DNA from: Chrysophaeum taylorii
Taxonomy: Eukaryota > Sar > Pelagophyceae > Pelagomonadales > Pelagomonadaceae
Assembly: GCA_029834535.1 (NCBI GenBank)
Contig: JAQMWT010000398.1
Span: 298,085 to 362,084, forward strand
Direction of reading: 5' to 3'
Length of the DNA stretch: 64,000 nt
Part shown: one piece after another, positions 1 to 64,000 of the stretch
How the letters are laid out: the number at the start of each line of letters is the position of its first letter
Position numbering within the stretch: the stretch's first letter is position 1
Position numbers and translations under genes: made by a program
The notes under the pieces: model-generated
What the model was told of the DNA's origin: nothing
Databases searched by the model: none
The model's input: the letters and a program-made list of their open reading frames with translations, nothing else

Positions 1-225
1 TGCGTATCTGCCAGGCGTGCGCGTTGCTGAAGGCTGGAGTCAAGCGAGCGTCGGTCGCCACCCAGGCAGGCTGCGGCAGTGGTGACAGCTGCCGATCCTG
101 CACTGCCTCTGCCGTCGCAGCCGAAATCGAACGGCGAGTGGCTGACATCAGCGGTCGCATCGCTGTCTTCGTCTTCCCGTGGCGTTCTTTACTCGGTCCT
201 CTCAGCATTGTGTGGGCGGGATGAT
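1..225 (-). pseudogene. Partial diverged copy of the neighbouring coiled-coil gene, cut by the window edge
   Basis: A 22-base stretch at about 14-35 also occurs at about 1925-1946, inside the coiled-coil gene. Reading the minus strand of this edge gives PAFSNAHAWQIR, against EAFSNAHAFLTR in the intact gene. Weaker similarity continues for roughly 150 bases, including a shared SAA...A segment. It is therefore a second, diverged copy of part of that gene. I cannot tell whether it belongs to an intact neighbour lying off the window or to a broken fragment. Stops in nearby frames favour a fragment. Confidence 0.4.
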
Positions 226-952
226 GTAGTGAAGAGCATGTGGCCTTCTGGTCTGGAAGACGCTTATTGGTTGACTAATGACACTTGCAAAACGCCGCGT
301 CGCGACGGGCAGCAGCCTGTCAAACCATTCATTTGTGCTTTGACTGGTGCGGCGGCATGCGCCATTCGGCGAGGAAGAGGTCGTACAAACCCGCTCCTGC
401 CTCCATACCCATATCGTCCACATGCTCCTCTTCACCTACCATCATCCTCCGCCTCATCAATAAATGCACCGCCGAGATCGGCGACTTCCTCCTGCAGTGC
501 GTTGCTGGCGAGGACGACAGCGCCACCGCTGAAGAAGAAGACAGCGACGTTGAGATCGTCGAGACCGCCGCCACCCGCGCCACCCCTGCCGCCCCTGCGG
601 ACCCGACGACGCCTCCGGCAAGAAACAACGATACAAGAAGAAGCAAGTAGGATCAGCAAGCTCAACACCACCAAGCTCAATGCCACAAGCCCGCTCTGTG
701 TATAACCCCGACGCCCCTCTCGCTCCTTTGTCTTCCATTCCACGTTTCCTCGCTCTGGCTCTTTTACTGAGTCTTTGGGCCTGGCAGATAATTTTTTTCT
801 TGCTCTGCGACCGTTCATTCTGGCTCTTTTCGCCCGGAGTTGCAAAATTAGGGCCGGCGCGGCGCGGAACCTCACTATCATTATGGTTTGCAACTCCCAG
901 GCTCAAAGAGCTTATTCCCCAGTGTAAAAAAATCCGTCGGGAACGCGACCTA
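226..952. other. Intergenic, nothing assigned
   Basis: Open frames occur on both strands but are short, overlap one another, and show no recognisable domain. They look like chance frames in GC-rich DNA. This stretch would hold the 3' untranslated region of the minus-strand coiled-coil gene. Confidence 0.5.
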
Positions 953-3900
953 TTAGGCCAGCATGGGGAGGAGGTGGCTACGAGGTTCCGTGGAGTGAGG
1001 CCGGCTGCTGAGGAGGCGGTCGTGGAAGACACCCGTGTCGGGTCTGTGGTAGAAGAGGGGCGTCTCAGGCGACCTGGGGTCCTCGTCGAGGACGGCGGGG
1101 GTGACAGCGCTCGGGCCACATCGCTTGTGCGGGACGTGGGAAAGGGAGTTGATGCGGCGCAGCGTCATGGCGGGTGTCTTGAAAGTCGTCTGGATCGCGG
1201 CGTCTTGGCCAAGTGGCGCAACTTGAACGCCGACGCCCTTGTTGGTTTCGAGGCGGATTTTCTCGCGAAGGACCGTTTCGTCGTAGCGGCTCTGGGCTTC
1301 AGCGAGCTGCATGCGGAGTGCTGAGGCGTCGCTCTGGGCACTTTTGACGTCCGCCTCGAGTTTATCCTTTAGCGCTTTGAGCGCGTCTACGTGTGATAGG
1401 GCTTCACCGCACTGCTCGTCGAGCGAACTCTTGTCGCGCGACAGCTCATCATTCTCATCCTGAATCGCGGCGCGTTCGTGCTCAAGGGTGCGGCACCTCG
1501 CTTCGAGCTCTTGGCATTTGCGCTTGAGCTCGACGGCGCTGTAAACCAGATTCTTCATCGTCGCGAGCTCGTCCTGGAGCCGCTCGATTTGATCGCCGTC
1601 GCCCGACTTTCTGGAAGACTTAGGCCGCGGCCGCAGCTGCTGCTGTATTTCCTGCGAAGCGGGCTCGTCGCTCGGCTGAGCCCGGTCGCCGTGTGGATCG
1701 TCGGTCGCCAGCTTGGACATCTCGGTCTCGTCAGTCTCTGCGTCTCTAGTTGAAGAATGGTTGGCGGACGCCTCCAAGAGCGACGCACGGGCCTTGGCTA
1801 GCTCGGAGGAGATCCGGTACCTAATGAGTGTGAGCATTTGCTTCATCTTCCCCGAGCGATGGAGGGCCTCGATTTGATCTTGGCTTGCGCCGCCGCCCGA
1901 GGCGAGGTGCTCGCGTGTCAGAAAGGCGTGCGCGTTGCTGAAGGCCTCAATGGAAGCAACGTCGCCACTCGGAGGCTCGGGTGCGGCTTGCGACAACCCC
2001 CGCGCCTCATCCAGCACATCCGCGAGAACAATCGCAGCCGAAAGGAAGCCACTCGACTTCTCATCGCTGCCGCGGAATGACATGGTTCGTCGTCTCGGGC
2101 GTGCATTGTCGGTCTTCCGCCGCCTTTCACGCGGCTGATCAACTTCGGATGCCGCCTCGACCTCGCGGTTTGCTGCCCTCTTGAAAGTTTTAACGACGCG
2201 ACTGTGGCGTTCGGCCTTCTCGCGCGCCGACGAAAGCGTGGCTGCTGCATTCGAATCATTTTTGGCAGGCATGTCGTTTCGGAGCAGGTCGTTCATGTCT
2301 CTCTCTTGTGACTCGAGCGCTTCGCGAAGCTCGTCGATCTCGGCCTCGGCGCTCTCCTTCTCCGCGACTGAAATCTCGAGTTCGGTCTCAAGTCGAGAGA
2401 GCTCTCCCATCGCATCCTTGACAGCCTGGATGAGCTCCGGCTTGGTGGCATTCTCCCCGTGGGTAGACAGCATAGCGCCCAGCTTAATTGTGGTCGACGA
2501 CTGCGTCGTTCCGCGCCGGTACTTGTCCAGGTAGCCTTCAAGCGTCGTCTTCTCCCTGCGAACCTGGTCGAGCTCCGCGATGAGCGTCAACGCCCGACTT
2601 CGGATGAGCTCCAGCTGCTCAGCCATGCTTGCTTTCTCGTACTGGTTGAAGGTGTCCGCATCATCATCCAGAATGTCGAGAATGGCATCGAGGGTCGCGG
2701 GTCCGCCTTTCGCTGCGTTGGTGACGTGCTCCTGGCCCTTTTGGTGCATTGTAAGCGAATGTCGCTTCTTCGTCTCGAGATGGTCAATCTTGGCCTGGAG
2801 CTGCAGCGTTGCCTCCTTGAGCCCCCGTACGACCTGTGCGTGCTGCGCCTCGAGCTGCGCCTCGACATCCTTGCGCGCCTTGTTGATGGCCGCAGCCTTG
2901 GAGGCCTTCTCCTGCTCGAGTTTGGTCTTCATGTCCTCGGCATCTGCCTTTGAGGCACGCGTCTGCGATCGCAGATTGTCGGCTTGTTCGCGCAGCGCCT
3001 CCTGATCCCGTTCGTCGGCCAGGCGTGCCTCATTAAACTCGGTCTTGAGGTCGGTCATAGTCTGTCTGAGCTCTGCCTCGGTCTTGCGGCTCGTGTTAAG
3101 CGCGTCCTGTGTGGTCTTGTGCCTCGCACGCTCGTCGTCGCGTTCCCTCGTGACGTCCTCGTAACGCTTTTGTACGCGCTTGCGCTCCTTGCTCTCGGCG
3201 ATGAACTTGGCCTCGAGGTTATTGTACCGCCGTACCTCCTCTTGTGCCTCCTCTCCTGCATTGGCGAGCGCCGCCTCGAGCTCTTTCACGCGACGCTCCT
3301 TTCCCCGAAGCAGAGTTTGCCTCTTCTCGCACAAAGCCTTCGAGCTCCGTAGCTCTTCGACGACCGGCGAAAGCGACGCGAGCTGCACCTTGGTCTCATC
3401 CATCGCCTTCCGTAGCGCCACCAACTCCCTGCGTTCCGCTGCAACCTGCTTCTCGTCCACCCGACTCAACCGTTCCTTGAGATTCGCGATTTCCTTCGAC
3501 AGTATATCGCGCTCGTCTCGGTTCTGTTCGCGCTGGTCCACCAACGCGAGTTGGTCTTTCTGCTGCGCGATCTCCAGCTCCGTCGCTTTGATCCGCATCT
3601 CCTGCTCGAGCTCGACCAACTCCTCGACCTTTTTTCGCAATTCCACGACCTTTTTCGACTCGCTGTGCACAATCTCGACGATGCCTAGATCAAAGAGTCA
3701 AACACGCGAGGATAAACTTAACGCATTATCAGCAACCAGACACCAACGCACAACATCAACCAACTCGCGAACACTCGTTCAACACGACTCACCCCCATAT
3801 TCGTCAAGCTTGCCGCCGTGCGCTACGCGGAATGTACACTCCGACGGTGCATACAGCGCCAACGTCGGACGCAAATCCAAAGTCGTCAAACACCGGCCCG

Positions 3901-4069
3901 GAATCTCGCGACCATCTTTCCGCATCGACTCCTTGACAGCGACAACGTCCCGCAAGTACGCAGCGCGCACCTCGTCCAGGAGCACATTCCGTCGCTTCAA
4001 CCGCTTCCGCAGCAACTCCAGTTCCTCCATCATCGTCTCCTGGTCCATCATCCCTCCGTCGGCCTCCAT
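953..4069 (-). CDS. Long coiled-coil protein, function unknown (two exons)
   Basis: Exon 1 runs 4069 to 3793 and exon 2 runs 3684 to 953 on the minus strand, about 1,000 residues in all. The 905-codon main frame opens with GTG, so its real start lies upstream. The first ATG of the upstream frame (4069) gives a protein beginning MEADGG, followed by a helical, charged segment. Joining across the intron completes a glycine codon and keeps the frame. The product is almost entirely heptad-rich coiled coil (Glu, Lys, Arg, Leu, Gln). A low-complexity basic/Ser linker interrupts it near the middle, a second coiled coil follows, and the tail is disordered and rich in Pro, Ser and His. No motor, kinase or membrane domain is visible. 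A cytoskeletal, centrosomal or tethering role would fit but is only a guess. Confidence is high for a gene and low for function. Confidence 0.75.
3685..3792 (-). other. Intron of the coiled-coil gene (108 nt)
   Basis: On the minus strand the donor is G|GTGAGT at 3792 and the acceptor CTAG at 3686-3685. Splicing joins ...EYG to IVEIVHSESKK in frame. Without it, exon 2 has no ATG start. Confidence 0.7.
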
Positions 4070-6103
4070 CACGGCGAAGGTGATGATCGCGCTGTAGTTG
4101 CACAAACAAAACTAGAATGACGTCACGCGCACAACTACTAAGTCTTCTTCCCTACTCCCCCCACTTTTTTTGTAGACGGCGGCTCGCTCTTAACTAGTGT
4201 CGCTCACGGCGGGAAACGGTTGGCCAGCGCCGCATGCCACTGGCACAAATCTGCTGCCGCGCGCTTAAGTGTCGCTGTGCATCACGCGAAGGGCAGGAAC
4301 CGCCTGCTCGGGGTGGAAGCAAAAGACCTCCCTCCCCCGGGCCTAAAATATCGTGTGTAACCAGCTCAGCTAAAAAATAAATTAAATAAAAGTTCAACCA
4401 GACTACCCCACCCAGGCACGCGCTGCATCCGCACCGACGGACATTCCCAGCCGACAATGACAGGAACATTCGGGGTTGGCAGGCTTTTCTTTCGACAGAG
4501 GCGGGGATGCCGCTCTCTTAAGAGGGCGAAGGACAACGCGGTGGTGGCAGTGGTCTAAGAGAAAGAGTCCCTGAGAATTGCGCTCGAGACAGAAGACGGT
4601 CGCAGGTATTACGCGTCAGCGAGCTCGGCTAGCAGAGAGGTGAGCGGCGATTCGAGCGTCCGTCGCCTTGCTCTAGACTGGTATGCACTGTAGCGGTAAA
4701 AAAGGGGTCGGCTTCCCCGGATCTGCCTTTCCCTTCTCATTTCCACTACTTAACGGTTTGCTGTCACATGCATAGGCAGGTAAAAGGCAAGCGGGTGTGC
4801 AACACCCGACATAAGGTGTGCACGTCCGCAGGCTATCCTTCGCAAGAGAGATGCGCCGTTGTCCCCACGGTGATTATACCCCTGGCTGCACGATGAAAGA
4901 AAAGTCCACTCGCATTTACACACACTTCGTGTTTTATTTCCACATGCTTTCTAGGGATGCGCTACGAACCGTAGAAGGTGGGCCACGTTTTAGATTTTTT
5001 AGGGGCGAGATCTTAGAAAGTCCATTCCTATTCACTGCATACCAGGCCGTCGCGCGACCGCTGCCCTTGGCATATCATGCCCACCTCCTGGAGAGATAGG
5101 ACACGCTATGTACTTCTGTGCACTTCCCTGCTTCATTTCCCTGTCCGTAGTCATCTCTTCTTACCACTTTTCACTCTCTCCTTCCGGGACTAATAAGAAT
5201 TATGTCCTAGGCTTTTCACAGTCGACATGACATGATTTAGCGCGACCCGTAGGTACGTAGAGCAACCACGTAATGTCTTGTAGATTTGTTTATACATCCC
5301 CACTGGCAGCGTGGAAGCTAGCCGGCTATAGGGCATATGTGGTTAATGTGTCTCTTTGCTTCTCGTGTGATGGGGCGGGTGCCCCGCTTCTCTCTTCGAC
5401 CGCTCAGGGTTGTGATCTCCAGCTCTTCTCGATCTACGGTAGTTCGATGTGAATATTGCCTGGCAGACCCAACACGAAACCTCGTCTGTGCAGTAATATT
5501 GCCGCCACTCGCGCAGATCATGCGTGCTGTCGTGGGATCGTCCGCGGCCGTCGAGTGTATGGGATTCCGTCGCGGTGGAGTCCCCCCCCCCCAGGTCGCA
5601 AAACAGGATGTCACTTATGAAAAGAGAGGTGTTCCTCAGGAGCCCATCCATCGCGCCACACCCGAGTTGCTGTTGTCAACGACCCGAGACACCACCGCCA
5701 GACACGGCTTTGCAACCGCCGACATCTTCTGGTGCCAGGAGCCCCGACGATACAAGGGCGCTGTGGACTCGAAGTGGGATCCATCCATCCATCCAATATC
5801 GGCGGCGACTTCCAGTTGGAGTTGGTTGCCATCCGAGAAAAAAAAAAACAAAAAACGACGTCGTTGTTATTCCTAGGGCCAAATACGCCTCGGCCAAGGA
5901 TTTGTAACAAATTTGATCGATCCACGATGGGTGGTAGATTGTATTGACTGAATTAGGTCAAAACAATAGCCCAAGCGGAAAAGACCGCATCAGGAGGACG
6001 ACGAGAGGCAGTAGCAGACAGGACGGAGAAGAAGAAGACGAAGAAGAAGAAGAAGAAAAGGGAGATCCGCATAAGGATAATAGGGATGGGAAGGCAGGTG
6101 GCA
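4070..6103. other. Two-kilobase intergenic region, no gene recognised
   Basis: Composition is less GC-rich than the genes. Open frames are under 180 codons and overlap on opposite strands. Short homopolymer runs (C at about 5581, A at about 5839) and a GAA/GAC-rich stretch at about 6026-6060 are present. No tRNA cloverleaf or conserved protein motif was seen. It must contain the promoter of the coiled-coil gene and the 3' end of the exonuclease gene. Confidence 0.5.
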
Positions 6104-6994
6104 TCAAAGGAAATGGGGGGCGTTGCATTTACAGGTCTGGAGATTGCCTTGACAGACGCCCTCGAAGACGGGGTGGCGCGCGGCGAAGGAGGGGTCGCGG
6201 GGGGTGTTAAGGGTGGCGTGGTGGAGCATGGCGAGTCTCGCGGGGTCTCTTCGGACGGTCAAAAAAGCGTGGAGGAGCATCATGGAGGTCGCGGCGTCGC
6301 CGACCGCGTCGTGGGAGACCCCGGGAGGTCTCGGGTGGCCGAGCCAACACTTGGCGAGGTGGTCTTGACCAAAGTAGGCAAACTTGCGCCTCGCGGGGTC
6401 CCATACTTTGAAGAGGGGCGAGAGATCGAGCAAGGAGGCGAAGTCGCTGGGGGTCTTCAAGCCAAGCCAGGTCGCATCCTGTCCGACGTTCGTACCGACG
6501 AGTACCGCCGAGACAGGGAGTCGCGTTTTGAGAGCGGCAACGGCCTCCTCGATCGCGATGCCCTGGGAATCGATGAGCTCTCTCGTGATACCCGTGAGCG
6601 GCGTGAGGTACGACACGACGGGGGCCTTTGGCTTGACAAAAAGATTGAGAACGACTCGGAGTTGCTCGTCGACGAGTCCTATTTGAGCGACGGCGCGGTC
6701 TCTGTGCGTCGGCCCGGTCGCCACGCACTCGACGTCGAGCGCAAAGGTTGGTGCCGTCCGGGCCTCGACGACCGCCAGGAGCGCGTGCTCGCGCGACTCG
6801 GAGGGGGCGTCGAGGTCGTGGGAATAAGGGCAAGATTCCCCGTTGCGGCAACCCCCCGCGAAGAAGTGGCGGCACGGCACGCGCTTGCGCGTGTCGACGA
6901 CGGCGTGCGAGAACCGGCACGCCTCGCCGTGCATGCAGCTCCCGGCCAGAAAGTGTCGGCACGCCGGACGCCCATCGCTCCCGAAGGCGGCCAT
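6104..6994 (-). CDS. CCCH zinc-finger DEDDh 3'-5' exonuclease (REXO4/ISG20-like)
   Basis: 296 residues. Two CCCH fingers of C-X7-C-X5-C-X3-H spacing sit at the N-terminus (C12, C20, C26, H30 and C41, C49, C55, H59) and would bind RNA. A DnaQ-like exonuclease domain follows. Exo I is ALDVECV with D87 and E89. Exo II is GTNVGQDATWL with D173. Exo III is SHDAVGD with H228 and D233. All five DEDDh residues are present, so the enzyme should be active. The layout matches the REXO4/ISG20 group of RNA exonucleases, which act in rRNA processing or RNA turnover. Fingers placed before the nuclease are a less common arrangement. The ATG at 6994 is divergent from the TRM7 start at 7035, leaving a 40-base shared promoter. 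Confidence 0.88.
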   Translation of the reverse strand: MAAFGSDGRPACRHFLAGSCMHGEACRFSHAVVDTRKRVPCRHFFAGGCRNGESCPYSHDLDAPSESREHALLAVVEARTAPTFALDVECVATGPTHRDRAVAQIGLVDEQLRVVLNLFVKPKAPVVSYLTPLTGITRELIDSQGIAIEEAVAALKTRLPVSAVLVGTNVGQDATWLGLKTPSDFASLLDLSPLFKVWDPARRKFAYFGQDHLAKCWLGHPRPPGVSHDAVGDAATSMMLLHAFLTVRRDPARLAMLHHATLNTPRDPSFAARHPVFEGVCQGNLQTCKCNAPHFL

Positions 6995-7034
6995 CTCTCA
7001 GAAGCGGTCCGTTGAACTCGTCGTCGTCCCATCG

Positions 7035-7643
7035 ATGCGCGCGAGATCCGCCGGCAAGTTAGTCGACCTCGACGAGGCCTACGGTCTTTTCGAGGGGAAG
7101 ACGCGCGTCGTCGACCTCTGCGCCGCCCCGGGGAGCTGGTCTCAGGTGGTGCGGGAGCGCGCGCCCCGCGCGCGCGTCGTCGCCGTCGACCGCCAACCGA
7201 TGGCGAGCATCGAGGGCGTCGAGATCCTGCGCTCCGACATCACCACGCCAGCCACGGCCGACGAGATATTCCGCGCCCTCGGAGGTGCCGCGGCAGACCT
7301 CGTCGTATGCGACGGCGCGCCCGAGCTCACGGGACACCGCGACCTCGACGAATTCGTCCACGGACGCCTCGTCGCCGCGGCTCTCGATATCTGCGGCCGC
7401 GTCCTCGCGCCCGGCGGCACCTTCGTCGCCAAGATATTCACCGCGACCGACGCGCCTTTCCTGCGCTCCCAGCTTCGCCTCCTCTTTCCGACCGTCGAGG
7501 TCGTCAAGCCCGCCTCGAGCAGAGAACGCAGCTTGGAGGCCTTCGTCGTCTGCCGGGGCTTCGACCCGGCTTCTCTCGACCACCCCTACCTCCGCGACGG
7601 CGACTTGGGAACAACAGCAACAACTACATCCATATCATCCTAA
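7035..7643 (+). CDS. TRM7: FtsJ-family tRNA 2'-O-ribose methyltransferase, TRM7/FTSJ1 type
   Basis: About 202 residues. In the family, TRM7 methylates ribose at positions 32 and 34 of the anticodon loop using S-adenosylmethionine. The cofactor loop DLCAAPGSWSQV (27-38) has the GSW form typical of TRM7 rather than the GGW of SPB1 and bacterial RlmE. The catalytic K-D-K-E set is intact: K8 in SAGKL, D93 in VVCDGAPELTG, K133 in FVAKIF and E168 in RSLEAFVV. The frame stays open to 6843, but that extension overlaps the divergent exonuclease gene and does not resemble the family. With the ATG at 7035 the protein lacks the roughly 20-residue leader usual in TRM7. The stop overlaps the stop of the convergent next gene by four bases. 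Confidence 0.88.
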   Translation: MRARSAGKLVDLDEAYGLFEGKTRVVDLCAAPGSWSQVVRERAPRARVVAVDRQPMASIEGVEILRSDITTPATADEIFRALGGAAADLVVCDGAPELTGHRDLDEFVHGRLVAAALDICGRVLAPGGTFVAKIFTATDAPFLRSQLRLLFPTVEVVKPASSRERSLEAFVVCRGFDPASLDHPYLRDGDLGTTATTTSISS

Positions 7644-8386
7644 CACCGGACCTCGTACAGCACGAGCGACTCGGCGGGATTGGTTGGCGACCGCGCTACG
7701 AACCTCCGCTCGACGACGCGGCACGCGTCACGGAGGAGGACCTCCAAAAGGTCCCGGGGGGAGGCTCGCGGGGACGGGGCTTCGGACCAGTCCCGTACCG
7801 CGGAAAACACGTAGGCCACGCCCTCTGGCTCGAGATGTCTCTGGACTGTTTTGGCGAGCGGGACCACGTTCTCTGGATAGTAGACGCAGTCTGACGCGAC
7901 AACCACGTCAAATCTCTCCCCCAAATCGTCCGAATGCCAGTCGAGCCGGCACGCCGTGGCCTCGATTCGGTTCAGGTCGATGTTGTGCCGGAGATTCGAC
8001 ACGAGCCCCGATGGACCGTCTTCTTGCCCGTCCAAGTCCGTCATCACCACCCTCGCGTTCGCCGCCTTGCCGCACACGACGCCCACCAGTCCCACGCCCG
8101 CCCCGAGCTCCAATACCCTCCGCCCCTCGAACCGGTGCGCGTTCAGGGCGCACCATGTCGCAGCCCCGACACCACACGTCCACACGGCGTGCCCGAGTTT
8201 GCCTTCAGCGAACGACGTCTCGCGCACCGTCACGTCCATGCGACCCGCGACCAAAAACCGCCTGCCCTCGCCGGCCGTCGTCTCGATCGTGCACGTCCCC
8301 TCGCCCGCTTCTTCTTCTTCGAGGCAATAGTACTGCCGCGGCGGACCGAGCCGGACGGCCGCCAAGGCCACGACAGAAAACAGCAT
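7640..8386 (-). CDS. METTL21-like seven-beta-strand methyltransferase (Methyltransf_16 family)
   Basis: 248 residues. The S-adenosylmethionine loop is VLELGAGVGLVGVV and the post-motif II acidic residue is in VVMTDLDG. The family signature with an Asp before Tyr appears as VVASDCVYYPENV. Relatives methylate lysines, or occasionally other residues, of translation factors, chaperones and histones. The substrate cannot be read from sequence. The first 15 residues are hydrophobic and could be a weak targeting signal, or the start could lie further in. The gene is convergent with TRM7, and the two stop codons share bases in CTAA at 7640-7643. Confidence 0.8.
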   Translation of the reverse strand: MLFSVVALAAVRLGPPRQYYCLEEEEAGEGTCTIETTAGEGRRFLVAGRMDVTVRETSFAEGKLGHAVWTCGVGAATWCALNAHRFEGRRVLELGAGVGLVGVVCGKAANARVVMTDLDGQEDGPSGLVSNLRHNIDLNRIEATACRLDWHSDDLGERFDVVVASDCVYYPENVVPLAKTVQRHLEPEGVAYVFSAVRDWSEAPSPRASPRDLLEVLLRDACRVVERRFVARSPTNPAESLVLYEVRC

Positions 8387-8442
8387 AATATTATTATCCC
8401 GGATGGGTTTCGGACTCTTATAAAACTGAGAGGGTTAGCGAA

Positions 8443-8520
8443 CGTGCGCTGATCAAAGCAGCTTATTAGATTGGCGGGGGTGAGAGAGACCGGCGAACTG
8501 AAAGGAGAGTGGCGTGAGTG
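8443..8520 (+). repeat. Diverged fragment of the palindromic element's subterminal sequence
   Basis: The stretch around GATCAAAGCAGCTT...GATTGGCGG, followed by a GAGAG-rich stretch and AAAGGAG, matches the right arm of the 12-14 kb palindrome at about 14,150-14,215 with a few substitutions and a three-base insertion. It shows that the element family has more than one insertion in this genome. Confidence 0.6.
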
Positions 8521-9328
8521 GGGGCGGCAAGGCGCTAGCCTAACCGTCCGGGCGCCGCCCGCCAGGGATTCGGCGGCCGAGAGACGTAGGGGCATCTACC
8601 AGGGTTAGACCGCTAAAAACAAGGGGGAGGGTCTTATTGTTACCCAACACCACCACCCCCTGTTGCACGCACTGCCGGCCGATACGACAGGAGTGGGCAT
8701 CGTTTCTTCTTCTACTTTTTCTGGGCTAACAGCAGCGCGCGTCTTTTTTGGCACACGACAGACAGGCTACTTCTGCCGAGTGTCGCGTCATCGTCGTCGA
8801 GCCGGTGGCGCGGAGGGAAACACACCAAAACTACGGCAACAGAGAGAACAATCGTAGCAGACGGCGGCTTCGCATCAGGATGTAACGAGAAGAAAGAGGG
8901 TCTAGCAGCCTCTTGCTTCGCATCAGGGGTGGTTGTGTCGCGGTGGTGATCATCGTCGATGCATTTGCTCTACAGCGCGGTGGTCAGCGTGCTCGTTCTC
9001 GCGTCGTCGGTCGGCAGCACAATCCTCATAACACCACGTAATGACGATGGATGATGTCACGAGATCGGGGGTTCAAGGCACGCGACGCGACGAGGAAGAG
9101 TCGTCGTTCATGTCGTGCTCGCTAAATGGCGCGGCCGCGGTTGCTGTGGTGAATTTTTTTGATTTTTGTCGCGATAATGCTCGACGCCGCAAACCCATCA
9201 CACAAAAATATGGTGGTGGGAGACGACGACGAGGGCAACCAGGTAGGTGATCGCCAAATTTCTTTTTTTTTTTTTTTTTTTTTCTTATGACGGTGCTTTT
9301 TTTGATTTTTGTAAAACGAAAGGCGCGC
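8521..9328. other. Intergenic region with a long T tract
   Basis: No gene is recognised. A T run of more than 20 bases at about 9261-9283 lies 45-70 bases beyond the PABP stop, so on the transcribed minus strand it reads as poly(A). ATGs at about 9041 and 9110 open only short frames. Confidence 0.5.
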
Positions 9329-11695
9329 TCACTCGGCCGCCTGGGCCGCTTGCATTTGCGCTTGATGTTGCTTGAGCACCTCGAGAGCCTCGCCGACCTT
9401 CATGCGGAGCGCTTCCGGAGATTCGAGGAGGTGGAGGAGCTCCGAGTTGTCCATCTCGAGGAGCATGCCAGTGATCTTGCCCGCGAGGTCGGGCTGCGAG
9501 TGTTGGATGAGCGGGTAGAGGCGCTCGCCAATCATGTTCTTCTGGAGGGTGGGCGAGGCGTTGGCGAGCTCGGTGAGCGTGAGAGGGGGCTGGGCGGCGA
9601 CGGCGCGCTGCTGCTGTTGTTGCTGCTGCGGCATGGGGGGTTGCGGCGGCATGCCGGCCATCATGGCCTGCTGCGAGGCCACGGGGCCCCCTTGGGGCGG
9701 CTGCTGCCCCATCATCGCCTGTTGGGTCGCGAGCTGGGCTTGGGGTCCACCCGGCATCTGCTGAGCGCCCATGGCACCCTGCTGCGGCGGCATGGCGTTC
9801 TGGGCGTTGCGCGCGTTTTGGGTGTATTTGTACTGCTGGGCGCCCTGTTGCGCGTGCTGCGAACTGTTTCCGCGGTTTCTGTTCCGGCGGTTCTGGCCGC
9901 CGCCCTGGCCGCCGCCCTGGCCCTGCTGGATGCCGCCGAGCTGCGGCGCGCCGGCCATGGGCGGGTAAGGGGGCATCCCGTAGACGCCGCGCGCCATGGG
10001 GCCGACTCCTCGAAGGTCGCCGTTGCCGATAGGGCCTCGGCTCGGCGAGCCGCGGGCGATGACGTAGCCACCCCGGACGTTGCCCTGGATCGCCGGGCCG
10101 TGCGGGCCCGCCTGAAGCGCCTGAGGGGGCATCATCGGGTGCTGGGCCCCGGGCTGGTACATCATTGGCATGTAGGTCGCGCCGGGAAAGTTCGCCGGCG
10201 CGGCCATGTGAGGCGGCATGCCCTGCGCGCCCGGGGGGCCGCCCGCGGCGGGACCCATACCGTACGGCGCGACGTTCGAGCGGTGCTGCGCGTGCTGTTG
10301 TTGGAGCATCGCCCCTCGTTCCTCTTTTCGTTGCGCGAGCGCGACGAAGATGGGCTTGTTGTTGATGTGCTTGCCGTTCATCTCCTGCTGGGCCTTGGTT
10401 GCCTCGTCGGGGGTTGAGAAGCACACGAATCCAAAACCGCGCGACGCTCCCGTCTGCGGCTCGCGCATCACCCGCGCCGAGGTGATCGTGCCGAATTGCG
10501 AAAATTTCTCCCTCAGGTCGTCGTCGGTGATCGCATCGTCCAGATTTTTTACGAACAAGTTGACCCCCTGGTACTTTTTAATGCGTTCGAGCTTGGCAGC
10601 CTCGAACCGCTGCTTGAGCTCGCGCTCGCGCTCGACCTTTTTCTGCGCGCGGCCCACGAACAGCGGTGCCTTGAGCTCCATCTCCTCGCCGTTGGCGGGC
10701 TTTTCGTTCTCGTCGGTCGGGTTCTCGTCGTCGTACGCGGGAATCTTCATCACTCCATTCAACTCCTCGATCGCGTCGACGGCGCTCTCGTGCTTTTCAA
10801 AGTTGACCCAGCCAAACGCCGACCCCTCGGCAGCCGCTTCCTTCTCGGCCGCCTCGGTCTCCTCCCCCGCGATGCGACTCAAAATTTCTTCGGCCGCCGC
10901 CACCGCGCTCTCGTCACCCACCTCGATCGCGGCCTGCTTGCTCGCCTCGGCCTTGGCCGCCTCGGCGAGCCGCTCCTCGGCCGCCTTGGCGGCCGCCTTC
11001 TTGGCCCCCTCGACCGCCTTGGCGCTCGCCGGTCGCGGGGGCTGCACCTTGCACGAGGTGATCGCCCCAAACTTCTCGAACAGCTTCCGGAGCTTGACGT
11101 CGCCCCAGTCCGCCGGAAAGTTTTTCACGTATAGGTTGGTCCAGTCCGACTGGCCCGACCGGTCCGTTCTGCGCACGAAGTGGCCCACGTAGACCTCTCT
11201 GTCGAAGATCATCATCTTGTCGATCTTGGCGATCGCCTCGGCCGCCGCGTCTTCGGACTCGTAGTGCACGTACCCGTACCCCTGGGACCTTCCCTGATCG
11301 TCCGTCGCGACCTTGCACGACAAGATGTTCCCAAACAGCGAAAACGTGTCGTAGAGCGCCTTGTGGTCGATCTTCGGGTCGAGGTTCTTGACGAACACGT
11401 TCCCGACCCCCGACCGCCGTAACGTCGGGTCACGCTGCGACCACATGATCCGGCACGGCTTCCCCTTGATCAAAGTGTAGTTCATCTGGTCCAAAGCCCG
11501 CTCCGCGTCCGTCACTTGGTTGAAATTCACGTAGGCGTAGCCTAGGCTCCGACGCGTCACCGCGTCCCGGCACACGCGGATCGACGCGACTTGCCCGACG
11601 GTGTTGAAGATCTCGAATAACAGTCCCTCGGACGTGTCGGGGGCGAGGTCGCCCACATACCTACGAGACACCATCATCATCGTCATCATCCTCAA
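9329..11695 (-). CDS. PABP: Cytoplasmic poly(A)-binding protein (four RRMs plus MLLE)
   Basis: 788 residues, longer than the usual 570-660. RRM1 is about 12-87, RRM2 99-175, RRM3 187-350 and RRM4 379-455. RNP motifs are clear: YVGDLAP and LGYAYVNF in RRM1, FVKNLDP and GYGYVHY in RRM2, FVKNLDD and RGFGFVCF in RRM4. A Gln/Pro/Met/Gly-rich linker follows. The last 85 residues form the MLLE domain (KITGMLLEMDNSELLHLLES), which in the family recruits PAM2-containing translation and deadenylation factors. RRM3 is split by an Ala/Glu/Lys-rich insert at about 218-292 and a second acidic insert at about 320-342. The protein binds mRNA tails and promotes translation and stability. Several nearby Met codons leave the exact start uncertain by a few residues. 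No intron is needed. Confidence 0.93.
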   Translation of the reverse strand: MRMMTMMMVSRRYVGDLAPDTSEGLLFEIFNTVGQVASIRVCRDAVTRRSLGYAYVNFNQVTDAERALDQMNYTLIKGKPCRIMWSQRDPTLRRSGVGNVFVKNLDPKIDHKALYDTFSLFGNILSCKVATDDQGRSQGYGYVHYESEDAAAEAIAKIDKMMIFDREVYVGHFVRRTDRSGQSDWTNLYVKNFPADWGDVKLRKLFEKFGAITSCKVQPPRPASAKAVEGAKKAAAKAAEERLAEAAKAEASKQAAIEVGDESAVAAAEEILSRIAGEETEAAEKEAAAEGSAFGWVNFEKHESAVDAIEELNGVMKIPAYDDENPTDENEKPANGEEMELKAPLFVGRAQKKVERERELKQRFEAAKLERIKKYQGVNLFVKNLDDAITDDDLREKFSQFGTITSARVMREPQTGASRGFGFVCFSTPDEATKAQQEMNGKHINNKPIFVALAQRKEERGAMLQQQHAQHRSNVAPYGMGPAAGGPPGAQGMPPHMAAPANFPGATYMPMMYQPGAQHPMMPPQALQAGPHGPAIQGNVRGGYVIARGSPSRGPIGNGDLRGVGPMARGVYGMPPYPPMAGAPQLGGIQQGQGGGQGGGQNRRNRNRGNSSQHAQQGAQQYKYTQNARNAQNAMPPQQGAMGAQQMPGGPQAQLATQQAMMGQQPPQGGPVASQQAMMAGMPPQPPMPQQQQQQQRAVAAQPPLTLTELANASPTLQKNMIGERLYPLIQHSQPDLAGKITGMLLEMDNSELLHLLESPEALRMKVGEALEVLKQHQAQMQAAQAAE

Positions 11696-12187
11696 TTTCG
11701 GATTTGATCAATCAAGCGCCCTGGCAAAATTCCTCCCACAAAAACCCAACTCGGGTGCTCCCAGGCACCCGCGCAACACACATCCGGACTCTGACATCCA
11801 ACAGCGAGGCGGAGTGGAACGGCACGGACGAATTGCCACCAATCATCTTCGGATAAGGGGTTGGACAACAGAGAGGAGACAGCGACCGGACCGGCGATCG
11901 CTTTTTTCTTTCTCTCAAAAGGAAAGGAACTCTCTCTGTACACAAAAATTAACAACTTTGTGTATAAAATACGGATGTATGTATGCGTGTAACAAGCGTG
12001 TGTTTCGAGGACGGGGGCACCTTTTGTTTTGTTTTTTAGGGGTCATCACAATTAGAGCACTTATTAAATCGCCTTAATTTGATCCATGTTGGCTTAAATC
12101 AATAGCTTAGATTCCATTTAAGCACAAAGCTAGGGTAATGATGATTTAGTTCATTTTTACTTTGTTAGAACCAATTTTTAGATGGTA
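11696..12187. other. AT-richer spacer upstream of PABP, nothing assigned
   Basis: From about 11,930 the sequence turns markedly AT-rich just before the palindromic element begins. The PABP promoter should lie at the start of this interval. No coding frame with recognisable content was found. Confidence 0.5.
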
Positions 12188-12576
12188 CAAGTGCAGGCCA
12201 GTAAGTTCACCTATCTCTAACCCCAGTAAGTTCACCTAATCCCAGTAAGTTTCATATAAGGTCACCTGGTCAGTAAGTTCACCTAGCTCTAACCAACTCC
12301 TTTGAGCTCGTCGCTCTCGCCTCCGCCAATCTAAGCTGCTTTGGTCCGCACGCGCCGCCAACCTTTGAGTTTACTCTAAAAAACCCTTTACTCTGAAAAC
12401 CCCAGTATGTTCACCTGGTCCCAGTTTCACCTGGTCACTCAGCCCACCTAGTCCCAATCTTTAACCCCAGTAAGTTCACGTGGTCCCAGTAAGTTCACCT
12501 ATAGTGCGCGTGTAGACGCCGGGAGGGGGCTTATCGGCATTGCGCAGCACGTGTGGGGTAGGGCGGAGTCGTCGAC

Positions 12577-13133
12577 CCAGAAGAGGATATCCTCGGGGTT
12601 GCCGATCGACAGAGAGCCACGTCGAGCTGGACGTGGCAGAAGACGGGCTTCGCCAAGAGGACGCCGACCTCGCGGGACGTCTGGCCCTGGCTCTTGTTGA
12701 TCGTTTGGCGTAGGCGGGCCTTAAGCGATACAGGTTGGAGGAGCCTCGGTGACAACGACACGATCGATCATGTATCTGGAGGAGCCTCGGTGACAACGAC
12801 ACGATCGATCATGTATCTGGTACCGTTGCAGTGGCCGTGCGACGGGTCGAGGTTGCGAAGACATTAAGCTCGTGATCAAAGTCAGCATGCCGTTGGTTGT
12901 CAGGGAGTTGAAAACTCTACTGTAAAGAGCGAGGCGTCGTCTTCCGACCCAGCCTAGTCAGCCGAAAAGAACTCCGACGCCTCGTCTCCGGGAAAAAAAG
13001 GCCGCGGTCATGCGCGCGTTGTCAGCATCGACAACATCGTTTAGACGGGGCGTGAGAACGGCGCGCTGAAAGAGCCGCCGCGGGTCGTGGAAATAGTCTG
13101 CGAGGTCGCCGTAGACGGCTTGGAGGATCACTG
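12577..13133 (-). pseudogene. Decayed Helitron/PIF1-type helicase fragment, left arm
   Basis: On the minus strand, segments match the end of a Helitron helicase in order but with frame changes and stops. They are a GDLADYF-like start, an AILTPR..D region, LDPSHGHCNGTRYMIDRVV, then TINKSQGQTSREVGVLLAKP and PVFCHVQLDVAL. KSQGQT is the SF1 motif just before the sensor region. A 41-base tandem duplication (12,737-12,818) interrupts it and is absent from the right arm, so it arose after the arms formed. Confidence 0.75.
12737..12818. repeat. 41-base direct duplication inside the left arm
   Basis: Two adjacent identical 41-base units begin GGAGGAGCCTCGG and end CATGTATCT, at 12,737-12,777 and 12,778-12,818. 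The right arm has a single copy. The duplication shifts the helicase frame. Confidence 0.9.
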
Positions 13134-13411
13134 TCTGACTCTCGCGTCTACCTGATCCTTACTCTTGCGCCTACCTGATCCTTACCCAAAATCGAGGGAC
13201 AAACAAACAAACAGACAAACAAACATCTGTCGATTAGTAGTTAGGATGCATTAATTTTAAGTTAGAATCAATTTAAGGGTAACAAGTATCCTAACTACTA
13301 ATCGACAGATGTTTGTCTGTCTGTCTGTTTGTCTGTCTGTTTGTCCCTCGATTTAGGGTAAGGATCAGGTAGGCGCGAGAGTAAGGATCAGGTAGGCGCG
13401 AGAGCCAGACA

Positions 13412-13933
13412 GTGATCCACCAAGCCGTCTACGGCGACCTCGCAGACTATTTCCACGAGCCGCGGCGGCTCTTTCAGCGCGCCATTCTCACGCCCCGTCG
13501 AAACGATGTTGTCGATGCTGACAACGCGCGCATGACCGCGGCCTTTTTTTCCCGGAGACGAGGCGTCGGAGTTCTTTTCGGCTGACTAGGCTGGGTCGGA
13601 AGACGACGCCTCGCTCTTTACAGTAGAGTTTTCAACTCCCTGACAACCAACGGCATGCTGACTTTGATCACGAGCTTAATGTCTTCGCAACCTCGACCCG
13701 TCGCACGGCCACTGCAACGGTACCAGATACATGATCGATCGTGTCGTTGTCACCGAGGCTCCTCCAACCTGTATCCCTTAATGCCCGCCGACGCCAAACG
13801 ATCACCAAGAGCCAGGGCCAGACGCCCCGCGAGGTCCGCGTCCTCTTGGCGAAGCCCGTCTTCTGCCACGTCCAGCTCTACGTGGCTCTCTGTCGATCGG
13901 CAACCCCGAGGAGATATACTCATCTGGGTCGAC
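13412..13933 (+). pseudogene. Decayed Helitron/PIF1-type helicase fragment, right arm
   Basis: Plus-strand counterpart of the left-arm fragment. One frame reads HQAVYGDLADYFHEPRRLFQ, then AILTPRRNDVVDADNARM, the usual order in Helitron helicases. Further frames give SEFFSAD, NSLTTNGM, LRNLDPSHGHCNGTRYM and TITKSQGQTPREVRVLLAKP. Stops and shifts separate these pieces, so no functional protein is made. It lacks the 41-base duplication seen on the left. Confidence 0.78.
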
Positions 13934-14323
13934 GACTCCACCCTACCCCACACGTGCTGCGCAATACCGATAAGCCCCCTCCCGGCGTCTACTCGCGCAC
14001 TATAGTTGAACTTACTGGGACCACGTGAACTTACTGGGGTTTGAGATTGGGACTAGGTGAACAGAGTGACCAGGTGAAACTGGGACTAGGTGAACATACT
14101 GGGGTTTTTAGAGTAAAGGGTTTTTAGAGTAAACTCAAAGGTTGGCGGCGCGTGCGGATCAAAGCAGCTTGGATTGGCGGAGGCGAGAGTGACGAGCTCA
14201 AAGGAGTTGGTGTGAGCTAGGTGAACTTACTGACCAGGTGAACTTATATGAAACTTACTGGGACCAGGTGAACTTACTGGGGTTAGAGATTGGGACTAGG
14301 TGAACTTACTGGCCTGCGCTTGG

Positions 14324-16107
14324 TAAAGCTCTAATTAAACCACGGAATAGTTGGATCCAACTAATCTGGCGCTGCTCTGGTTCCGACTCCCCCTTTACTT
14401 TACGCCGCTCCCATAGGATCGACTCGACATCCATGTTTCGTGCTTCGTGACCTGCATGCCCGACTAATCACTCTTACTTTGGAGAGGACGACCAATCATT
14501 CGTACACCGCCGCCCGCGGGACCCACCGCACTGTCTCATTTTGTCACTAATCTCCCGCGGCAGCCACCGCCATGAGGTGGGTATGATATTGCGCTTTTTG
14601 TGTGACGGCAGGAGCTTCAGTAATAATAATAGCCACCGGAACCTTCATGCACCGCCGGCGTTGTCGTTTTGGGACGCTGCTCCCGACCGCGAAGTCACGA
14701 AAGCCACGAGCGCATCCTTCTTCAAAGGCATTCGAAACAAGTTATTTATTAGTTGTTTCAAAAGAGCTGAACCTTGTGGCGGCAGAGCGCATGCGGGAAG
14801 ATCAAGGCTACTCACGGACGAGGACCGCGAGCGTGCGCGCTAGAGAGACCGCTCCCAGAAACCCGCTGGAAACCGTGGCACCTAGAGGCGCCTCCGTGCC
14901 GCAGACGCAAACGTGGCGGCTGCCGGACTTCCGTTGACGCCATGCTCGCGATTCCACTTCGAAGTACTTCACATCACTCCAAGTGTCACGGAGATGTCTA
15001 ATGGTGATATCGCAAGTCAGTTGTGTCGCAGGCGGATTTTTTTTCTGCGCAGAAACGCGAACGCGCCCATTTTCATTTCACCCAAAGCGACGTTTTTGCA
15101 TCCTCGAGTGTGGTTAGCTTTCAAGGGGCACATTCATGCTGCCGATGATGCCGCGAAAATTCAGGATCGAAAGGGGGATGACCTTCGGGGATTGCTACCG
15201 CGGCACGCAGTGGCTCAAGAAGACAAACTCGGCCTCAGTGTACACCTTTCGACGCGAGTGAAGGGAAGAGGTCTCGGAGTCATTCTCCCGAGCCAAAACG
15301 CAGCAGAAGGGCTGTCTCGTGATATGATCGTCCACATCCGTCATGCAGACGGTGGTAGCATCATCTCGCGTGCTTCGACAAATAAATACAGCGCGTGGTG
15401 GCGAAGTAGTTAAAAGAAGGCCGACTGCTCACCCTCGGCCAGAAGTCACTCGCTCGAGTTCTCCCGGTCGGCCGGGCTCCCCAAGAAACCCCCTCGCCTC
15501 CGAGTCTGTATAGTGACCAGTCGGCGTAGAAGCCCGAGTCGACGCAACGCAGCGGCTGCAAGTTCAGAGTCGGCCCACGTTTTAAAGAGTCCGCCCCAGC
15601 AAGAGCCAGTGTCGAAGGGCGGTGGCGGCTTCACAAAACGACGACGCGATCGTCGAGGCGCGAGAGCAGATGCGCCCGTGGACCGTGCAAGCAATTGGCG
15701 TAGTCCTCAGTGATTTCCAGATAGGCGATAGTAGAAAACTTCTTCCACAATTTCAAACGTGGTCGTCGAATCGAAGAACTGCGTCGTCCACCGAATAATT
15801 TGAGCACGCACGCATCTAGGGTAATAATGGTAAGTGTGTTGGATCGCGCGACTCGCGCGATCCGGGGTGGTCGCGTGGCGCCCATCTGATCACAGTCATA
15901 GCGGGCGACGAAACGCGCGAGGAGGTGCGCGTGTGTTGTGTGTCGTTCTGTCCTGAGCACGACGTTAAACTGCTCAACGGTGTGATAAAGCCTTCCTGGT
16001 TTTATCGAGATGATGAGTTGTCGGGGACTTCCGTTTGTCGTGGAAGAGAACGCCCCAACCCTTCCCTTGTTACGCTCGGGGCGAAATCACTCTGATCCCT
16101 TAGGACG
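14324..16107. other. Intergenic region between the palindrome and XPD, no gene recognised
   Basis: The longest open frame is about 166 codons (14,913-15,413, plus) and has no family resemblance I recognise. Other frames overlap it on both strands. The last few hundred bases should hold the XPD promoter. No tRNA or repeat structure was seen. Confidence 0.45.
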
Positions 16108-18429
16108 ATGCGGTTCCAGCTCGAGGAGTTGGACGTATTTTTTCCGTACGAGTACTTGTATCCCGAGCAGTTCACGTATATGTGCGAGCTCAAGAAGGTC
16201 CTGGACAGCGAGCGCGGACACGGGTTGCTGGAGATGCCGACGGGGACGGGGAAGACGGTGTGCCTGTTGTCCCTCATCACTGCGTACCAGCACGAGCACC
16301 CCGAAATGGGTAAGCTGATATACTGCACGCGGACGGTTCCGGAAATGGAAAAGTGTTTGGCCGAGCTCAAGGGACTGCGGGCGTACCGCGCCGCCGAGCT
16401 CGCCAAGGACGGGTACCGCGTCGCGCAGGATAACTTTCTCGCCCTCTGCTTGAGCTCGAGGCGGAACATGTGCATTCACGAGCGCGTGGTAACGGAATCG
16501 GATCGCGAACGCGTCGACGTCGAGTGTCGGAAGATGACCGCGTCGTGGGTTAGGGCGAGGGCGCAGCAGAGTTCGGAGGTCGAGACGTGTGCGTTTTTCG
16601 AGGAGTGGGACCGCGCGGGGACGGATGCGGCGATGCCCAACGGAGTCTTCGACTGCGAGGACATCAAGGCCCTCGGGCGCGAGCGCGGATGGTGCCCGTA
16701 CTTTGTCGCTCGGCACGCGATCACGCACGCCAACGTCATCGTGTATAACTACCAGTACATGCTCGACCCCAAGGTCGCCGGGATGGTCACGAGAGAGCTG
16801 GAAGCCGAGAGCGTTGTGGTGTTCGACGAGGGTCACAACATCGACAACATCTGTATCGAGGCGCTGAGCGTCGAGCTCGACGCTCGCAAGCTCGAACGAG
16901 CGCAGCGGTGCGCGTCCAAGCTGGGCAAGCGGGTCGAGGAGCTGCGGGCGTCGGACGCGCAGCGGGTCCAGGCCGAGTACGAGCGGTTGGTCAAGGGCTT
17001 GGCGGACTCGGGGGCGTTGGGGGTTCGCGCCGCGCAGCTCGCCGACCCGCAGCTCGGCGCGTCGCCCGTCCTGCCGCGAGACGTGCTGGACGAGGCCGTT
17101 CCGGGAAACGTGCGGCGCGCCGAGCATTTTTTGCGGTTGGTGCGCGTCGTGATCCAGCATCTCAAGAAGCGCGTCACCGAGACGGGGAGCGTCCAAGTCG
17201 AGACCCCGGCGGCCTTTTTGCTCAATCTCGAGCAAAAAACGGCTCTCGACTCTAAACCGCTCCAGTTCTTTTACGCGCGCTTGAACGCGCTCATGCGGAC
17301 GGTCGAAGTCGCCGATCTCGACGACTACGCGGCCCTCGGCGAGGTCGCCGATTTCGCGACCCTCGTCGCGACATACCAGGACGGCTTTGCAGTGGTCCTC
17401 GATCCGTTCTTCCGAGGCGCGACCGGCATCCCCGAACCAAAGCTCGAGCTTAGCTGCCTCGACGCGTCCCTCGCCATCAAACCCGTCTTCGAGCGCTTCG
17501 CCTCGGTCATCATTACTTCGGGCACGCTCTCACCCCTCGACCTCTACCCAAAACTCCTCAACTTTACCCCTGCTGTTCAGATCTCGCTCCAAATGTCCGT
17601 CTTCCGACCCTGTATCCTGCCTCTCGTCGTCACTAAGGGCGCCGATCAGCTCGCCATGTCGACGAGGTTCGAGAGCCGCGAGGAGGCCTCCGTCGTCAGA
17701 AATTACGGCGCCCTCTTGGTCGACGTCGCCGCCCACGTCCCCGACGGCGTCGTCGCGTTTTTTACGTCGTACCAGTACATGGAGCAGACGGTCGCCGCCT
17801 GGGACGAAACCGGCGTCTTGCGCCAAATTTTGAAGCACAAGTTGCTCTTTATAGAAACCAAGGATGTCGTCGAGACCACCCTTGCCCTCGAGAATTTTAG
17901 ACGAGCCTGCGACTGCGGCCGTGGTGCCCTCTTCCTCTCCATCGCCAGAGGTAAGGTGGCAGAGGGCATCGACTTCGACAGACACTACGGCAGATGCGTC
18001 CTCAACATCGGCGTTCCCTACCAATATACGCAATCCCACGTCCTTCGGACCAGACTCGACTACCTCTTGACCAGGTTTCAAATAAGAGAAGCCGATTTTC
18101 TCACCTTCGACGCGATGCGCCAGACAGCACAGTGCATCGGCCGAGTCATTCGATCCAAAACCGACTACGGCATCGTTATTCTTGCCGACGCGAGGTTCGC
18201 CAGAAACGACAAACGATCCAAGCTACCGGGCTGGGTCTTGCAGTTCATGCAGCCCTCACACCTCAATTTGTCCACCGACGCCGCCTTGGGGGTCCTCCGG
18301 AATTTTCTCCGCCAGATGGCCCAGCCCGTCAACAACGCCGACCTGAGGCAGATGCTCCTCGACTACGACGGAGTCAAGGCCCTCGTCAAATCACACACCG
18401 TATCACTTCCCGCCCCCTTTGTCGACTAA
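16108..18429 (+). CDS. XPD: TFIIH DNA helicase XPD/RAD3 (ERCC2 orthologue)
   Basis: 773 residues, close to human XPD (760), in one uninterrupted frame. XPD is the 5'-3' helicase of TFIIH, which opens damaged DNA in nucleotide excision repair and anchors the CAK kinase module during transcription initiation. Walker A is MPTGTGKT (43-50). Four cysteines in the iron-sulfur domain (C122, C140, C161, C196) keep the spacing of human C116, C134, C155 and C190. Walker B reads FDEGHNIDN (239-247), with Gly where almost all relatives have Ala in DEAH. Motif VI is QCIGRVIRSKTDYG near residue 675. The ATG at 16,108 gives an N-terminus (MRFQLEELDVFFPYEYLYPEQ) that aligns with the family. No intron is needed. 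Confidence 0.95.
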   Translation: MRFQLEELDVFFPYEYLYPEQFTYMCELKKVLDSERGHGLLEMPTGTGKTVCLLSLITAYQHEHPEMGKLIYCTRTVPEMEKCLAELKGLRAYRAAELAKDGYRVAQDNFLALCLSSRRNMCIHERVVTESDRERVDVECRKMTASWVRARAQQSSEVETCAFFEEWDRAGTDAAMPNGVFDCEDIKALGRERGWCPYFVARHAITHANVIVYNYQYMLDPKVAGMVTRELEAESVVVFDEGHNIDNICIEALSVELDARKLERAQRCASKLGKRVEELRASDAQRVQAEYERLVKGLADSGALGVRAAQLADPQLGASPVLPRDVLDEAVPGNVRRAEHFLRLVRVVIQHLKKRVTETGSVQVETPAAFLLNLEQKTALDSKPLQFFYARLNALMRTVEVADLDDYAALGEVADFATLVATYQDGFAVVLDPFFRGATGIPEPKLELSCLDASLAIKPVFERFASVIITSGTLSPLDLYPKLLNFTPAVQISLQMSVFRPCILPLVVTKGADQLAMSTRFESREEASVVRNYGALLVDVAAHVPDGVVAFFTSYQYMEQTVAAWDETGVLRQILKHKLLFIETKDVVETTLALENFRRACDCGRGALFLSIARGKVAEGIDFDRHYGRCVLNIGVPYQYTQSHVLRTRLDYLLTRFQIREADFLTFDAMRQTAQCIGRVIRSKTDYGIVILADARFARNDKRSKLPGWVLQFMQPSHLNLSTDAALGVLRNFLRQMAQPVNNADLRQMLLDYDGVKALVKSHTVSLPAPFVD

Positions 18430-20749
18430 TTTTTTTCTTCCAGTAGCACCCAACCCTTCCGTTTCCCCCCGGGGTCGTCTCCTCGGACGATGATGATGGT
18501 GATGATGGTGCTGATCGGGCCGCGGCGCGGTTGTGTTCCGTGTATTGATACGTATAGTAAAGCCCGTGGAAAAGGGAGCTGCAAGACTGGTTTAGTTGTA
18601 GACACGGCACTCATACGGACGAAGCTAGGTGTATTCGCTGCACTCGCGCGTTGATTCTTTCCTCCCTCCCTCCCTCCCTCCCTCCCTCCCTTCCTTCCTT
18701 CCTGAGCAGCCTACCGACGTACGGGCAATAAGAACCGCTGGTCCTATCTTCTTCATGCGGCTCCGAGATGCAGCCACAATACCCTGGGAAGCAACGGCGC
18801 CACTTGAATCTTAGACGCCAAGCGGACAGCTCACGCCACGATGATGATGGTGCTCAAGAAAAAGCCAACTGGTAGCAATCTACAACTCGGAGGCAGCGAA
18901 GACGACTCGCCGTCATACCACGAACGCCAAGAGAGGCCAACGCAATCGCGGCGGTACAAAGACAAGCGACAGCAAGGGCACGGTGGCGCGAAGATCGAAA
19001 CTTGCGCTCGTCGGAATCGCAGGAGACGACGACTCGCGAAGGTCCCGGGTGACGATTGGCACCGAGAGAAACGACGACGCCACGATCGAATGTGCCGGCG
19101 TTCTCATTTGGCAACTCCGAGCAGGGTAGAGCGAGATGTGCGGCACCGAGGCTGCATCCGCCGTGTAATGGTGCCAACGGTCTTACACGTTAATGTCAGC
19201 TGTCCCCACGTGCCTCGATGGCAACAACGAATCAGGCAATCCGATGATGATGGGCGGAGGCGTGACTCCTGAGACAACCACATCATTCTTTTCCACCAAA
19301 ACTCGTGATCTGAGATCGCCGACTCGTGCTGCAGAGACACGTCGCTTGCCAGTAGAATAAGTGGGAGACAGAGGAGGTGGCCTCCAAACGAGTGATCTCG
19401 AGGTCGCACCGGATATTGCTTGTCCCGAACTTCCCTTCGATGCAAACTCAGTGCTGCCCGCTTGCCGGTGCTCGCTGCAGAGAACATCGACAGATGTCGA
19501 GCGACGTCTCCGCCAGGGTATCATCACCTAGAGGAAATTATCGCCCTGCCCATGTCACTGGCGATAACCATGCCCCGGGGCGACCACTGCTCATCGATCC
19601 TGGCTCATCTCAGTGCGACACGCAGTTCAACCCCAAAAACACCACACCAAAGAGGTACTCCCCAGGAAACATTTGGGAAGCTTAAATCTACTCTTACGTT
19701 GTTTTTTATCCACTGAGTCAGAGCAGAGAATAATTTCGGGATATCATCATGCTTGAAGGCTGACTCACTAATTATAAGCCAGCCCAGTGCATGGGGCGCA
19801 GGCAAATCCAAACACGGCGAAGCGCGCGGGATCAGAATCACAGGGAGTTCAGACGAATGGCGCCAAAAGGTAAGTCGGCCGAGAGTGATCATCAGGCTTG
19901 TCGCTGTGCAACGCGGAGAGTCACCGCGACTTGACTGAGAATCAACTTTGCAGTTATCTTCCTTCTGCGTCCCCCGGCCATAACCCGACCCACTGCTAAC
20001 GTTCCGGCTTCCAACCGGCCCTGGAGGCGAACAGCTGCCAACCTATGCCGGAAGGACCGATGCCCTCGATATGTACAGGATTCATAATATTCCTGGAACA
20101 TAATTCTTTTAAAGGAGCGCGCCCCGATAACTCTGAAATATCACAACGCCACCACAATTTCATTTGAACACATCAAGCAAACCACGTCGACCCAGTCGCA
20201 AACGACGCTTGTCGACGACGCGTCCAGCGTGCTGTACCACTGCATCGCGCGCGTCTTGACACTGAGCGTGCTCTACGCTGTCTACTGCGTGGCGCAGCTC
20301 GTCGAATTGGGATCGGCAAACAAGACCACCATCCTTTGAGTCGTCTGGACGACGACCACAACGGCGAAGGCCACGCATACAACGAAGTTGATTCCCATGG
20401 CCATATCGACGAACTGGCCCGCCTCTACGACCTCGATCGCCCGGCACAATGACCCCGTGAATTCCCGTTGTTCGCCAAGACCGGCGGCTCGACCAAGAGC
20501 GCCCACGCCTCGTATGAGCCCCTCCGAAGAGACTCAAACCGTGCCGAGGACGAAACGCACGGCAAGATGCACCCCGCGACAGCGCCGACCGAGTGCGACT
20601 CCTCTAACTCGCTTGCGTTCTCCACCTTTAAGCGAAAGACGACACGTGGCGAGGTCGTTGTGTTGAGGCTGAAGAGGCCACGCGAACGGCGACAGGTCAT
20701 GCCTTCTTTGAAGACACAGTAAGCAAAAACACCGCCCTTTAGACTGTAG
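18430..20749. other. Intergenic region with microsatellite and unassigned frames
   Basis: A CTCC/CTTC microsatellite lies at about 18,660-18,704. Frames at 18,841-19,272 (plus) and 20,160-20,761 (minus) are short and overlap others. The minus-strand stretch near 20,280-20,506 reads one hydrophobic segment (GINFVVCVAFAVVVVVQ) between frame breaks and could be debris of a membrane-protein gene. I do not recognise it. Confidence 0.4.
18660..18704. repeat. CTCC/CTTC microsatellite
   Basis: About seven CCTC units grade into CTTC units, downstream of the XPD stop. Confidence 0.9.
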
Positions 20750-21990
20750 TCCAGATGTCAAAAAAACAGCGGCGTGCCTCTAGCTTACTCCAACCCGGAG
20801 GGGTGCGCTCGCTATCTGATGTTGTTGACTTGTGCTTCGGCGACATACTCGAAAAACAAAGTCTAGCTACAGCTGCGCTGTGTTGCCATGTTTGGAAGCA
20901 GAAACCACAACGTGCAGGCGCCCCCCGCGGAACGAGCGCGATCAGCTTGTGATGGTCCTTGCGGGCACTTGTCATCAACGTGCTCACGAGCTCGCTTTTG
21001 GTAAAGTTGGCGTCGAAGTTTCTCCAATCTTGCGGACGTATCCTGCCGCTGAGCTCTGTTGCGGCTGCGTGACTTCAATGCGCAAAGCCGTGCCATCTTG
21101 GTGTTGGCCTTTGCGCCGGCGTTTGTGAAGGCACGCCAGTTGTGTGATTGTGATCGCAAGAAAGGCAGGTTCCGGTGTTTGCAACAACTTTAATTCGCCA
21201 ACATCGCATAGGCGTTTGGGAGAGCTTGCGTGGAGGCACCTCGGTATTATTGAGGTGATCGCCGACGCGGCTTCGTCGCGGTTTGACAAGTTTTGCGTGC
21301 AGGACTTCGCTATAACTGTGAGGGCATTTGTGACAGCCGGCATCGAGGCCTGTCAGCTTTTGGCCACGATCGCCGAGGTGGATCCCTCGCGGCTGATCAG
21401 GTTCAACGCGTAAGGTCTCGGTAACACGACGCGTTGCAAAAAGGCGGTTGCGAGCCGCTTCAGCTTTTGGATGCGATCCTCGACGCGGCGTAGTCTCGGC
21501 TGACAGAGTGCAATGCACGAGAGCTCGCCAACACGCAACGGGCATGTGACTGTGTCGACGAGGGCAAAGACGCCCAGTTTTTTTTTCGCTGCGCTGGCCT
21601 TGATTACTCTTTTGATTCCAGACGACGTCCTCATAGAATGTGAACTGCGCAGCTTCTCTCGCTGGAATGAGAATAACTCGTGTGGCCAACCGGGGAGCTT
21701 CCCATTCTCACACCATTCCAAGGAGCCAACACCGTTTCAGCATCAGCGCGAAGTTGCGACCGTTCTCGGCCGAGTAGGCTGGACGCATGTCGTCGAAGCA
21801 TCAGTATGGAAGGTCGGCGGCGACTCGCGGACACACTCCAAAGAGAAATGACAGTTGAGACGGTTTCGCGTGTTTCATTAAGTCCCGATTGCCACGGCAT
21901 CTCGGCTGGGACGTCGTCGTCAACGTGGCCTTCTTTGAGTGGGCCACTCCGACAATCCAACTTGCCTACACTACTCCGAATAGTACAATA
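20750..21990 (+). pseudogene. Decayed FNAQ-repeat protein with C-terminal RAP-like domain
   Basis: Pieces of a repeat protein appear in order on the plus strand but in changing frames. They are ELAFGKVGVEVS, DFNAQSRAILVLAFAPAFVK, FANIA-stop-AFGRACVEAP, CVQDFAITVRAFVTAGIEAC, IRFNA, and ECNARELANTQRA. These fit the roughly 34-residue pattern FNAQ(D/N)LANTAWAFA-AGV-AP-L of organellar RNA-binding repeat proteins. At the end come HQREVATVLGRVGWTHVVE and RHLGWDVVVNVAFFEWATP, which resemble the two ends of a RAP domain. Several stops and frameshifts separate the pieces, so the gene is dead. Intact relatives act in mitochondrial or chloroplast RNA processing. Multi-copy families of this type are common in stramenopile algae. 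Confidence 0.72.
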
Positions 21991-22378
21991 TTCCGGCGGG
22001 GATGAAGATACGATGCTTGTTGGCGCACACGCTTGCCACATTGTTGTGGCGATATCATGAACTAAAAGCAAAGTGATGACGTATATCGATCGACGTGTCG
22101 CGTGTTGTTGAGCGCACATGCACTCACACCCTCCTTTACGGTCCCGTGTTGGCAAAATTCATTCATATGGTTCGACGCGGCCACTCCTGCCGCCCTCTGT
22201 CCCTGGCTCATAACAAGAAGAATTTTCGACCGGCACGCTCGAGAGTGGGCCCAGCGTGCGGTGCCCCACTCTGATGCCCTATGCATGGCAAAATCCTCCA
22301 CTAAGGATGTTCGCAGCAGCAATAGGGCATGCGTGCAAAACAATAAGGGTGGGGTCTCAATGTTTAATACGGCCACAA

Positions 22379-22470
<92 letters not shown>

Positions 22471-22700
22471 AAAGAAAGAAAGAAAGAAAAGAAAGAGCCC
22501 CGCCGCTCGGAGCCCGAATTTCAAGCAATGTCGACTCCTAATAAGAGAGGGGGGTTGCAAAAGGTCGGCGTTGGTTGGTTCGCTAAGGTTCCCGGCAGAT
22601 CGTGGCGAATAATAATAAATCATAAGTGAGAATAAAAGGAGGGGCATCCACTTGAAGCAGCAAGGGCGTGGGAGGTGGTGGTTTCTTCGAACGAGGAGCA
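21991..22700. other. Spacer with a long GAAA microsatellite
   Basis: No gene is recognised. The tetranucleotide tract described separately occupies the middle. The remainder carries only short chance frames. Confidence 0.5.
22378..22497. repeat. (GAAA)n microsatellite, about 120 bases
   Basis: About 28 nearly perfect GAAA units, with a few single-base slips towards the 3' end. All reading frames through it encode Lys/Glu/Arg repeats with no biological meaning. Confidence 0.97.
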
Positions 22701-24440
22701 TCAGCGAATCATCGGGTCGGTCGTTTTTTTATCGGGGTCGAAATGGGACTTGGCCGAGTGGAGGGCGTCCAACGCGTCGGATTTGTGGCGGAGGAGGTGG
22801 CCTTGGAGCGCAGCCATGGAATAGCGCTCGCCGCCGACGAGGGCGGCAAAGGCCTTAGCGTTATCCACGAGTTTTTTCGAGGAACGCGATTCGACGACGT
22901 CGTCGTCGTCGTCGTCGTCGAAGTCGGCGTAGAAGGAGTTGAAGAGGCGCTCGGCCATCTCGTCGTCGGCGTTGCCGAGGAAAAAGGTGCGGTCGCAGCG
23001 TCCGGGTCTGGTGAGGGCGGCATCGAGGGCGTCGAGGTCGTTGGTGGTAAGGAAAAGGATACGGCCCTGATCCTGGGCGGCAATGCCGTCGATCGCGTTG
23101 AGGAGTTCGTGGAGGGACTGGGCGTCGGCGGTCGGGGCCGAGGGCGCGCGGCGATCGAGGGCGCCGGTCGCGTTGAAGGCGACGTCGACGTCCTCGATCG
23201 CGACGACAGAGCAGGGCGGCGCGGCGGCGAGGGCCTCGCTTAGGGGGATCTTGGAGGCGCCGGCTCCGAGACGGCCGAGGGCGAGCGTGCAGAGGGGAAG
23301 GCCAAAGTGGGACGCGATGGCAAGGATGACCGAGGACTTGCCTGCGCCGGGAGGGCCCCACAAGAGGTAGCCTCTCCTGTGCGGGAGCGAGCGGCGCCGG
23401 TACCAGTCCTCGTCGTCCACGAAGGTCCGAACGTCCTGAACCAGGTCCTCGACGAGGCCCTTCTTCAAAATGACGGTGTCGAGGGGGCGCTTGCGGGCGA
23501 GGCACGAGAGCTCCCAACGACCCGTGCTCTGCTGGATCTCGTACACTTCGACGTACTTTTTGTCTTGGGTTTCCGCGGACAAAAGGGCTTCTTTTAAAAG
23601 TTCGGAAATTTCGCTCAAACCGCCGCGCTGGGACGAGTCGCGGCTCGTGTTGAGGGTCGAGATCAGGATCGTGAGGGGCGCGCTACCCTGCCGCGCCGCG
23701 GCCTTCGCCGCGCGCCGCGCCGCCCCGGGCCGCATCGACGAGACGACCGCGCGAATCGGGTCGCCCCCCGCGACGGAGGGGACCCCGCCGAGTCTCGCCC
23801 AGACTCGCCGCCCGCGGTACACGAACTGTGCCGTGTCCCCCGAGGTCGTCAGCGGGACGAACGAGACGTCGTCGACGGGTTTAAACGTGGCGCGCGACCG
23901 CTCCTTGTGTTGCTTTTGCTGCTGCTGCTTGGAGGTGTCGTCAGGCGCGCTGAGGGCCTTGTAGCTGCCGCTCCGAAGCAAATCGCGTCCGTGGAGCCAT
24001 CGGACGATCGCCCGGTACAGCTTTGGGTCGTCGGCCTCGCTGATTTCGACGGTCGTCCACACGCGCGACTCGACGGCGAGGCGCGCGCGCGTCACGAACA
24101 GGCCCAGCATCTGCTTGGCGCTCACCGCCAACGCGGACGCGACGGCGCCCCACACGATCCATCGGCCACTGCTCCCGCGATCCCACTTGGGGGGTGACGA
24201 CGACCGCGTCTTCTCCTCGCGAGAAGAAGAAGAAGAAGAAGAAGAAGAAGAAGGGCATCCTACGGGCTGCTGCTGCTGCTGCTGCTTCTGCCAAAACGGG
24301 AAAACCCACCTCCTCGGCGATGAGGAGGAGGAGGAGGAACCGACGCACTCGGGCGACCACGACGGCGCCTGCTCCTTCTTCGCCGCGGCGGACTGCAGGA
24401 AGAGGACAGAGACCACTAGGAATGGTCCGCGCACCATCAT
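22701..24440 (-). CDS. BCS1-like AAA ATPase with N-terminal membrane segment
   Basis: About 579 residues from the ATG pair at 24,440. The frame stays open further upstream, but that part is a poly-Ser shadow of a GAA repeat. The N-terminus (MMVRGPFLVVSVLFLQSAAA) looks like a signal or anchor. A Ser- and Gln-rich spacer follows, then a membrane helix at about 92-114 (WIVWGAVASALAVSAKQML) and a BCS1-type N-domain. The AAA module has Walker A GYLLWGPPGAGKSS (about 360-370), Walker B VVAIEDVDVAF (about 412) and sensor/arginine-finger TTNDLDALDAALTRPGRCD (about 470). BCS1 proteins translocate folded Rieske protein across the inner mitochondrial membrane, and other relatives sit in the ER or outer membrane. 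The signal-like start leaves location open. The gene is divergent from RPC2 with a 137-base gap. Confidence 0.82.
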   Translation of the reverse strand: MMVRGPFLVVSVLFLQSAAAKKEQAPSWSPECVGSSSSSSSPRRWVFPFWQKQQQQQQPVGCPSSSSSSSSSSREEKTRSSSPPKWDRGSSGRWIVWGAVASALAVSAKQMLGLFVTRARLAVESRVWTTVEISEADDPKLYRAIVRWLHGRDLLRSGSYKALSAPDDTSKQQQQKQHKERSRATFKPVDDVSFVPLTTSGDTAQFVYRGRRVWARLGGVPSVAGGDPIRAVVSSMRPGAARRAAKAAARQGSAPLTILISTLNTSRDSSQRGGLSEISELLKEALLSAETQDKKYVEVYEIQQSTGRWELSCLARKRPLDTVILKKGLVEDLVQDVRTFVDDEDWYRRRSLPHRRGYLLWGPPGAGKSSVILAIASHFGLPLCTLALGRLGAGASKIPLSEALAAAPPCSVVAIEDVDVAFNATGALDRRAPSAPTADAQSLHELLNAIDGIAAQDQGRILFLTTNDLDALDAALTRPGRCDRTFFLGNADDEMAERLFNSFYADFDDDDDDDVVESRSSKKLVDNAKAFAALVGGERYSMAALQGHLLRHKSDALDALHSAKSHFDPDKKTTDPMIR

Positions 24441-24537
24441 GCAAACGTGCGACCGTCCGTTGGATCTTTCTTTTACGAAACGACCCAGGGGCGGCGATGA
24501 GGCGGCGATGATACCCCACTCCGAAGAAGAAGAAGAA

Positions 24538-24577
<40 letters not shown>
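24441..24577. promoter_or_regulatory. Shared divergent promoter region with GAA repeat
   Basis: The only DNA between the BCS1-like and RPC2 start codons is 137 bases. About 50 of these (24,523-24,575) are GAA/GAG repeats ending next to the RPC2 ATG. On the other strand they are TTC repeats. No TATA box is obvious. The call rests on position alone. Confidence 0.45.
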
Positions 24578-24578
<1 letters not shown>

Positions 24579-27500
24579 TGAGCTGTTGCGACTACGCCAA
24601 GGCGCGGAAGTTCGTCGGGCCCGAACGTCCGCCCCTCGGAGCACCGTACGTTCCCAACAAGTGGGAGCTGCTGCCGCACTTTTTGCGGCTGATGAAGCAG
24701 CACATCGCATCGTATGACTACTTTGTGAACACGGAAATCAAAAAGGTGGTGGGGGCGGCATCGAACCGCATCGTCCGGTCGGAAGTGGACCCGAACTTTT
24801 TCCTGTGCTACACGGACGTCTACGTGGGGTCGCCGTCGATCGAGGAAGACGCTTTCACGACGACAGAAGCGACGCCGTTCGAGTGCCGGCTCAGAGACGC
24901 CACGTACTCGGCGCCGATCTACGTCGACGTCCGGTACCGTCGCGGAGCGCAGATCGTGACGATGCCGAAGGTGGCGATCGGGCGCATACCGATCATGCTC
25001 CGGTCGTCCAAGTGCGTGTTGTCGGGCAAGTCGGACGCCGAGCTGGCCGATATGAAAGAATGCCCTCTCGATCCGGGCGGCTACTTTGTTGTCAAGGGCG
25101 TCGAGAAGGTCATTCTGATGCAGGAGCAGTTGAGCAAAAACAGGTGCATCATCGAAGACAACAACGGACCGTGCGCGACGATCACGAGCTCGACGCACGA
25201 AAGAAAGTCGCGTTGCTCGATTTTTGTCAAGAATTCAAAAGTGTTTCTGCGACACAACACGGTCGGGGAAATTCCCGTGGTTGTCGTGCTGAAAGCGATG
25301 GGCATGGAGTCCGACCAGGAGATCTTCGAGCTGGCCGGGATCGTCGACGCCAGCGTCCGCACCCAGAAGCAAGCTCTCGAGATGATCGGCGAAGCGATCC
25401 GGGCAAAGCAAGAAACGCGAAGGCCCCTCTCGGCCGAGGACGAGGCGAGGGAGGTGTTGGCGAACGTCGTGCTCAGCCACGTCCCCGTCGTCGACTACGA
25501 TTTTACGGCGAAGCGAGCCTACATTGGCTACGCGACGCGACGCGTCCTCGCGGCCGAATGGGACGACAAAGATTACTACGGCAACAAACGGCTCGAGCTC
25601 GCCGGCCAGTTGCTGAGTTTGTTGTTCGAAGATTTGTTCAAGCGATTCAACGCCGACCTCAAGCGTTCTGCGGAACTCGTGCTCCAAAAGCAAAACCGCG
25701 CGGCCGTCTTCGATATCGTGAAATCGACCGTCTGGCAGACCTCGACGATCACGCAAGGCTTCGTCCACGCGATTTCCACCGGCAACTGGGTCCTCAAGCG
25801 ATTCAAGATGGACAGGGCGGGCGTGACCCAGGTGTTGTCGAGATTGTCCTACGTGAGCGCCATCGGGATGACGACGCGCGTCAACTCCCAATTCGAAAAA
25901 ACGCGCAAAACATCCGGACCCCGCGCCCTCCAGCCCTCGCAGTGGGGCATGCTCTGCGTCGAGCCTGGCGCGCTCGTCCTGCTCGCGGACGGCTCGTGTC
26001 GCCGCCTCGATTCGCTCCAGGCTCTGGGACCTCGAGCGGCGCCCGAGATCACCGTCGTGGATCCTAGCACTCGTGCCTCGAGCCCGTCTTCGATTGCTGC
26101 CTTCCAGCGCGCCGATGCTCGAGACTACGGCCGTTCGGTGCTTCGGGTTACGACCGCCTCCGGTCGGAGCATCGTCGTCTCGGAAGACCACCAATTTGCG
26201 GTGCCTGGCGGCAGCTTCGTTCCCGCGGGCAGTCTACGGGTCAACGACCGCGTCCTTGTGCTCCCCACGCCCTTGCCAGAGGAGGAGGAGGCCCACGAGG
26301 ATCCCGTCGATACGATGCCGACAACTCGGACTCCCGCGACCGTCTCGTCGTCGGCGGCTCCTCCGAGTACCCACGCGGCGGCGGCGGCGGCGGCGCTTGT
26401 GCTCGACCGCCAGACGTTTTTGGCACGAGTCGCTGATGCAAATATTTGTTGTTCAGACTCCCGAGCCACGGCCGACGCTGACGAACTTGAACAGGCTGGC
26501 TTACTACCGTTGACGGCAGACGATCGTCGTCTGGCGACACTCGCGGCCCTCGTCGGCTACAATCTCTGCGATGGCCACATGATGGGAAAATCGGCAGAAT
26601 TCTATGTGGGCTGCATCGAAGATGGCGAAGCTTTGCGCGATGCGGCACGGAGCCTAGGTGTGGGTGCTGCTAGTGACGGTTTCTGGCACGATTCGTTCAA
26701 CCCTGACGAGGGTCGACAAACTGAACGCCGCGAGTTTCGAATCGACCTCTCCGGTGCTCTGTCGACCCTCCTGCTAGCGCTCGGAGCTGTTGCCGGGAAC
26801 AAGACCCACAAGTCAATTGCTGTACCCGAGTTCGTTGTGGCTGGCAGCCGGGAAGTCAAAATTTCTTTTCTGTCGGGCACGTTCGGCGGCCGTGGTAATG
26901 GTGGTGCGATGTGGTATATTCACAAAGAAGAAAAAGACCGCGACGAGACGAATCGCTCATCCACCCGTTGGCGTGTGACCTCGCCAACTCTCAAGTTCAG
27001 CAAACAGTTGTCGCAAGTGGACAGCTTGAATGCCTATCTCGAGACCATTCGAAACCTACTCCACCAATTTGGTGTCGAGACGACGAGCTCTGTCTACTAC
27101 TACGAAAAAGACCCCGATCGCGCCGTCGCAGCTCTCGACGAGGACGCGGACCCTATCGTGCAGCGCCAGTTGGATCTCTCGAGGAACTATGACAATTTGC
27201 TACGGTTCGCAAGAATCATTGGCTACAAGTGGTGCAAGGATAAGCGCAACAAGATGCTGATTGCGAGCGAGTACGTCCGCTACTGCGCCAACGTCGCCAA
27301 GATCACCGAGGAGCAGACCCAGCGACGCGCCTTGGAGCTAAACAATCAAGGTCTTGGCTCCATGAAAATCTCTCGCAGACTTGGTCTTTCCGAGGGTGTT
27401 ATCCGATCATGGCTCGGTCGCAAGGAAAATATCATCCGGCAGACCAAGACGAAGTTCCCGGAGAGCAACATCGTCGTCGTCGTAGAGTGGGACCAGTGGC

Positions 27501-30026
27501 TCCGCGACACCCGAGCTTGTGTCGAGACCTCCACGCTCTATGACGCCGTCCAGACGATTGAGACCCTCAAGTTGGCCGAGTGCCCGGTAGTCTGCGACCT
27601 CACAACGACGAGCCACGTGCACACGTTCGTGTCGAACGGCTTTGTAACTCACAATTGCCCGGCCGACACGCCCGAGGGAGAAACGTGCGGCCTCGTTAAG
27701 AACTTGGCCCTCCTCGCGCACGTCACGACCGACGCCGAGGTTGAGGTCGTCCAGCGCACGTGCTTCGACCTCGGCGTCGAGCAGCTCGGCCACCTGGGGG
27801 GCGCAGACCTCAACGCCAAGAACCGCGGCTACCTCGTCTTCCTTAACGGTCTCGTCGTCGGCGCCTGCAGCCGCCCTCACAAACTCGTCGCCGCGCTTCG
27901 CCGCATGCGCCGCTCTGGCAAGATCGGCGAGTTCGTCAGCGTGTATGCGCACGACGTCCATGGCGCCATCTACATCGCCTGCGACGGGGGCCGCGTCTGC
28001 CGGCCCCTCATCATCGCCCCGAACGGACGCTCGCGCCTCACGCCGCGAATGCTCGCCGAGGCCCTCGGCAAAGCGCGCCAGCGAAGACCGCCGCGCCTAC
28101 AACAAGAACAACAACAACGAGCCGTCGTCAACAAAAAGGTCGTGGTCGGTGGGGGACGAAGCACCACCGACGACGATCAGCAGCGGGATAAAAAGGCGTT
28201 GGAAGAAGCCGAGGTGAAGACGAAGACGCTCGAGTACCTCGTCGAGCGGGGAGTCGTCGAATACGTCGACGTAAACGAGGAGAACAACTGCCTTATCGCC
28301 CTCGACGAACGTGGACTGACGCCCGAGCATACTCACGTCGAAATCGACCCCGTGACCGTCCTGGGAGTCGTGAGCGGGCTCGTCGCCTTCCCCCACCACA
28401 ATCAGTCGCCGCGCAACACGTACCAGTGCGCGATGGGCAAGCAGGCGATGGGCATCGTCGCGACCAATCACTACGAGCGCATGGATTCGCTCTTGTATTC
28501 GCTCATCTACCCCCAAAAGCCCATGGTCAAGTCGCGCGTCCTCGACCTCATCAGCTTCGACTCGCTCCCGGGGGGATGCAACGCGAGCCTCGCCGTCATG
28601 TCGTACTCGGGCTACGATATCGAGGACGCCGTCATCCTCAACAAAGCCTCGCTCGACCGCGGCTTCATGCGGTGCCTCGTCATGCGCAAGCACCAGACCT
28701 CGATCAAGCGCTACGCCAACAACACGAGCGACCGCACGCTCCGCCCGCCCCCGGCGGCGAACTTCACGCAGGGCGAGAACGACAGCCGGTACCGCCGCTT
28801 TGCCGCGCTCGGCCACGACGGTATATGCCGCGTCGGCGAAAAACTCCAGGACCACGCCATCATGGTCAACCGCGAAGTCCCGATCGAGGACCGCTCGGCG
28901 ATCGACGCCCCCCCCAAGCGGCCCGACCCCCCCCCGAAGCGGCCCGCCGGATCGCGCGCCGCGCCGCGCGCTCTCCCCGCGCAGCCAACGATCGCCTACA
29001 AACCCCAGCCCCTCTCGTACAAGGGCGCGATGCCGAGCGTCGTCGACCGCGTCCTCCTGACGTCCAACGAGAACGACTCCTTCCTCGTCAAGGTCATGCT
29101 GCGCCAAGTCCGACGCCCCGAGATCGGCGACAAATTCGCTTCGCGCCACGGCCAGAAGGGCGTCTGCGGCGCGATCGTGCCCCAGGACGACATGCCCTTT
29201 TCCGACCTCGGCGTTTGCCCCGACCTCGTCATGAACCCCCACGGCTTCCCGAGCCGCATGACCGTCGGAAAGATCATCGAACTCGTCGCCGGCAAGGCCG
29301 GCGTCTTCGCCGGCCGCCAGGCCTATGGCACGGCTTTTGGCGAGGACCACGGCTCGGCCGACCGCGCGCGAGAGGCGTGCGAGGCTCTCGTTTCCTACGG
29401 CTACTCGTACGTTGGGAAGGACATGCTCTACTCGGGCGTCAGCGGCGAGCCGCTCCGCGCCTACATCTTCATGGGTCCCGTCTTCTATCAAAAGCTCAAA
29501 CACATGGTCATGGACAAGATGCACGCGCGCGCGAGGGGACCGCGCGCCCAACTCACGCGCCAGCCGACCGAGGGTCGATCGCGCGACGGCGGCCTCCGTC
29601 TCGGGGAGATGGAGCGCGACTGCCTCATCTCCTACGGCGCGGCCAATTTAATTACCGAACGCCTTATGATCTCCTCGGACGCCTTCGACGTCTACGTCTG
29701 CGAGAAATGCGGCCTCCTCGGCTACTCGACCGTGAGGGAATCTTGTTCTGTCTGGGGGAAAAAAAAAAAAAAAACCTATGTTCCTATTCTTAGGCGCCCC
29801 CGGATTCTGAACGCTCGACCTCCACCATGCACACGAGCTGGTGTCAGAATTGCCGCTCGGACGAGTTTATGGCGCGCATCCGCATTCCATATGCGTGCAA
29901 ACTTCTCTTCCAAGGTGCTTTCTCTTTTTGTGTGCCCTCTTCCTCCTCGTGTGCTTGACGCCCATTTGTCGCGCAGAACTCCAGAGCATGAACGTGACAC
30001 CTCGATTAAAGTTGGAAAATATGTAG
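24578..30026 (+). CDS. RPC2: RNA polymerase III second-largest subunit RPC2, containing an intein
   Basis: Exons 24,578-29,731, 29,794-29,914 and 29,977-30,026 encode 1,774 residues, of which 567 are an intein. The mature protein would be about 1,207 residues. It resembles Pol III RPC2 (POLR3B) rather than Pol II RPB2, as shown by PNKWELLPHFL, VNTEIKKVV, KRLELAGQLLSLLFEDLFK, PSQWGML, DTPEGETCGLVKNLAL and the end PYACKLLFQELQSMNVTPRL. Catalytic-site blocks include SYSGYDIEDAVILNKAS and RRPEIGDKFASRHGQKGVCG. The C-terminal zinc site (CEKC...CQNC) and the clamp-tail sequence appear only after two 62-nt introns are removed. A Gln-rich insert lies at about 28,090-28,200. The protein forms the Pol III active centre for tRNA and 5S rRNA transcription. 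Confidence 0.93.
25955..27655 (+). mobile_element. Intein in RPC2 with LAGLIDADG endonuclease and HTH domains
   Basis: 567 residues (RPC2 precursor 460-1026), inserted between QWGML and CPADTPEGE. Residue 1 is Cys and the splicing motifs are complete: block A CVEPGALVLLADGS, block B VSEDHQF (H79), block F CPVVCDLT (D548), and a C-terminal HN followed by Cys+1. A homing-endonuclease region of the dodecapeptide type fills the middle. Its first motif is ALVGYNLCDGH (198-208, with the Asp). Its second is FLSGTFGGRGNG (305-316), where Arg313 replaces the usual Asp. A helix-turn-helix-like segment, MKISRRLGLSEGVIRSWL (470-487), precedes block F. A Glu/Ala/Thr-rich linker (105-150) follows block B. 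Protein splicing should work. The endonuclease is probably impaired. Confidence 0.93.
29732..29793 (+). other. RPC2 intron 1 (62 nt) containing an A tract
   Basis: Phase 0, donor ACC|GTGAGG, acceptor TTCTTAG|GCG. It contains an A run of about 16 bases. Reading through it gives a Lys run and an unrelated tail, while splicing restores a family-like C-terminus. Confidence 0.85.
29915..29976 (+). other. RPC2 intron 2 (62 nt)
   Basis: Phase 1, donor CAAG|GTGCTT, acceptor CGCGCAG|AAC, with a pyrimidine-rich interior. Splicing joins KLLFQ to ELQSMNVTPRL, which is the conserved RPC2 terminus. Confidence 0.88.
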
Positions 30027-32828
30027 CACCGCGTACTTAAGAAGCAGGAACACCTACCTAAGAAGCAGCAAAGTCTGGGCGGTCTGTCTGCTAAGTCTGG
30101 GCGGTCTGCTGCTCTAGATGAACGTACGTGTGTAGGCGTAGTAGTTTTTTCCCAGATCACGGGCCGAACTCACACTGGCGGAACGATCGATCGATCTTTA
30201 CGACCCGGCGGCGCACGTGGGCCGTCCCAAGTCCCGTGCGCACCGCCTCGCCGGACATCCGCCCTACAGCTTCTTCTTAGCTCGTCGTCATTCTGCCTGT
30301 CCTCGAGCCCTCTTCAATGGCAACTCGCCCCGTCCACTGAGAACGCGTCAACGCTCTGGTGATTGGGAGAAAAGAGATTGTGCATTGGCGGTGGAGCCAT
30401 GAACCGCGACTCAAGGCGGAATCTTCGTGCAGCGAACAGCGTTCGTCCGATAGGGCGCGAGGCTTTGGACTCATCACCTCCTTGCTTGCGCCTCAAAACC
30501 AGAACACCATCACTTTTACACCGCGTCAACTTCGCAGTGAGCAATACTATCAGACTCATCATCTTGATGCTCCGCTCCGTTGATTGATCCACAAGTGCTG
30601 TATGTTCTTGGTCGATCGTACCACTTCTCCCCTGAAGTGATTTCCTCCTACGGCATGCCAATCCGGCCGAGAACAGAATTACCGCACGCACCTTTGATGA
30701 TATGCCGCTATGCCCAGCCTAGCACAATCACGAGCACGCGGCTTCGACTTTTCAACAGGCTACCTCTTTCTCTCTCGTATCCGTTCACCGGCGCGCTCGG
30801 GTTTCGGGTCCTACCATTCATGCAATGCAAGGTCTCCGTCATCTCTTGACGGTCTTATCGTGACGCCAACCTTACTCCCTCCGGGCTTTTCCGGCCGGCG
30901 CCCTAGCGCTCTGTGGCAAACAAACGCCAAAGCTTCACACCCAAGGCTCTTGCGCGGAGCTGCTATCCTCCAGGCAGCATTGCACCACTGTCCTACCGGA
31001 CCTACTACTCAATCCTTTGCTCAACGTTTTACACCGACAACCACCGGCCCCCTTGACACCAAAGCACCGTCCCTGCTGACGCCACGGGCTCGACGTAACA
31101 CGCATGCATCTACGAAGAAATACTCACTTCTCCATCGGCTCGAAAACGCCATCACTGCTCAAATCGAGACCGCCCAACACAAAGCCCGTGCTCGCCACTT
31201 CCAACTGCCGCCAGCAATCTCGTATTCATGCCAGGTATTTATTTTGCCTTGGACCACGGCGTACAAACCTGATCTTCATGCAACCCCACCCATACTCTCG
31301 CGTTGGAAACCAATAGTGGACGAGCGCTGATTGCAGCTACTCCCCCACCCCCCAACCAGCCCTCGCAGGTCTCGTTCATGTCCGTACGAACGACCTTCCG
31401 CCACCCAACACGTTTGATCACCATCGCGCTCACTGCCGCGCAACCGACGCCATGTCAGCCTCAAGGTCACCAATGATATGACATGGTGCTCATCACACGG
31501 TTGACATGTTCGCGAAAGCACGCATCCCCTTCCATATTGTCTTGAACCCTTTTTCGACATGACCACTGCCGATCTGATCGCTAATTGTCGCCGACTCACC
31601 ACCGTGCACACAGTCACAGTTGGTCGGAAACGCAAGGTCTCGACGTTCTCTCAGTCGTCACATACGCCGAATCGCAGACCCCCAGACGTTCGCTTTGTTC
31701 CTGCACGATTACCCGCCAACCCAGCAGACTCTGTACTGTCGATATCGAGGCGGCCATCGTCTCGCCACAGTATTCTCGTCATGCAAAGACATGGACAACA
31801 GTGCTGGACTCATGGGCAGTAATGGCGCCTCTGGACCTGTACAAGAGCGACTCCAGGAATTTGGCGGCTGTAAACGCTCTGTTGTGGAAATCGTTGGTGA
31901 ACGCACAACGCTTTCCTTGGCCTCGTCCCTCTCGTCGAGCAGCGCTTAAGTGATCAGGTTTTTGGCGACGGATGGGCACTCGCAATGTTGTTGATGCTCA
32001 CTCTGCGACTGTGACGCGCGTTTTTCGCACCCTCAGCATCATCATCATCCTTATGGGATGATGCAATCGTACCCTCCTTGCAGGGTATCCAAACGGAGAC
32101 CCTCACCAACGCACCCTCGAGATGTCATCGACGGGTGCGCCAAGACGCGCACGTGCAGAGTGCTGGTTATCCATGGACCGCTCTAGTGTCTGCGCTCAGG
32201 TGCTTGGCTCTGAGTCACGTACCTCCCTCCCCTTTGCCACTCATGCTGTCTTGTCCTCTTCTCCACCCTTTTCTTGTCCTCTTCTCCCTGCGCCTTCCTC
32301 GCGTACATCTCGTCAATCTTTGCCCACCTTCAGCGTCCTCACTCCTCTGCGCCTGCATTTTCGCCGTGGGGGCTTCTCATGTAGGTCCGTCGTCGCATGA
32401 AAAAAAAAGCGGCACAACCGTCGCAGAAACTACTAGATTATATATTGTTTGCGAGCTATACTCGTAAAGAAGGCGGCTGGTAGCGACGAAGAGGGCATGC
32501 ATCGCGCCGTCTTTGAGGGGAAACGAAGGGGTACTAGCTGTCCGTCCTGCTTTTTACATAGACGACGCGGGATCACCCCCCTTTCCCTCAAGCGCGCCAC
32601 TCGTATAATTTTTGTTCAATGCCCATCGGAGGCGAATCATCCCTATCTTCTCCGACATTCACAGAAGGCCAATAAACACACCTTCTCTCTCTTCCACAAA
32701 ATCGAGGTCGACATTTACTCGCCCCCCAGAACACAGCAGTTGCCTATTCAAAAGAACCGTTGGGTGACCGGTGTAGTTGAAGTTCAATTAAGGTTTGGAC
32801 CAGCAGGTGGTCCATCGCGGTGTCGGAG
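30027..32828. other. 2.8-kb unassigned region, C-rich on the plus strand
   Basis: Several overlapping frames of up to about 206 codons occur, for example 30,710-31,330 (plus), 31,276-31,635 (minus) and 31,585-31,953 (plus). None shows a domain I recognise and none dominates. The plus strand is notably poor in G compared with the genes around it. This could be relic retroelement or recently decayed coding DNA, but I cannot support a specific call. Confidence 0.4.
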
Positions 32829-33554
32829 ATGGACAAGTCGTGGCAATACGAGCCGATAAGAAAGCGTAAGGAGGATTCGTGGACGTCGTACTTTTTCGGG
32901 ACGAGGAAAGTGGAGCGCGTAAAGGGGATGATGTCGGTGACAGACGTCTCGGCGACTTTCAAGGATTCGAGAAAGGGGTCCCGGGGTCGACCTGGAGGTG
33001 TGGTGGCGACGTTGATGGGGCTCGCCTTTCTTGGGGGCAGCGCATTCGGGGTGGCTGCGACTCTTGGGTGGAGGCGCAAGGACGCGGAGTGGGCGATGGC
33101 GACGCTCGTGGAAGCCGACTGGGCGGCATCTCTCGTCACGAACGTCGAGCAACTCGAGCTGCGGCTGCACGAGGACGGCCGCCGCATCGCGGAGCTCGAG
33201 GTGAGGGCAGACCAGGACGTCCGCCGTATCGCGCAGCTGGAACAAGACTGCGCGTGGCTACCGCGAGATTTGGAGGGAAACTCGACCGCGGTCTTCCGCG
33301 ACCGAATCGAGAAGTTGATAACAACCCCGCCACCCGTCCAGACGCCACAGTCCGCTCCGGCGCATCCGACCGGACGCAACCGGCCGCCCGTAAACCTACG
33401 ACGAGCACTCGCGTCCCCCGTTCGCTGGCTTCGCAAGGTTTTAAAACTTGAACTTCCCCACCATCCGGTGATGCTGCGACCGACGAGCGCCTGTCCAATC
33501 ACCTCTTCTGATGCGCCCTGCTCCTCGGCCATCCCACTCCACGTAGTAGGGTAG
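32829..33554 (+). CDS. Hypothetical single-pass membrane protein with coiled coil
   Basis: 241 residues from the ATG at 32,829. A basic, Ser/Lys-rich N-terminal 50 residues precede one hydrophobic helix at about 56-81 (GGVVATLMGLAFLGGSAFGVAATLGW). A Glu/Leu/Arg-rich amphipathic stretch at about 95-150 then looks like a coiled coil (NVEQLELRLHEDGRRIAELE). A Pro/Arg-rich tail follows. No family is recognised. The amino-acid make-up is protein-like in this frame only, which supports a real gene. The last 60 residues are less convincing, and an unrecognised intron could change them. Confidence 0.5.
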   Translation: MDKSWQYEPIRKRKEDSWTSYFFGTRKVERVKGMMSVTDVSATFKDSRKGSRGRPGGVVATLMGLAFLGGSAFGVAATLGWRRKDAEWAMATLVEADWAASLVTNVEQLELRLHEDGRRIAELEVRADQDVRRIAQLEQDCAWLPRDLEGNSTAVFRDRIEKLITTPPPVQTPQSAPAHPTGRNRPPVNLRRALASPVRWLRKVLKLELPHHPVMLRPTSACPITSSDAPCSSAIPLHVVG

Positions 33555-34999
33555 CTGGCCGCTTGCCCTGATAGACACTCTATTCTCTCATGTACCTTCG
33601 ACTTTTATGTGTAATAGAGGAAGGACGTTCCTGTCCTGGATCTCGCAAGTTATAAATAGCGCGCGCCTGGTTTTGGGTCTCGCGGGCGCCGTCGCGGACG
33701 GACTGATACCCCGAGCCCTTGAGCGTCCACGACTTGAGAAGAGCGCGAGCCATACAGCGCGTCAAATCGTCGCCCGGCGAAAATGTCCTCGAGACGGGTA
33801 AGAGCTGCAGCAATCTGAAGCAGGAACGCGGCGCGATGAGCGCGCGGCCGCAACACGCATCCTTCTCTAGCCTTCGGTGGAGAGCAGCGCGCCTCTGGAA
33901 GATGTACCCCACAATTTGAGAAAGACACAAGAAAAGACCACAGAGACCAAGAAAGAAGCTAGAAAGCGCTGCACAAGAGGGGGGGGGGGGCATTGGAGAG
34001 AAAGAGGAAACTTGAACACCCAAGCGCCAGGATCCCAGAGCGCACAGGAAGAAAACGACAGATGAAAAGACCACAGAGACTCGCCCGCGTTGCCCGGAAC
34101 TTGGCCAGTTCGATTCAAGCATCGCGTTTCTGAGACTGGCTCATCTGCTGATTCGTTACTTCCTTTGAGCGCTCCATTAGCATAAGAGACGCGACTGCTT
34201 CCACGTCTCCGTAGTCCGCGCGGGTCTGCGTCTGCTGGATGTCTGAATCCGCGGAGCGTCTGCATCGCTGCGTCTGCTGGCTATTCGCAACCTACTGGCT
34301 ACACCAACTGGTTATCCCTATCCGCAGGAGGAGGATATGCTTGTTGTCCGCGACGATCTGCGGCGTATCCGGTCAGCACGATCCGTATCCGCGAGCTTCC
34401 GTATACAACCGTGGAGCACGCGCGCTTGAAAGTGGTAGTGACATCAACAAAAGCAACAGCCTCGGATGCTTTGCGCCAACGCAAGCAGCGATGGCCTCGC
34501 GAATGAATTACCACGCGCAATAGAACATGGATTTGAGCGAAGCGCGCAACGAACGATGGCAGTTCGCAATCGGCAACCGCAGTTCACGATCAGCGACCAC
34601 AAAAAATCGTCGCCGTGCTCGCATATGGCATCGTCGCATGTTTTCGCGCAAAAATAAAGATGGTTTGTGGGCGATATCGACTCCACTCTAAAGCTCTGTT
34701 ATTTGGACGCGACACTGCTCGCAGCTTTCGCTTCGCAAATACACGAATAATAATATTCTCTCAGCTCCGCGTATCATCACTCTCCACAACGATTACGAGG
34801 ATCCTTTGCGACGGCCAAGGCTCACAAAGTGCGAGACTGGTCGTCGCTGATCAACAACAACACCTGCTCGATGGGCCAAGAAGCGGTGAGCCGCAGCAGC
34901 AGAACGAACCACAAAGTGCAAACGACGTGCCGTGACGTCGACCGGTTGTAGCGATTACGTGTGCCAGTAATTCTGTGTAAAAAAATTAGTTGACCTCTG
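33555..34999. other. Intergenic region, nothing assigned
   Basis: Short overlapping frames on both strands only. A GAAAAGACCACAGAGAC phrase occurs twice (about 33,933 and 34,065), and a CGTCTGCTGG phrase is repeated near 34,208 and 34,270. A G run of about ten lies near 33,981. The channel promoter should lie in the last few hundred bases, which are less GC-rich. Confidence 0.45.
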
Positions 35000-37283
35000 A
35001 TGCGAAAGGCCGCCGCCACGGTCATATCGACGATGGGCCAGCGGAATCGGGATGTGAATGGCGCCTGCGCGCGGCGGTCAATGCACCGGTCGTTCGACGA
35101 TGGCGACGACGGTTCTAGCGATTGCGAGAGGTCTCCTGGAGCTACCTCGCGAGGAGCGTGGGAAGGTGAAGGTAATACGGTGTACGAGGGTTTGCTCGGG
35201 TGCCTCGCGTCCTCGGCACTCCCAGCGCTCGACCTCGTGGTGTCGTGCAGCGCATGCATCGACCAGGCCTCGAGGCTGGAGGTGGGGCTCGCATCCCTCA
35301 AGGCGCTGCAGGCGCGCGTCGAGGAAGCCGTGAGGTCCGTCGACGCGATGGCGAGGAATCTCAGTCGGCCGTCGTGGGTGCCCGTCGTGACGCCCGACTA
35401 CGAGAGCAACAACGAGAGCGACGAGAGCGACCTGGAAAAGTTTGAAGACGAGAGCTTGGTGGAGGAGGAGGAGGAGGAGGAGGAGGAAGATGGTGATTTG
35501 GTCGCGGAATCGCCGTACCGGTTCATGATTTCGCCGAGATCGCGCGCGAGAGTCGCGTGGGACTTGCTGCTCTCGTTACTCTTGATCTACCTCGTCGTCG
35601 TCGACCCAATCGCAATCGGTTTCTGGGACGACGCCCAGTCGTCGCCGGGTTTCGACGCCTTCAACTTGTGCATCGACGTCGCGTTCTGCGTCGACCTCGT
35701 ATCGAACTTCCGCACCGGCTATTACGACGACGACAACGTCGAGGTGATGAACCCCGAGTTGTGCGCTCGCAACTACGTAAAAACATGGTTCCCCGTCGAC
35801 GTCGCGAGCTCGGTACCGGCCCTCCTCGCCCATATCTTAAAACTCGCCGCGTCGTCGGGCGCTGACTCCGTGTCCAAGTTGCAGCTCGCCAAGGCGCTCA
35901 AACTCGTCCGGTTGTCGCGCCCGTTCCGCCTCGCGCGCGTCTCCAAGCTCGCACGGCTCTCGCCGCCGGTCGCGAATTACGTCGAGGACCTCATTGCGGA
36001 AGTCTCGCCGTTCTGGATGACGTTCGCGGGCATCATCGCGGCTGCTCTCGTCTACTCGCACCTCTTGGCCTGCGTCATGGGCTTCTCGGGAAACAGGTGG
36101 TACCAGACCTTCGCGTGCACGTCGCAGGAGCGGTGGGGTTCCGTAAAGTGCTCCAACCCGAGTGACTTTAGTTGGCAGCACGCGTACGGCGTCGCGTTCT
36201 ACGCCGCGTTCATGACCACGCTCGGGATGACCGAGCTTCTCCCGCGCAGTCCGGGCCAGCGGACGTTGGCGATGGTCGTCGCCGCCGCCGGCACCGCCGT
36301 CACCTCGTTCATCATCGCCACCTTCACGTCGATGGTCTCCGCGGCGGACGCCAAGGGTGCCATCTTGAAGGACCGAATGGACCAACTTTCGTCGTGGATG
36401 CGACATTATCGATTCGAGCCGACGCTTCGCCGTCGCGTCCGCGCGTTTTTTCGACGTTTCTACGCGATCCACACGGCCATCGACGAGCGGATCATCTTGG
36501 AAAATCTCGACCCCGAGCTCCAGCATGAGGTCTCGACCTACCTCCTCCACGACTTCGTGCAGCAGCACCCGCTCTTCGTCGACCTTCCTAGCGGCCTCCT
36601 CTGGCGCGTCTTGGTGGTCGTCCGCACCATCCACGTCGACGCGGGGGTCGCCGTCGTCACCAGGAACAAACCCGGCCTGGGGCTTTACATCATGCTCGCC
36701 GGCAAGGCCAAGGCCGAGTACTTGCGGCAGCAGGGCCGCTTCATGAAAAGATCCCAGAGCCTGCCAGACGTCGGGAGCGGCGCTCTGGTCCACGCCGTAA
36801 CGCAAAAGCCGCCGCCGCCGCCGCCGCCGCCGCCCAAGGTACATCGACGAAAAGAACAAACGATGACCTCGGTCGTTGGGACTGCCACCATTAGCTCGGG
36901 TATGTTGTATACAAGACGCGACTGACGTCTTCACCACAAACCGCAGGTGCCTCCTTCGGCGAGCTGTGCCTCCTGGGAAAACGAGTGACCTCCCTCGTCA
37001 CCGTCACCACAACGCTCACCTCTGAATTCTTCCTCATCCAGTGCGTTTGTTGCGTCTCGCGCGATACACCCTATCAAGATCCCCTCCCTCCAGGCGAAGC
37101 GCCTTTCTCGACGCCTTCGCGAACGTCCCGGAGGTCCTCGAGAGTATCACCGCGGCCAGCGACCAGTTTGAGGGCCACCCCATCATGCAGATCGAGCGCG
37201 GCGACATGCACCGACTCAGCGTCGAGATCCCCACCGAGCGCGGACCCCCGAGCGGCGGCGGCGGCGGCGGCGGACACGTATGA
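35000..37283 (+). CDS. Cyclic-nucleotide-gated/HCN/EAG-type ion channel
   Basis: Exons 35,000-36,899, 36,947-37,040 and 37,094-37,283 give 727 residues. An acidic N-terminus precedes six membrane helices: S1 183-208, S2 218-240, S3 258-282, S4 294-320 (KALKLVRLSRPFRLARVSKLARL, regular positive charges), S5 336-361 and S6 421-448. The pore loop is 393-414, and its filter reads TTLGMTE instead of the potassium-channel GYGD. A C-linker (about 450-525) leads into a cyclic-nucleotide-binding domain from about 530. Its phosphate-binding cassette, ASFGELCLLGKRVTS, lies just after intron 1. The binding domain is split by a 60-residue low-complexity insert (575-632) with nine prolines. This is a plasma-membrane or ciliary cation channel by family. 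Ion selectivity and ligand cannot be assigned. Confidence 0.85.
36900..36946 (+). other. Channel gene intron 1 (47 nt)
   Basis: Phase 1, donor TCGG|GTATGT, acceptor CCGCAG|GTGCC. It joins ISSG to ASFGELCLL, restoring the cyclic-nucleotide-binding cassette. Unspliced, the frame stops at 36,925. Confidence 0.85.
37041..37093 (+). other. Channel gene intron 2 (53 nt)
   Basis: Phase 2, donor CATCCA|GTGCGT, acceptor CCCTCCAG|GCGAAG. It joins FFLIQ to RSAFLDAFANVPEVLE in frame. Confidence 0.8.
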
Positions 37284-37315
37284 CGACGACGATGATTATA
37301 ATAGTTGGCTATCTA

Positions 37316-38155
37316 TTATGTCGAACACAACGTGGCGTTGTTGTTGTTGTTGTTGTTGTTCTCGAGTAGCGGAGGGGCCGCAGCAAGGACGACGGGCTGG
37401 TAGTAGCCCGAGTCCGCGGGCATGTGCCATTCGACGCCGGTGAAACCGGCGGCCGCGAGGGCAGCGGAAAGGGTGTCGCGCCCGAGTCGCCGGTAGCGCG
37501 TAGTCGCGTAACGCATCCCCCACTCGGCGTCGTCGCCGTTCGAGAGAATGAACTGGGTGACGGCGTAGACGTCGTCCGATTCCCAATCCCAGAGCTGGAA
37601 TGAGGCGCTTCTATCACCGCGTTTGACGGGCGTCGCGTCGGTCCTGTCGTCTATGGCGTCGTAGTCTCTGATCGACGCGGCGAACAGGCCCCCGGGCACC
37701 AGCCGCTTCTTGATCGATGCGAGCGCCTGCGCAAGGTCGGAGTCTTCGAGAAGATGCGGGAGCGAGTTGTCGAAGGCAATGATCACGTCGAAGGTTTCGC
37801 CGAAAACGTCTTCGAGGCGACGCATGTCGGCGACCTCGAAGCGGACCGCCAGGTCGCGCGAGGCTGCTTCCTCCCGCGCCCGTTCGATTGCCTTGACTGA
37901 AATATCGCTGCCCGTCACGCGAAATCTCTTCGCGAGGCCGAGGGCCTGCGTGCCGATGCCACAGCTGCAGTCAAGGAGTCGTTTCCCAAAGGGACCCACG
38001 AGGCGCTCGAGGACGACGGCCTGTCGATGGATCGACCCCTCCCAGTCGACGAGGATGTGGTCGTAGCGGTCGGCGAGGGTGTCGTAGAACGTGGTTACCT
38101 TGTTGTTGTCCATGCTCCTCAACCCGAACGCGACCGCAATGAACAACACAAGCAT
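37316..38155 (-). CDS. Class I SAM-dependent methyltransferase (type 11/25-like)
   Basis: 279 residues. After a short hydrophobic N-terminus (possibly a targeting signal, with a second Met at 38,113 as an alternative start) comes FYDTLADRYDHILVDWE, a phrase typical of small-molecule methyltransferases. The cofactor loop is LLDCSCGIGTQALGLA and the acidic ribose-binding residue is in VTGSDIS. Then come RFEVADMRRL and FDVIIAFDNSLPHLL. Relatives include glycine/sarcosine N-methyltransferases and bacterial enzymes of unknown substrate. The look is bacterial, but transfer cannot be shown here. The C-terminus ends in eight Asn from an AAC repeat. The stop lies 32 bases from the convergent channel gene's stop. 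Confidence 0.8.
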   Translation of the reverse strand: MLVLFIAVAFGLRSMDNNKVTTFYDTLADRYDHILVDWEGSIHRQAVVLERLVGPFGKRLLDCSCGIGTQALGLAKRFRVTGSDISVKAIERAREEAASRDLAVRFEVADMRRLEDVFGETFDVIIAFDNSLPHLLEDSDLAQALASIKKRLVPGGLFAASIRDYDAIDDRTDATPVKRGDRSASFQLWDWESDDVYAVTQFILSNGDDAEWGMRYATTRYRRLGRDTLSAALAAAGFTGVEWHMPADSGYYQPVVLAAAPPLLENNNNNNNNATLCST

Positions 38156-38211
38156 GCACTTTTTTGCGCCGTTCTAACAAAACAAACCAACCCTCACTCA
38201 ACCCTCGTCTG

Positions 38212-39960
38212 TCACAGAGAGGGGCCCGAGTCGTCGTCGGCGAGGGTGTGTGGTGTCGAGACCAAGGCACCGTGGTCTCTATGGTGGACGACGCTGGTTC
38301 CTCGTGTCCTTCGGAGCACGTGTTGGCCGGTCTCCGTGTAGAGGAGGTCTGTCGGATGTCGTCGTCGTGTGTCGTCGTGTCGCTCGGCGAGCGCTGTTAG
38401 GGAGGTGCGGAGGATGTAGTCGACCCAGGAGACCGCGCGGTGGTGTTTGAGGACGTGGGCAAAGCCTCGGAGCGCGACGGTGCGCGCCCACCTCGGATGT
38501 CGGAGGGCGTGATCGAGCTTGGCGAGGAAGTCCGAGCGGTTCTCGTTGTCGTAGTAGACGAGGTGGCGGCCGTCGATTAAGGGGTGATGGTAGGGCGTGA
38601 GCATCTTGTCGACGAAGACGAGGGCGCCGCTGGACATGGCCTCGAACAAGCGGAAGTCGCCCTCCCAGCCCGTGGGGTTGCAGGTGACGACGATCTTGGC
38701 TCGTCTCATGGCGGCGAGGTAGTCTCGATCGATGGTCGTTCGTCCCGCCGAAGAGAGCTGGCCGATAACAACGGCGCGCGGACTGGCGACGAACCGGTCT
38801 CTAAGCCAGCGCTGGACGCGGCCGCGGCCGCCGCGCGTGTCGCGGAGCGTGCATACGACGTCCAAGGTTCTCGGGGTCGCGATCGGAGGGAGGCTCGTCG
38901 CGTCGAGGTATTCGTCGGCGAGCGCGTAGGGCGTCGGAAAGTAGTTTTGTTTCGCCGAAACGCGGGCCCTCGTTGGGACCGAGTTAGTTTTTTCGACCCA
39001 GGAGCGCTTGAAGTAGGCGAGGTAGGGGGGTGCCACGTGGGGGTGCGGGTGGCTCCAGTCGCACTCGTCGACGAAGACGACGCGTTCGCGCGGCACGGGG
39101 GGCGCGTAGCGAAAGAGAGTGGGGTTTTCGTCGGCGTGCGCCACAACCTCGGGGGCGGCGTTTCCGATCGAGACGATGGGGTCCTGCGCGAGCTTTTTGT
39201 TCGTTCCCCACCGGTAGGGCGAGTAGGCGAGGATCCGATTCGCGTCGAAGAACTTGGGGTCGTTCGCCGGCATCGCGACGATCGCGATGTCCGCGTCGTG
39301 CGAATGGTCCTCGCCGATCTTCTCGACGTCGCGCTCGCAGCCCTCGTGGTCGAGGCGGTAGCCGTGGTCGGCGCAGAATCGCGCCGCGCTCCCGACGAGC
39401 GTCACGGCGGGGTGCTGCCGGAGCCCCTGCGTCAGCAAAAAAAAAGCGCGCTTCCCACCCCGCTCGCCCTTGGGGACGAGCCGCACGCGCACGCGCCGCG
39501 ATACCTGGAGCTCGGGGGGTATGCAGACCGTCTGGTTCCGCCGGGGTTGGTAGAGGTCGACGGACGCGCAGGTCGCGAGGCTCGCTGCGGCGGCGGCAAA
39601 ATTCGTTACTTCGTCGTCTTTTTCTTTGCGGCGGATCAACGACGCCATCGCAAGTTCGGCCGCTGCCGCCGCCGCGTCGAGCCTCGCAGCCGCCGCCTCG
39701 GCAAGGTCGATCTGCTGCTCGACGCGGTCCGCGACTTGGAGCATCGTCGCCCGCGGCCGCGACGACGCCTCTGCGAGCACGATCTTCGAGTACCGCCCGC
39801 TGGTTGTGGCGGTAGTGACGTTCGCGCCGCCGCCGCCGCCGCGCAGTAGTTCTCTGGGAGTAGTAGTGGCTGTCCCCCTCAGCGCCGTCAGGAGGTTGAG
39901 CGCGAGGAAGCAGAGGCCCGCCACGACGAGAGGGACGAGGACGACCCCCCGAAGAATCAT
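38212..39960 (-). CDS. Type II membrane glycosyltransferase (CgeB/exostosin-like fold)
   Basis: 582 residues from the ATG at 39,960. The frame stays open upstream, but that part is an antisense shadow of the coiled-coil gene. An N-terminal membrane anchor (about 3-28, VVLVPLVVAGLCFLALNLL) suggests a Golgi type II protein. An Ala-rich stem follows, then a GT-B-like catalytic region. The end carries CNPTGWEGDFRLFEAMSSGA, then FVDKML and YYDNENRSDFLAKLDHAL, which match the C-terminal nucleotide-sugar-binding block of Glycos_transf_1_2 (CgeB-like) and exostosin-like proteins. The E in FRLFEAMSSG is the usual sugar-phosphate contact. The donor and acceptor are unknown. The divergent coiled-coil gene starts 64 bases away, so a shared promoter is likely. 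Confidence 0.78.
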   Translation of the reverse strand: MILRGVVLVPLVVAGLCFLALNLLTALRGTATTTPRELLRGGGGGANVTTATTSGRYSKIVLAEASSRPRATMLQVADRVEQQIDLAEAAAARLDAAAAAAELAMASLIRRKEKDDEVTNFAAAAASLATCASVDLYQPRRNQTVCIPPELQVSRRVRVRLVPKGERGGKRAFFLLTQGLRQHPAVTLVGSAARFCADHGYRLDHEGCERDVEKIGEDHSHDADIAIVAMPANDPKFFDANRILAYSPYRWGTNKKLAQDPIVSIGNAAPEVVAHADENPTLFRYAPPVPRERVVFVDECDWSHPHPHVAPPYLAYFKRSWVEKTNSVPTRARVSAKQNYFPTPYALADEYLDATSLPPIATPRTLDVVCTLRDTRGGRGRVQRWLRDRFVASPRAVVIGQLSSAGRTTIDRDYLAAMRRAKIVVTCNPTGWEGDFRLFEAMSSGALVFVDKMLTPYHHPLIDGRHLVYYDNENRSDFLAKLDHALRHPRWARTVALRGFAHVLKHHRAVSWVDYILRTSLTALAERHDDTRRRHPTDLLYTETGQHVLRRTRGTSVVHHRDHGALVSTPHTLADDDSGPSL

Positions 39961-40024
39961 GCCGTTGCGGTGGCCGTTCGAACACAACCGTCGTTCACCG
40001 TCCGAAGATTTTTTTGTTTTCTTG

Positions 40025-42703
40025 ATGGACTGGGAGGAGGAGGCATCGTTGACCGGTTTGAACGAGAGCAAGGCGGCGGGGGTGCGGAGCCTGAGCGAGA
40101 GCGTGAGGCTGCGGTGCGAGTCGGGAGCCGCGGAGCGGCGGTCGGCGATGAAGGCGTCGCGCGCGGCCGAGCGGGAGGCGATGGCGATCGCCCGGGAGCG
40201 CGGGTTCGAGGAGCGGCACGAGGTGCTGGAGGCGCTCGCGTTGACGCTGGACGCCAACGCGGAGCGGCTCGCCACCGAGGAAGTTCGGGTCGCGGCGGCG
40301 CGCGAGGCGACCGAGGCGGAGGCGCGGCGGGTGGCGGAGCGGGCGCGGAGGATCGAGGACGCCGAGGCCGAGCACGCGGCGGCGGCGCGATGGTTGCGGC
40401 GCGAGGCGTCGCGGGGCGAGGCCGAGGAGAGCCGCCGCCGCGGCGAGCTCGAGGCGCTGGCCGCGTCGACGCGCAAATCCGCCGACGAGGTCAGGGCGCG
40501 GGAGGGAGAACTCCGGCTGCTCGACGAGGCCCTCGAACGCCGGCAGTCGAACCTCGGGGACGCCGCGGTGGCGGCTGGGGCGCGCGAGGCGGCGTGCGAT
40601 GCGCGCGAGCACGAGCTCGAGGCGCGGGCGCGGGCCCTCGAGGCCGAGGCGCGGAGAGCGCGCGCGGCGACCGACGCGCTCGAGGCGCGCGAGGCCGACG
40701 TCGACGCGCGGGCGCACGCGGTCGCGTCGGCCGACGCCACGGCGCGCGACCGGCTCGAGGCGCTGTCGCGACGCGCCGACGCGATGGCCGAAGCGCGCGA
40801 GGAGCTCGACCGGCGCGCGGCGATGGCCGACGCGCTAATCGCGCGCGCCGACGAGCGCGTAGCGGCGGCTGCGGCCAAGGAGGCCGAGATCGAGGCCAAA
40901 GAGACCGCGGCGGGCCGGGTCGAGGCGGCGGCGGAAACGAAGATGCGCGAGGCCGAGGCCAAGCTGGTTGCGGCGGCGGAGGCGGCCAAGGCGGGACAGG
41001 ACGAGGCCACCGCTAGGGACGCGCGTTCTCGCGAAGACCTCGACGCGCGTCGGCGGACCGTCGATGACGCGGCGGCCGAGGCCGAGCGCGCCACGCGAGA
41101 GGCCAATTGCCGCGCGGCGGAAAGCGAGGAGATCATGGACCGCGCGAGGCGCGAATCGGCCGATGCCGACGCGAGACGTCGCGCGCTCGACGCGCGCGAG
41201 ACCGCTCTCGAAGCGCGCGAGGCGGCGTGCGAGAAGGTCGCCGAGCAGGCTAGCGCTCGAGTAGTGGCGCTCGAGGAGCGCGAGGCTGCGTCGGGGACCG
41301 CGCGCGCCGCCCTCGAGGCGCTCCACGCTCTTACGATGGCCAAGGACGCCAACATCGAACGCGAACGCGGCGACAGCGCGGCGACGCTCGCGGCCCTCGA
41401 GGCGCGCGAGCGCGCTCTCGCGAAGCGTACCGACGAGGCGCGGGCCCGCGGGGCCGAGCTCGACGCCATCGCAGGCTGCCACCGCGATGCGCTCCTCGCC
41501 GCACAGCCCTGGCTCGTGCCGCGAGTCGAGACGGCGCCCTACGTCCCGGCGTGGCAGTCGCGCGACTGGGTCCGCGCCGTCGCGCGCCGCGCGTCGGCCG
41601 AGCAGGCGCGCTCGCACGAGGACGTCCGCGCCGCGCGCGCGACGCTCCGCAAACTCGACCGTCCCGCCGTCTGGGCTCTCCTTCCCCGGGACGCGAGGGC
41701 CGCGCTCCGCACGGGCGTCGCCCTCGGGGACAGAATTCGCGCCGCCTGTGCCGACCTCCACGCCGCGGTCGTGCGACGCTTCCTGCGGGCCTGCGCGGCC
41801 GTCGACGACGAGCCCGACGACTTCGCGCGCGACGCCATGGCCGCACTCCGCGGCGTCGCCTCCCAGGAGCTCGTGCGCCGCAAGGCCCTCGTCGCAGCAA
41901 TCGCCGCCGCACACTTTCGAGACGACGACGACGACGACGCTACAGCTCGTCTCCGTCGGCTCGAGTCGCGCCGCGCGCCCGCGACGTTCTTCCGCCTCCA
42001 AAGCAACCTCTTCGACGCCCTCCGGCTCCGGTTTCCGGCGGCCAAGGCCCGCTTCTCCGCGGCCGCGGGCCACTGGGCAGCGCCCGAGTTCCGCCGCTAC
42101 CTCTTCGACCGCGCCGCCGACTTGAACGGTCTCCATGCCGACCGCATCGAGCTCGCTCGCCGCGAGCGCGGCGCTTCGGCGGGCGTCTTCTTCGCGGACT
42201 CGCGCCTCGAACTCCGCTTCGACGACGACGGTGACGACGGCCGCCACGCCCCCAGAGCCGCGTGCGTCTTCGACCGGCCCGACGACCTCGTCGACTTCTT
42301 CGACCGACTCGACAACGATCCCCGTGCTGCGTGCGTGGCGGTGTCCAACGGCTTTTCGCTCCAGACGGACCAAGTCCCGTCCCACGAACTCGCCGTCGCC
42401 CTTGACCTCGACCACCAGGGTGTCCTCTGCGACCTCCGCCTCCGCCTCCGCCCCCTCGAGCGGCCCCAGCGACACCTCGGTTCTTTTCGATTCCTCGCCG
42501 AGGTCGAGTCACACGAGGAAATCCTCCTGCCGCTTTGGCGGGACATCAACCACCACGACGCGTGGCTTAAGGACCTCGCCGCCGCTAATCATAATCGTCT
42601 TCGTCGTCAAGACCCACCGCCCTACGACCACCACCACGACGACAAGCCCGGAGCTGACTGGCCTGCGCCGCCCAACTACTGGCGAAAAACCGCGCCAATC
42701 TGA
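40025..42703 (+). CDS. Ala/Glu/Arg-rich coiled-coil protein with C-terminal globular region
   Basis: 892 residues from the ATG at 40,025. The frame is open back to 39,626, but that part overlaps the glycosyltransferase start region. Residues of about 30-500 are an almost pure coiled coil dominated by Ala, Glu and Arg, with recurring DAREAALEAREA-type heptads. The last 390 residues are less repetitive, with Trp, Phe and acidic clusters (AQPWLVPRVETAPYVPAWQS, FDRPDDLVDFFDRLDNDPRA), and probably fold. The C-terminus is rich in His, Asp and Pro. No known domain is recognised. A flagellar, cytoskeletal or membrane-tethering role is possible but unsupported. The high GC content favours Ala and Arg, so repeat-driven growth of the coil is likely. 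Confidence 0.75.
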   Translation: MDWEEEASLTGLNESKAAGVRSLSESVRLRCESGAAERRSAMKASRAAEREAMAIARERGFEERHEVLEALALTLDANAERLATEEVRVAAAREATEAEARRVAERARRIEDAEAEHAAAARWLRREASRGEAEESRRRGELEALAASTRKSADEVRAREGELRLLDEALERRQSNLGDAAVAAGAREAACDAREHELEARARALEAEARRARAATDALEAREADVDARAHAVASADATARDRLEALSRRADAMAEAREELDRRAAMADALIARADERVAAAAAKEAEIEAKETAAGRVEAAAETKMREAEAKLVAAAEAAKAGQDEATARDARSREDLDARRRTVDDAAAEAERATREANCRAAESEEIMDRARRESADADARRRALDARETALEAREAACEKVAEQASARVVALEEREAASGTARAALEALHALTMAKDANIERERGDSAATLAALEARERALAKRTDEARARGAELDAIAGCHRDALLAAQPWLVPRVETAPYVPAWQSRDWVRAVARRASAEQARSHEDVRAARATLRKLDRPAVWALLPRDARAALRTGVALGDRIRAACADLHAAVVRRFLRACAAVDDEPDDFARDAMAALRGVASQELVRRKALVAAIAAAHFRDDDDDDATARLRRLESRRAPATFFRLQSNLFDALRLRFPAAKARFSAAAGHWAAPEFRRYLFDRAADLNGLHADRIELARRERGASAGVFFADSRLELRFDDDGDDGRHAPRAACVFDRPDDLVDFFDRLDNDPRAACVAVSNGFSLQTDQVPSHELAVALDLDHQGVLCDLRLRLRPLERPQRHLGSFRFLAEVESHEEILLPLWRDINHHDAWLKDLAAANHNRLRRQDPPPYDHHHDDKPGADWPAPPNYWRKTAPI

Positions 42704-42848
42704 TAGATGTTGTATTGAAACTTAACCCTTCATGCTGAAACGGAACTACTACATAACGGACCTCAGCTTCTTCGCGGCGCATTGATCGCGGCGCAGAAGA
42801 ACAAGGCGATGACGGCGCTTGCCTCCCGTGGCGATCAATTGTAGCAGG
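42704..42848. promoter_or_regulatory. Short promoter region of the giant gene
   Basis: Only 145 bases separate the upstream stop from the giant gene's ATG at 42,849. The first part is AT-richer and may hold the upstream gene's 3' end signal (TTGTATTGAAACTTAA). The call rests on position only. Confidence 0.35.
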
Positions 42849-45800
42849 ATGCCGACGTACGCCATCGCGAAACACGACTTCAAGGGAGAGACGGCCACCG
42901 AGCTGTCCTTCGTTGCGGGGGACAAGATCGAGGTGTTGGCCGAGAAGGGGGACTGGTGGAAGGGACAGTTGCGCAATGGCAAGAAGGGCTTCTTCCCGCC
43001 GACCTACTGCGACATCGTTCGGGAGGAGGCCCCGGCTCCCGCGGCACCGCCGAAGCGCTCCAGCGTTGCCGACCGTGCGGCCATGTTCGGCGGCAGTGCG
43101 AGGACGTCGACTCCCGCTCCAGCTCCGGCAAAACGGCCGAGCGGCGGCGAGGGCACCGTGGCGGCGCGCAGAGCCATGTTCGGCGGCAGCAAGCCGCCGC
43201 CGCCCAAGCCCGCGCGGCAGGAGTCCAAGCCGCCTCCGCCAGCGCGGCAGGAGTCCAAACCGCCTCCGCCAGCGCGGCAGGAATCCAAACCGCCTCCGCC
43301 AGCGCGGCAGGAGTCCAAACCGCCTCCGCCAGCGCGGCAGGAGTCCAAACCGCCTCCGCCAGCGCGGCAGGAGTCCAAACCGCCGCCGCCTTCGCCGGCG
43401 CGCCCTCAATCGAGGCAACCGCCGCCGCCGCCTCCAGGCCGGCCAAAAACGACGTCCCAGCCCCCGACCGCGCCTGCGGCGGCCCCGCCAGTTCAGGCAC
43501 CCCAGCCCGTCGTCGCGCCACAGCCCGTCGTCGTGCCACAGCCGGTCGCGACTTCGACTAAAGGTGGAGCCCCGCCGCCGCCGCCGCCGCCTCCTCGGCC
43601 CAGCGAAAAAGAACCGGAAAGATTCGTCAAGGCCCTGTACGATTTCGAGGTGAGTCGTATGGAGGAGATGGCCCTTAAGCGAGGTTCGGTGTACCGCGTG
43701 CTCGCGGAACGGGGCCAGTGGCTCGTCGGCATCGACGAGGCGACGGGCGCGCGCGGCGAGTTTCCGGGAAATTATGTCGAGGCATGCGCGGCGCCCTCGC
43801 AACCGCAGAAGCAGCAAGCGGCACTGGCGGCGCCATCGACGTTCGAGTTCGCCGCCACGGGCTCGACGGCGCCTCGCGCCGACGCGTACCAGCTCGGCCA
43901 GCATCAGGTGTACCGGTTTGGTGCGTTCCTCGGGGCGTTGGGCGGGTCGCCGCGGCGGATCGACGTGCCAGGCGGCGACGAACCAGGCGCGCCGGTGACA
44001 GCGCTGCGGGTGTCGGCCGAAGTCGTGCGCGTCGCCCTCTCGCGCATCCCGCGGTCGGTGTTGACCGCGCAGCTCGTGGCCACGCTCGACGACTTCTCCA
44101 AGATGTGCGAGCGCGTCGGGAGGCTCGTCGGCGCGAGCGACGCCGCGGGGCTCCACGACATCGCGTGCGCGTGCGCAGCGAAGATCGCGAGGTCGCAGCC
44201 TGGCGAGTTGATGATGTTTCCGGGGGGATGGCTGCCGTGGCGCGAGGAGGACCGTCGGGCCTCGAAACGGAAGGGGGACGCAAACCCCCACCACCAAGGG
44301 ATCGACGACACGCACAGGCCGTCGGCCGAGGGCATGATCGCGCCGCCGCCCTACAGGTTCGAGGCGAGAGTGCTCATATATCTCGCGAGACGGCTGCCCG
44401 ACAAGGCCAACAAGTTTACGTTCTGCGTCGTGAACGCGAACGTCGACGCCGGGTCGATCGACCTCGACGAGTGCGGGGTGTCGCGTTACCACGGGCTCGA
44501 GCCGTGCGAGCGGACGGGCTTGGTGCTCCAAAAGCTCGTCGTCGAGCTCGAGGACGTGCCTCAGGAGAAGTTGATCGACGGCGGGATTTGGTTTGTGTTG
44601 TATCGGCTGCTGATCTTCCCGCACGCGGCGCACGACGCGACGCTGCTGTACGAGCGCGTCCTGCCCAACCTCAACGGCCTCCGGCCGATCGGCGCCAACC
44701 CGTCGCCGCGCGCCGCGATGCGACGGCCCGTGCCGACGGCCGACGCGTCGCACGCCAACTGCGTCATGGAGGCCATCGCCCACGCGGCGGTCCTCGCAGA
44801 CGCGCCGCGCGTCGTCGCCGACGGCATCACGACGCAAACGAGGCTCCAGCTTCTCAAGATCGCCGACGCCGATGTCCGCAAGGCGCCGAGTCTCTCGTCG
44901 CGCGACGCCGAGACGCTCGATGTCGCGTGCCGCCTGGTTGCGCGCGACTGCGCCAAGGTCGCGAGTCTCAAGGACACGCCCGTGGGTGGCGACATGTTGC
45001 GCGACGCGCTCGAGACGGTCGAGCGCGTCGACCTACGGCGCCTCGCGCTCGCGGCCGACGCTCTCGGCGACCTCAGCCACGCGGGCGAGTGGGCCAAGAA
45101 ACTCGAGGCAGCTCGGTCGCTCGCCGCCCCCGGCGGCGCGTGCTTCCCCATGTTCGGGCGGTTTCGGCGCGAGTACGACGTGGATCTCCTCGCGGGCGGC
45201 GCCCTCGTGCCGCCGATCGAGCTGCCCGTCGAGCTCTCGAGCGTGCCCGACCAGGTCGTCGACTACAACTCGGCGACGACGGCGCTGCGACGCGCGCTCC
45301 ACGTGTGCACGCTCCTCGCCAACCAGGCCCACCTCATCCGCCACACGTACCTCCTCCGCTGCGCGGTGTTGCAGCACGTCCTGACGCGCGTCCTCCCGCT
45401 GCCGCTGCCGGTCGACCGGCCCGACGGCGCGTCGTCGTGCTTCTGGCGATGCTTGCCGATGCGCTACGAGACGCAAATCGACCTCCTCAGCCTCTTGCGG
45501 ATGATCTCGCGGCACTTTACGTGCGCCGCGCTGTCGCTCCGGCTCACGCGGAGCTTCGACGCCGCGCGCATCCTCACCACGGGCTGCGTCGCCATCATCG
45601 CCGACGCCGTGCTCCGGCGCAAGGCGTGCGACGTCCCGAGCTGGCTGTCGCTCCACTACGCGGGCCAGGCCGACGGCCCGACCAAGCCGTTTGGGTTCGA
45701 GTTTGGGCTCTACGACGTCGAGAGCCAGTTTTCGGCGTTCACCGAACCCCACCTCTGCGTCGCGCGGACGGCCGTCCTCGACTACTTCGCGTCGATCGGC

Positions 45801-48800
45801 CGCGTCGTGCCCGGCAGGGGCCACATGCTCTTCGCGTTCGAGCGCGCGGCGACGATCGGCGCGGGCGAGAAGGCCTTGCTTTCGCAGCTCTGCCTCCAGA
45901 CGGGCTTTCCCGTGCTCGAGCAGCCCGAAGTGTACCTCACGGGCGAGATGCCCGAGTTGATCGACTGCTACCCCGAGCTCGAAATGTTCCGCGACGTCGT
46001 CTTCGCCTTCAAAGCGCTCCAGGCGCCCACCTCGGACGCGCTCCCGCCGGTCCGCGCGTGGCGGCCCGTCGACGCGGCGCTCAAGTGGGCGTCCAAGACC
46101 GTGACCGTCAAGCCGCGGCACAAGCGCGAGCCGAACTACCAGGTCCCGCCGCGGCCGCTCGTCGTGCGCGCGTTCGGCAAGGTGCTCGAGATCCAGTACG
46201 ACCACGGCATGCTGCTGCGCAAGGACGAGGCAACCAAGATCGAAGGCGGCGGCGTCGGGGTCGCCGAGGAGGCGCGCGTGGGCCACCGCTCGAAAATCCA
46301 CCAGTTTCTCGATTTTATCGGGCTGGGAAAACTCCCGCGCGCGCCGCCGAGCAAGGGCGACCCGTCGGTGCTCGTCGGCCAAAAGGTCCACACCGAAGAA
46401 GACATCCTCTTTGTCCGCCACCTTCCCGACTTCGACGGCATGCTCAACGCGAGAGACTGCGAGCTCATGCTCTCGTACCTCACGGCGCCCTACGTCCGCG
46501 TGCCGCTGCTTCTACGCTTCTTCGCCGACCACGCGAGGCTCCGAGCTCTCGCGTCGGCCGATCTGCGCGACGTCCTCGACGCGTGCCTCTTCGAGCCGTC
46601 GTTGTGGCGCCCGCCAGACCAGGGACCCCCGCTGGGCTGGATCCCGACGATGGACCGCCGCGAGCTCGCGACCCCCTGCGGATTGCTGTTCAACGAGCTC
46701 CGGTGTTCGCCGTCGGGCGTCGCGGCCGCCCTCGACGACATGCTGGACGCGGCCCTCGAGCTCGATACGGGCCGCTACTCGCCGACGACGGCGCCCACGG
46801 TGCTCTACGTCCTTCGCCTCGTCGTCCGCGTCGAGGGCTTCTGCCTCTTCCTGCTCCGCAAGCACGGTTACAAAGACCACCGCCCGCCCCACGAGATGCG
46901 ATGGCTCGGCGCCGTCCGCGGTCTCGACTGCGATCCCGCGACGCTCGAAATCCTCGACGCTTCGGTCAAAAGGTGGCGCAAACGCCTCGACGCCGTCGCC
47001 TTTCCGACCCTCGCCCGCTGGGTCCGCTTCTCGACCAACGCCCAGCACCTCGGCCACGCCTGCGTCGTCTACGCCCACCTCGCCTACCTCTACCGGAACG
47101 TCCTCGAGGACTCGCTCGACCGCCGCGCCGTCGCGACGCTTCTCACGGCGCAGATCTTCCTCAACGTCCACTACGCCTACGACGCCGAGCCCGAACCCCC
47201 GCCCGCGATCGGCCCCGACGGCAAGGGCGCCGGGACGCGCCGGGCGGCCTCGCGCGCCAAGTTCGTCGAGCGCGCAAACGACGAGCTCGGCTTTTCGCAG
47301 ACGGAGATCCAAGACGTCTTCGCGCGACACCGCGGCGGCGTCATCCGCTGGCTCGACGCGCACCAGCTCACCGACCGTTCGGCCGTCCTCGAGGCCGTCG
47401 TGCGCACCATCACCTTCACGCGCCAGGCCGAGGAGGAAACCGAGGACGCCGCGCTCGTCACCGGCGCCGTGCGGAAGCCGGCGCGCGCCAAGGCCGCCGG
47501 TTCGGGCTCGGGCTCGGACGCGACCTCGCCTACCGGCAGCAGCAGCCAGGGCGGCGTTGTTGTTGTTGTCGGCAAGGGAGCCAGCGGAGCGGCGTCCGCC
47601 GCGGCGCCCGGCGTTTTGTCCGGGTCGGGCGCCGCCGCCGCGCGCCGGGGCAGCACCATGACGACGGTCGCGGCGTCGCGCCTCGCGCAGCGCCGCTGGG
47701 GCACGATGGAACGACCGGGGTGCGCGGGCCGGTACGTGCCCGACACGGAGCGCGCCGTCATCGCCGACGCGACGCGGGTGGTCCCGAGCGAGGCCTTCGA
47801 AAGCTGGCTCCGGCGGGTGACGACGACGGCCGTCGACACCGAGGTCAACGCGCAGCTGGGTGAGTTCACGCTCAAGAAGCACGCGGTGCGCGCGCTCGAC
47901 GCGCGCCTCCAGCGGATTACCGACTTTGTCGACGTCTTCGGGCCGCCGCACCCGGAACGTCGGGTCCAGGCCGCCGAGGTCCGCAACACGACGCGCCGCT
48001 CGTGGCTCCGGCTGGTCGGGCGGCGCCACGACGTCCAGCACTGGGACGCCGACCGCGACCGCCAGGCCGAAATGCCGCGCGTTCACTCGCACTACGCGCC
48101 GACCAACCGCGACTGGGTCGCCAAGGTCTTCGAGCCGACGAGGAGGTACTTCTTCTCCGACGGCGACAAGTTCCACTTCGCGGGGCCCCCGAACGAGGTC
48201 TACGCCGTGCTGTGTTGCTACCACCACGTCGCCGTCGACGAGTCGGCCTTTTTGGACGAGGACGACTTCGTCTCGTCGGTCGACGAGGCGGCGGATCTCG
48301 AGGGTCCCGGAGGAGGAACGGAGGAGGATGAGGACGAGGACGACCCCGAACGGGAGGCCGAGCTCGCGGCGGCGCAGTACGCCGACGACGAGGCCGACGA
48401 CGAGGCGACGAGAAAGCTCAAGGCCAAGGCGCGCGACAAGGCGCGCGAGGAGGCGCGCAAGGAGGCCCTGCGGCGCTCCAAAGACAAGGAAGCCTCGGCC
48501 AAGGAGCGCGCGGCCCTCGTGATCGCCGTCAAGGCCGACGAGCAGCGCGAGCGCGAGGAGAAGCGGAACGAGGCCGCCGAAGCAGCCAAGGAAAACTCGA
48601 AGAAGAAGAAGAAGAAGAAGTCGTCGTGGTTTTCGTCGTCGTCGTCGTCGTCGTCGGCTGTCAAGGACGAGAGCTCGGGGGGCGACGGCAAGGTCGTGGT
48701 GAGAACGCTCAAGGAGATCGTGGTGATGAAGGACCCGCCCGCCGTCCACGTGTACAACGTGATCGAGTACGGCCGGCGCCTGTACCGCACGCTCGTGTTC

Positions 48801-51800
48801 GCGTCGGACGCGGCGCGGTCGATGCACTGCGACGGCGGCGCGGCGGTGCGGGCGTCGGCGCGCACTTTGGCGGATTCGGAGGCCGACTCGTTCAACGCTC
48901 TCGCGAGCGGGGACGCGGCGATTCCGGCCGTGCCGACGCCGACGCTCGTCATATCGCGACATCTCCACGCGGCCCTCGGCAAGCAGGTGTACGTGCCCAA
49001 GCGGCTGTTGTACGGGCTCTTGCCGGCGGCGCTCGTCGACGCCTTTGTCTTCTGGCAGAACGAGGACGACTCGCTCGTGGGCTACCCCGCGCCAGAAGAA
49101 GACGACGCACCTTCCTCTTCTTCCGGCAGCCCGGCGACGCTCCTCCGCGTGCGGATCGTGCCGTTCGGCAAGGAGAAGGACGCCAAGGGCTGGGGCCACG
49201 CGCACGCGATGGCCCTGGTCGTGCGCGTTCCGCTCCTCCCGCCGGCCGAGTCGGCCCTCAAACGCGGCGGCGCGACGCGAAAAACGACCGACGCGCAACA
49301 CCACGTCGACCTGGCCTCGGCCGAGGAGGCGTTGGGCCTCGGGGCCGTCGACCCGTCGCGCCCCCCCCTGACGCTCCTCAACGCGCTCTTCGCGCCGGTG
49401 GCGAGCTCGCTCCACGCGCTCGGCGAACTCTTCGCCGTCCTCGACGACCTCAGCCACGTCCTCGTGTGGTGCGAGGGCGAAATCAAGTCGGGCGCCGAGA
49501 GCCCCGCGCCGTGCCTCGTCGAGCTTCCGCGCGTCTCGCTCGCCTTTTCGATCGACGCGACCGGCAGCATATGGTCCAAGGACCACCCCGGCCTGCGGGT
49601 CGCGACGTCGCGCGCCGACGAGCCCGCCGTCCGCGACCTCCTCCGCGGCATCCCCCACGCCCTCGTCCTCGAAAACGCCGACGGCGAGTGCGTGACTCGA
49701 AACGAATCGCGTTGTCGTTGATTGATTGATGTCTAGGCTGCGCGCGATGGTGCCGGCGACGGCCAAGCCGATGCGCAAGGACGAGGTCGCGAGCGCGTCC
49801 AAGGCCGTCGGGGTGGCGGCGACGACGGGAATGCTGCTGGACCGGCGCGACGACGAGTGGCTCGGGAACCTGGCCGGGCTCGACGTGCGACACTACCTCT
49901 ACCCGATCCACGCGACGCTCGCGTTCGTGTCGGCGCCGACGCTCGCGTCGGCGCTCTACTTGTTTTGCCTGCGGCTGCTCGCGCGACGGTACGTCGACGC
50001 GTGCCGGCTCGCCGAGTCGTGCGTGGCCGACACGCCGCTCGCGCCCGACGAGCTGCAGCTCTGGACGCGGATCGGGGCTCTGGCGATCGACGACGACGCG
50101 AACGCGATCGCCGCAAGGCTGCGGCTCGCGCTGGCGACGCAGGCCGTCCACGACGTGATGGAGCCCGCGTGGGACGTGCGGTCCGACTGTCGCGCGTACG
50201 TCGTGCGGCACGACTACGTCGACGCGTCGTGCCGACTCGAGCCCGAGGCCGAGCTCGCGGCGATCGAGGCCTTTGGGGACTTGGGCGGCGAGGGCATCCA
50301 GAACGAGCAGTACGAGGGGTCGTGGTGCGTGCTCAATCGCCGCAACCTCCTCCGGCTCGCGCTGCGGCCCGACGCGCCGACCGAATATCTCGCCGGCGCC
50401 GAGCACTCGGCCTGGGCTGTCGCGCTCCACTACCCCGCGCACCGGCCCGAGGGCTACGCGCCGGACGTGGTCTCGCGCGTCATCAGCCTCGACTCGAAGA
50501 GCTTCTGGTCGAACTTCGCCGCGCTCCACTACGCGCGGCCCGAAGCGACCGAGACGGTCGGGGTCGGGGCCGCGAAGAAACTCTGCGCGGCGCTCGACAA
50601 CGGCCTCGAGCTCACGGGCGGCAAGGACGCGTTGGGGTTTTTGTTCTTGTACGAGCTCCTCACGGGGACGCTGAGGTTTTCGGTGCGGAACGAGGACTCG
50701 CCCTACCTCCTCGCGTCGTACCTCGTGTGTCTCCTCAAGAACGTCGGCACCCCCGGTTCTTTCGCCGGCAAGCTCCTCGGCATTCTCGAGATCGCGTGCG
50801 CGGCGCCCCACCTCGTTTCGGGCATGCCCAGGTTCGACGACACGCGCAAGTTCAAGCTCACGACGATCGTCGCGGGCCAGAACGTCGCGCAGACCCTTTT
50901 GAAGAACGTCCAGCACTACTTTTCGACCAAGCGCGCCGACATCACGCGCCTTCCGCGACACCGCGCGCCTTCGGTGCCCGCGACGATCCGGGTGGTGCGC
51001 GTCGACGCCCTCGCGCGCTTCGAGCGCTCCTGGCGCGCGCCGAGCCGGGCTTTTGACCTCGCCAACGCGAGCCGCGCCGTGCACGCGGCGGCCGACGTCG
51101 ACCCGGCGCGCCTCGGCCTTCCGAAGGACGCCCCGCTCGCCTTTGCCGCGACCACGTGCGCCCGCTTCGACGACGCGAACGTGGCCGCCTGCGGTGCGAC
51201 GCCCCTCGACGCCTGCCTCGACCTCGCGCAGCTCGTCGTCGACGTTCCGGCGTCTTCTTCTTCTTCGTCGCAGCAGAAACAGCAGCTCCCGTTCGACGTG
51301 TCGAGGCATCTCGCCGCGCGGTCGCACGTGGCGCGCCGCATGCTCGAGCGCCTGGGCCGCGACGTCGACGAGTACGCGACCTACGAGGCGACCCGCACCA
51401 AACCGATGATGCGCGGCCTCGCGACCGACGCGGAGATCGACCGCCTCAAAGCTTCGGCCAATCCCGAGGCCGTCCGAAGAGGCATCGAGGCGCTTAGGGC
51501 AAAACTGGCGGTCCTCCGCGACGCCGACGCCTCGTTCTCGAGGGAGGCGGCCCTCGCGGTCGTTTCCGCGGCGAACGACGGCGGCCCCGGCGTTCGGGGG
51601 GTCATCTGGAAGCTCTCTTTGCGCGCGGGCCTCGAGGCGACCTCGTGGTTCGAGCTTTTGGTCGAGCAGCTCCTCAGCACGCGCGGCGACGCCGAGCTCG
51701 ACGAGATCAACCCGCTCCTCGGCCGCCGCGGCGTCGCCGTCGTCCGCGAGCTCACGTGCCGCGTCCTCCTCGCCGCCTCGCGCGCCGCCCAGCTCAGCCG

Positions 51801-54800
51801 CGCCGTCGCGGCGGCCCGAGCCCTCGACGCGGCCCTCGCCGCGGCGGTCGCGTCAAAAAGAAAATCCGAGGTGGCCGCCCGGTCCGAGGTGGCGCTCCGG
51901 TCCGAGGTGGCGCTGCGGTCCGAGGTGGCGCTCCGGTCCTCGGCCCTCGCCGAGCAGCTCGCGGCCCGACGCCACTACGTCGAGCCCGGCGGCCCCGAGG
52001 ACGCCGTCTTCTGGTTCGAGCCGCGGTTCCTCGTCTTCGAATTCGTCCACAACATTGTCCTCCGCGCGCCCCAGGTCTCGCTCGTCGCGTCTTTTTCGGA
52101 TTCGGCGCGCCGCGGCGCCAGCCACTGCGAGCAAATGATCATGGGCGGCGGCAAGACGACCGTCGTCTCCCCGATCCTCGCGCTCCTCCTCGCCGACGGC
52201 GCGAGCCTCGTCGTCCAGGTCGTCCCCCACGCCCTCCTCGAGTTCTCGCGCGCGACGATGCGCGAGAGATTTTCGGCCGTCGTCCGCAAACCCGTCTACA
52301 CCTTCCGCTTCACGCGCTACTCGGAGCTCACCGCGCGCTTCTCGAAAAAACTCAAACTTGCCGCCTTCCAGCGCGGCGTCGTCTGCGCGACGCCCACGGC
52401 CGTCAAGAGCTTCTTCCTGAAGCTCGTGGAGATCTTCGACGAGCTCGACCACGCCAAGCACGGCGGCGGAGCCAACAATAATAATAAAGGTCTCTTCCAG
52501 CTGTGGCGGCGGCGCAGCGCGAGCGGCCAGGCCCTCGACGAAATCCAGCTGCGCGCGCAGGCCGAGGTCGGGGTCGAGGTCCTCCGGCAGCTGGCCGGAA
52601 GCGCCGCGCTCGTGGACGAGGTAGACCTCATCCTGCATCCGTTGAAATCCGAGCTCAACTGGCCTCTCGGGGCCAAGTCGCCGCTCGACTTTACGCATTC
52701 GCGCGCGGGATCGGTCGGACGGAGGTGGCTCGCGCCGTACCACATCCTCGACGCCGTCTTCTACTGCGCTCACGCTCGGGGGAAGAAAAAAAAAAAGAAC
52801 GGCGGCGGCGGCGGCGAAAATAATAATAGAATCGGCGGAATATCGGTCGAGGAGTTCGCCGAGAGCCGCGAGGCGCGCGACCGCCTCGAGGCCGTGCGCC
52901 GCGCGGTCGAGAAGGGCGTCGAACTCAAGCTCGTCCAGACGGCACCCCACCTCGTCTTGCTGTCGCGGGCCTTCTACGCGACGCACCTCAAAAAACCCCT
53001 CGCGGCCTGGACCCTCCTCTACCTTCGGAACGCGGGGCTTCGGGGCGTCGACGACGACCAGGTCGTCGCGTACCTCGAGCTAGGCCCCGAGCGCGTTTCG
53101 GCCTCGGTCCGCGACGCCGTCCGCCGCGCCGTCGACGACGAGGGCGTCAAGATGCTGAATTTGTGCTCGGACTGGCTGAGGAGCCTCCTCCCCTTCGTCC
53201 TCGGCAAGATCGACCGCGTCTCCTTTGGCCTCCTCGGTCCCGAGGACCTCCGCCGCGCGCTCGCGCGAGACCCCCACACCCCAAAGTCGAGGCGCCTCTG
53301 CGCCGTCCCCTTCGTCGGCAAGGACGTCCCGAGCCGCGCCTCGGAGTTCGCGCACCCCGACGTCGTCATCGGCCTCACCATCCTCGCCTACCGCTACGAG
53401 GGCCTGCGCCCGACCGACTTCTGGCTCGTCGTGCGACAGCTCCGCGAGCAGATGCTCGGCGAGACGGGACCCTTTTCGAAACGACCCGCGTGCCGCCTCT
53501 TCGCGCGATGGGTCTCCTTCGCCGGAGGCCGCGTCCGCGGCGCGACCTCCCTCGCCGACCGCGTCGCCAAGGTTGCGACGCAGGCCAACGCGCGGACCGA
53601 GGAGCAGCTTTTTGAGCTCCTCTTCGAGGCCGACGACTCGCTCAACCCCGACGACATATACGACGAAATCTGGCCGCTCCACGTCGTCGACACGAGAGAC
53701 CCCGAGCAGATGGGCGTCCTCTACCGGCTCCTCGGCGACGTTCCGCAGGTCATCCTCCACTACCTCCACACCCACATCTTCCCCGAGACCTGCGAGCACC
53801 AGGGCCTCAAGCTCTCGGCGTGCGGCCAGGAGCTCGGCGGCGACCTCGTCTTCGGCCGTCGCCTCGGATTCTCGGGAACTCCTTCCGAGCTCCTCCCGCT
53901 CGAGCTCGGCGAGTGCAGGTACGAGAGAAGGTCGGACGGCAAGATGCTCAGCGTCCTGACGACACCCCGCGTCTGCTCGTCCGAGGAGCTCCCCGACGAC
54001 TGGGGCCCCGAGGCCGTACTCCGCCGCTGCGCGGCCGGCGACCTCCACGCGCTCATCGACACGGGCGCCCTCGTCACGGGGTTCACGAATCGCCAGGTCG
54101 CCGAGGCTTTGCTCTTCGGGGTAGCGGGGGCGCCGGCGTGCCTCCCGCGCGACCGCTTCGACGGCGTCGTTTTCCTCGACGACGACGACCGCAAGATGAT
54201 CCTGCTCCGCCAGGGTCGGAAGTGCGTCGCCCTCGACCAAGCGGGCGTGCCGCGCGAGCGACGTTTCTCGTTTTACGACCAGGTCCACACGACGGGCATG
54301 GACATCAAGCAGCCCCTCGACGCGCGCGCGGCCATCACCGTCTCCAAGGACATGACCTTTCGAGACTACGCCCAGGGAGCTTTCCGCATGCGCGGCATCG
54401 CGGCCGGCCAGACCCTCGCCGTCCTCGTGACGCCCGAGGTCCTCAAACTCGTTTCCGAAACCCACGAGGCCTGCGGCCACGGCGATGCCAAGACCAAGCT
54501 CGACGCCCTCGAGGCCGAGGCGAAAAGTACCGACCGCCAGTCGGGCCAGCTCCTCCGGGACCTCGCGGCCTGGCTCGTCGTCAATTCGATGCGCTCCGAA
54601 AAGCTCCAGTTTAATTTGCTGTCCGAGCAGTCCCTCGCGAACGTCTGGCGGAAGCGCGCGTACCGCCACCTCACGACGGGCGACGCGCGCCTCCGCGTCG
54701 GCGCCAAAAACACCACAGACTACGACCGCGTTTGCCTCGACGTCTTTCGCCAGCGCCTCGACTACGCTGTGGAAAATACGATTCCCGCGAGCAAGCCGTT

Positions 54801-57308
54801 TCTCCTCAAGCTCCGCGAGCTTGCGGCGACGCACGACGAGCTCGTCCAAACCGACCGCGAGCGTCAGACGGTCGACTACGTCCTCGAGCTCGTCGCCGGC
54901 ACCGAGCAGCACCACCACCACCACCAGCAGCAGCAGCAGAAGAGTGGCGCCGCCGCCGCCGCCGCGAATCACCAGCACCCCCCCGCGGAGGAGGACGAGG
55001 AGACCGAGACCGCCGGCGAGGACCTCGGGACGCCGGCCGAGGTGGCCAAGGAGCGGCAGTTCAACGCCGAGCAGGTCCAGGAGCAGGAGCAGGAACAGGA
55101 ACAGGAGCAGGAGCAAGAACAGGAGCAGGAACAAGAGCAGGAGGCCGAGGATATGCCGTGCGAGTACGCCAAGAAACGGTACGCGCGCGACAACGACCCC
55201 CCGACGCAGTGGGCGTTCTCTGACCTCGGCCGACAAAACAACAAGCCGCCGGGGGCGCGCCACGGCACGGTGCACGCCTTCCACCCGCTCTCGACCTTGG
55301 GCGTCCACGTCAAGCTCGCCCAAAAGGTCAAGACCCTCCCGTTTCCGCCGTACGCGCTCTTCTCGCACAACTACTACAACCCCGGCTGGTCGCTCAACAC
55401 GCACCGCCGCCTCAAGAACGTGATGATCATGCTCGAGTGGGTTCCCGGCACGACGTCGGCGCTTTCGCCGCCGCCGCCCCCCGACCGCGACCAACAGGCG
55501 ATGCTGCGGCGCGCGATCGAGATGTTCGACGCGCGCGGCCGCGGACGCCTCGACGATTCGGAGGAGAGCGTTTCCGACGCGCTGGGGGCCCTCGACGTGC
55601 CGCGGCACGAGCGGCCGGCGGCGGCGCGGGACCTCGCCGGCCTTCAGGCCGACGCCGTTTCGGCGGCCATTTCGAAGCGAACAATCTACGCGATGGAGAC
55701 GGGCCGATTCTACGCCGTCCTCTCGCTTCCCGAGGCGGAGACCTGCCGCGCGATTATCCACTGGCGCCTCGGCCAACACCCCGTCGAAAGCGCCCCCGCG
55801 GCCCAAGTCGCGCTCCACTCGGTCGCCTACGCGACATTACCCCTCGACGCGGCGAAAATGCGGCTTCCGCAGCACCGCGGAGGGTATCAGCGCGAGCTCG
55901 TGCGCCAGGCCCTCCGCTTTGCGGACTCTGAGCATTCCTTTCCCGACCACGCCGTCGACGCGGTCCTCCGTTCGGAGGTTCAGCGCGCCGACCTCAAATA
56001 CCGCCGCGACTGGTACGAGGAGGTCCGCTCGTGCCGCCGTCGCCAGAAAATTCTCGCGTCGTCGCTCCTCGACGACCCCCATTTCGCCGCCGCCGGCGTC
56101 GCGACCATCTTCCGCGTCAAGGACGAGTTCGACCGCCTCGCGCTCCGCGCGACGAAATCACGCGTCCGCCACCTCGTCGCGAATCGCGGCCTCCACGTCG
56201 TCGACGCCTTCCGCGCCTTCAACTCGAGCCGCACGGGCCTCCTGACCTGCGGCGAGCTCTGGGGAGGCCTCGACTTCCTCGGCCTCACCAACCTCCAGCC
56301 CCACGTCATCCACGAACTCGTCAGGCTCATCGATTCGGACGCCGACGGCCTCCTCTCTCTCGCAGACTTCCGCGCGGCCTTCGCCAAGCCCGACGACGAC
56401 GACGACGACGACGACGACTTCTCCGGACAAATCGCGACGACAGAAAATAAAAAAAACAACAACAACAACAAGAGTCAACAACAAGTGTCGTCGCTCCCGC
56501 CCAACGGCATCCCGCCCAAGCAAATCGACGAGCTCCACGCGGCATTCCGCGCCGCGACGACCGACGTCGAGCGCGACCGCCGCCTCCGCATGCTCTCCAA
56601 GCAGCAGGTCGGCCAGATCAAGGTCAAGGCCCAGGCACACACCAACTTTTCCCGTATCTGGTCGAGCCGCGGCGTCGGCGCCCACACCGAGTGCGCCGTC
56701 TGGGCACCCAACGTCGGCCTCGGCATACACAAAGCCAACCGCGACAGGCTTTGCGTCGGCCACTACGTCGCCAAAGGTCTCAAGGACCCCGCGCGCGACC
56801 ACTCGGCCAAGCGCCTCACCCTCGAGGTCACCGACCTCGGCGTCGTCCGGGTCGGCTCGATCGGGGCCTCCTCCTCGCACCTCGCCTTCGTCGTCGACAA
56901 GCTCTTCCCGACGCCCGTGCGCTGGCGCCAGGTCTGGAACACCGTCGGCAAACGATGCGACAAACACCTCTACGCCTGGGCCGCCGTCCCCCCCGACGAC
57001 TTCGTCGCCCTCGGCATGCTCGGCACCGACGACGAGGACCCGCCCCCCCTCGACGCCATCCGTTGCGTCCCGAAACGCTGGTGCAAGCCCTGCGCGACCC
57101 CGCCAGTCAAAGTATGGGACGACTCGGGCACCGGCGGCAGGCGCGGCGCCCTCTGGCAGGTCGGCTCCTTTGGACTCCTCTGGTTCACCAACGGCCACGC
57201 CCCACCCCCGGCCGACCACCTCTGGGACCTCAACTCGCACCGATTCATGCTCGACGACTCCAACGACGCCCTCTGGCTCCCGCCCGAGCTTTCCGGCGAC
57301 CCCGACCG

Positions 57309-57349
<41 letters not shown>

Positions 57350-57375
57350 CGGGGGACGCGGACGCCGCCTCCTAG
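42849..57375 (+). CDS. Giant SH3 - DUF3638/DUF3645 helicase-like - EF-hand - Vps62 protein (~4,825 residues)
   Basis: Two exons, 42,849-49,687 and 49,737-57,375. Domains in order: SH3 (1-60, ALYDF-like AKHDFKG and a KGFFPPTY end), a Pro-rich linker with five 10-residue repeats (PPPPARQESK), and a second SH3 (about 257-317, KALYDFEV and GEFPGNYVE). A long helical region with a Lys/Ser-rich spacer follows. The DUF3638/DUF3645 core is seen as EQMIMGGGKTTVVSPILALL (Walker A-like, about 3,075), LVDEVDLILHPLKSELNWPLG (DExD-like), GFSGTPSELLPLE, then DQVHTTGMDIKQ and DYAQGAFRMRGI (motif VI-like). EQ repeats and His/Gln runs come next, then two EF-hand-like segments (FDARGRGRLDDSEE, IDSDADGLLSLADF) and a Vps62-like end (FSRIWSSRGVGAHTECAVWAP). 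DUF3638 proteins are very large and poorly understood. A membrane- or actin-linked SF2-like ATPase regulated by calcium is my inference. Confidence 0.83.
43230..43379 (+). repeat. Five 30-base tandem repeats encoding PPPPARQESK
   Basis: Five nearly identical 30-base units, with a diverged sixth just upstream, code for a Pro-rich decapeptide between the two SH3 domains. PPPPAR may itself bind SH3 domains. Confidence 0.95.
49688..49736 (+). other. Intron joining the two large frames of the giant gene (49 nt)
   Basis: Phase 2, donor GGCGA|GTGCGT, acceptor TGTCTAG|GCTG, with a TTGATTGATTGATG branch-like stretch just before the acceptor. Splicing joins ENADGE to LRAMVPATAKPM. Unspliced, the first frame stops at 49,721 and the second would start separately at 49,729. 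Confidence 0.82.
51865..51936 (+). repeat. Four 18-base tandem repeats (SEVALR) in the giant gene
   Basis: Four in-frame 18-base units encode SEVAAR once and SEVALR three times. They lie in a helical stretch just before the DUF3638 Walker-like region. Confidence 0.9.
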
Positions 57376-58654
57376 TCTGCTGCGCGACCGACCGACCGAC
57401 CGACGCCGCCGCCACCTTGGGCGAGCTTTTGCTTGGGGGGGGTCTTCTACTCCTGCCGCCTGACTGGCGGGGCCGGAAGGAAGTCCCATCTTCTTTTTCT
57501 TCTTCTTCTTCTTCTTCTTTATCTTCTTCTTCTTCGCGCCACCACCTCCGCCCGATTGTTGTAGTTTTTGTGTACCCGAAATGTGCCACCCACCTAGACC
57601 TTGCGTGAGTCGCCATCCAACCACTCGACTCGATAAACTAGCGCGCTAAACCATATCGCGTGCCTACTTCTGGGAGCTTGCCGGGTCGCGACGACGCACC
57701 TCCACTATGCATGCATGCATGTTCGACTTGAGAAACTTGCGTTGCGAGAATGATGATAAAATCGGGGTGGCTGGCACTCGCGGCGCAGCTAAGGGTCCCC
57801 GACCTTCCGACCTCGGGTACCACCAGGAAGCCGCCGCCCTGTTGACGTCGTTTGGTTTGCGCACACGAGTGTTTCTTCCTTTTTTTCCCGGCTGATTTCA
57901 ACGAAGGATAACGGGGCCAAAAATGCCGGGTGAGTTCCTGTGACTAGCGCAGAAAATATGCGACTGCCCAACATGCGCAAAAATAACCCGGACATCAACA
58001 TCCTGCATCGACCATAAACTTGCGTATCGAATCTGGTATGTCGTTTTTCTTACAGACGATATCTTCTGTCAACATGCTCCTCCTGACTTTGTCGTCTCGG
58101 CGATTAGGTCCTGATTCAAGACTTTGGAGGATTTTGTTGACAGCACGGGTCTTGATTTTGCTGTTCGGCGACTCCTCGAGGATGAGGTGATAGCGCCCTC
58201 AGCTTGATCGGAAGATTATCAAGTGTTTCCACAACTCTGACTCATCCTCGTAGCTTGGTGTAGACTAAAGTCATGGCATGTGCTGACGGCATCTACAGCC
58301 GACGATATCGGTGTCGGATGTGGTGGTTTGGGACGTAGTCACAATGAAGAGTGCGAAGCACGCGCCGCTCACATCATCGAAAGGGGAAATCTCCAGTTGA
58401 TAGGCTCGCGGTCTTCGCCCCGTTCAGCGAGTTGGTCAATTAAATTTCAGGGCAAAAAGTCGGAAACGTGCGTGCCAGGCAAATTTCATTTCCCGGAGGT
58501 ATATACGACCGAAGGCTGCAAGTCGCAAGGGCTATCGCGCCAATTTCCACAAGAATGTGTGGTGTTCCGGTTGAACGTGATGTTACGATGATCCATCTCC
58601 AACTTGACAGTTTGATGACTCTTAATGCCCCCGCTTGCACACCCTCTCTTACCA
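57376..58654. other. Intergenic region, GC content falling, nothing assigned
   Basis: A CTT microsatellite lies at about 57,490-57,537 just beyond the giant gene's stop. Beyond it, short frames on both strands have no recognisable content. Composition shifts from GC-rich to mixed towards 58 kb. Confidence 0.5.
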
Positions 58655-58975
58655 CAGTCGACTTTAAAAAACCAGAGCGGGATATCTACTTCCGCCTTCT
58701 AAGCATCCCTCACGTCTTCACACAACCCTCGTCTCGCCCCTCTTAGCAATCGACTTTTCACGAGCCTCAAAGTAATACCCATACCCGGATTCCAGGCACC
58801 CTTCACGACTCCACACAACCCAAAGCCCCTCAACGCTCGTCCCCCCCTTCTTGGTAGTCAGCTTTTAAATCCTTCAGCGTATGAACGGGATAGCCACTTC
58901 CGCATTCCAGGCACCCCTCACGTCTCCGCACGACCCAAAGTCTCCACACAACCAAAAGCCCCTCAACGCTCGTGC
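58655..58975. repeat. Degenerate tandem repeat, three units of about 105 bases
   Basis: Three units share CATTCCAGGCACCC-like, CACGTCTCCACAC-like and CCCAAAGCCCCTCAACGC-like phrases at about 58,705, 58,796 and 58,910, with CTTTTA-like spacers between. The second and third are the most alike. The array sits at the boundary of the AT-rich island. Confidence 0.6.
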
Positions 58976-59321
58976 CCCTCCAGAGAGCTACACTATTATG
59001 TGTGCGACACTGGAACATTTCACACCTATCTCTACACGAGGGTTTTCTCTCCGTAATACGGCTTTCCCTCGTTCCTTCTATTTTTCCTTACCCTTCCGCA
59101 ATTATATATTTCATGACTATGAAAAACCCAGTCTGAAGCTCTTTTCTAGGCCTCCAGGTGCGTACCGTCAGGTACGGGGTGTTCTGTTTAATTAACAGGG
59201 GCTTCGTTCCTCGTTGTCAGTGTAAACGCTTCTATGGGACCTAATTTTCTTAAGGAGTTAGGGCTTAAATCCCTACCTTGTGTAGTAGCATGTGACAAGC
59301 GGAATGGTCTGTACACGCCTA

Positions 59322-59337
59322 AGACTGCGCGCAGTCT
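59322..59337. promoter_or_regulatory. Perfect 16-base palindrome
   Basis: AGACTGCGCGCAGTCT reads the same on both strands. It lies about 510 bases upstream of the first ATG of the island. It could be a protein-binding site or chance. Confidence 0.3.
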
Positions 59338-59850
59338 CTACCATGTACCCGAAGAGGGTCAAATCTCTCCAGGTTATGGGCCCAGATGCGTAGGTGTGTC
59401 AGCCCAACTGTGTTGTACGTATAAATGGAGTGATCAATTTGCGCCTGATCACGAGTACAATGCGACAATGTGTTTGGCGGTGGTCTACTGTACATATCTG
59501 TTATGTGACGGTATATGCCCACCAGTTAAATTGGTTTGTGACCGAGTTGGGTCGGTCACTGGTCATATGCACTCGGCTAATAAAATTAAAATTTTCCCTA
59601 TACAAGCCGCGGAAACTTGTACGGGTTTTTCCTTCCATTCCCCAACAAAAGACTGACTGCTCGAGAATTAATCCATTCTTCAGTCTCAAGTCATCCTGTT
59701 TAAATAGCATGCTGATTTGTTTGGTCTTGTAAATAAGCCCACGTTTAAAATAGCGTACTGTACATAGAACCCGCACTCGAGAAACCCTTCATTCTTATGT
59801 GTCGAATATGTCTATCAATCATATAACCTATTCCTTAATAGGCCACAATC

Positions 59851-59973
59851 ATGTCAAAACAAAAACCAATATCCACTACGGATATCTACAAACAAGAACA
59901 AATCCTCGTTGATAAGATTAACGCAGGATTGCGTTTCTTTCCAAGACGATTCAACCAAGGTGAGCTTGCAAAT
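59851..59973 (+). CDS. Short frame starting the island ORF, out of frame with the long one
   Basis: An ATG at 59,851 opens a 40-codon frame (MSKQKPISTTDIYKQEQ...) that overlaps the start of the long frame and ends at about 59,973. The two read like one protein interrupted by a frame change around 59,935-59,970. A nearby GTGAGC...GCAG pair does not give a usable intron. It is either decay or a frameshift signal. Confidence 0.4.
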
Positions 59974-61438
59974 TGACGTGCTTCGCAGGCATATGACAAG
60001 TCCATATGTGGACGCATTATTCTGCTTCGATTCATATGAAGCTTACACCCGGAATGCTCCGGAGTATAATCAACTTCTTGAAGAAGAAGTTGATATCATC
60101 TTCGCTCAATGGAAAGCCGAACAAGTAATCGATTTAAACTTACCTGATGAAGATGCCCTGCCTGATCATTTTAAAACTTGGCATGTCAATTCATCACATC
60201 AACTAACAGTTGATGTCCGTAACAATCTCGAACGATTTTATTACCAAGGGTCCTATAATCTCGTTCGTCCCGAATTAAATGAGGATGTTAAACGTGTCCT
60301 TAATCTATTAGATACCCGACTCCCTAAATCAATTGCGTATGATTCTTCTCTAACTAACATGTCCTTTACAGGTCTCTCTAATACCGACTGGATCAAACAC
60401 TGCGAAACTTATGCTGGTTTCTTGTACACAGTTTTTAACCTGGAATCACAAGACAAACCAGCACTCGCTATGTGGCCTCAATTAAAGAAGATATATGCAC
60501 TTACTGCACATCCTAATAAACTACATGCAGTAATGCTTTTAGCTTACCACTACTATGAGACAGTGTCTTGTACAGATGTTACTGAGCTTAAATCTCAGTT
60601 TAATCGAATGTCTTTAAATGTTAATTGGTACGCCCATGTATTCGTCGAACAACTCCTTGCTTTCCAATCTCAGGCAAAGCAATTAAATAATGATGAAGCA
60701 TCAATCCAATTTAATAACTCCATAATCACTCTTAAAGCTCACGAGGAGATCTACCGTCTATATGCTAATCCCTCGGATCACGAGCGCTATTCTCAATCTT
60801 TATTGGAATGGTGTAAACTCTACGAGACACGCTCTGCGAACAACTCGATTCACGATCCTGAATTGGTAAAGCTAGTTGATCCTAACGACGTTCGTCCGTT
60901 ATTGGGATTCTTGTTAAATATATACAATGAAACGAAGTTTTCCTCTAACCAACGCTTGGATAAACCCGCCTCCTGGATCCCTTACATCCCTGGTACTACC
61001 GCTACCAAGCCATCTAAGGTACTATTGATGGATACTATTCATCAATCCTACGACTCTCTAAACAACGCGTACTCGTTGCTAGCTACTGTAGCTGGACAGT
61101 CTGGCTTCAACGCTCGTAAGCTTCGTAATGCAAAAGATAAAGCATCGACAATTTTACCTCGTGACACGTCGCACTATCGTCCACCTTCAAATTATAACGT
61201 CAAAGGTACAAGCTTCGACCGTCCTGTCTACTCACCCTCCTCTAACCGTAATGCACGCTCTAATATGTCAGTCATGGACCGGGCTACTTATCAAGTTGAT
61301 CGTCTTCGCCACCTGTTTGGTAAATTACAGGAAGCGAATCCCAACCCTACCGACTCTAAAATGGTACAGGAGGAAATGAAAAGCTTACTGAGTACCCTCT
61401 GGACAACCGCTTCTCAAGCTTCGACACGATGTCCTTAG
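59909..61438 (+). CDS. Unrecognised ~500-codon open frame in the AT-rich island
   Basis: The open frame spans 59,909-61,438. Its first ATG is at 59,993, giving at least 481 residues. The protein is soluble-looking and helical, rich in Asn, Ser, Leu and Tyr, with no signal peptide or membrane helix. The last 120 residues are basic and disordered (Arg, Ser, Pro, Asn), reminiscent in layout only of a capsid or Gag protein with a nucleic-acid-binding tail. There is no zinc knuckle. Codon use is AT-rich and unlike every other gene here. Its stop overlaps an ATG in another frame (61,429). No family is recognised. The intact length amid decayed surroundings suggests recent origin or constraint. Confidence 0.55.
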   Translation: MIRLTQDCVSFQDDSTKVSLQIDVLRRHMTSPYVDALFCFDSYEAYTRNAPEYNQLLEEEVDIIFAQWKAEQVIDLNLPDEDALPDHFKTWHVNSSHQLTVDVRNNLERFYYQGSYNLVRPELNEDVKRVLNLLDTRLPKSIAYDSSLTNMSFTGLSNTDWIKHCETYAGFLYTVFNLESQDKPALAMWPQLKKIYALTAHPNKLHAVMLLAYHYYETVSCTDVTELKSQFNRMSLNVNWYAHVFVEQLLAFQSQAKQLNNDEASIQFNNSIITLKAHEEIYRLYANPSDHERYSQSLLEWCKLYETRSANNSIHDPELVKLVDPNDVRPLLGFLLNIYNETKFSSNQRLDKPASWIPYIPGTTATKPSKVLLMDTIHQSYDSLNNAYSLLATVAGQSGFNARKLRNAKDKASTILPRDTSHYRPPSNYNVKGTSFDRPVYSPSSNRNARSNMSVMDRATYQVDRLRHLFGKLQEANPNPTDSKMVQEEMKSLLSTLWTTASQASTRCP

Positions 61439-61602
61439 ATCCTGACGAAGCCACCCAAGTTCATCTCTACTTATCTCGAGTTGATACATGCATACCAATA
61501 CGTGAGCCTCTTAGAAGCCGATAAGGAATCTCTTGTTTCAGAAGTAAAACTGAAACATCTGCTCCGAAGCGCCCCCAGTGATGCGGACAGGGGGGACTGA
61601 TA
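61429..61602 (+). pseudogene. Overlapping downstream frame after the island ORF
   Basis: An ATG at 61,429, ten bases inside the preceding frame, starts MSLDPDEATQVHLYLS. This frame stops after about 30 codons, and a neighbouring frame continues with ELIHAYQYVSLLEADKESL and VSEVKLKHLLRSAPSDADRG. It looks like a broken second gene in an arrangement of overlapping frames. Confidence 0.35.
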
Positions 61603-64000
61603 CAGAGAAAATGCTCCACTTTCTGTCCATTAAAGATGATGAAATCGATAACATCCCAGCCGCCTATTGCAGCACATAAATGCTAAAGCTCAGAGTGCTA
61701 TCGTTCGTCGTCAAGCTCGGAAACTTCCTCGCACTCTGAGCTCCCCAATAATCTACCTAACGAGGATAATGAAGATGGCACAGATCCCCCTATGTTGCTA
61801 CCAAAATTAAACACTGGTTTTACACTCGTCGTTGTACCTTCCGAACAAAAAAAAATTCATGACACAGTGCGTGTGTGGTCAAAGCTCAACACATGCCTGT
61901 TATGCAACAATGAAACTGTACAACGAGTACAATTTGCGCTAATGACTACGCCAGGATATGCTGACACGTGCTTCTCAACATGTAATAACTTTAAACGTTG
62001 CTGATCCTATCACATCGTAAAGCTACCCGAGTCCTTATCACCTGCTAGACTCTAGACTGGATACGCAGAGAATCACACATGCTATGATTATAAGGACCGT
62101 CATTCCCGCTCTCCAAAGCATCCAAATGTGGGATATGTAAAGCTAGACGTTTTCTACAAGCAAAACGACCATAACGATCCCGATCTGCACATCATCAGTA
62201 TGATCAATGGGAGAAGATAAACTGGTATACACTTTATGGAGATTGAATTTAAGGACAATCATCGTCCAGAGTAAAATTGATGATAATGTCAAGATTACTT
62301 TGTTTAGACTCAGTAACCTGTTGCCAACTCTACCAATTTATTCGCACAACAAGCAAAAGCGCGTAAATGGAACTTCGCTCACTACAGTTCAGACTATGTG
62401 CTTTTAATGAACAACGCGAAATGCTTAAACTATATTCCACCCTCATGGAACGCGCAATTTACGTCCCATGGCTTAAAACCATCTGGAGTCAATGCATTCG
62501 CAGCTGCCTACATACGCAAGCGTTCCCACCTCCCGTATGACGCAAGGTTACCACACGTTTGCTCACACAGTAGACGTCTCCTAGCCCACGAACACCTACG
62601 TAACTATACTTTGCTCTGGGATGTCCACTCCTGCATTCTTGGCTTGCGCTAATGACTTGCAAATCAACATCAACGTTAAAGTTCTTGTTGAGAGCGACGA
62701 CAATATCACGCACATGCTACGAAGACGTTTGGTAATTCCATCGAAGTTTTATCCACTACCCTAAGTTTTTGACATATCTCCATCGAGCATCGGACGTTGA
62801 ACGCGCACGATATTACACCGATATAGTGGAATTGACATCACCATGCACAAATACGCCAAATGGCGGGAGATCCATTTCCACCTTCGAGCGTGATATGGAT
62901 GATTGCTTTGTTTCCAAGTGCTCTAAGTGTACTTGAAAAAAGCCGCTAGTTCCTTTCATGGAAATGACACCACCACACTCCGCATGTCATGAAGATCATA
63001 TACGGTTGCTAATCTCATCTTCTCAACGATGCACTATACGGTGGATATAGCGTGACCGATTTCCATGCTATCTATGTGGAGATTATCAAGCCAGAGAAAG
63101 ATGGATCCTCGTTGCACGTAAATATAACACCGGCCCTCTTGATCTGCTTTCATGGCCATAATAAACGGGTACTTCTTCTGGACATTGCAGACCACGCTAA
63201 CTCCATCAGGCGCAAGTTAATAGTCGACGAACCTTGGACGCAGGTCTTTCCTGACATACCATTCGTGTCCACACCTAAAACCTACAACGTTTTAGTCGTA
63301 CAGGATCCGTGCGCTTAACTGTGACTGAGCTTGAAACCTTATATGCTGTTCTTCGTCTGCACTCTAATAAAACAGTCGAACATCCCAGTCAAGATGAAAT
63401 GGAGGGCATTCTAACTTTCGCCTGGGATTCTTGACTAATTCAAGAAAACCACTTTGCATGCATGAGATGCCCTATTGAACTCAAAGCTTCGTGCTCCTCT
63501 ATAATATATGGGACGCGCATTCCCTAAATCATCATCACGTGCCGTGTCCTTTCGTATTACAACTATCGAATCTAACCAACCATCTCACAGGTTATTTTTA
63601 AATACCTCTACTTCATCCATCATTTATCACTCAGTGGAAGACATACAGGCGGAGACACAACAGTTTCTAACTCTTCTTCTAAATACCAGGCACATATAAA
63701 TGCTTTGGCGAAACCTAATATTTTCTTAACATGGAGGCCGGAATTGATGGACGCTTCTCTCAACCTGTTACTGGTTTCTTTGGCTTTGCCAAGCATAGCC
63801 ATCACAATGGAAAATCAAGACACGCGTCGTTAGTACAAGTACTGGTCACCTATGCTTGCTCAGTATTTCACGATTCTTTTGTCTTCTACCCCCAGGAAAA
63901 TCTGCCGGAATTTATAGATCGATGACCTTTAAGTGACATGCGTCCGAAAGCAGATGTGGAGCTTTATTATTATAGGAAGATGGGTGGCCAAAGTTCATTC

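Follow-up and report, generated by a model that had tools for sequence, protein, structure and literature searches.

The RPC2 gene of this alga, encoding the second-largest subunit of RNA polymerase III (Pol III), contains an intein which, by its insertion site and its phylogenetic grouping, is an archaeal-type allele in a eukaryotic gene. Our reading, which we hold to be probable, is that an archaeal intein of the polymerase fork site was horizontally transferred into a Pol III gene, most likely by a giant virus, and that it has kept splicing while its endonuclease is dead.

The position of the insert was first considered in the window, i.e. the whole stretch of 64,000 nucleotides analysed. 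The insert (25955-27655, exactly as delimited by an earlier sequence-only reading) consists of 567 codons in frame and without a stop, with QWGML on its left and CPADTPEGE on its right, inside a single open frame of 1842 codons (window 24512-30040). Both extein halves match RPC2 above any other polymerase of the PDB: for the N-extein the score is 519 bits with 7a6h, the RPC2 chain of Pol III, and 202 bits with the highest-scoring RPB2; for the C-extein it is 733 bits with RPC2, 475 with archaeal and 438 with RPB2 chains. These scores identify the host gene as RPC2, in agreement with the earlier assignment. Two 62-base GT-AG introns near the 3' end would restore the usual RPC2 C-terminus, with the end of the gene at 30026. 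The features, all on the + strand, are as follows:

24578..29731, +, exon 1 of RPC2 (second-largest subunit of Pol III), intein included; from the frame and the best PDB match, RPC2, with a predicted splice site
24578-25954 and 27656-29731, +, RPC2 exteins within exon 1
25955..27655, +, intein, 567 codons, Cys1 to His566-Asn567, then Cys+1; from sequence reading and profiles
25955..26266, +, N-terminal splicing domain (residues 1-104, with Cys1 and the block B SEDH containing His79), its end placed by eye
26279..26386, +, linker of low complexity and predicted disorder (pLDDT <50), residues 109-144
26495..27274, +, LAGLIDADG endonuclease domain, approximately residues 181-440, both ends placed by eye
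26570..26572, +, codon of Asp206, the motif 1 catalytic Asp, kept
26891..26893, +, codon of Arg313 (CGT), at the motif 2 catalytic position in three of six alignments, acid lost
27323..27424, +, putative helix-turn-helix (residues 457-490) of the endonuclease tail; from HTH_68, model and alignment
27515..27655, +, C-terminal splicing domain, residues 521-567, ending NGFVTHN; start set by eye
29794..29914, +, predicted exon 2 of RPC2, between the two 62-base GT-AG introns
29977..30026, +, predicted exon 3 of RPC2, ending ELQSMNVTPRLKLENM, then stop

RPC2 apparently has introns of its own near the 3' end, and one might take the insert for a further spliceosomal intron, or for an assembly artefact. 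Either is barely credible. The four placements that remove the insert exactly give TG-AT, GC-TT, CG-TG and GT-GC ends, and no GT-AG, GC-AG or AT-AC boundary excises 25955-27655 exactly; moreover 567 codons are free of stops and the segment matches archaeal inteins over its full length. Against an artefact there is also the single genome match, inside a contig of more than 362 kb.

The host assembly comprises 70.8 Mb in 697 contigs. Since one of them (C697) carries a plastid-type rpoB adjoining an rpoC1-like frame, and a match to the RuBisCO large subunit (rbcL) in a 488-codon frame, the host is by gene content a plastid-bearing eukaryote, which supports the "likely alga" of the earlier reading. 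The intein and the RPC2 N-extein have one match each in the genome, so that no empty RPC2 allele is seen in this assembly. No further intein was found in the host genome with the window intein protein as query; the Pfam intein model gave zero matches there, missing even the RPC2 intein itself, so that its negative carries no weight. Nuclear RPB2 and RPA2 were not found in the host genome, perhaps due to introns. Elsewhere in the window, two adjacent long frames of 2300 and 2549 codons occupy 42819-57375, one with an SH3 domain and one with DUF3638 and DUF3645. GC content is 0.42-0.47 over 58001-64000, compared to 0.63-0.76 over 38-58 kb, and no Pfam family matched, at E 0.001, the frame of 509 aa at 59909-61438.

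The splicing residues, all of which the earlier reading had listed, can be read directly: Cys1, a block B S-E-D-H with His79 (Ser being at the usual Thr position), His566-Asn567 and Cys+1. An in-frame insert at a conserved site with these residues is an intein. Profile support for the splicing parts is real but lies near the thresholds: NCBIfam intein_Nterm scores 24.9 bits on the intein alone and 23.1 within the whole frame (cut-off 24.5), intein_Cterm 15.2 and 16.1 (cut-off 15.6), and Pfam Intein_splicing 27.9, below its cut-off of 35.8. An AlphaFold model of the intein, built with 10 sequences, is mostly confident (mean pLDDT 78.8) and has the predicted Hint splicing fold. Its PDB matches are inteins, TliVMA first, then PI-PfuI and PI-SceI among others, with E down to 1.1e-11; whole-chain TM to endonuclease-bearing PDB inteins is just 0.22-0.26 (rmsd about 20), and single splicing domains superimpose at rmsd 2-3. 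The low-complexity linker is missing from the four relatives aligned with it.

Protein splicing is thus very likely intact, to judge from the residues and the predicted fold. The RPC2 precursor would be translated whole, intein included; Cys1, His79, His566-Asn567 and Cys+1 would then excise the intein and join the exteins into RPC2. Retention of the intein as a splicing-based switch on Pol III activity is highly improbable: nothing from this analysis favours it, and its one supporting point is that fork sites lie close to the polymerase active site, according to the portions of Goodwin 2006 (PMC1635734) available to us.

In the endonuclease domain, both LAGLIDADG helices are predicted by the model (residues 193-206 and 299-310), only the first with a catalytic acid at its end. 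Motif 1 reads LVGYNLCDG and retains Asp206, as had been noticed from the letters. Motif 2 reads FLSGTFGGRGNGG, whose GGRGNG had been read as placing Arg at the catalytic position. Arg313 occupies that column in the alignments of 46, 21 and 10 rows; in those of 9, 9 and 5 rows two residues are treated as an insert and Asn315 takes its place. The identity of the replacing residue therefore held in three alignments of six, and an Arg outside the catalytic column, which had been named beforehand as a refutation, occurred in the other three, yet with Asn in the column; the disappearance of the acid stands in all six. The spacing from Gly308 to Arg313 is five residues, which we take to equal that of Gly15 and Asp20 in I-CreI. 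Among the relatives, 41 of 45 retain Asp or Glu in this column, the exceptions being L022 (Asn), L023 (Ala), L030 and L038 (both Lys); the first two are Asgard inteins, and L022 has lost the motif 1 Asp as well. The motif 2 helix reads K-I-S-F in the window intein against K-R-E-F in relatives, a stretch conserved in 11 of the 12 rows, fork-site and viral, that group with or beside it in the 21-row alignment (L059 has Q-R-E-F).

From these alignments the loss of the motif 2 catalytic acid is clear. Losing one of the two LAGLIDADG acids abolishes double-strand cutting, so the break needed for homing should no longer be made, and homing activity is very likely dead. It is very improbable that the endonuclease is still active and the intein mobile, whether because Arg or Asn is tolerated or because some other residue substitutes: the intein does retain its tail, the Asp of motif 1 and the conserved stretch GY..CxxK, and the model is mostly confident, but no alignment gives an acid and two further conserved residues of the motif 2 helix are altered. 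The retained tail contains the putative helix-turn-helix (HTH_68 at E 0.0019, below the cut-off of that profile; model helices 469-476 and 480-492), which aligns in relatives.

Decay of the domain beyond the acid is weakly suggested by residue conservation. Of the residues invariant in Asgard inteins, the window intein keeps 42/66 in the splicing parts and 44/95 in the endonuclease and tail (p 0.04), compared to 38/66 and 51/95 in the virus described below (p 0.63). With residues invariant in both Asgard and DPANN inteins the counts are 23/32 and 20/35 for the window (p 0.31), and 24/32 and 28/35 for the virus. That the intein was "caught while losing" homing activity was not borne out: a single copy with no close relative gives no timing.

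To place the intein, a pattern of His-Asn before CP..[DE]TPEG was searched in one genome per species for 84,980 prokaryote species. Nine matches were obtained, in records labelled Heimdallarchaeota, Borrarchaeum (2), Helarchaeota, Nanoarchaeota, Woesearchaeota, "archaeon" (2) and "bacterium" (1), the intein of the last grouping with DPANN inteins. Both junctions lie in one frame in seven of the nine; L007 is truncated at the end of its locus, and in L008 (also L021, the rpoB intein of the MAG labelled "bacterium") the N-terminal part is interrupted by an in-frame TAA, which may reflect sequencing error or decay. A profile built from eight of these nine fork-site inteins of archaea aligns with the window intein over its entire length at 255 bits, in a database of one sequence. 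By BLASTP the Helarchaeota intein scores 205 bits against it, three other Asgard inteins 183-196 and four DPANN inteins 135-172. The window intein has the archaeal fork-site position, before the Cys of CP.[DE]TPEG; in the archaeal L059 the motif reads CAIETPEG. It would thus be of the type found at the fork site in subunit B of the archaeal RNA polymerase, a LAGLIDADG intein with a helix-turn-helix tail, at the same residue in Pol III. The sequence-only reading, right as to the intein, had recognised neither this archaeal site identity nor the putative helix-turn-helix tail, nor the Asgard and viral grouping described below.

In a wider search the family was found in at least 16 of the 227 genomes of the phylum to which the Helarchaeota genome belongs (Asgard; E up to 1e-40) and in at least 21 of the 371 genomes of that to which G006 belongs (DPANN; E up to 1e-60). 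The fork site proper, with junctions checked, is occupied in at least 6/227 Asgard and 4/371 DPANN genomes; all these counts are lower bounds, few candidates having been scored per genome. The remaining family members presumably lie in rpoA', RtcB and rpsL, as judged from flanking motifs (for RtcB also from NF038162). One more Asgard (G010, locus L036) carries a wider-family intein at a neighbouring Cys of rpoB, at TPEGPN/C.../CGLVKN (slashes mark junctions), the position deduced for Dictyostelium RPC2-a. In two Borrarchaeum loci (L024 and L026) the rpoB N-exteins are 98% identical and the same-site inteins 60%, which suggests replacement or exchange of inteins between lineages.

Viral relatives were obtained by profile-guided scans of viral_contigs. 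The first gave IMGVR_UViG_3300003890_000058 (L016), whose RPB2 frame (3390-10751, 2453 codons) contains three inteins at three sites; the first of them, at TPEGEN/C, belongs to the family of the window intein (355 bits). A later scan gave 17 viral loci, of which, besides L016, just L081 and L082 (two contigs giving one and the same match, its intein at RNAYQ/C) are end to end, the others being partial; a further scan, which yielded five loci, added no new end-to-end match. L016 and L081 are probably giant viruses, since both are filed as viral and the L016 polymerase is eukaryote-like. The top six matches among predicted viral structures are RNA polymerases of giant viruses (Pithovirus LCPAC304, Hyperionvirus, Marseillevirus LCMAC101 and Cedratvirus, two proteins being listed twice), matched as polymerases with no subunit or site implied; the first four have TM 0.67-0.70 by query length and rmsd 6.6-8.2, all between predicted structures. 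Bodo saltans virus has inteins in both large polymerase subunits, seemingly without active endonuclease, according to the part of its description available to us (PMC5871332).

Two exact-codon patterns revealed no full-length viral intein at the exact site of the window in viral_contigs. The pattern N/CP..[DE]TPEG gave two matches there, both by chance, and a narrower one none; HN/CG.VKN gave eight, of which seven were chance readings and one genuine (L054, on the contig of L016). Single-protein searches of viral_contigs, phages and plasmids gave no close relatives, and with the intein as query the sequences of solved structures yielded one weak match (E 0.39). A viral RPB2 frame of 1012 aa (L089) contains a small intein without endonuclease, at the fork site or one residue from it, in an extein lacking the Pro of the usual CP.

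Trees were built from several sets of inteins, and midpoint-rooted for drawing only. In the 46-row tree, the window intein groups with five Asgard fork-site inteins and L016 (support 100/99); in a two-virus tree the group has eight members, the window intein, five Asgard rpoB and two viral RPB2 inteins (100/99). It persists when the virus is removed (100/98) and when the endonuclease or the splicing part is used by itself (97/99 each), and falls to 78/89 when the very divergent third intein of L016 is added (21-row tree). By these trees the window intein is grouped with fork-site alleles rather than with inteins of other genes; as two viral inteins at other sites lie inside the group, site alone does not define it. 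A constraint placing the alga with DPANN alleles instead gave p 0.013, and one uniting all same-site inteins without the viruses p 0.0009, both sets having been named after the trees were seen. Within the group, the alga joins the Asgards with 49/0, and the other two orders have p-AU of 0.38 and 0.55. The window row has a long end branch and an unusual composition; in a 19-row tree it was flagged with L016 as two long branches meeting (66/19), and this tree was rebuilt without each. L028 (304 residues) was left out of every tree, and the 46-row tree is without L075 and L076 (split matches), L078 (second intein, in the L062 RtcB frame) and duplicate loci. The 19-row, 21-row, part-only and two-virus trees use 7 of the 34 other-gene rows of the 46-row tree; the third L016 intein is in the 21-row tree alone, and L021 was left out of the part-only trees.

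Identity between the alga and four Asgards is 28-30% for inteins and 31-32% for N-exteins; intein similarity is not above extein similarity, so that no recent donor is present in the sample. Third-position GC of the endonuclease is 0.63, compared to 0.79-0.92 in 63 extein windows of equal size; for the splicing parts it is 0.72 (N-terminal) and 0.79, smaller extein windows ranging from 0.70 to 0.94. The low value of the endonuclease fits an arrival later than the host gene, and could instead reflect weaker codon selection in a decaying domain.

These data bear on vertical descent, in which an intein in the rpoB of an Asgard-like ancestor would have passed to the Pol III copy at eukaryogenesis, been lost nearly everywhere else and survived here as a relic with a dead endonuclease. 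The residue is identical to that of Asgard alleles, the grouping is with these rather than with DPANN alleles, and intein and extein divergence are about equal in the four alga-Asgard pairs. We nevertheless regard it as very improbable: the intein is present in just 6 of 227 Asgard genomes as a lower bound, the codon usage of the endonuclease is unadjusted, the 60% against 98% of the two close Asgards is a sign of exchange, viral kin lie inside the same group, and a dead endonuclease could not maintain the intein by homing. We prefer a virus-borne route to direct transfer or to descent from an archaeal ancestor; the intein would have reached RPC2 horizontally, a giant virus being the most likely carrier. 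Once there it may persist because, in a conserved site of an essential gene, only exact deletion is tolerated, an argument made in the sections of Goodwin 2006 (PMC1635734) available to us.

What is of interest here is that a fork-site intein of a eukaryotic gene shares its exact residue with archaeal alleles and has viral relatives within the gene family. It looks like a natural case of splicing retained while homing is lost, and the entry of inteins into nuclear genomes is now testable by sequence at a single defined position of RPC2, RPB2 and viral RPB2. Among the matches listed in a literature search (titles and openings of abstracts, with subscription journals mostly uncovered), none reports a nuclear gene that carries an archaeal rpoB allele. 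Algal polymerase inteins as such are not new, that of Chlamydomonas RPB2 being older.

Among known systems, the closest in kind are the archaeal rpoB fork-site inteins (L005-L013, L022-L026, L028 and L059). They share with the window intein the residue, a similar length and the order of parts (splicing, LAGLIDADG, tail with the putative helix-turn-helix), with 24-30% identity end to end for eight of them; they differ in belonging to the single archaeal polymerase rather than to Pol III, in that most keep both acids (L022 and L023 excepted), and in that the aligned ones are without the low-complexity linker. The viral RPB2 inteins of L016 and L081 fall in the same tree group with the same parts, but lie at other RPB2 sites and keep both acids. 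Archaeal RtcB inteins (NCBIfam NF038162) belong to the same wider family, with 127 bits across the whole window intein, but have another host gene and form a separate tree group.

For nuclear polymerases, the part of Green 2018 (PMC5784728) available to us tabulates inteins of fungi and Amoebozoa. An intein of Phytophthora ramorum RNA polymerase III is mentioned in an available passage of PMC7399828, citing Goodwin 2006 (PMC1635734); the accessible part of the latter describes a viral relic in Phytophthora ramorum. According to that same part, polymerase inteins are mostly not close to one another, and the fork inteins Bde RPB2 and Ddi RPC2 are outside the main cluster, without close relative; Bde RPB2-c and Ddi RPC2 both fall in the fork domain, at alignment positions 843 and 853 respectively. 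In the window RPC2, the Cys that follows the intein lies 10 residues before the next one, and from the two legend positions we infer that the window site is RPB2-c, 10 residues upstream of RPC2-a; an RPC2-a allele, probably inserted before the Cys of CGLVKN, was rejected on this ground. The Dictyostelium intein (Ddi RPC2-a) likewise lies in the fork domain of the Pol III second subunit, with an endonuclease described as possibly degenerate in the accessible text of Goodwin 2006 (PMC1635734), but at a site that would be 10 residues downstream, whereas the Batrachochytrium intein (Bde RPB2-c) would occupy the site homologous to that of the window, in a Pol II gene; both were compared by site.
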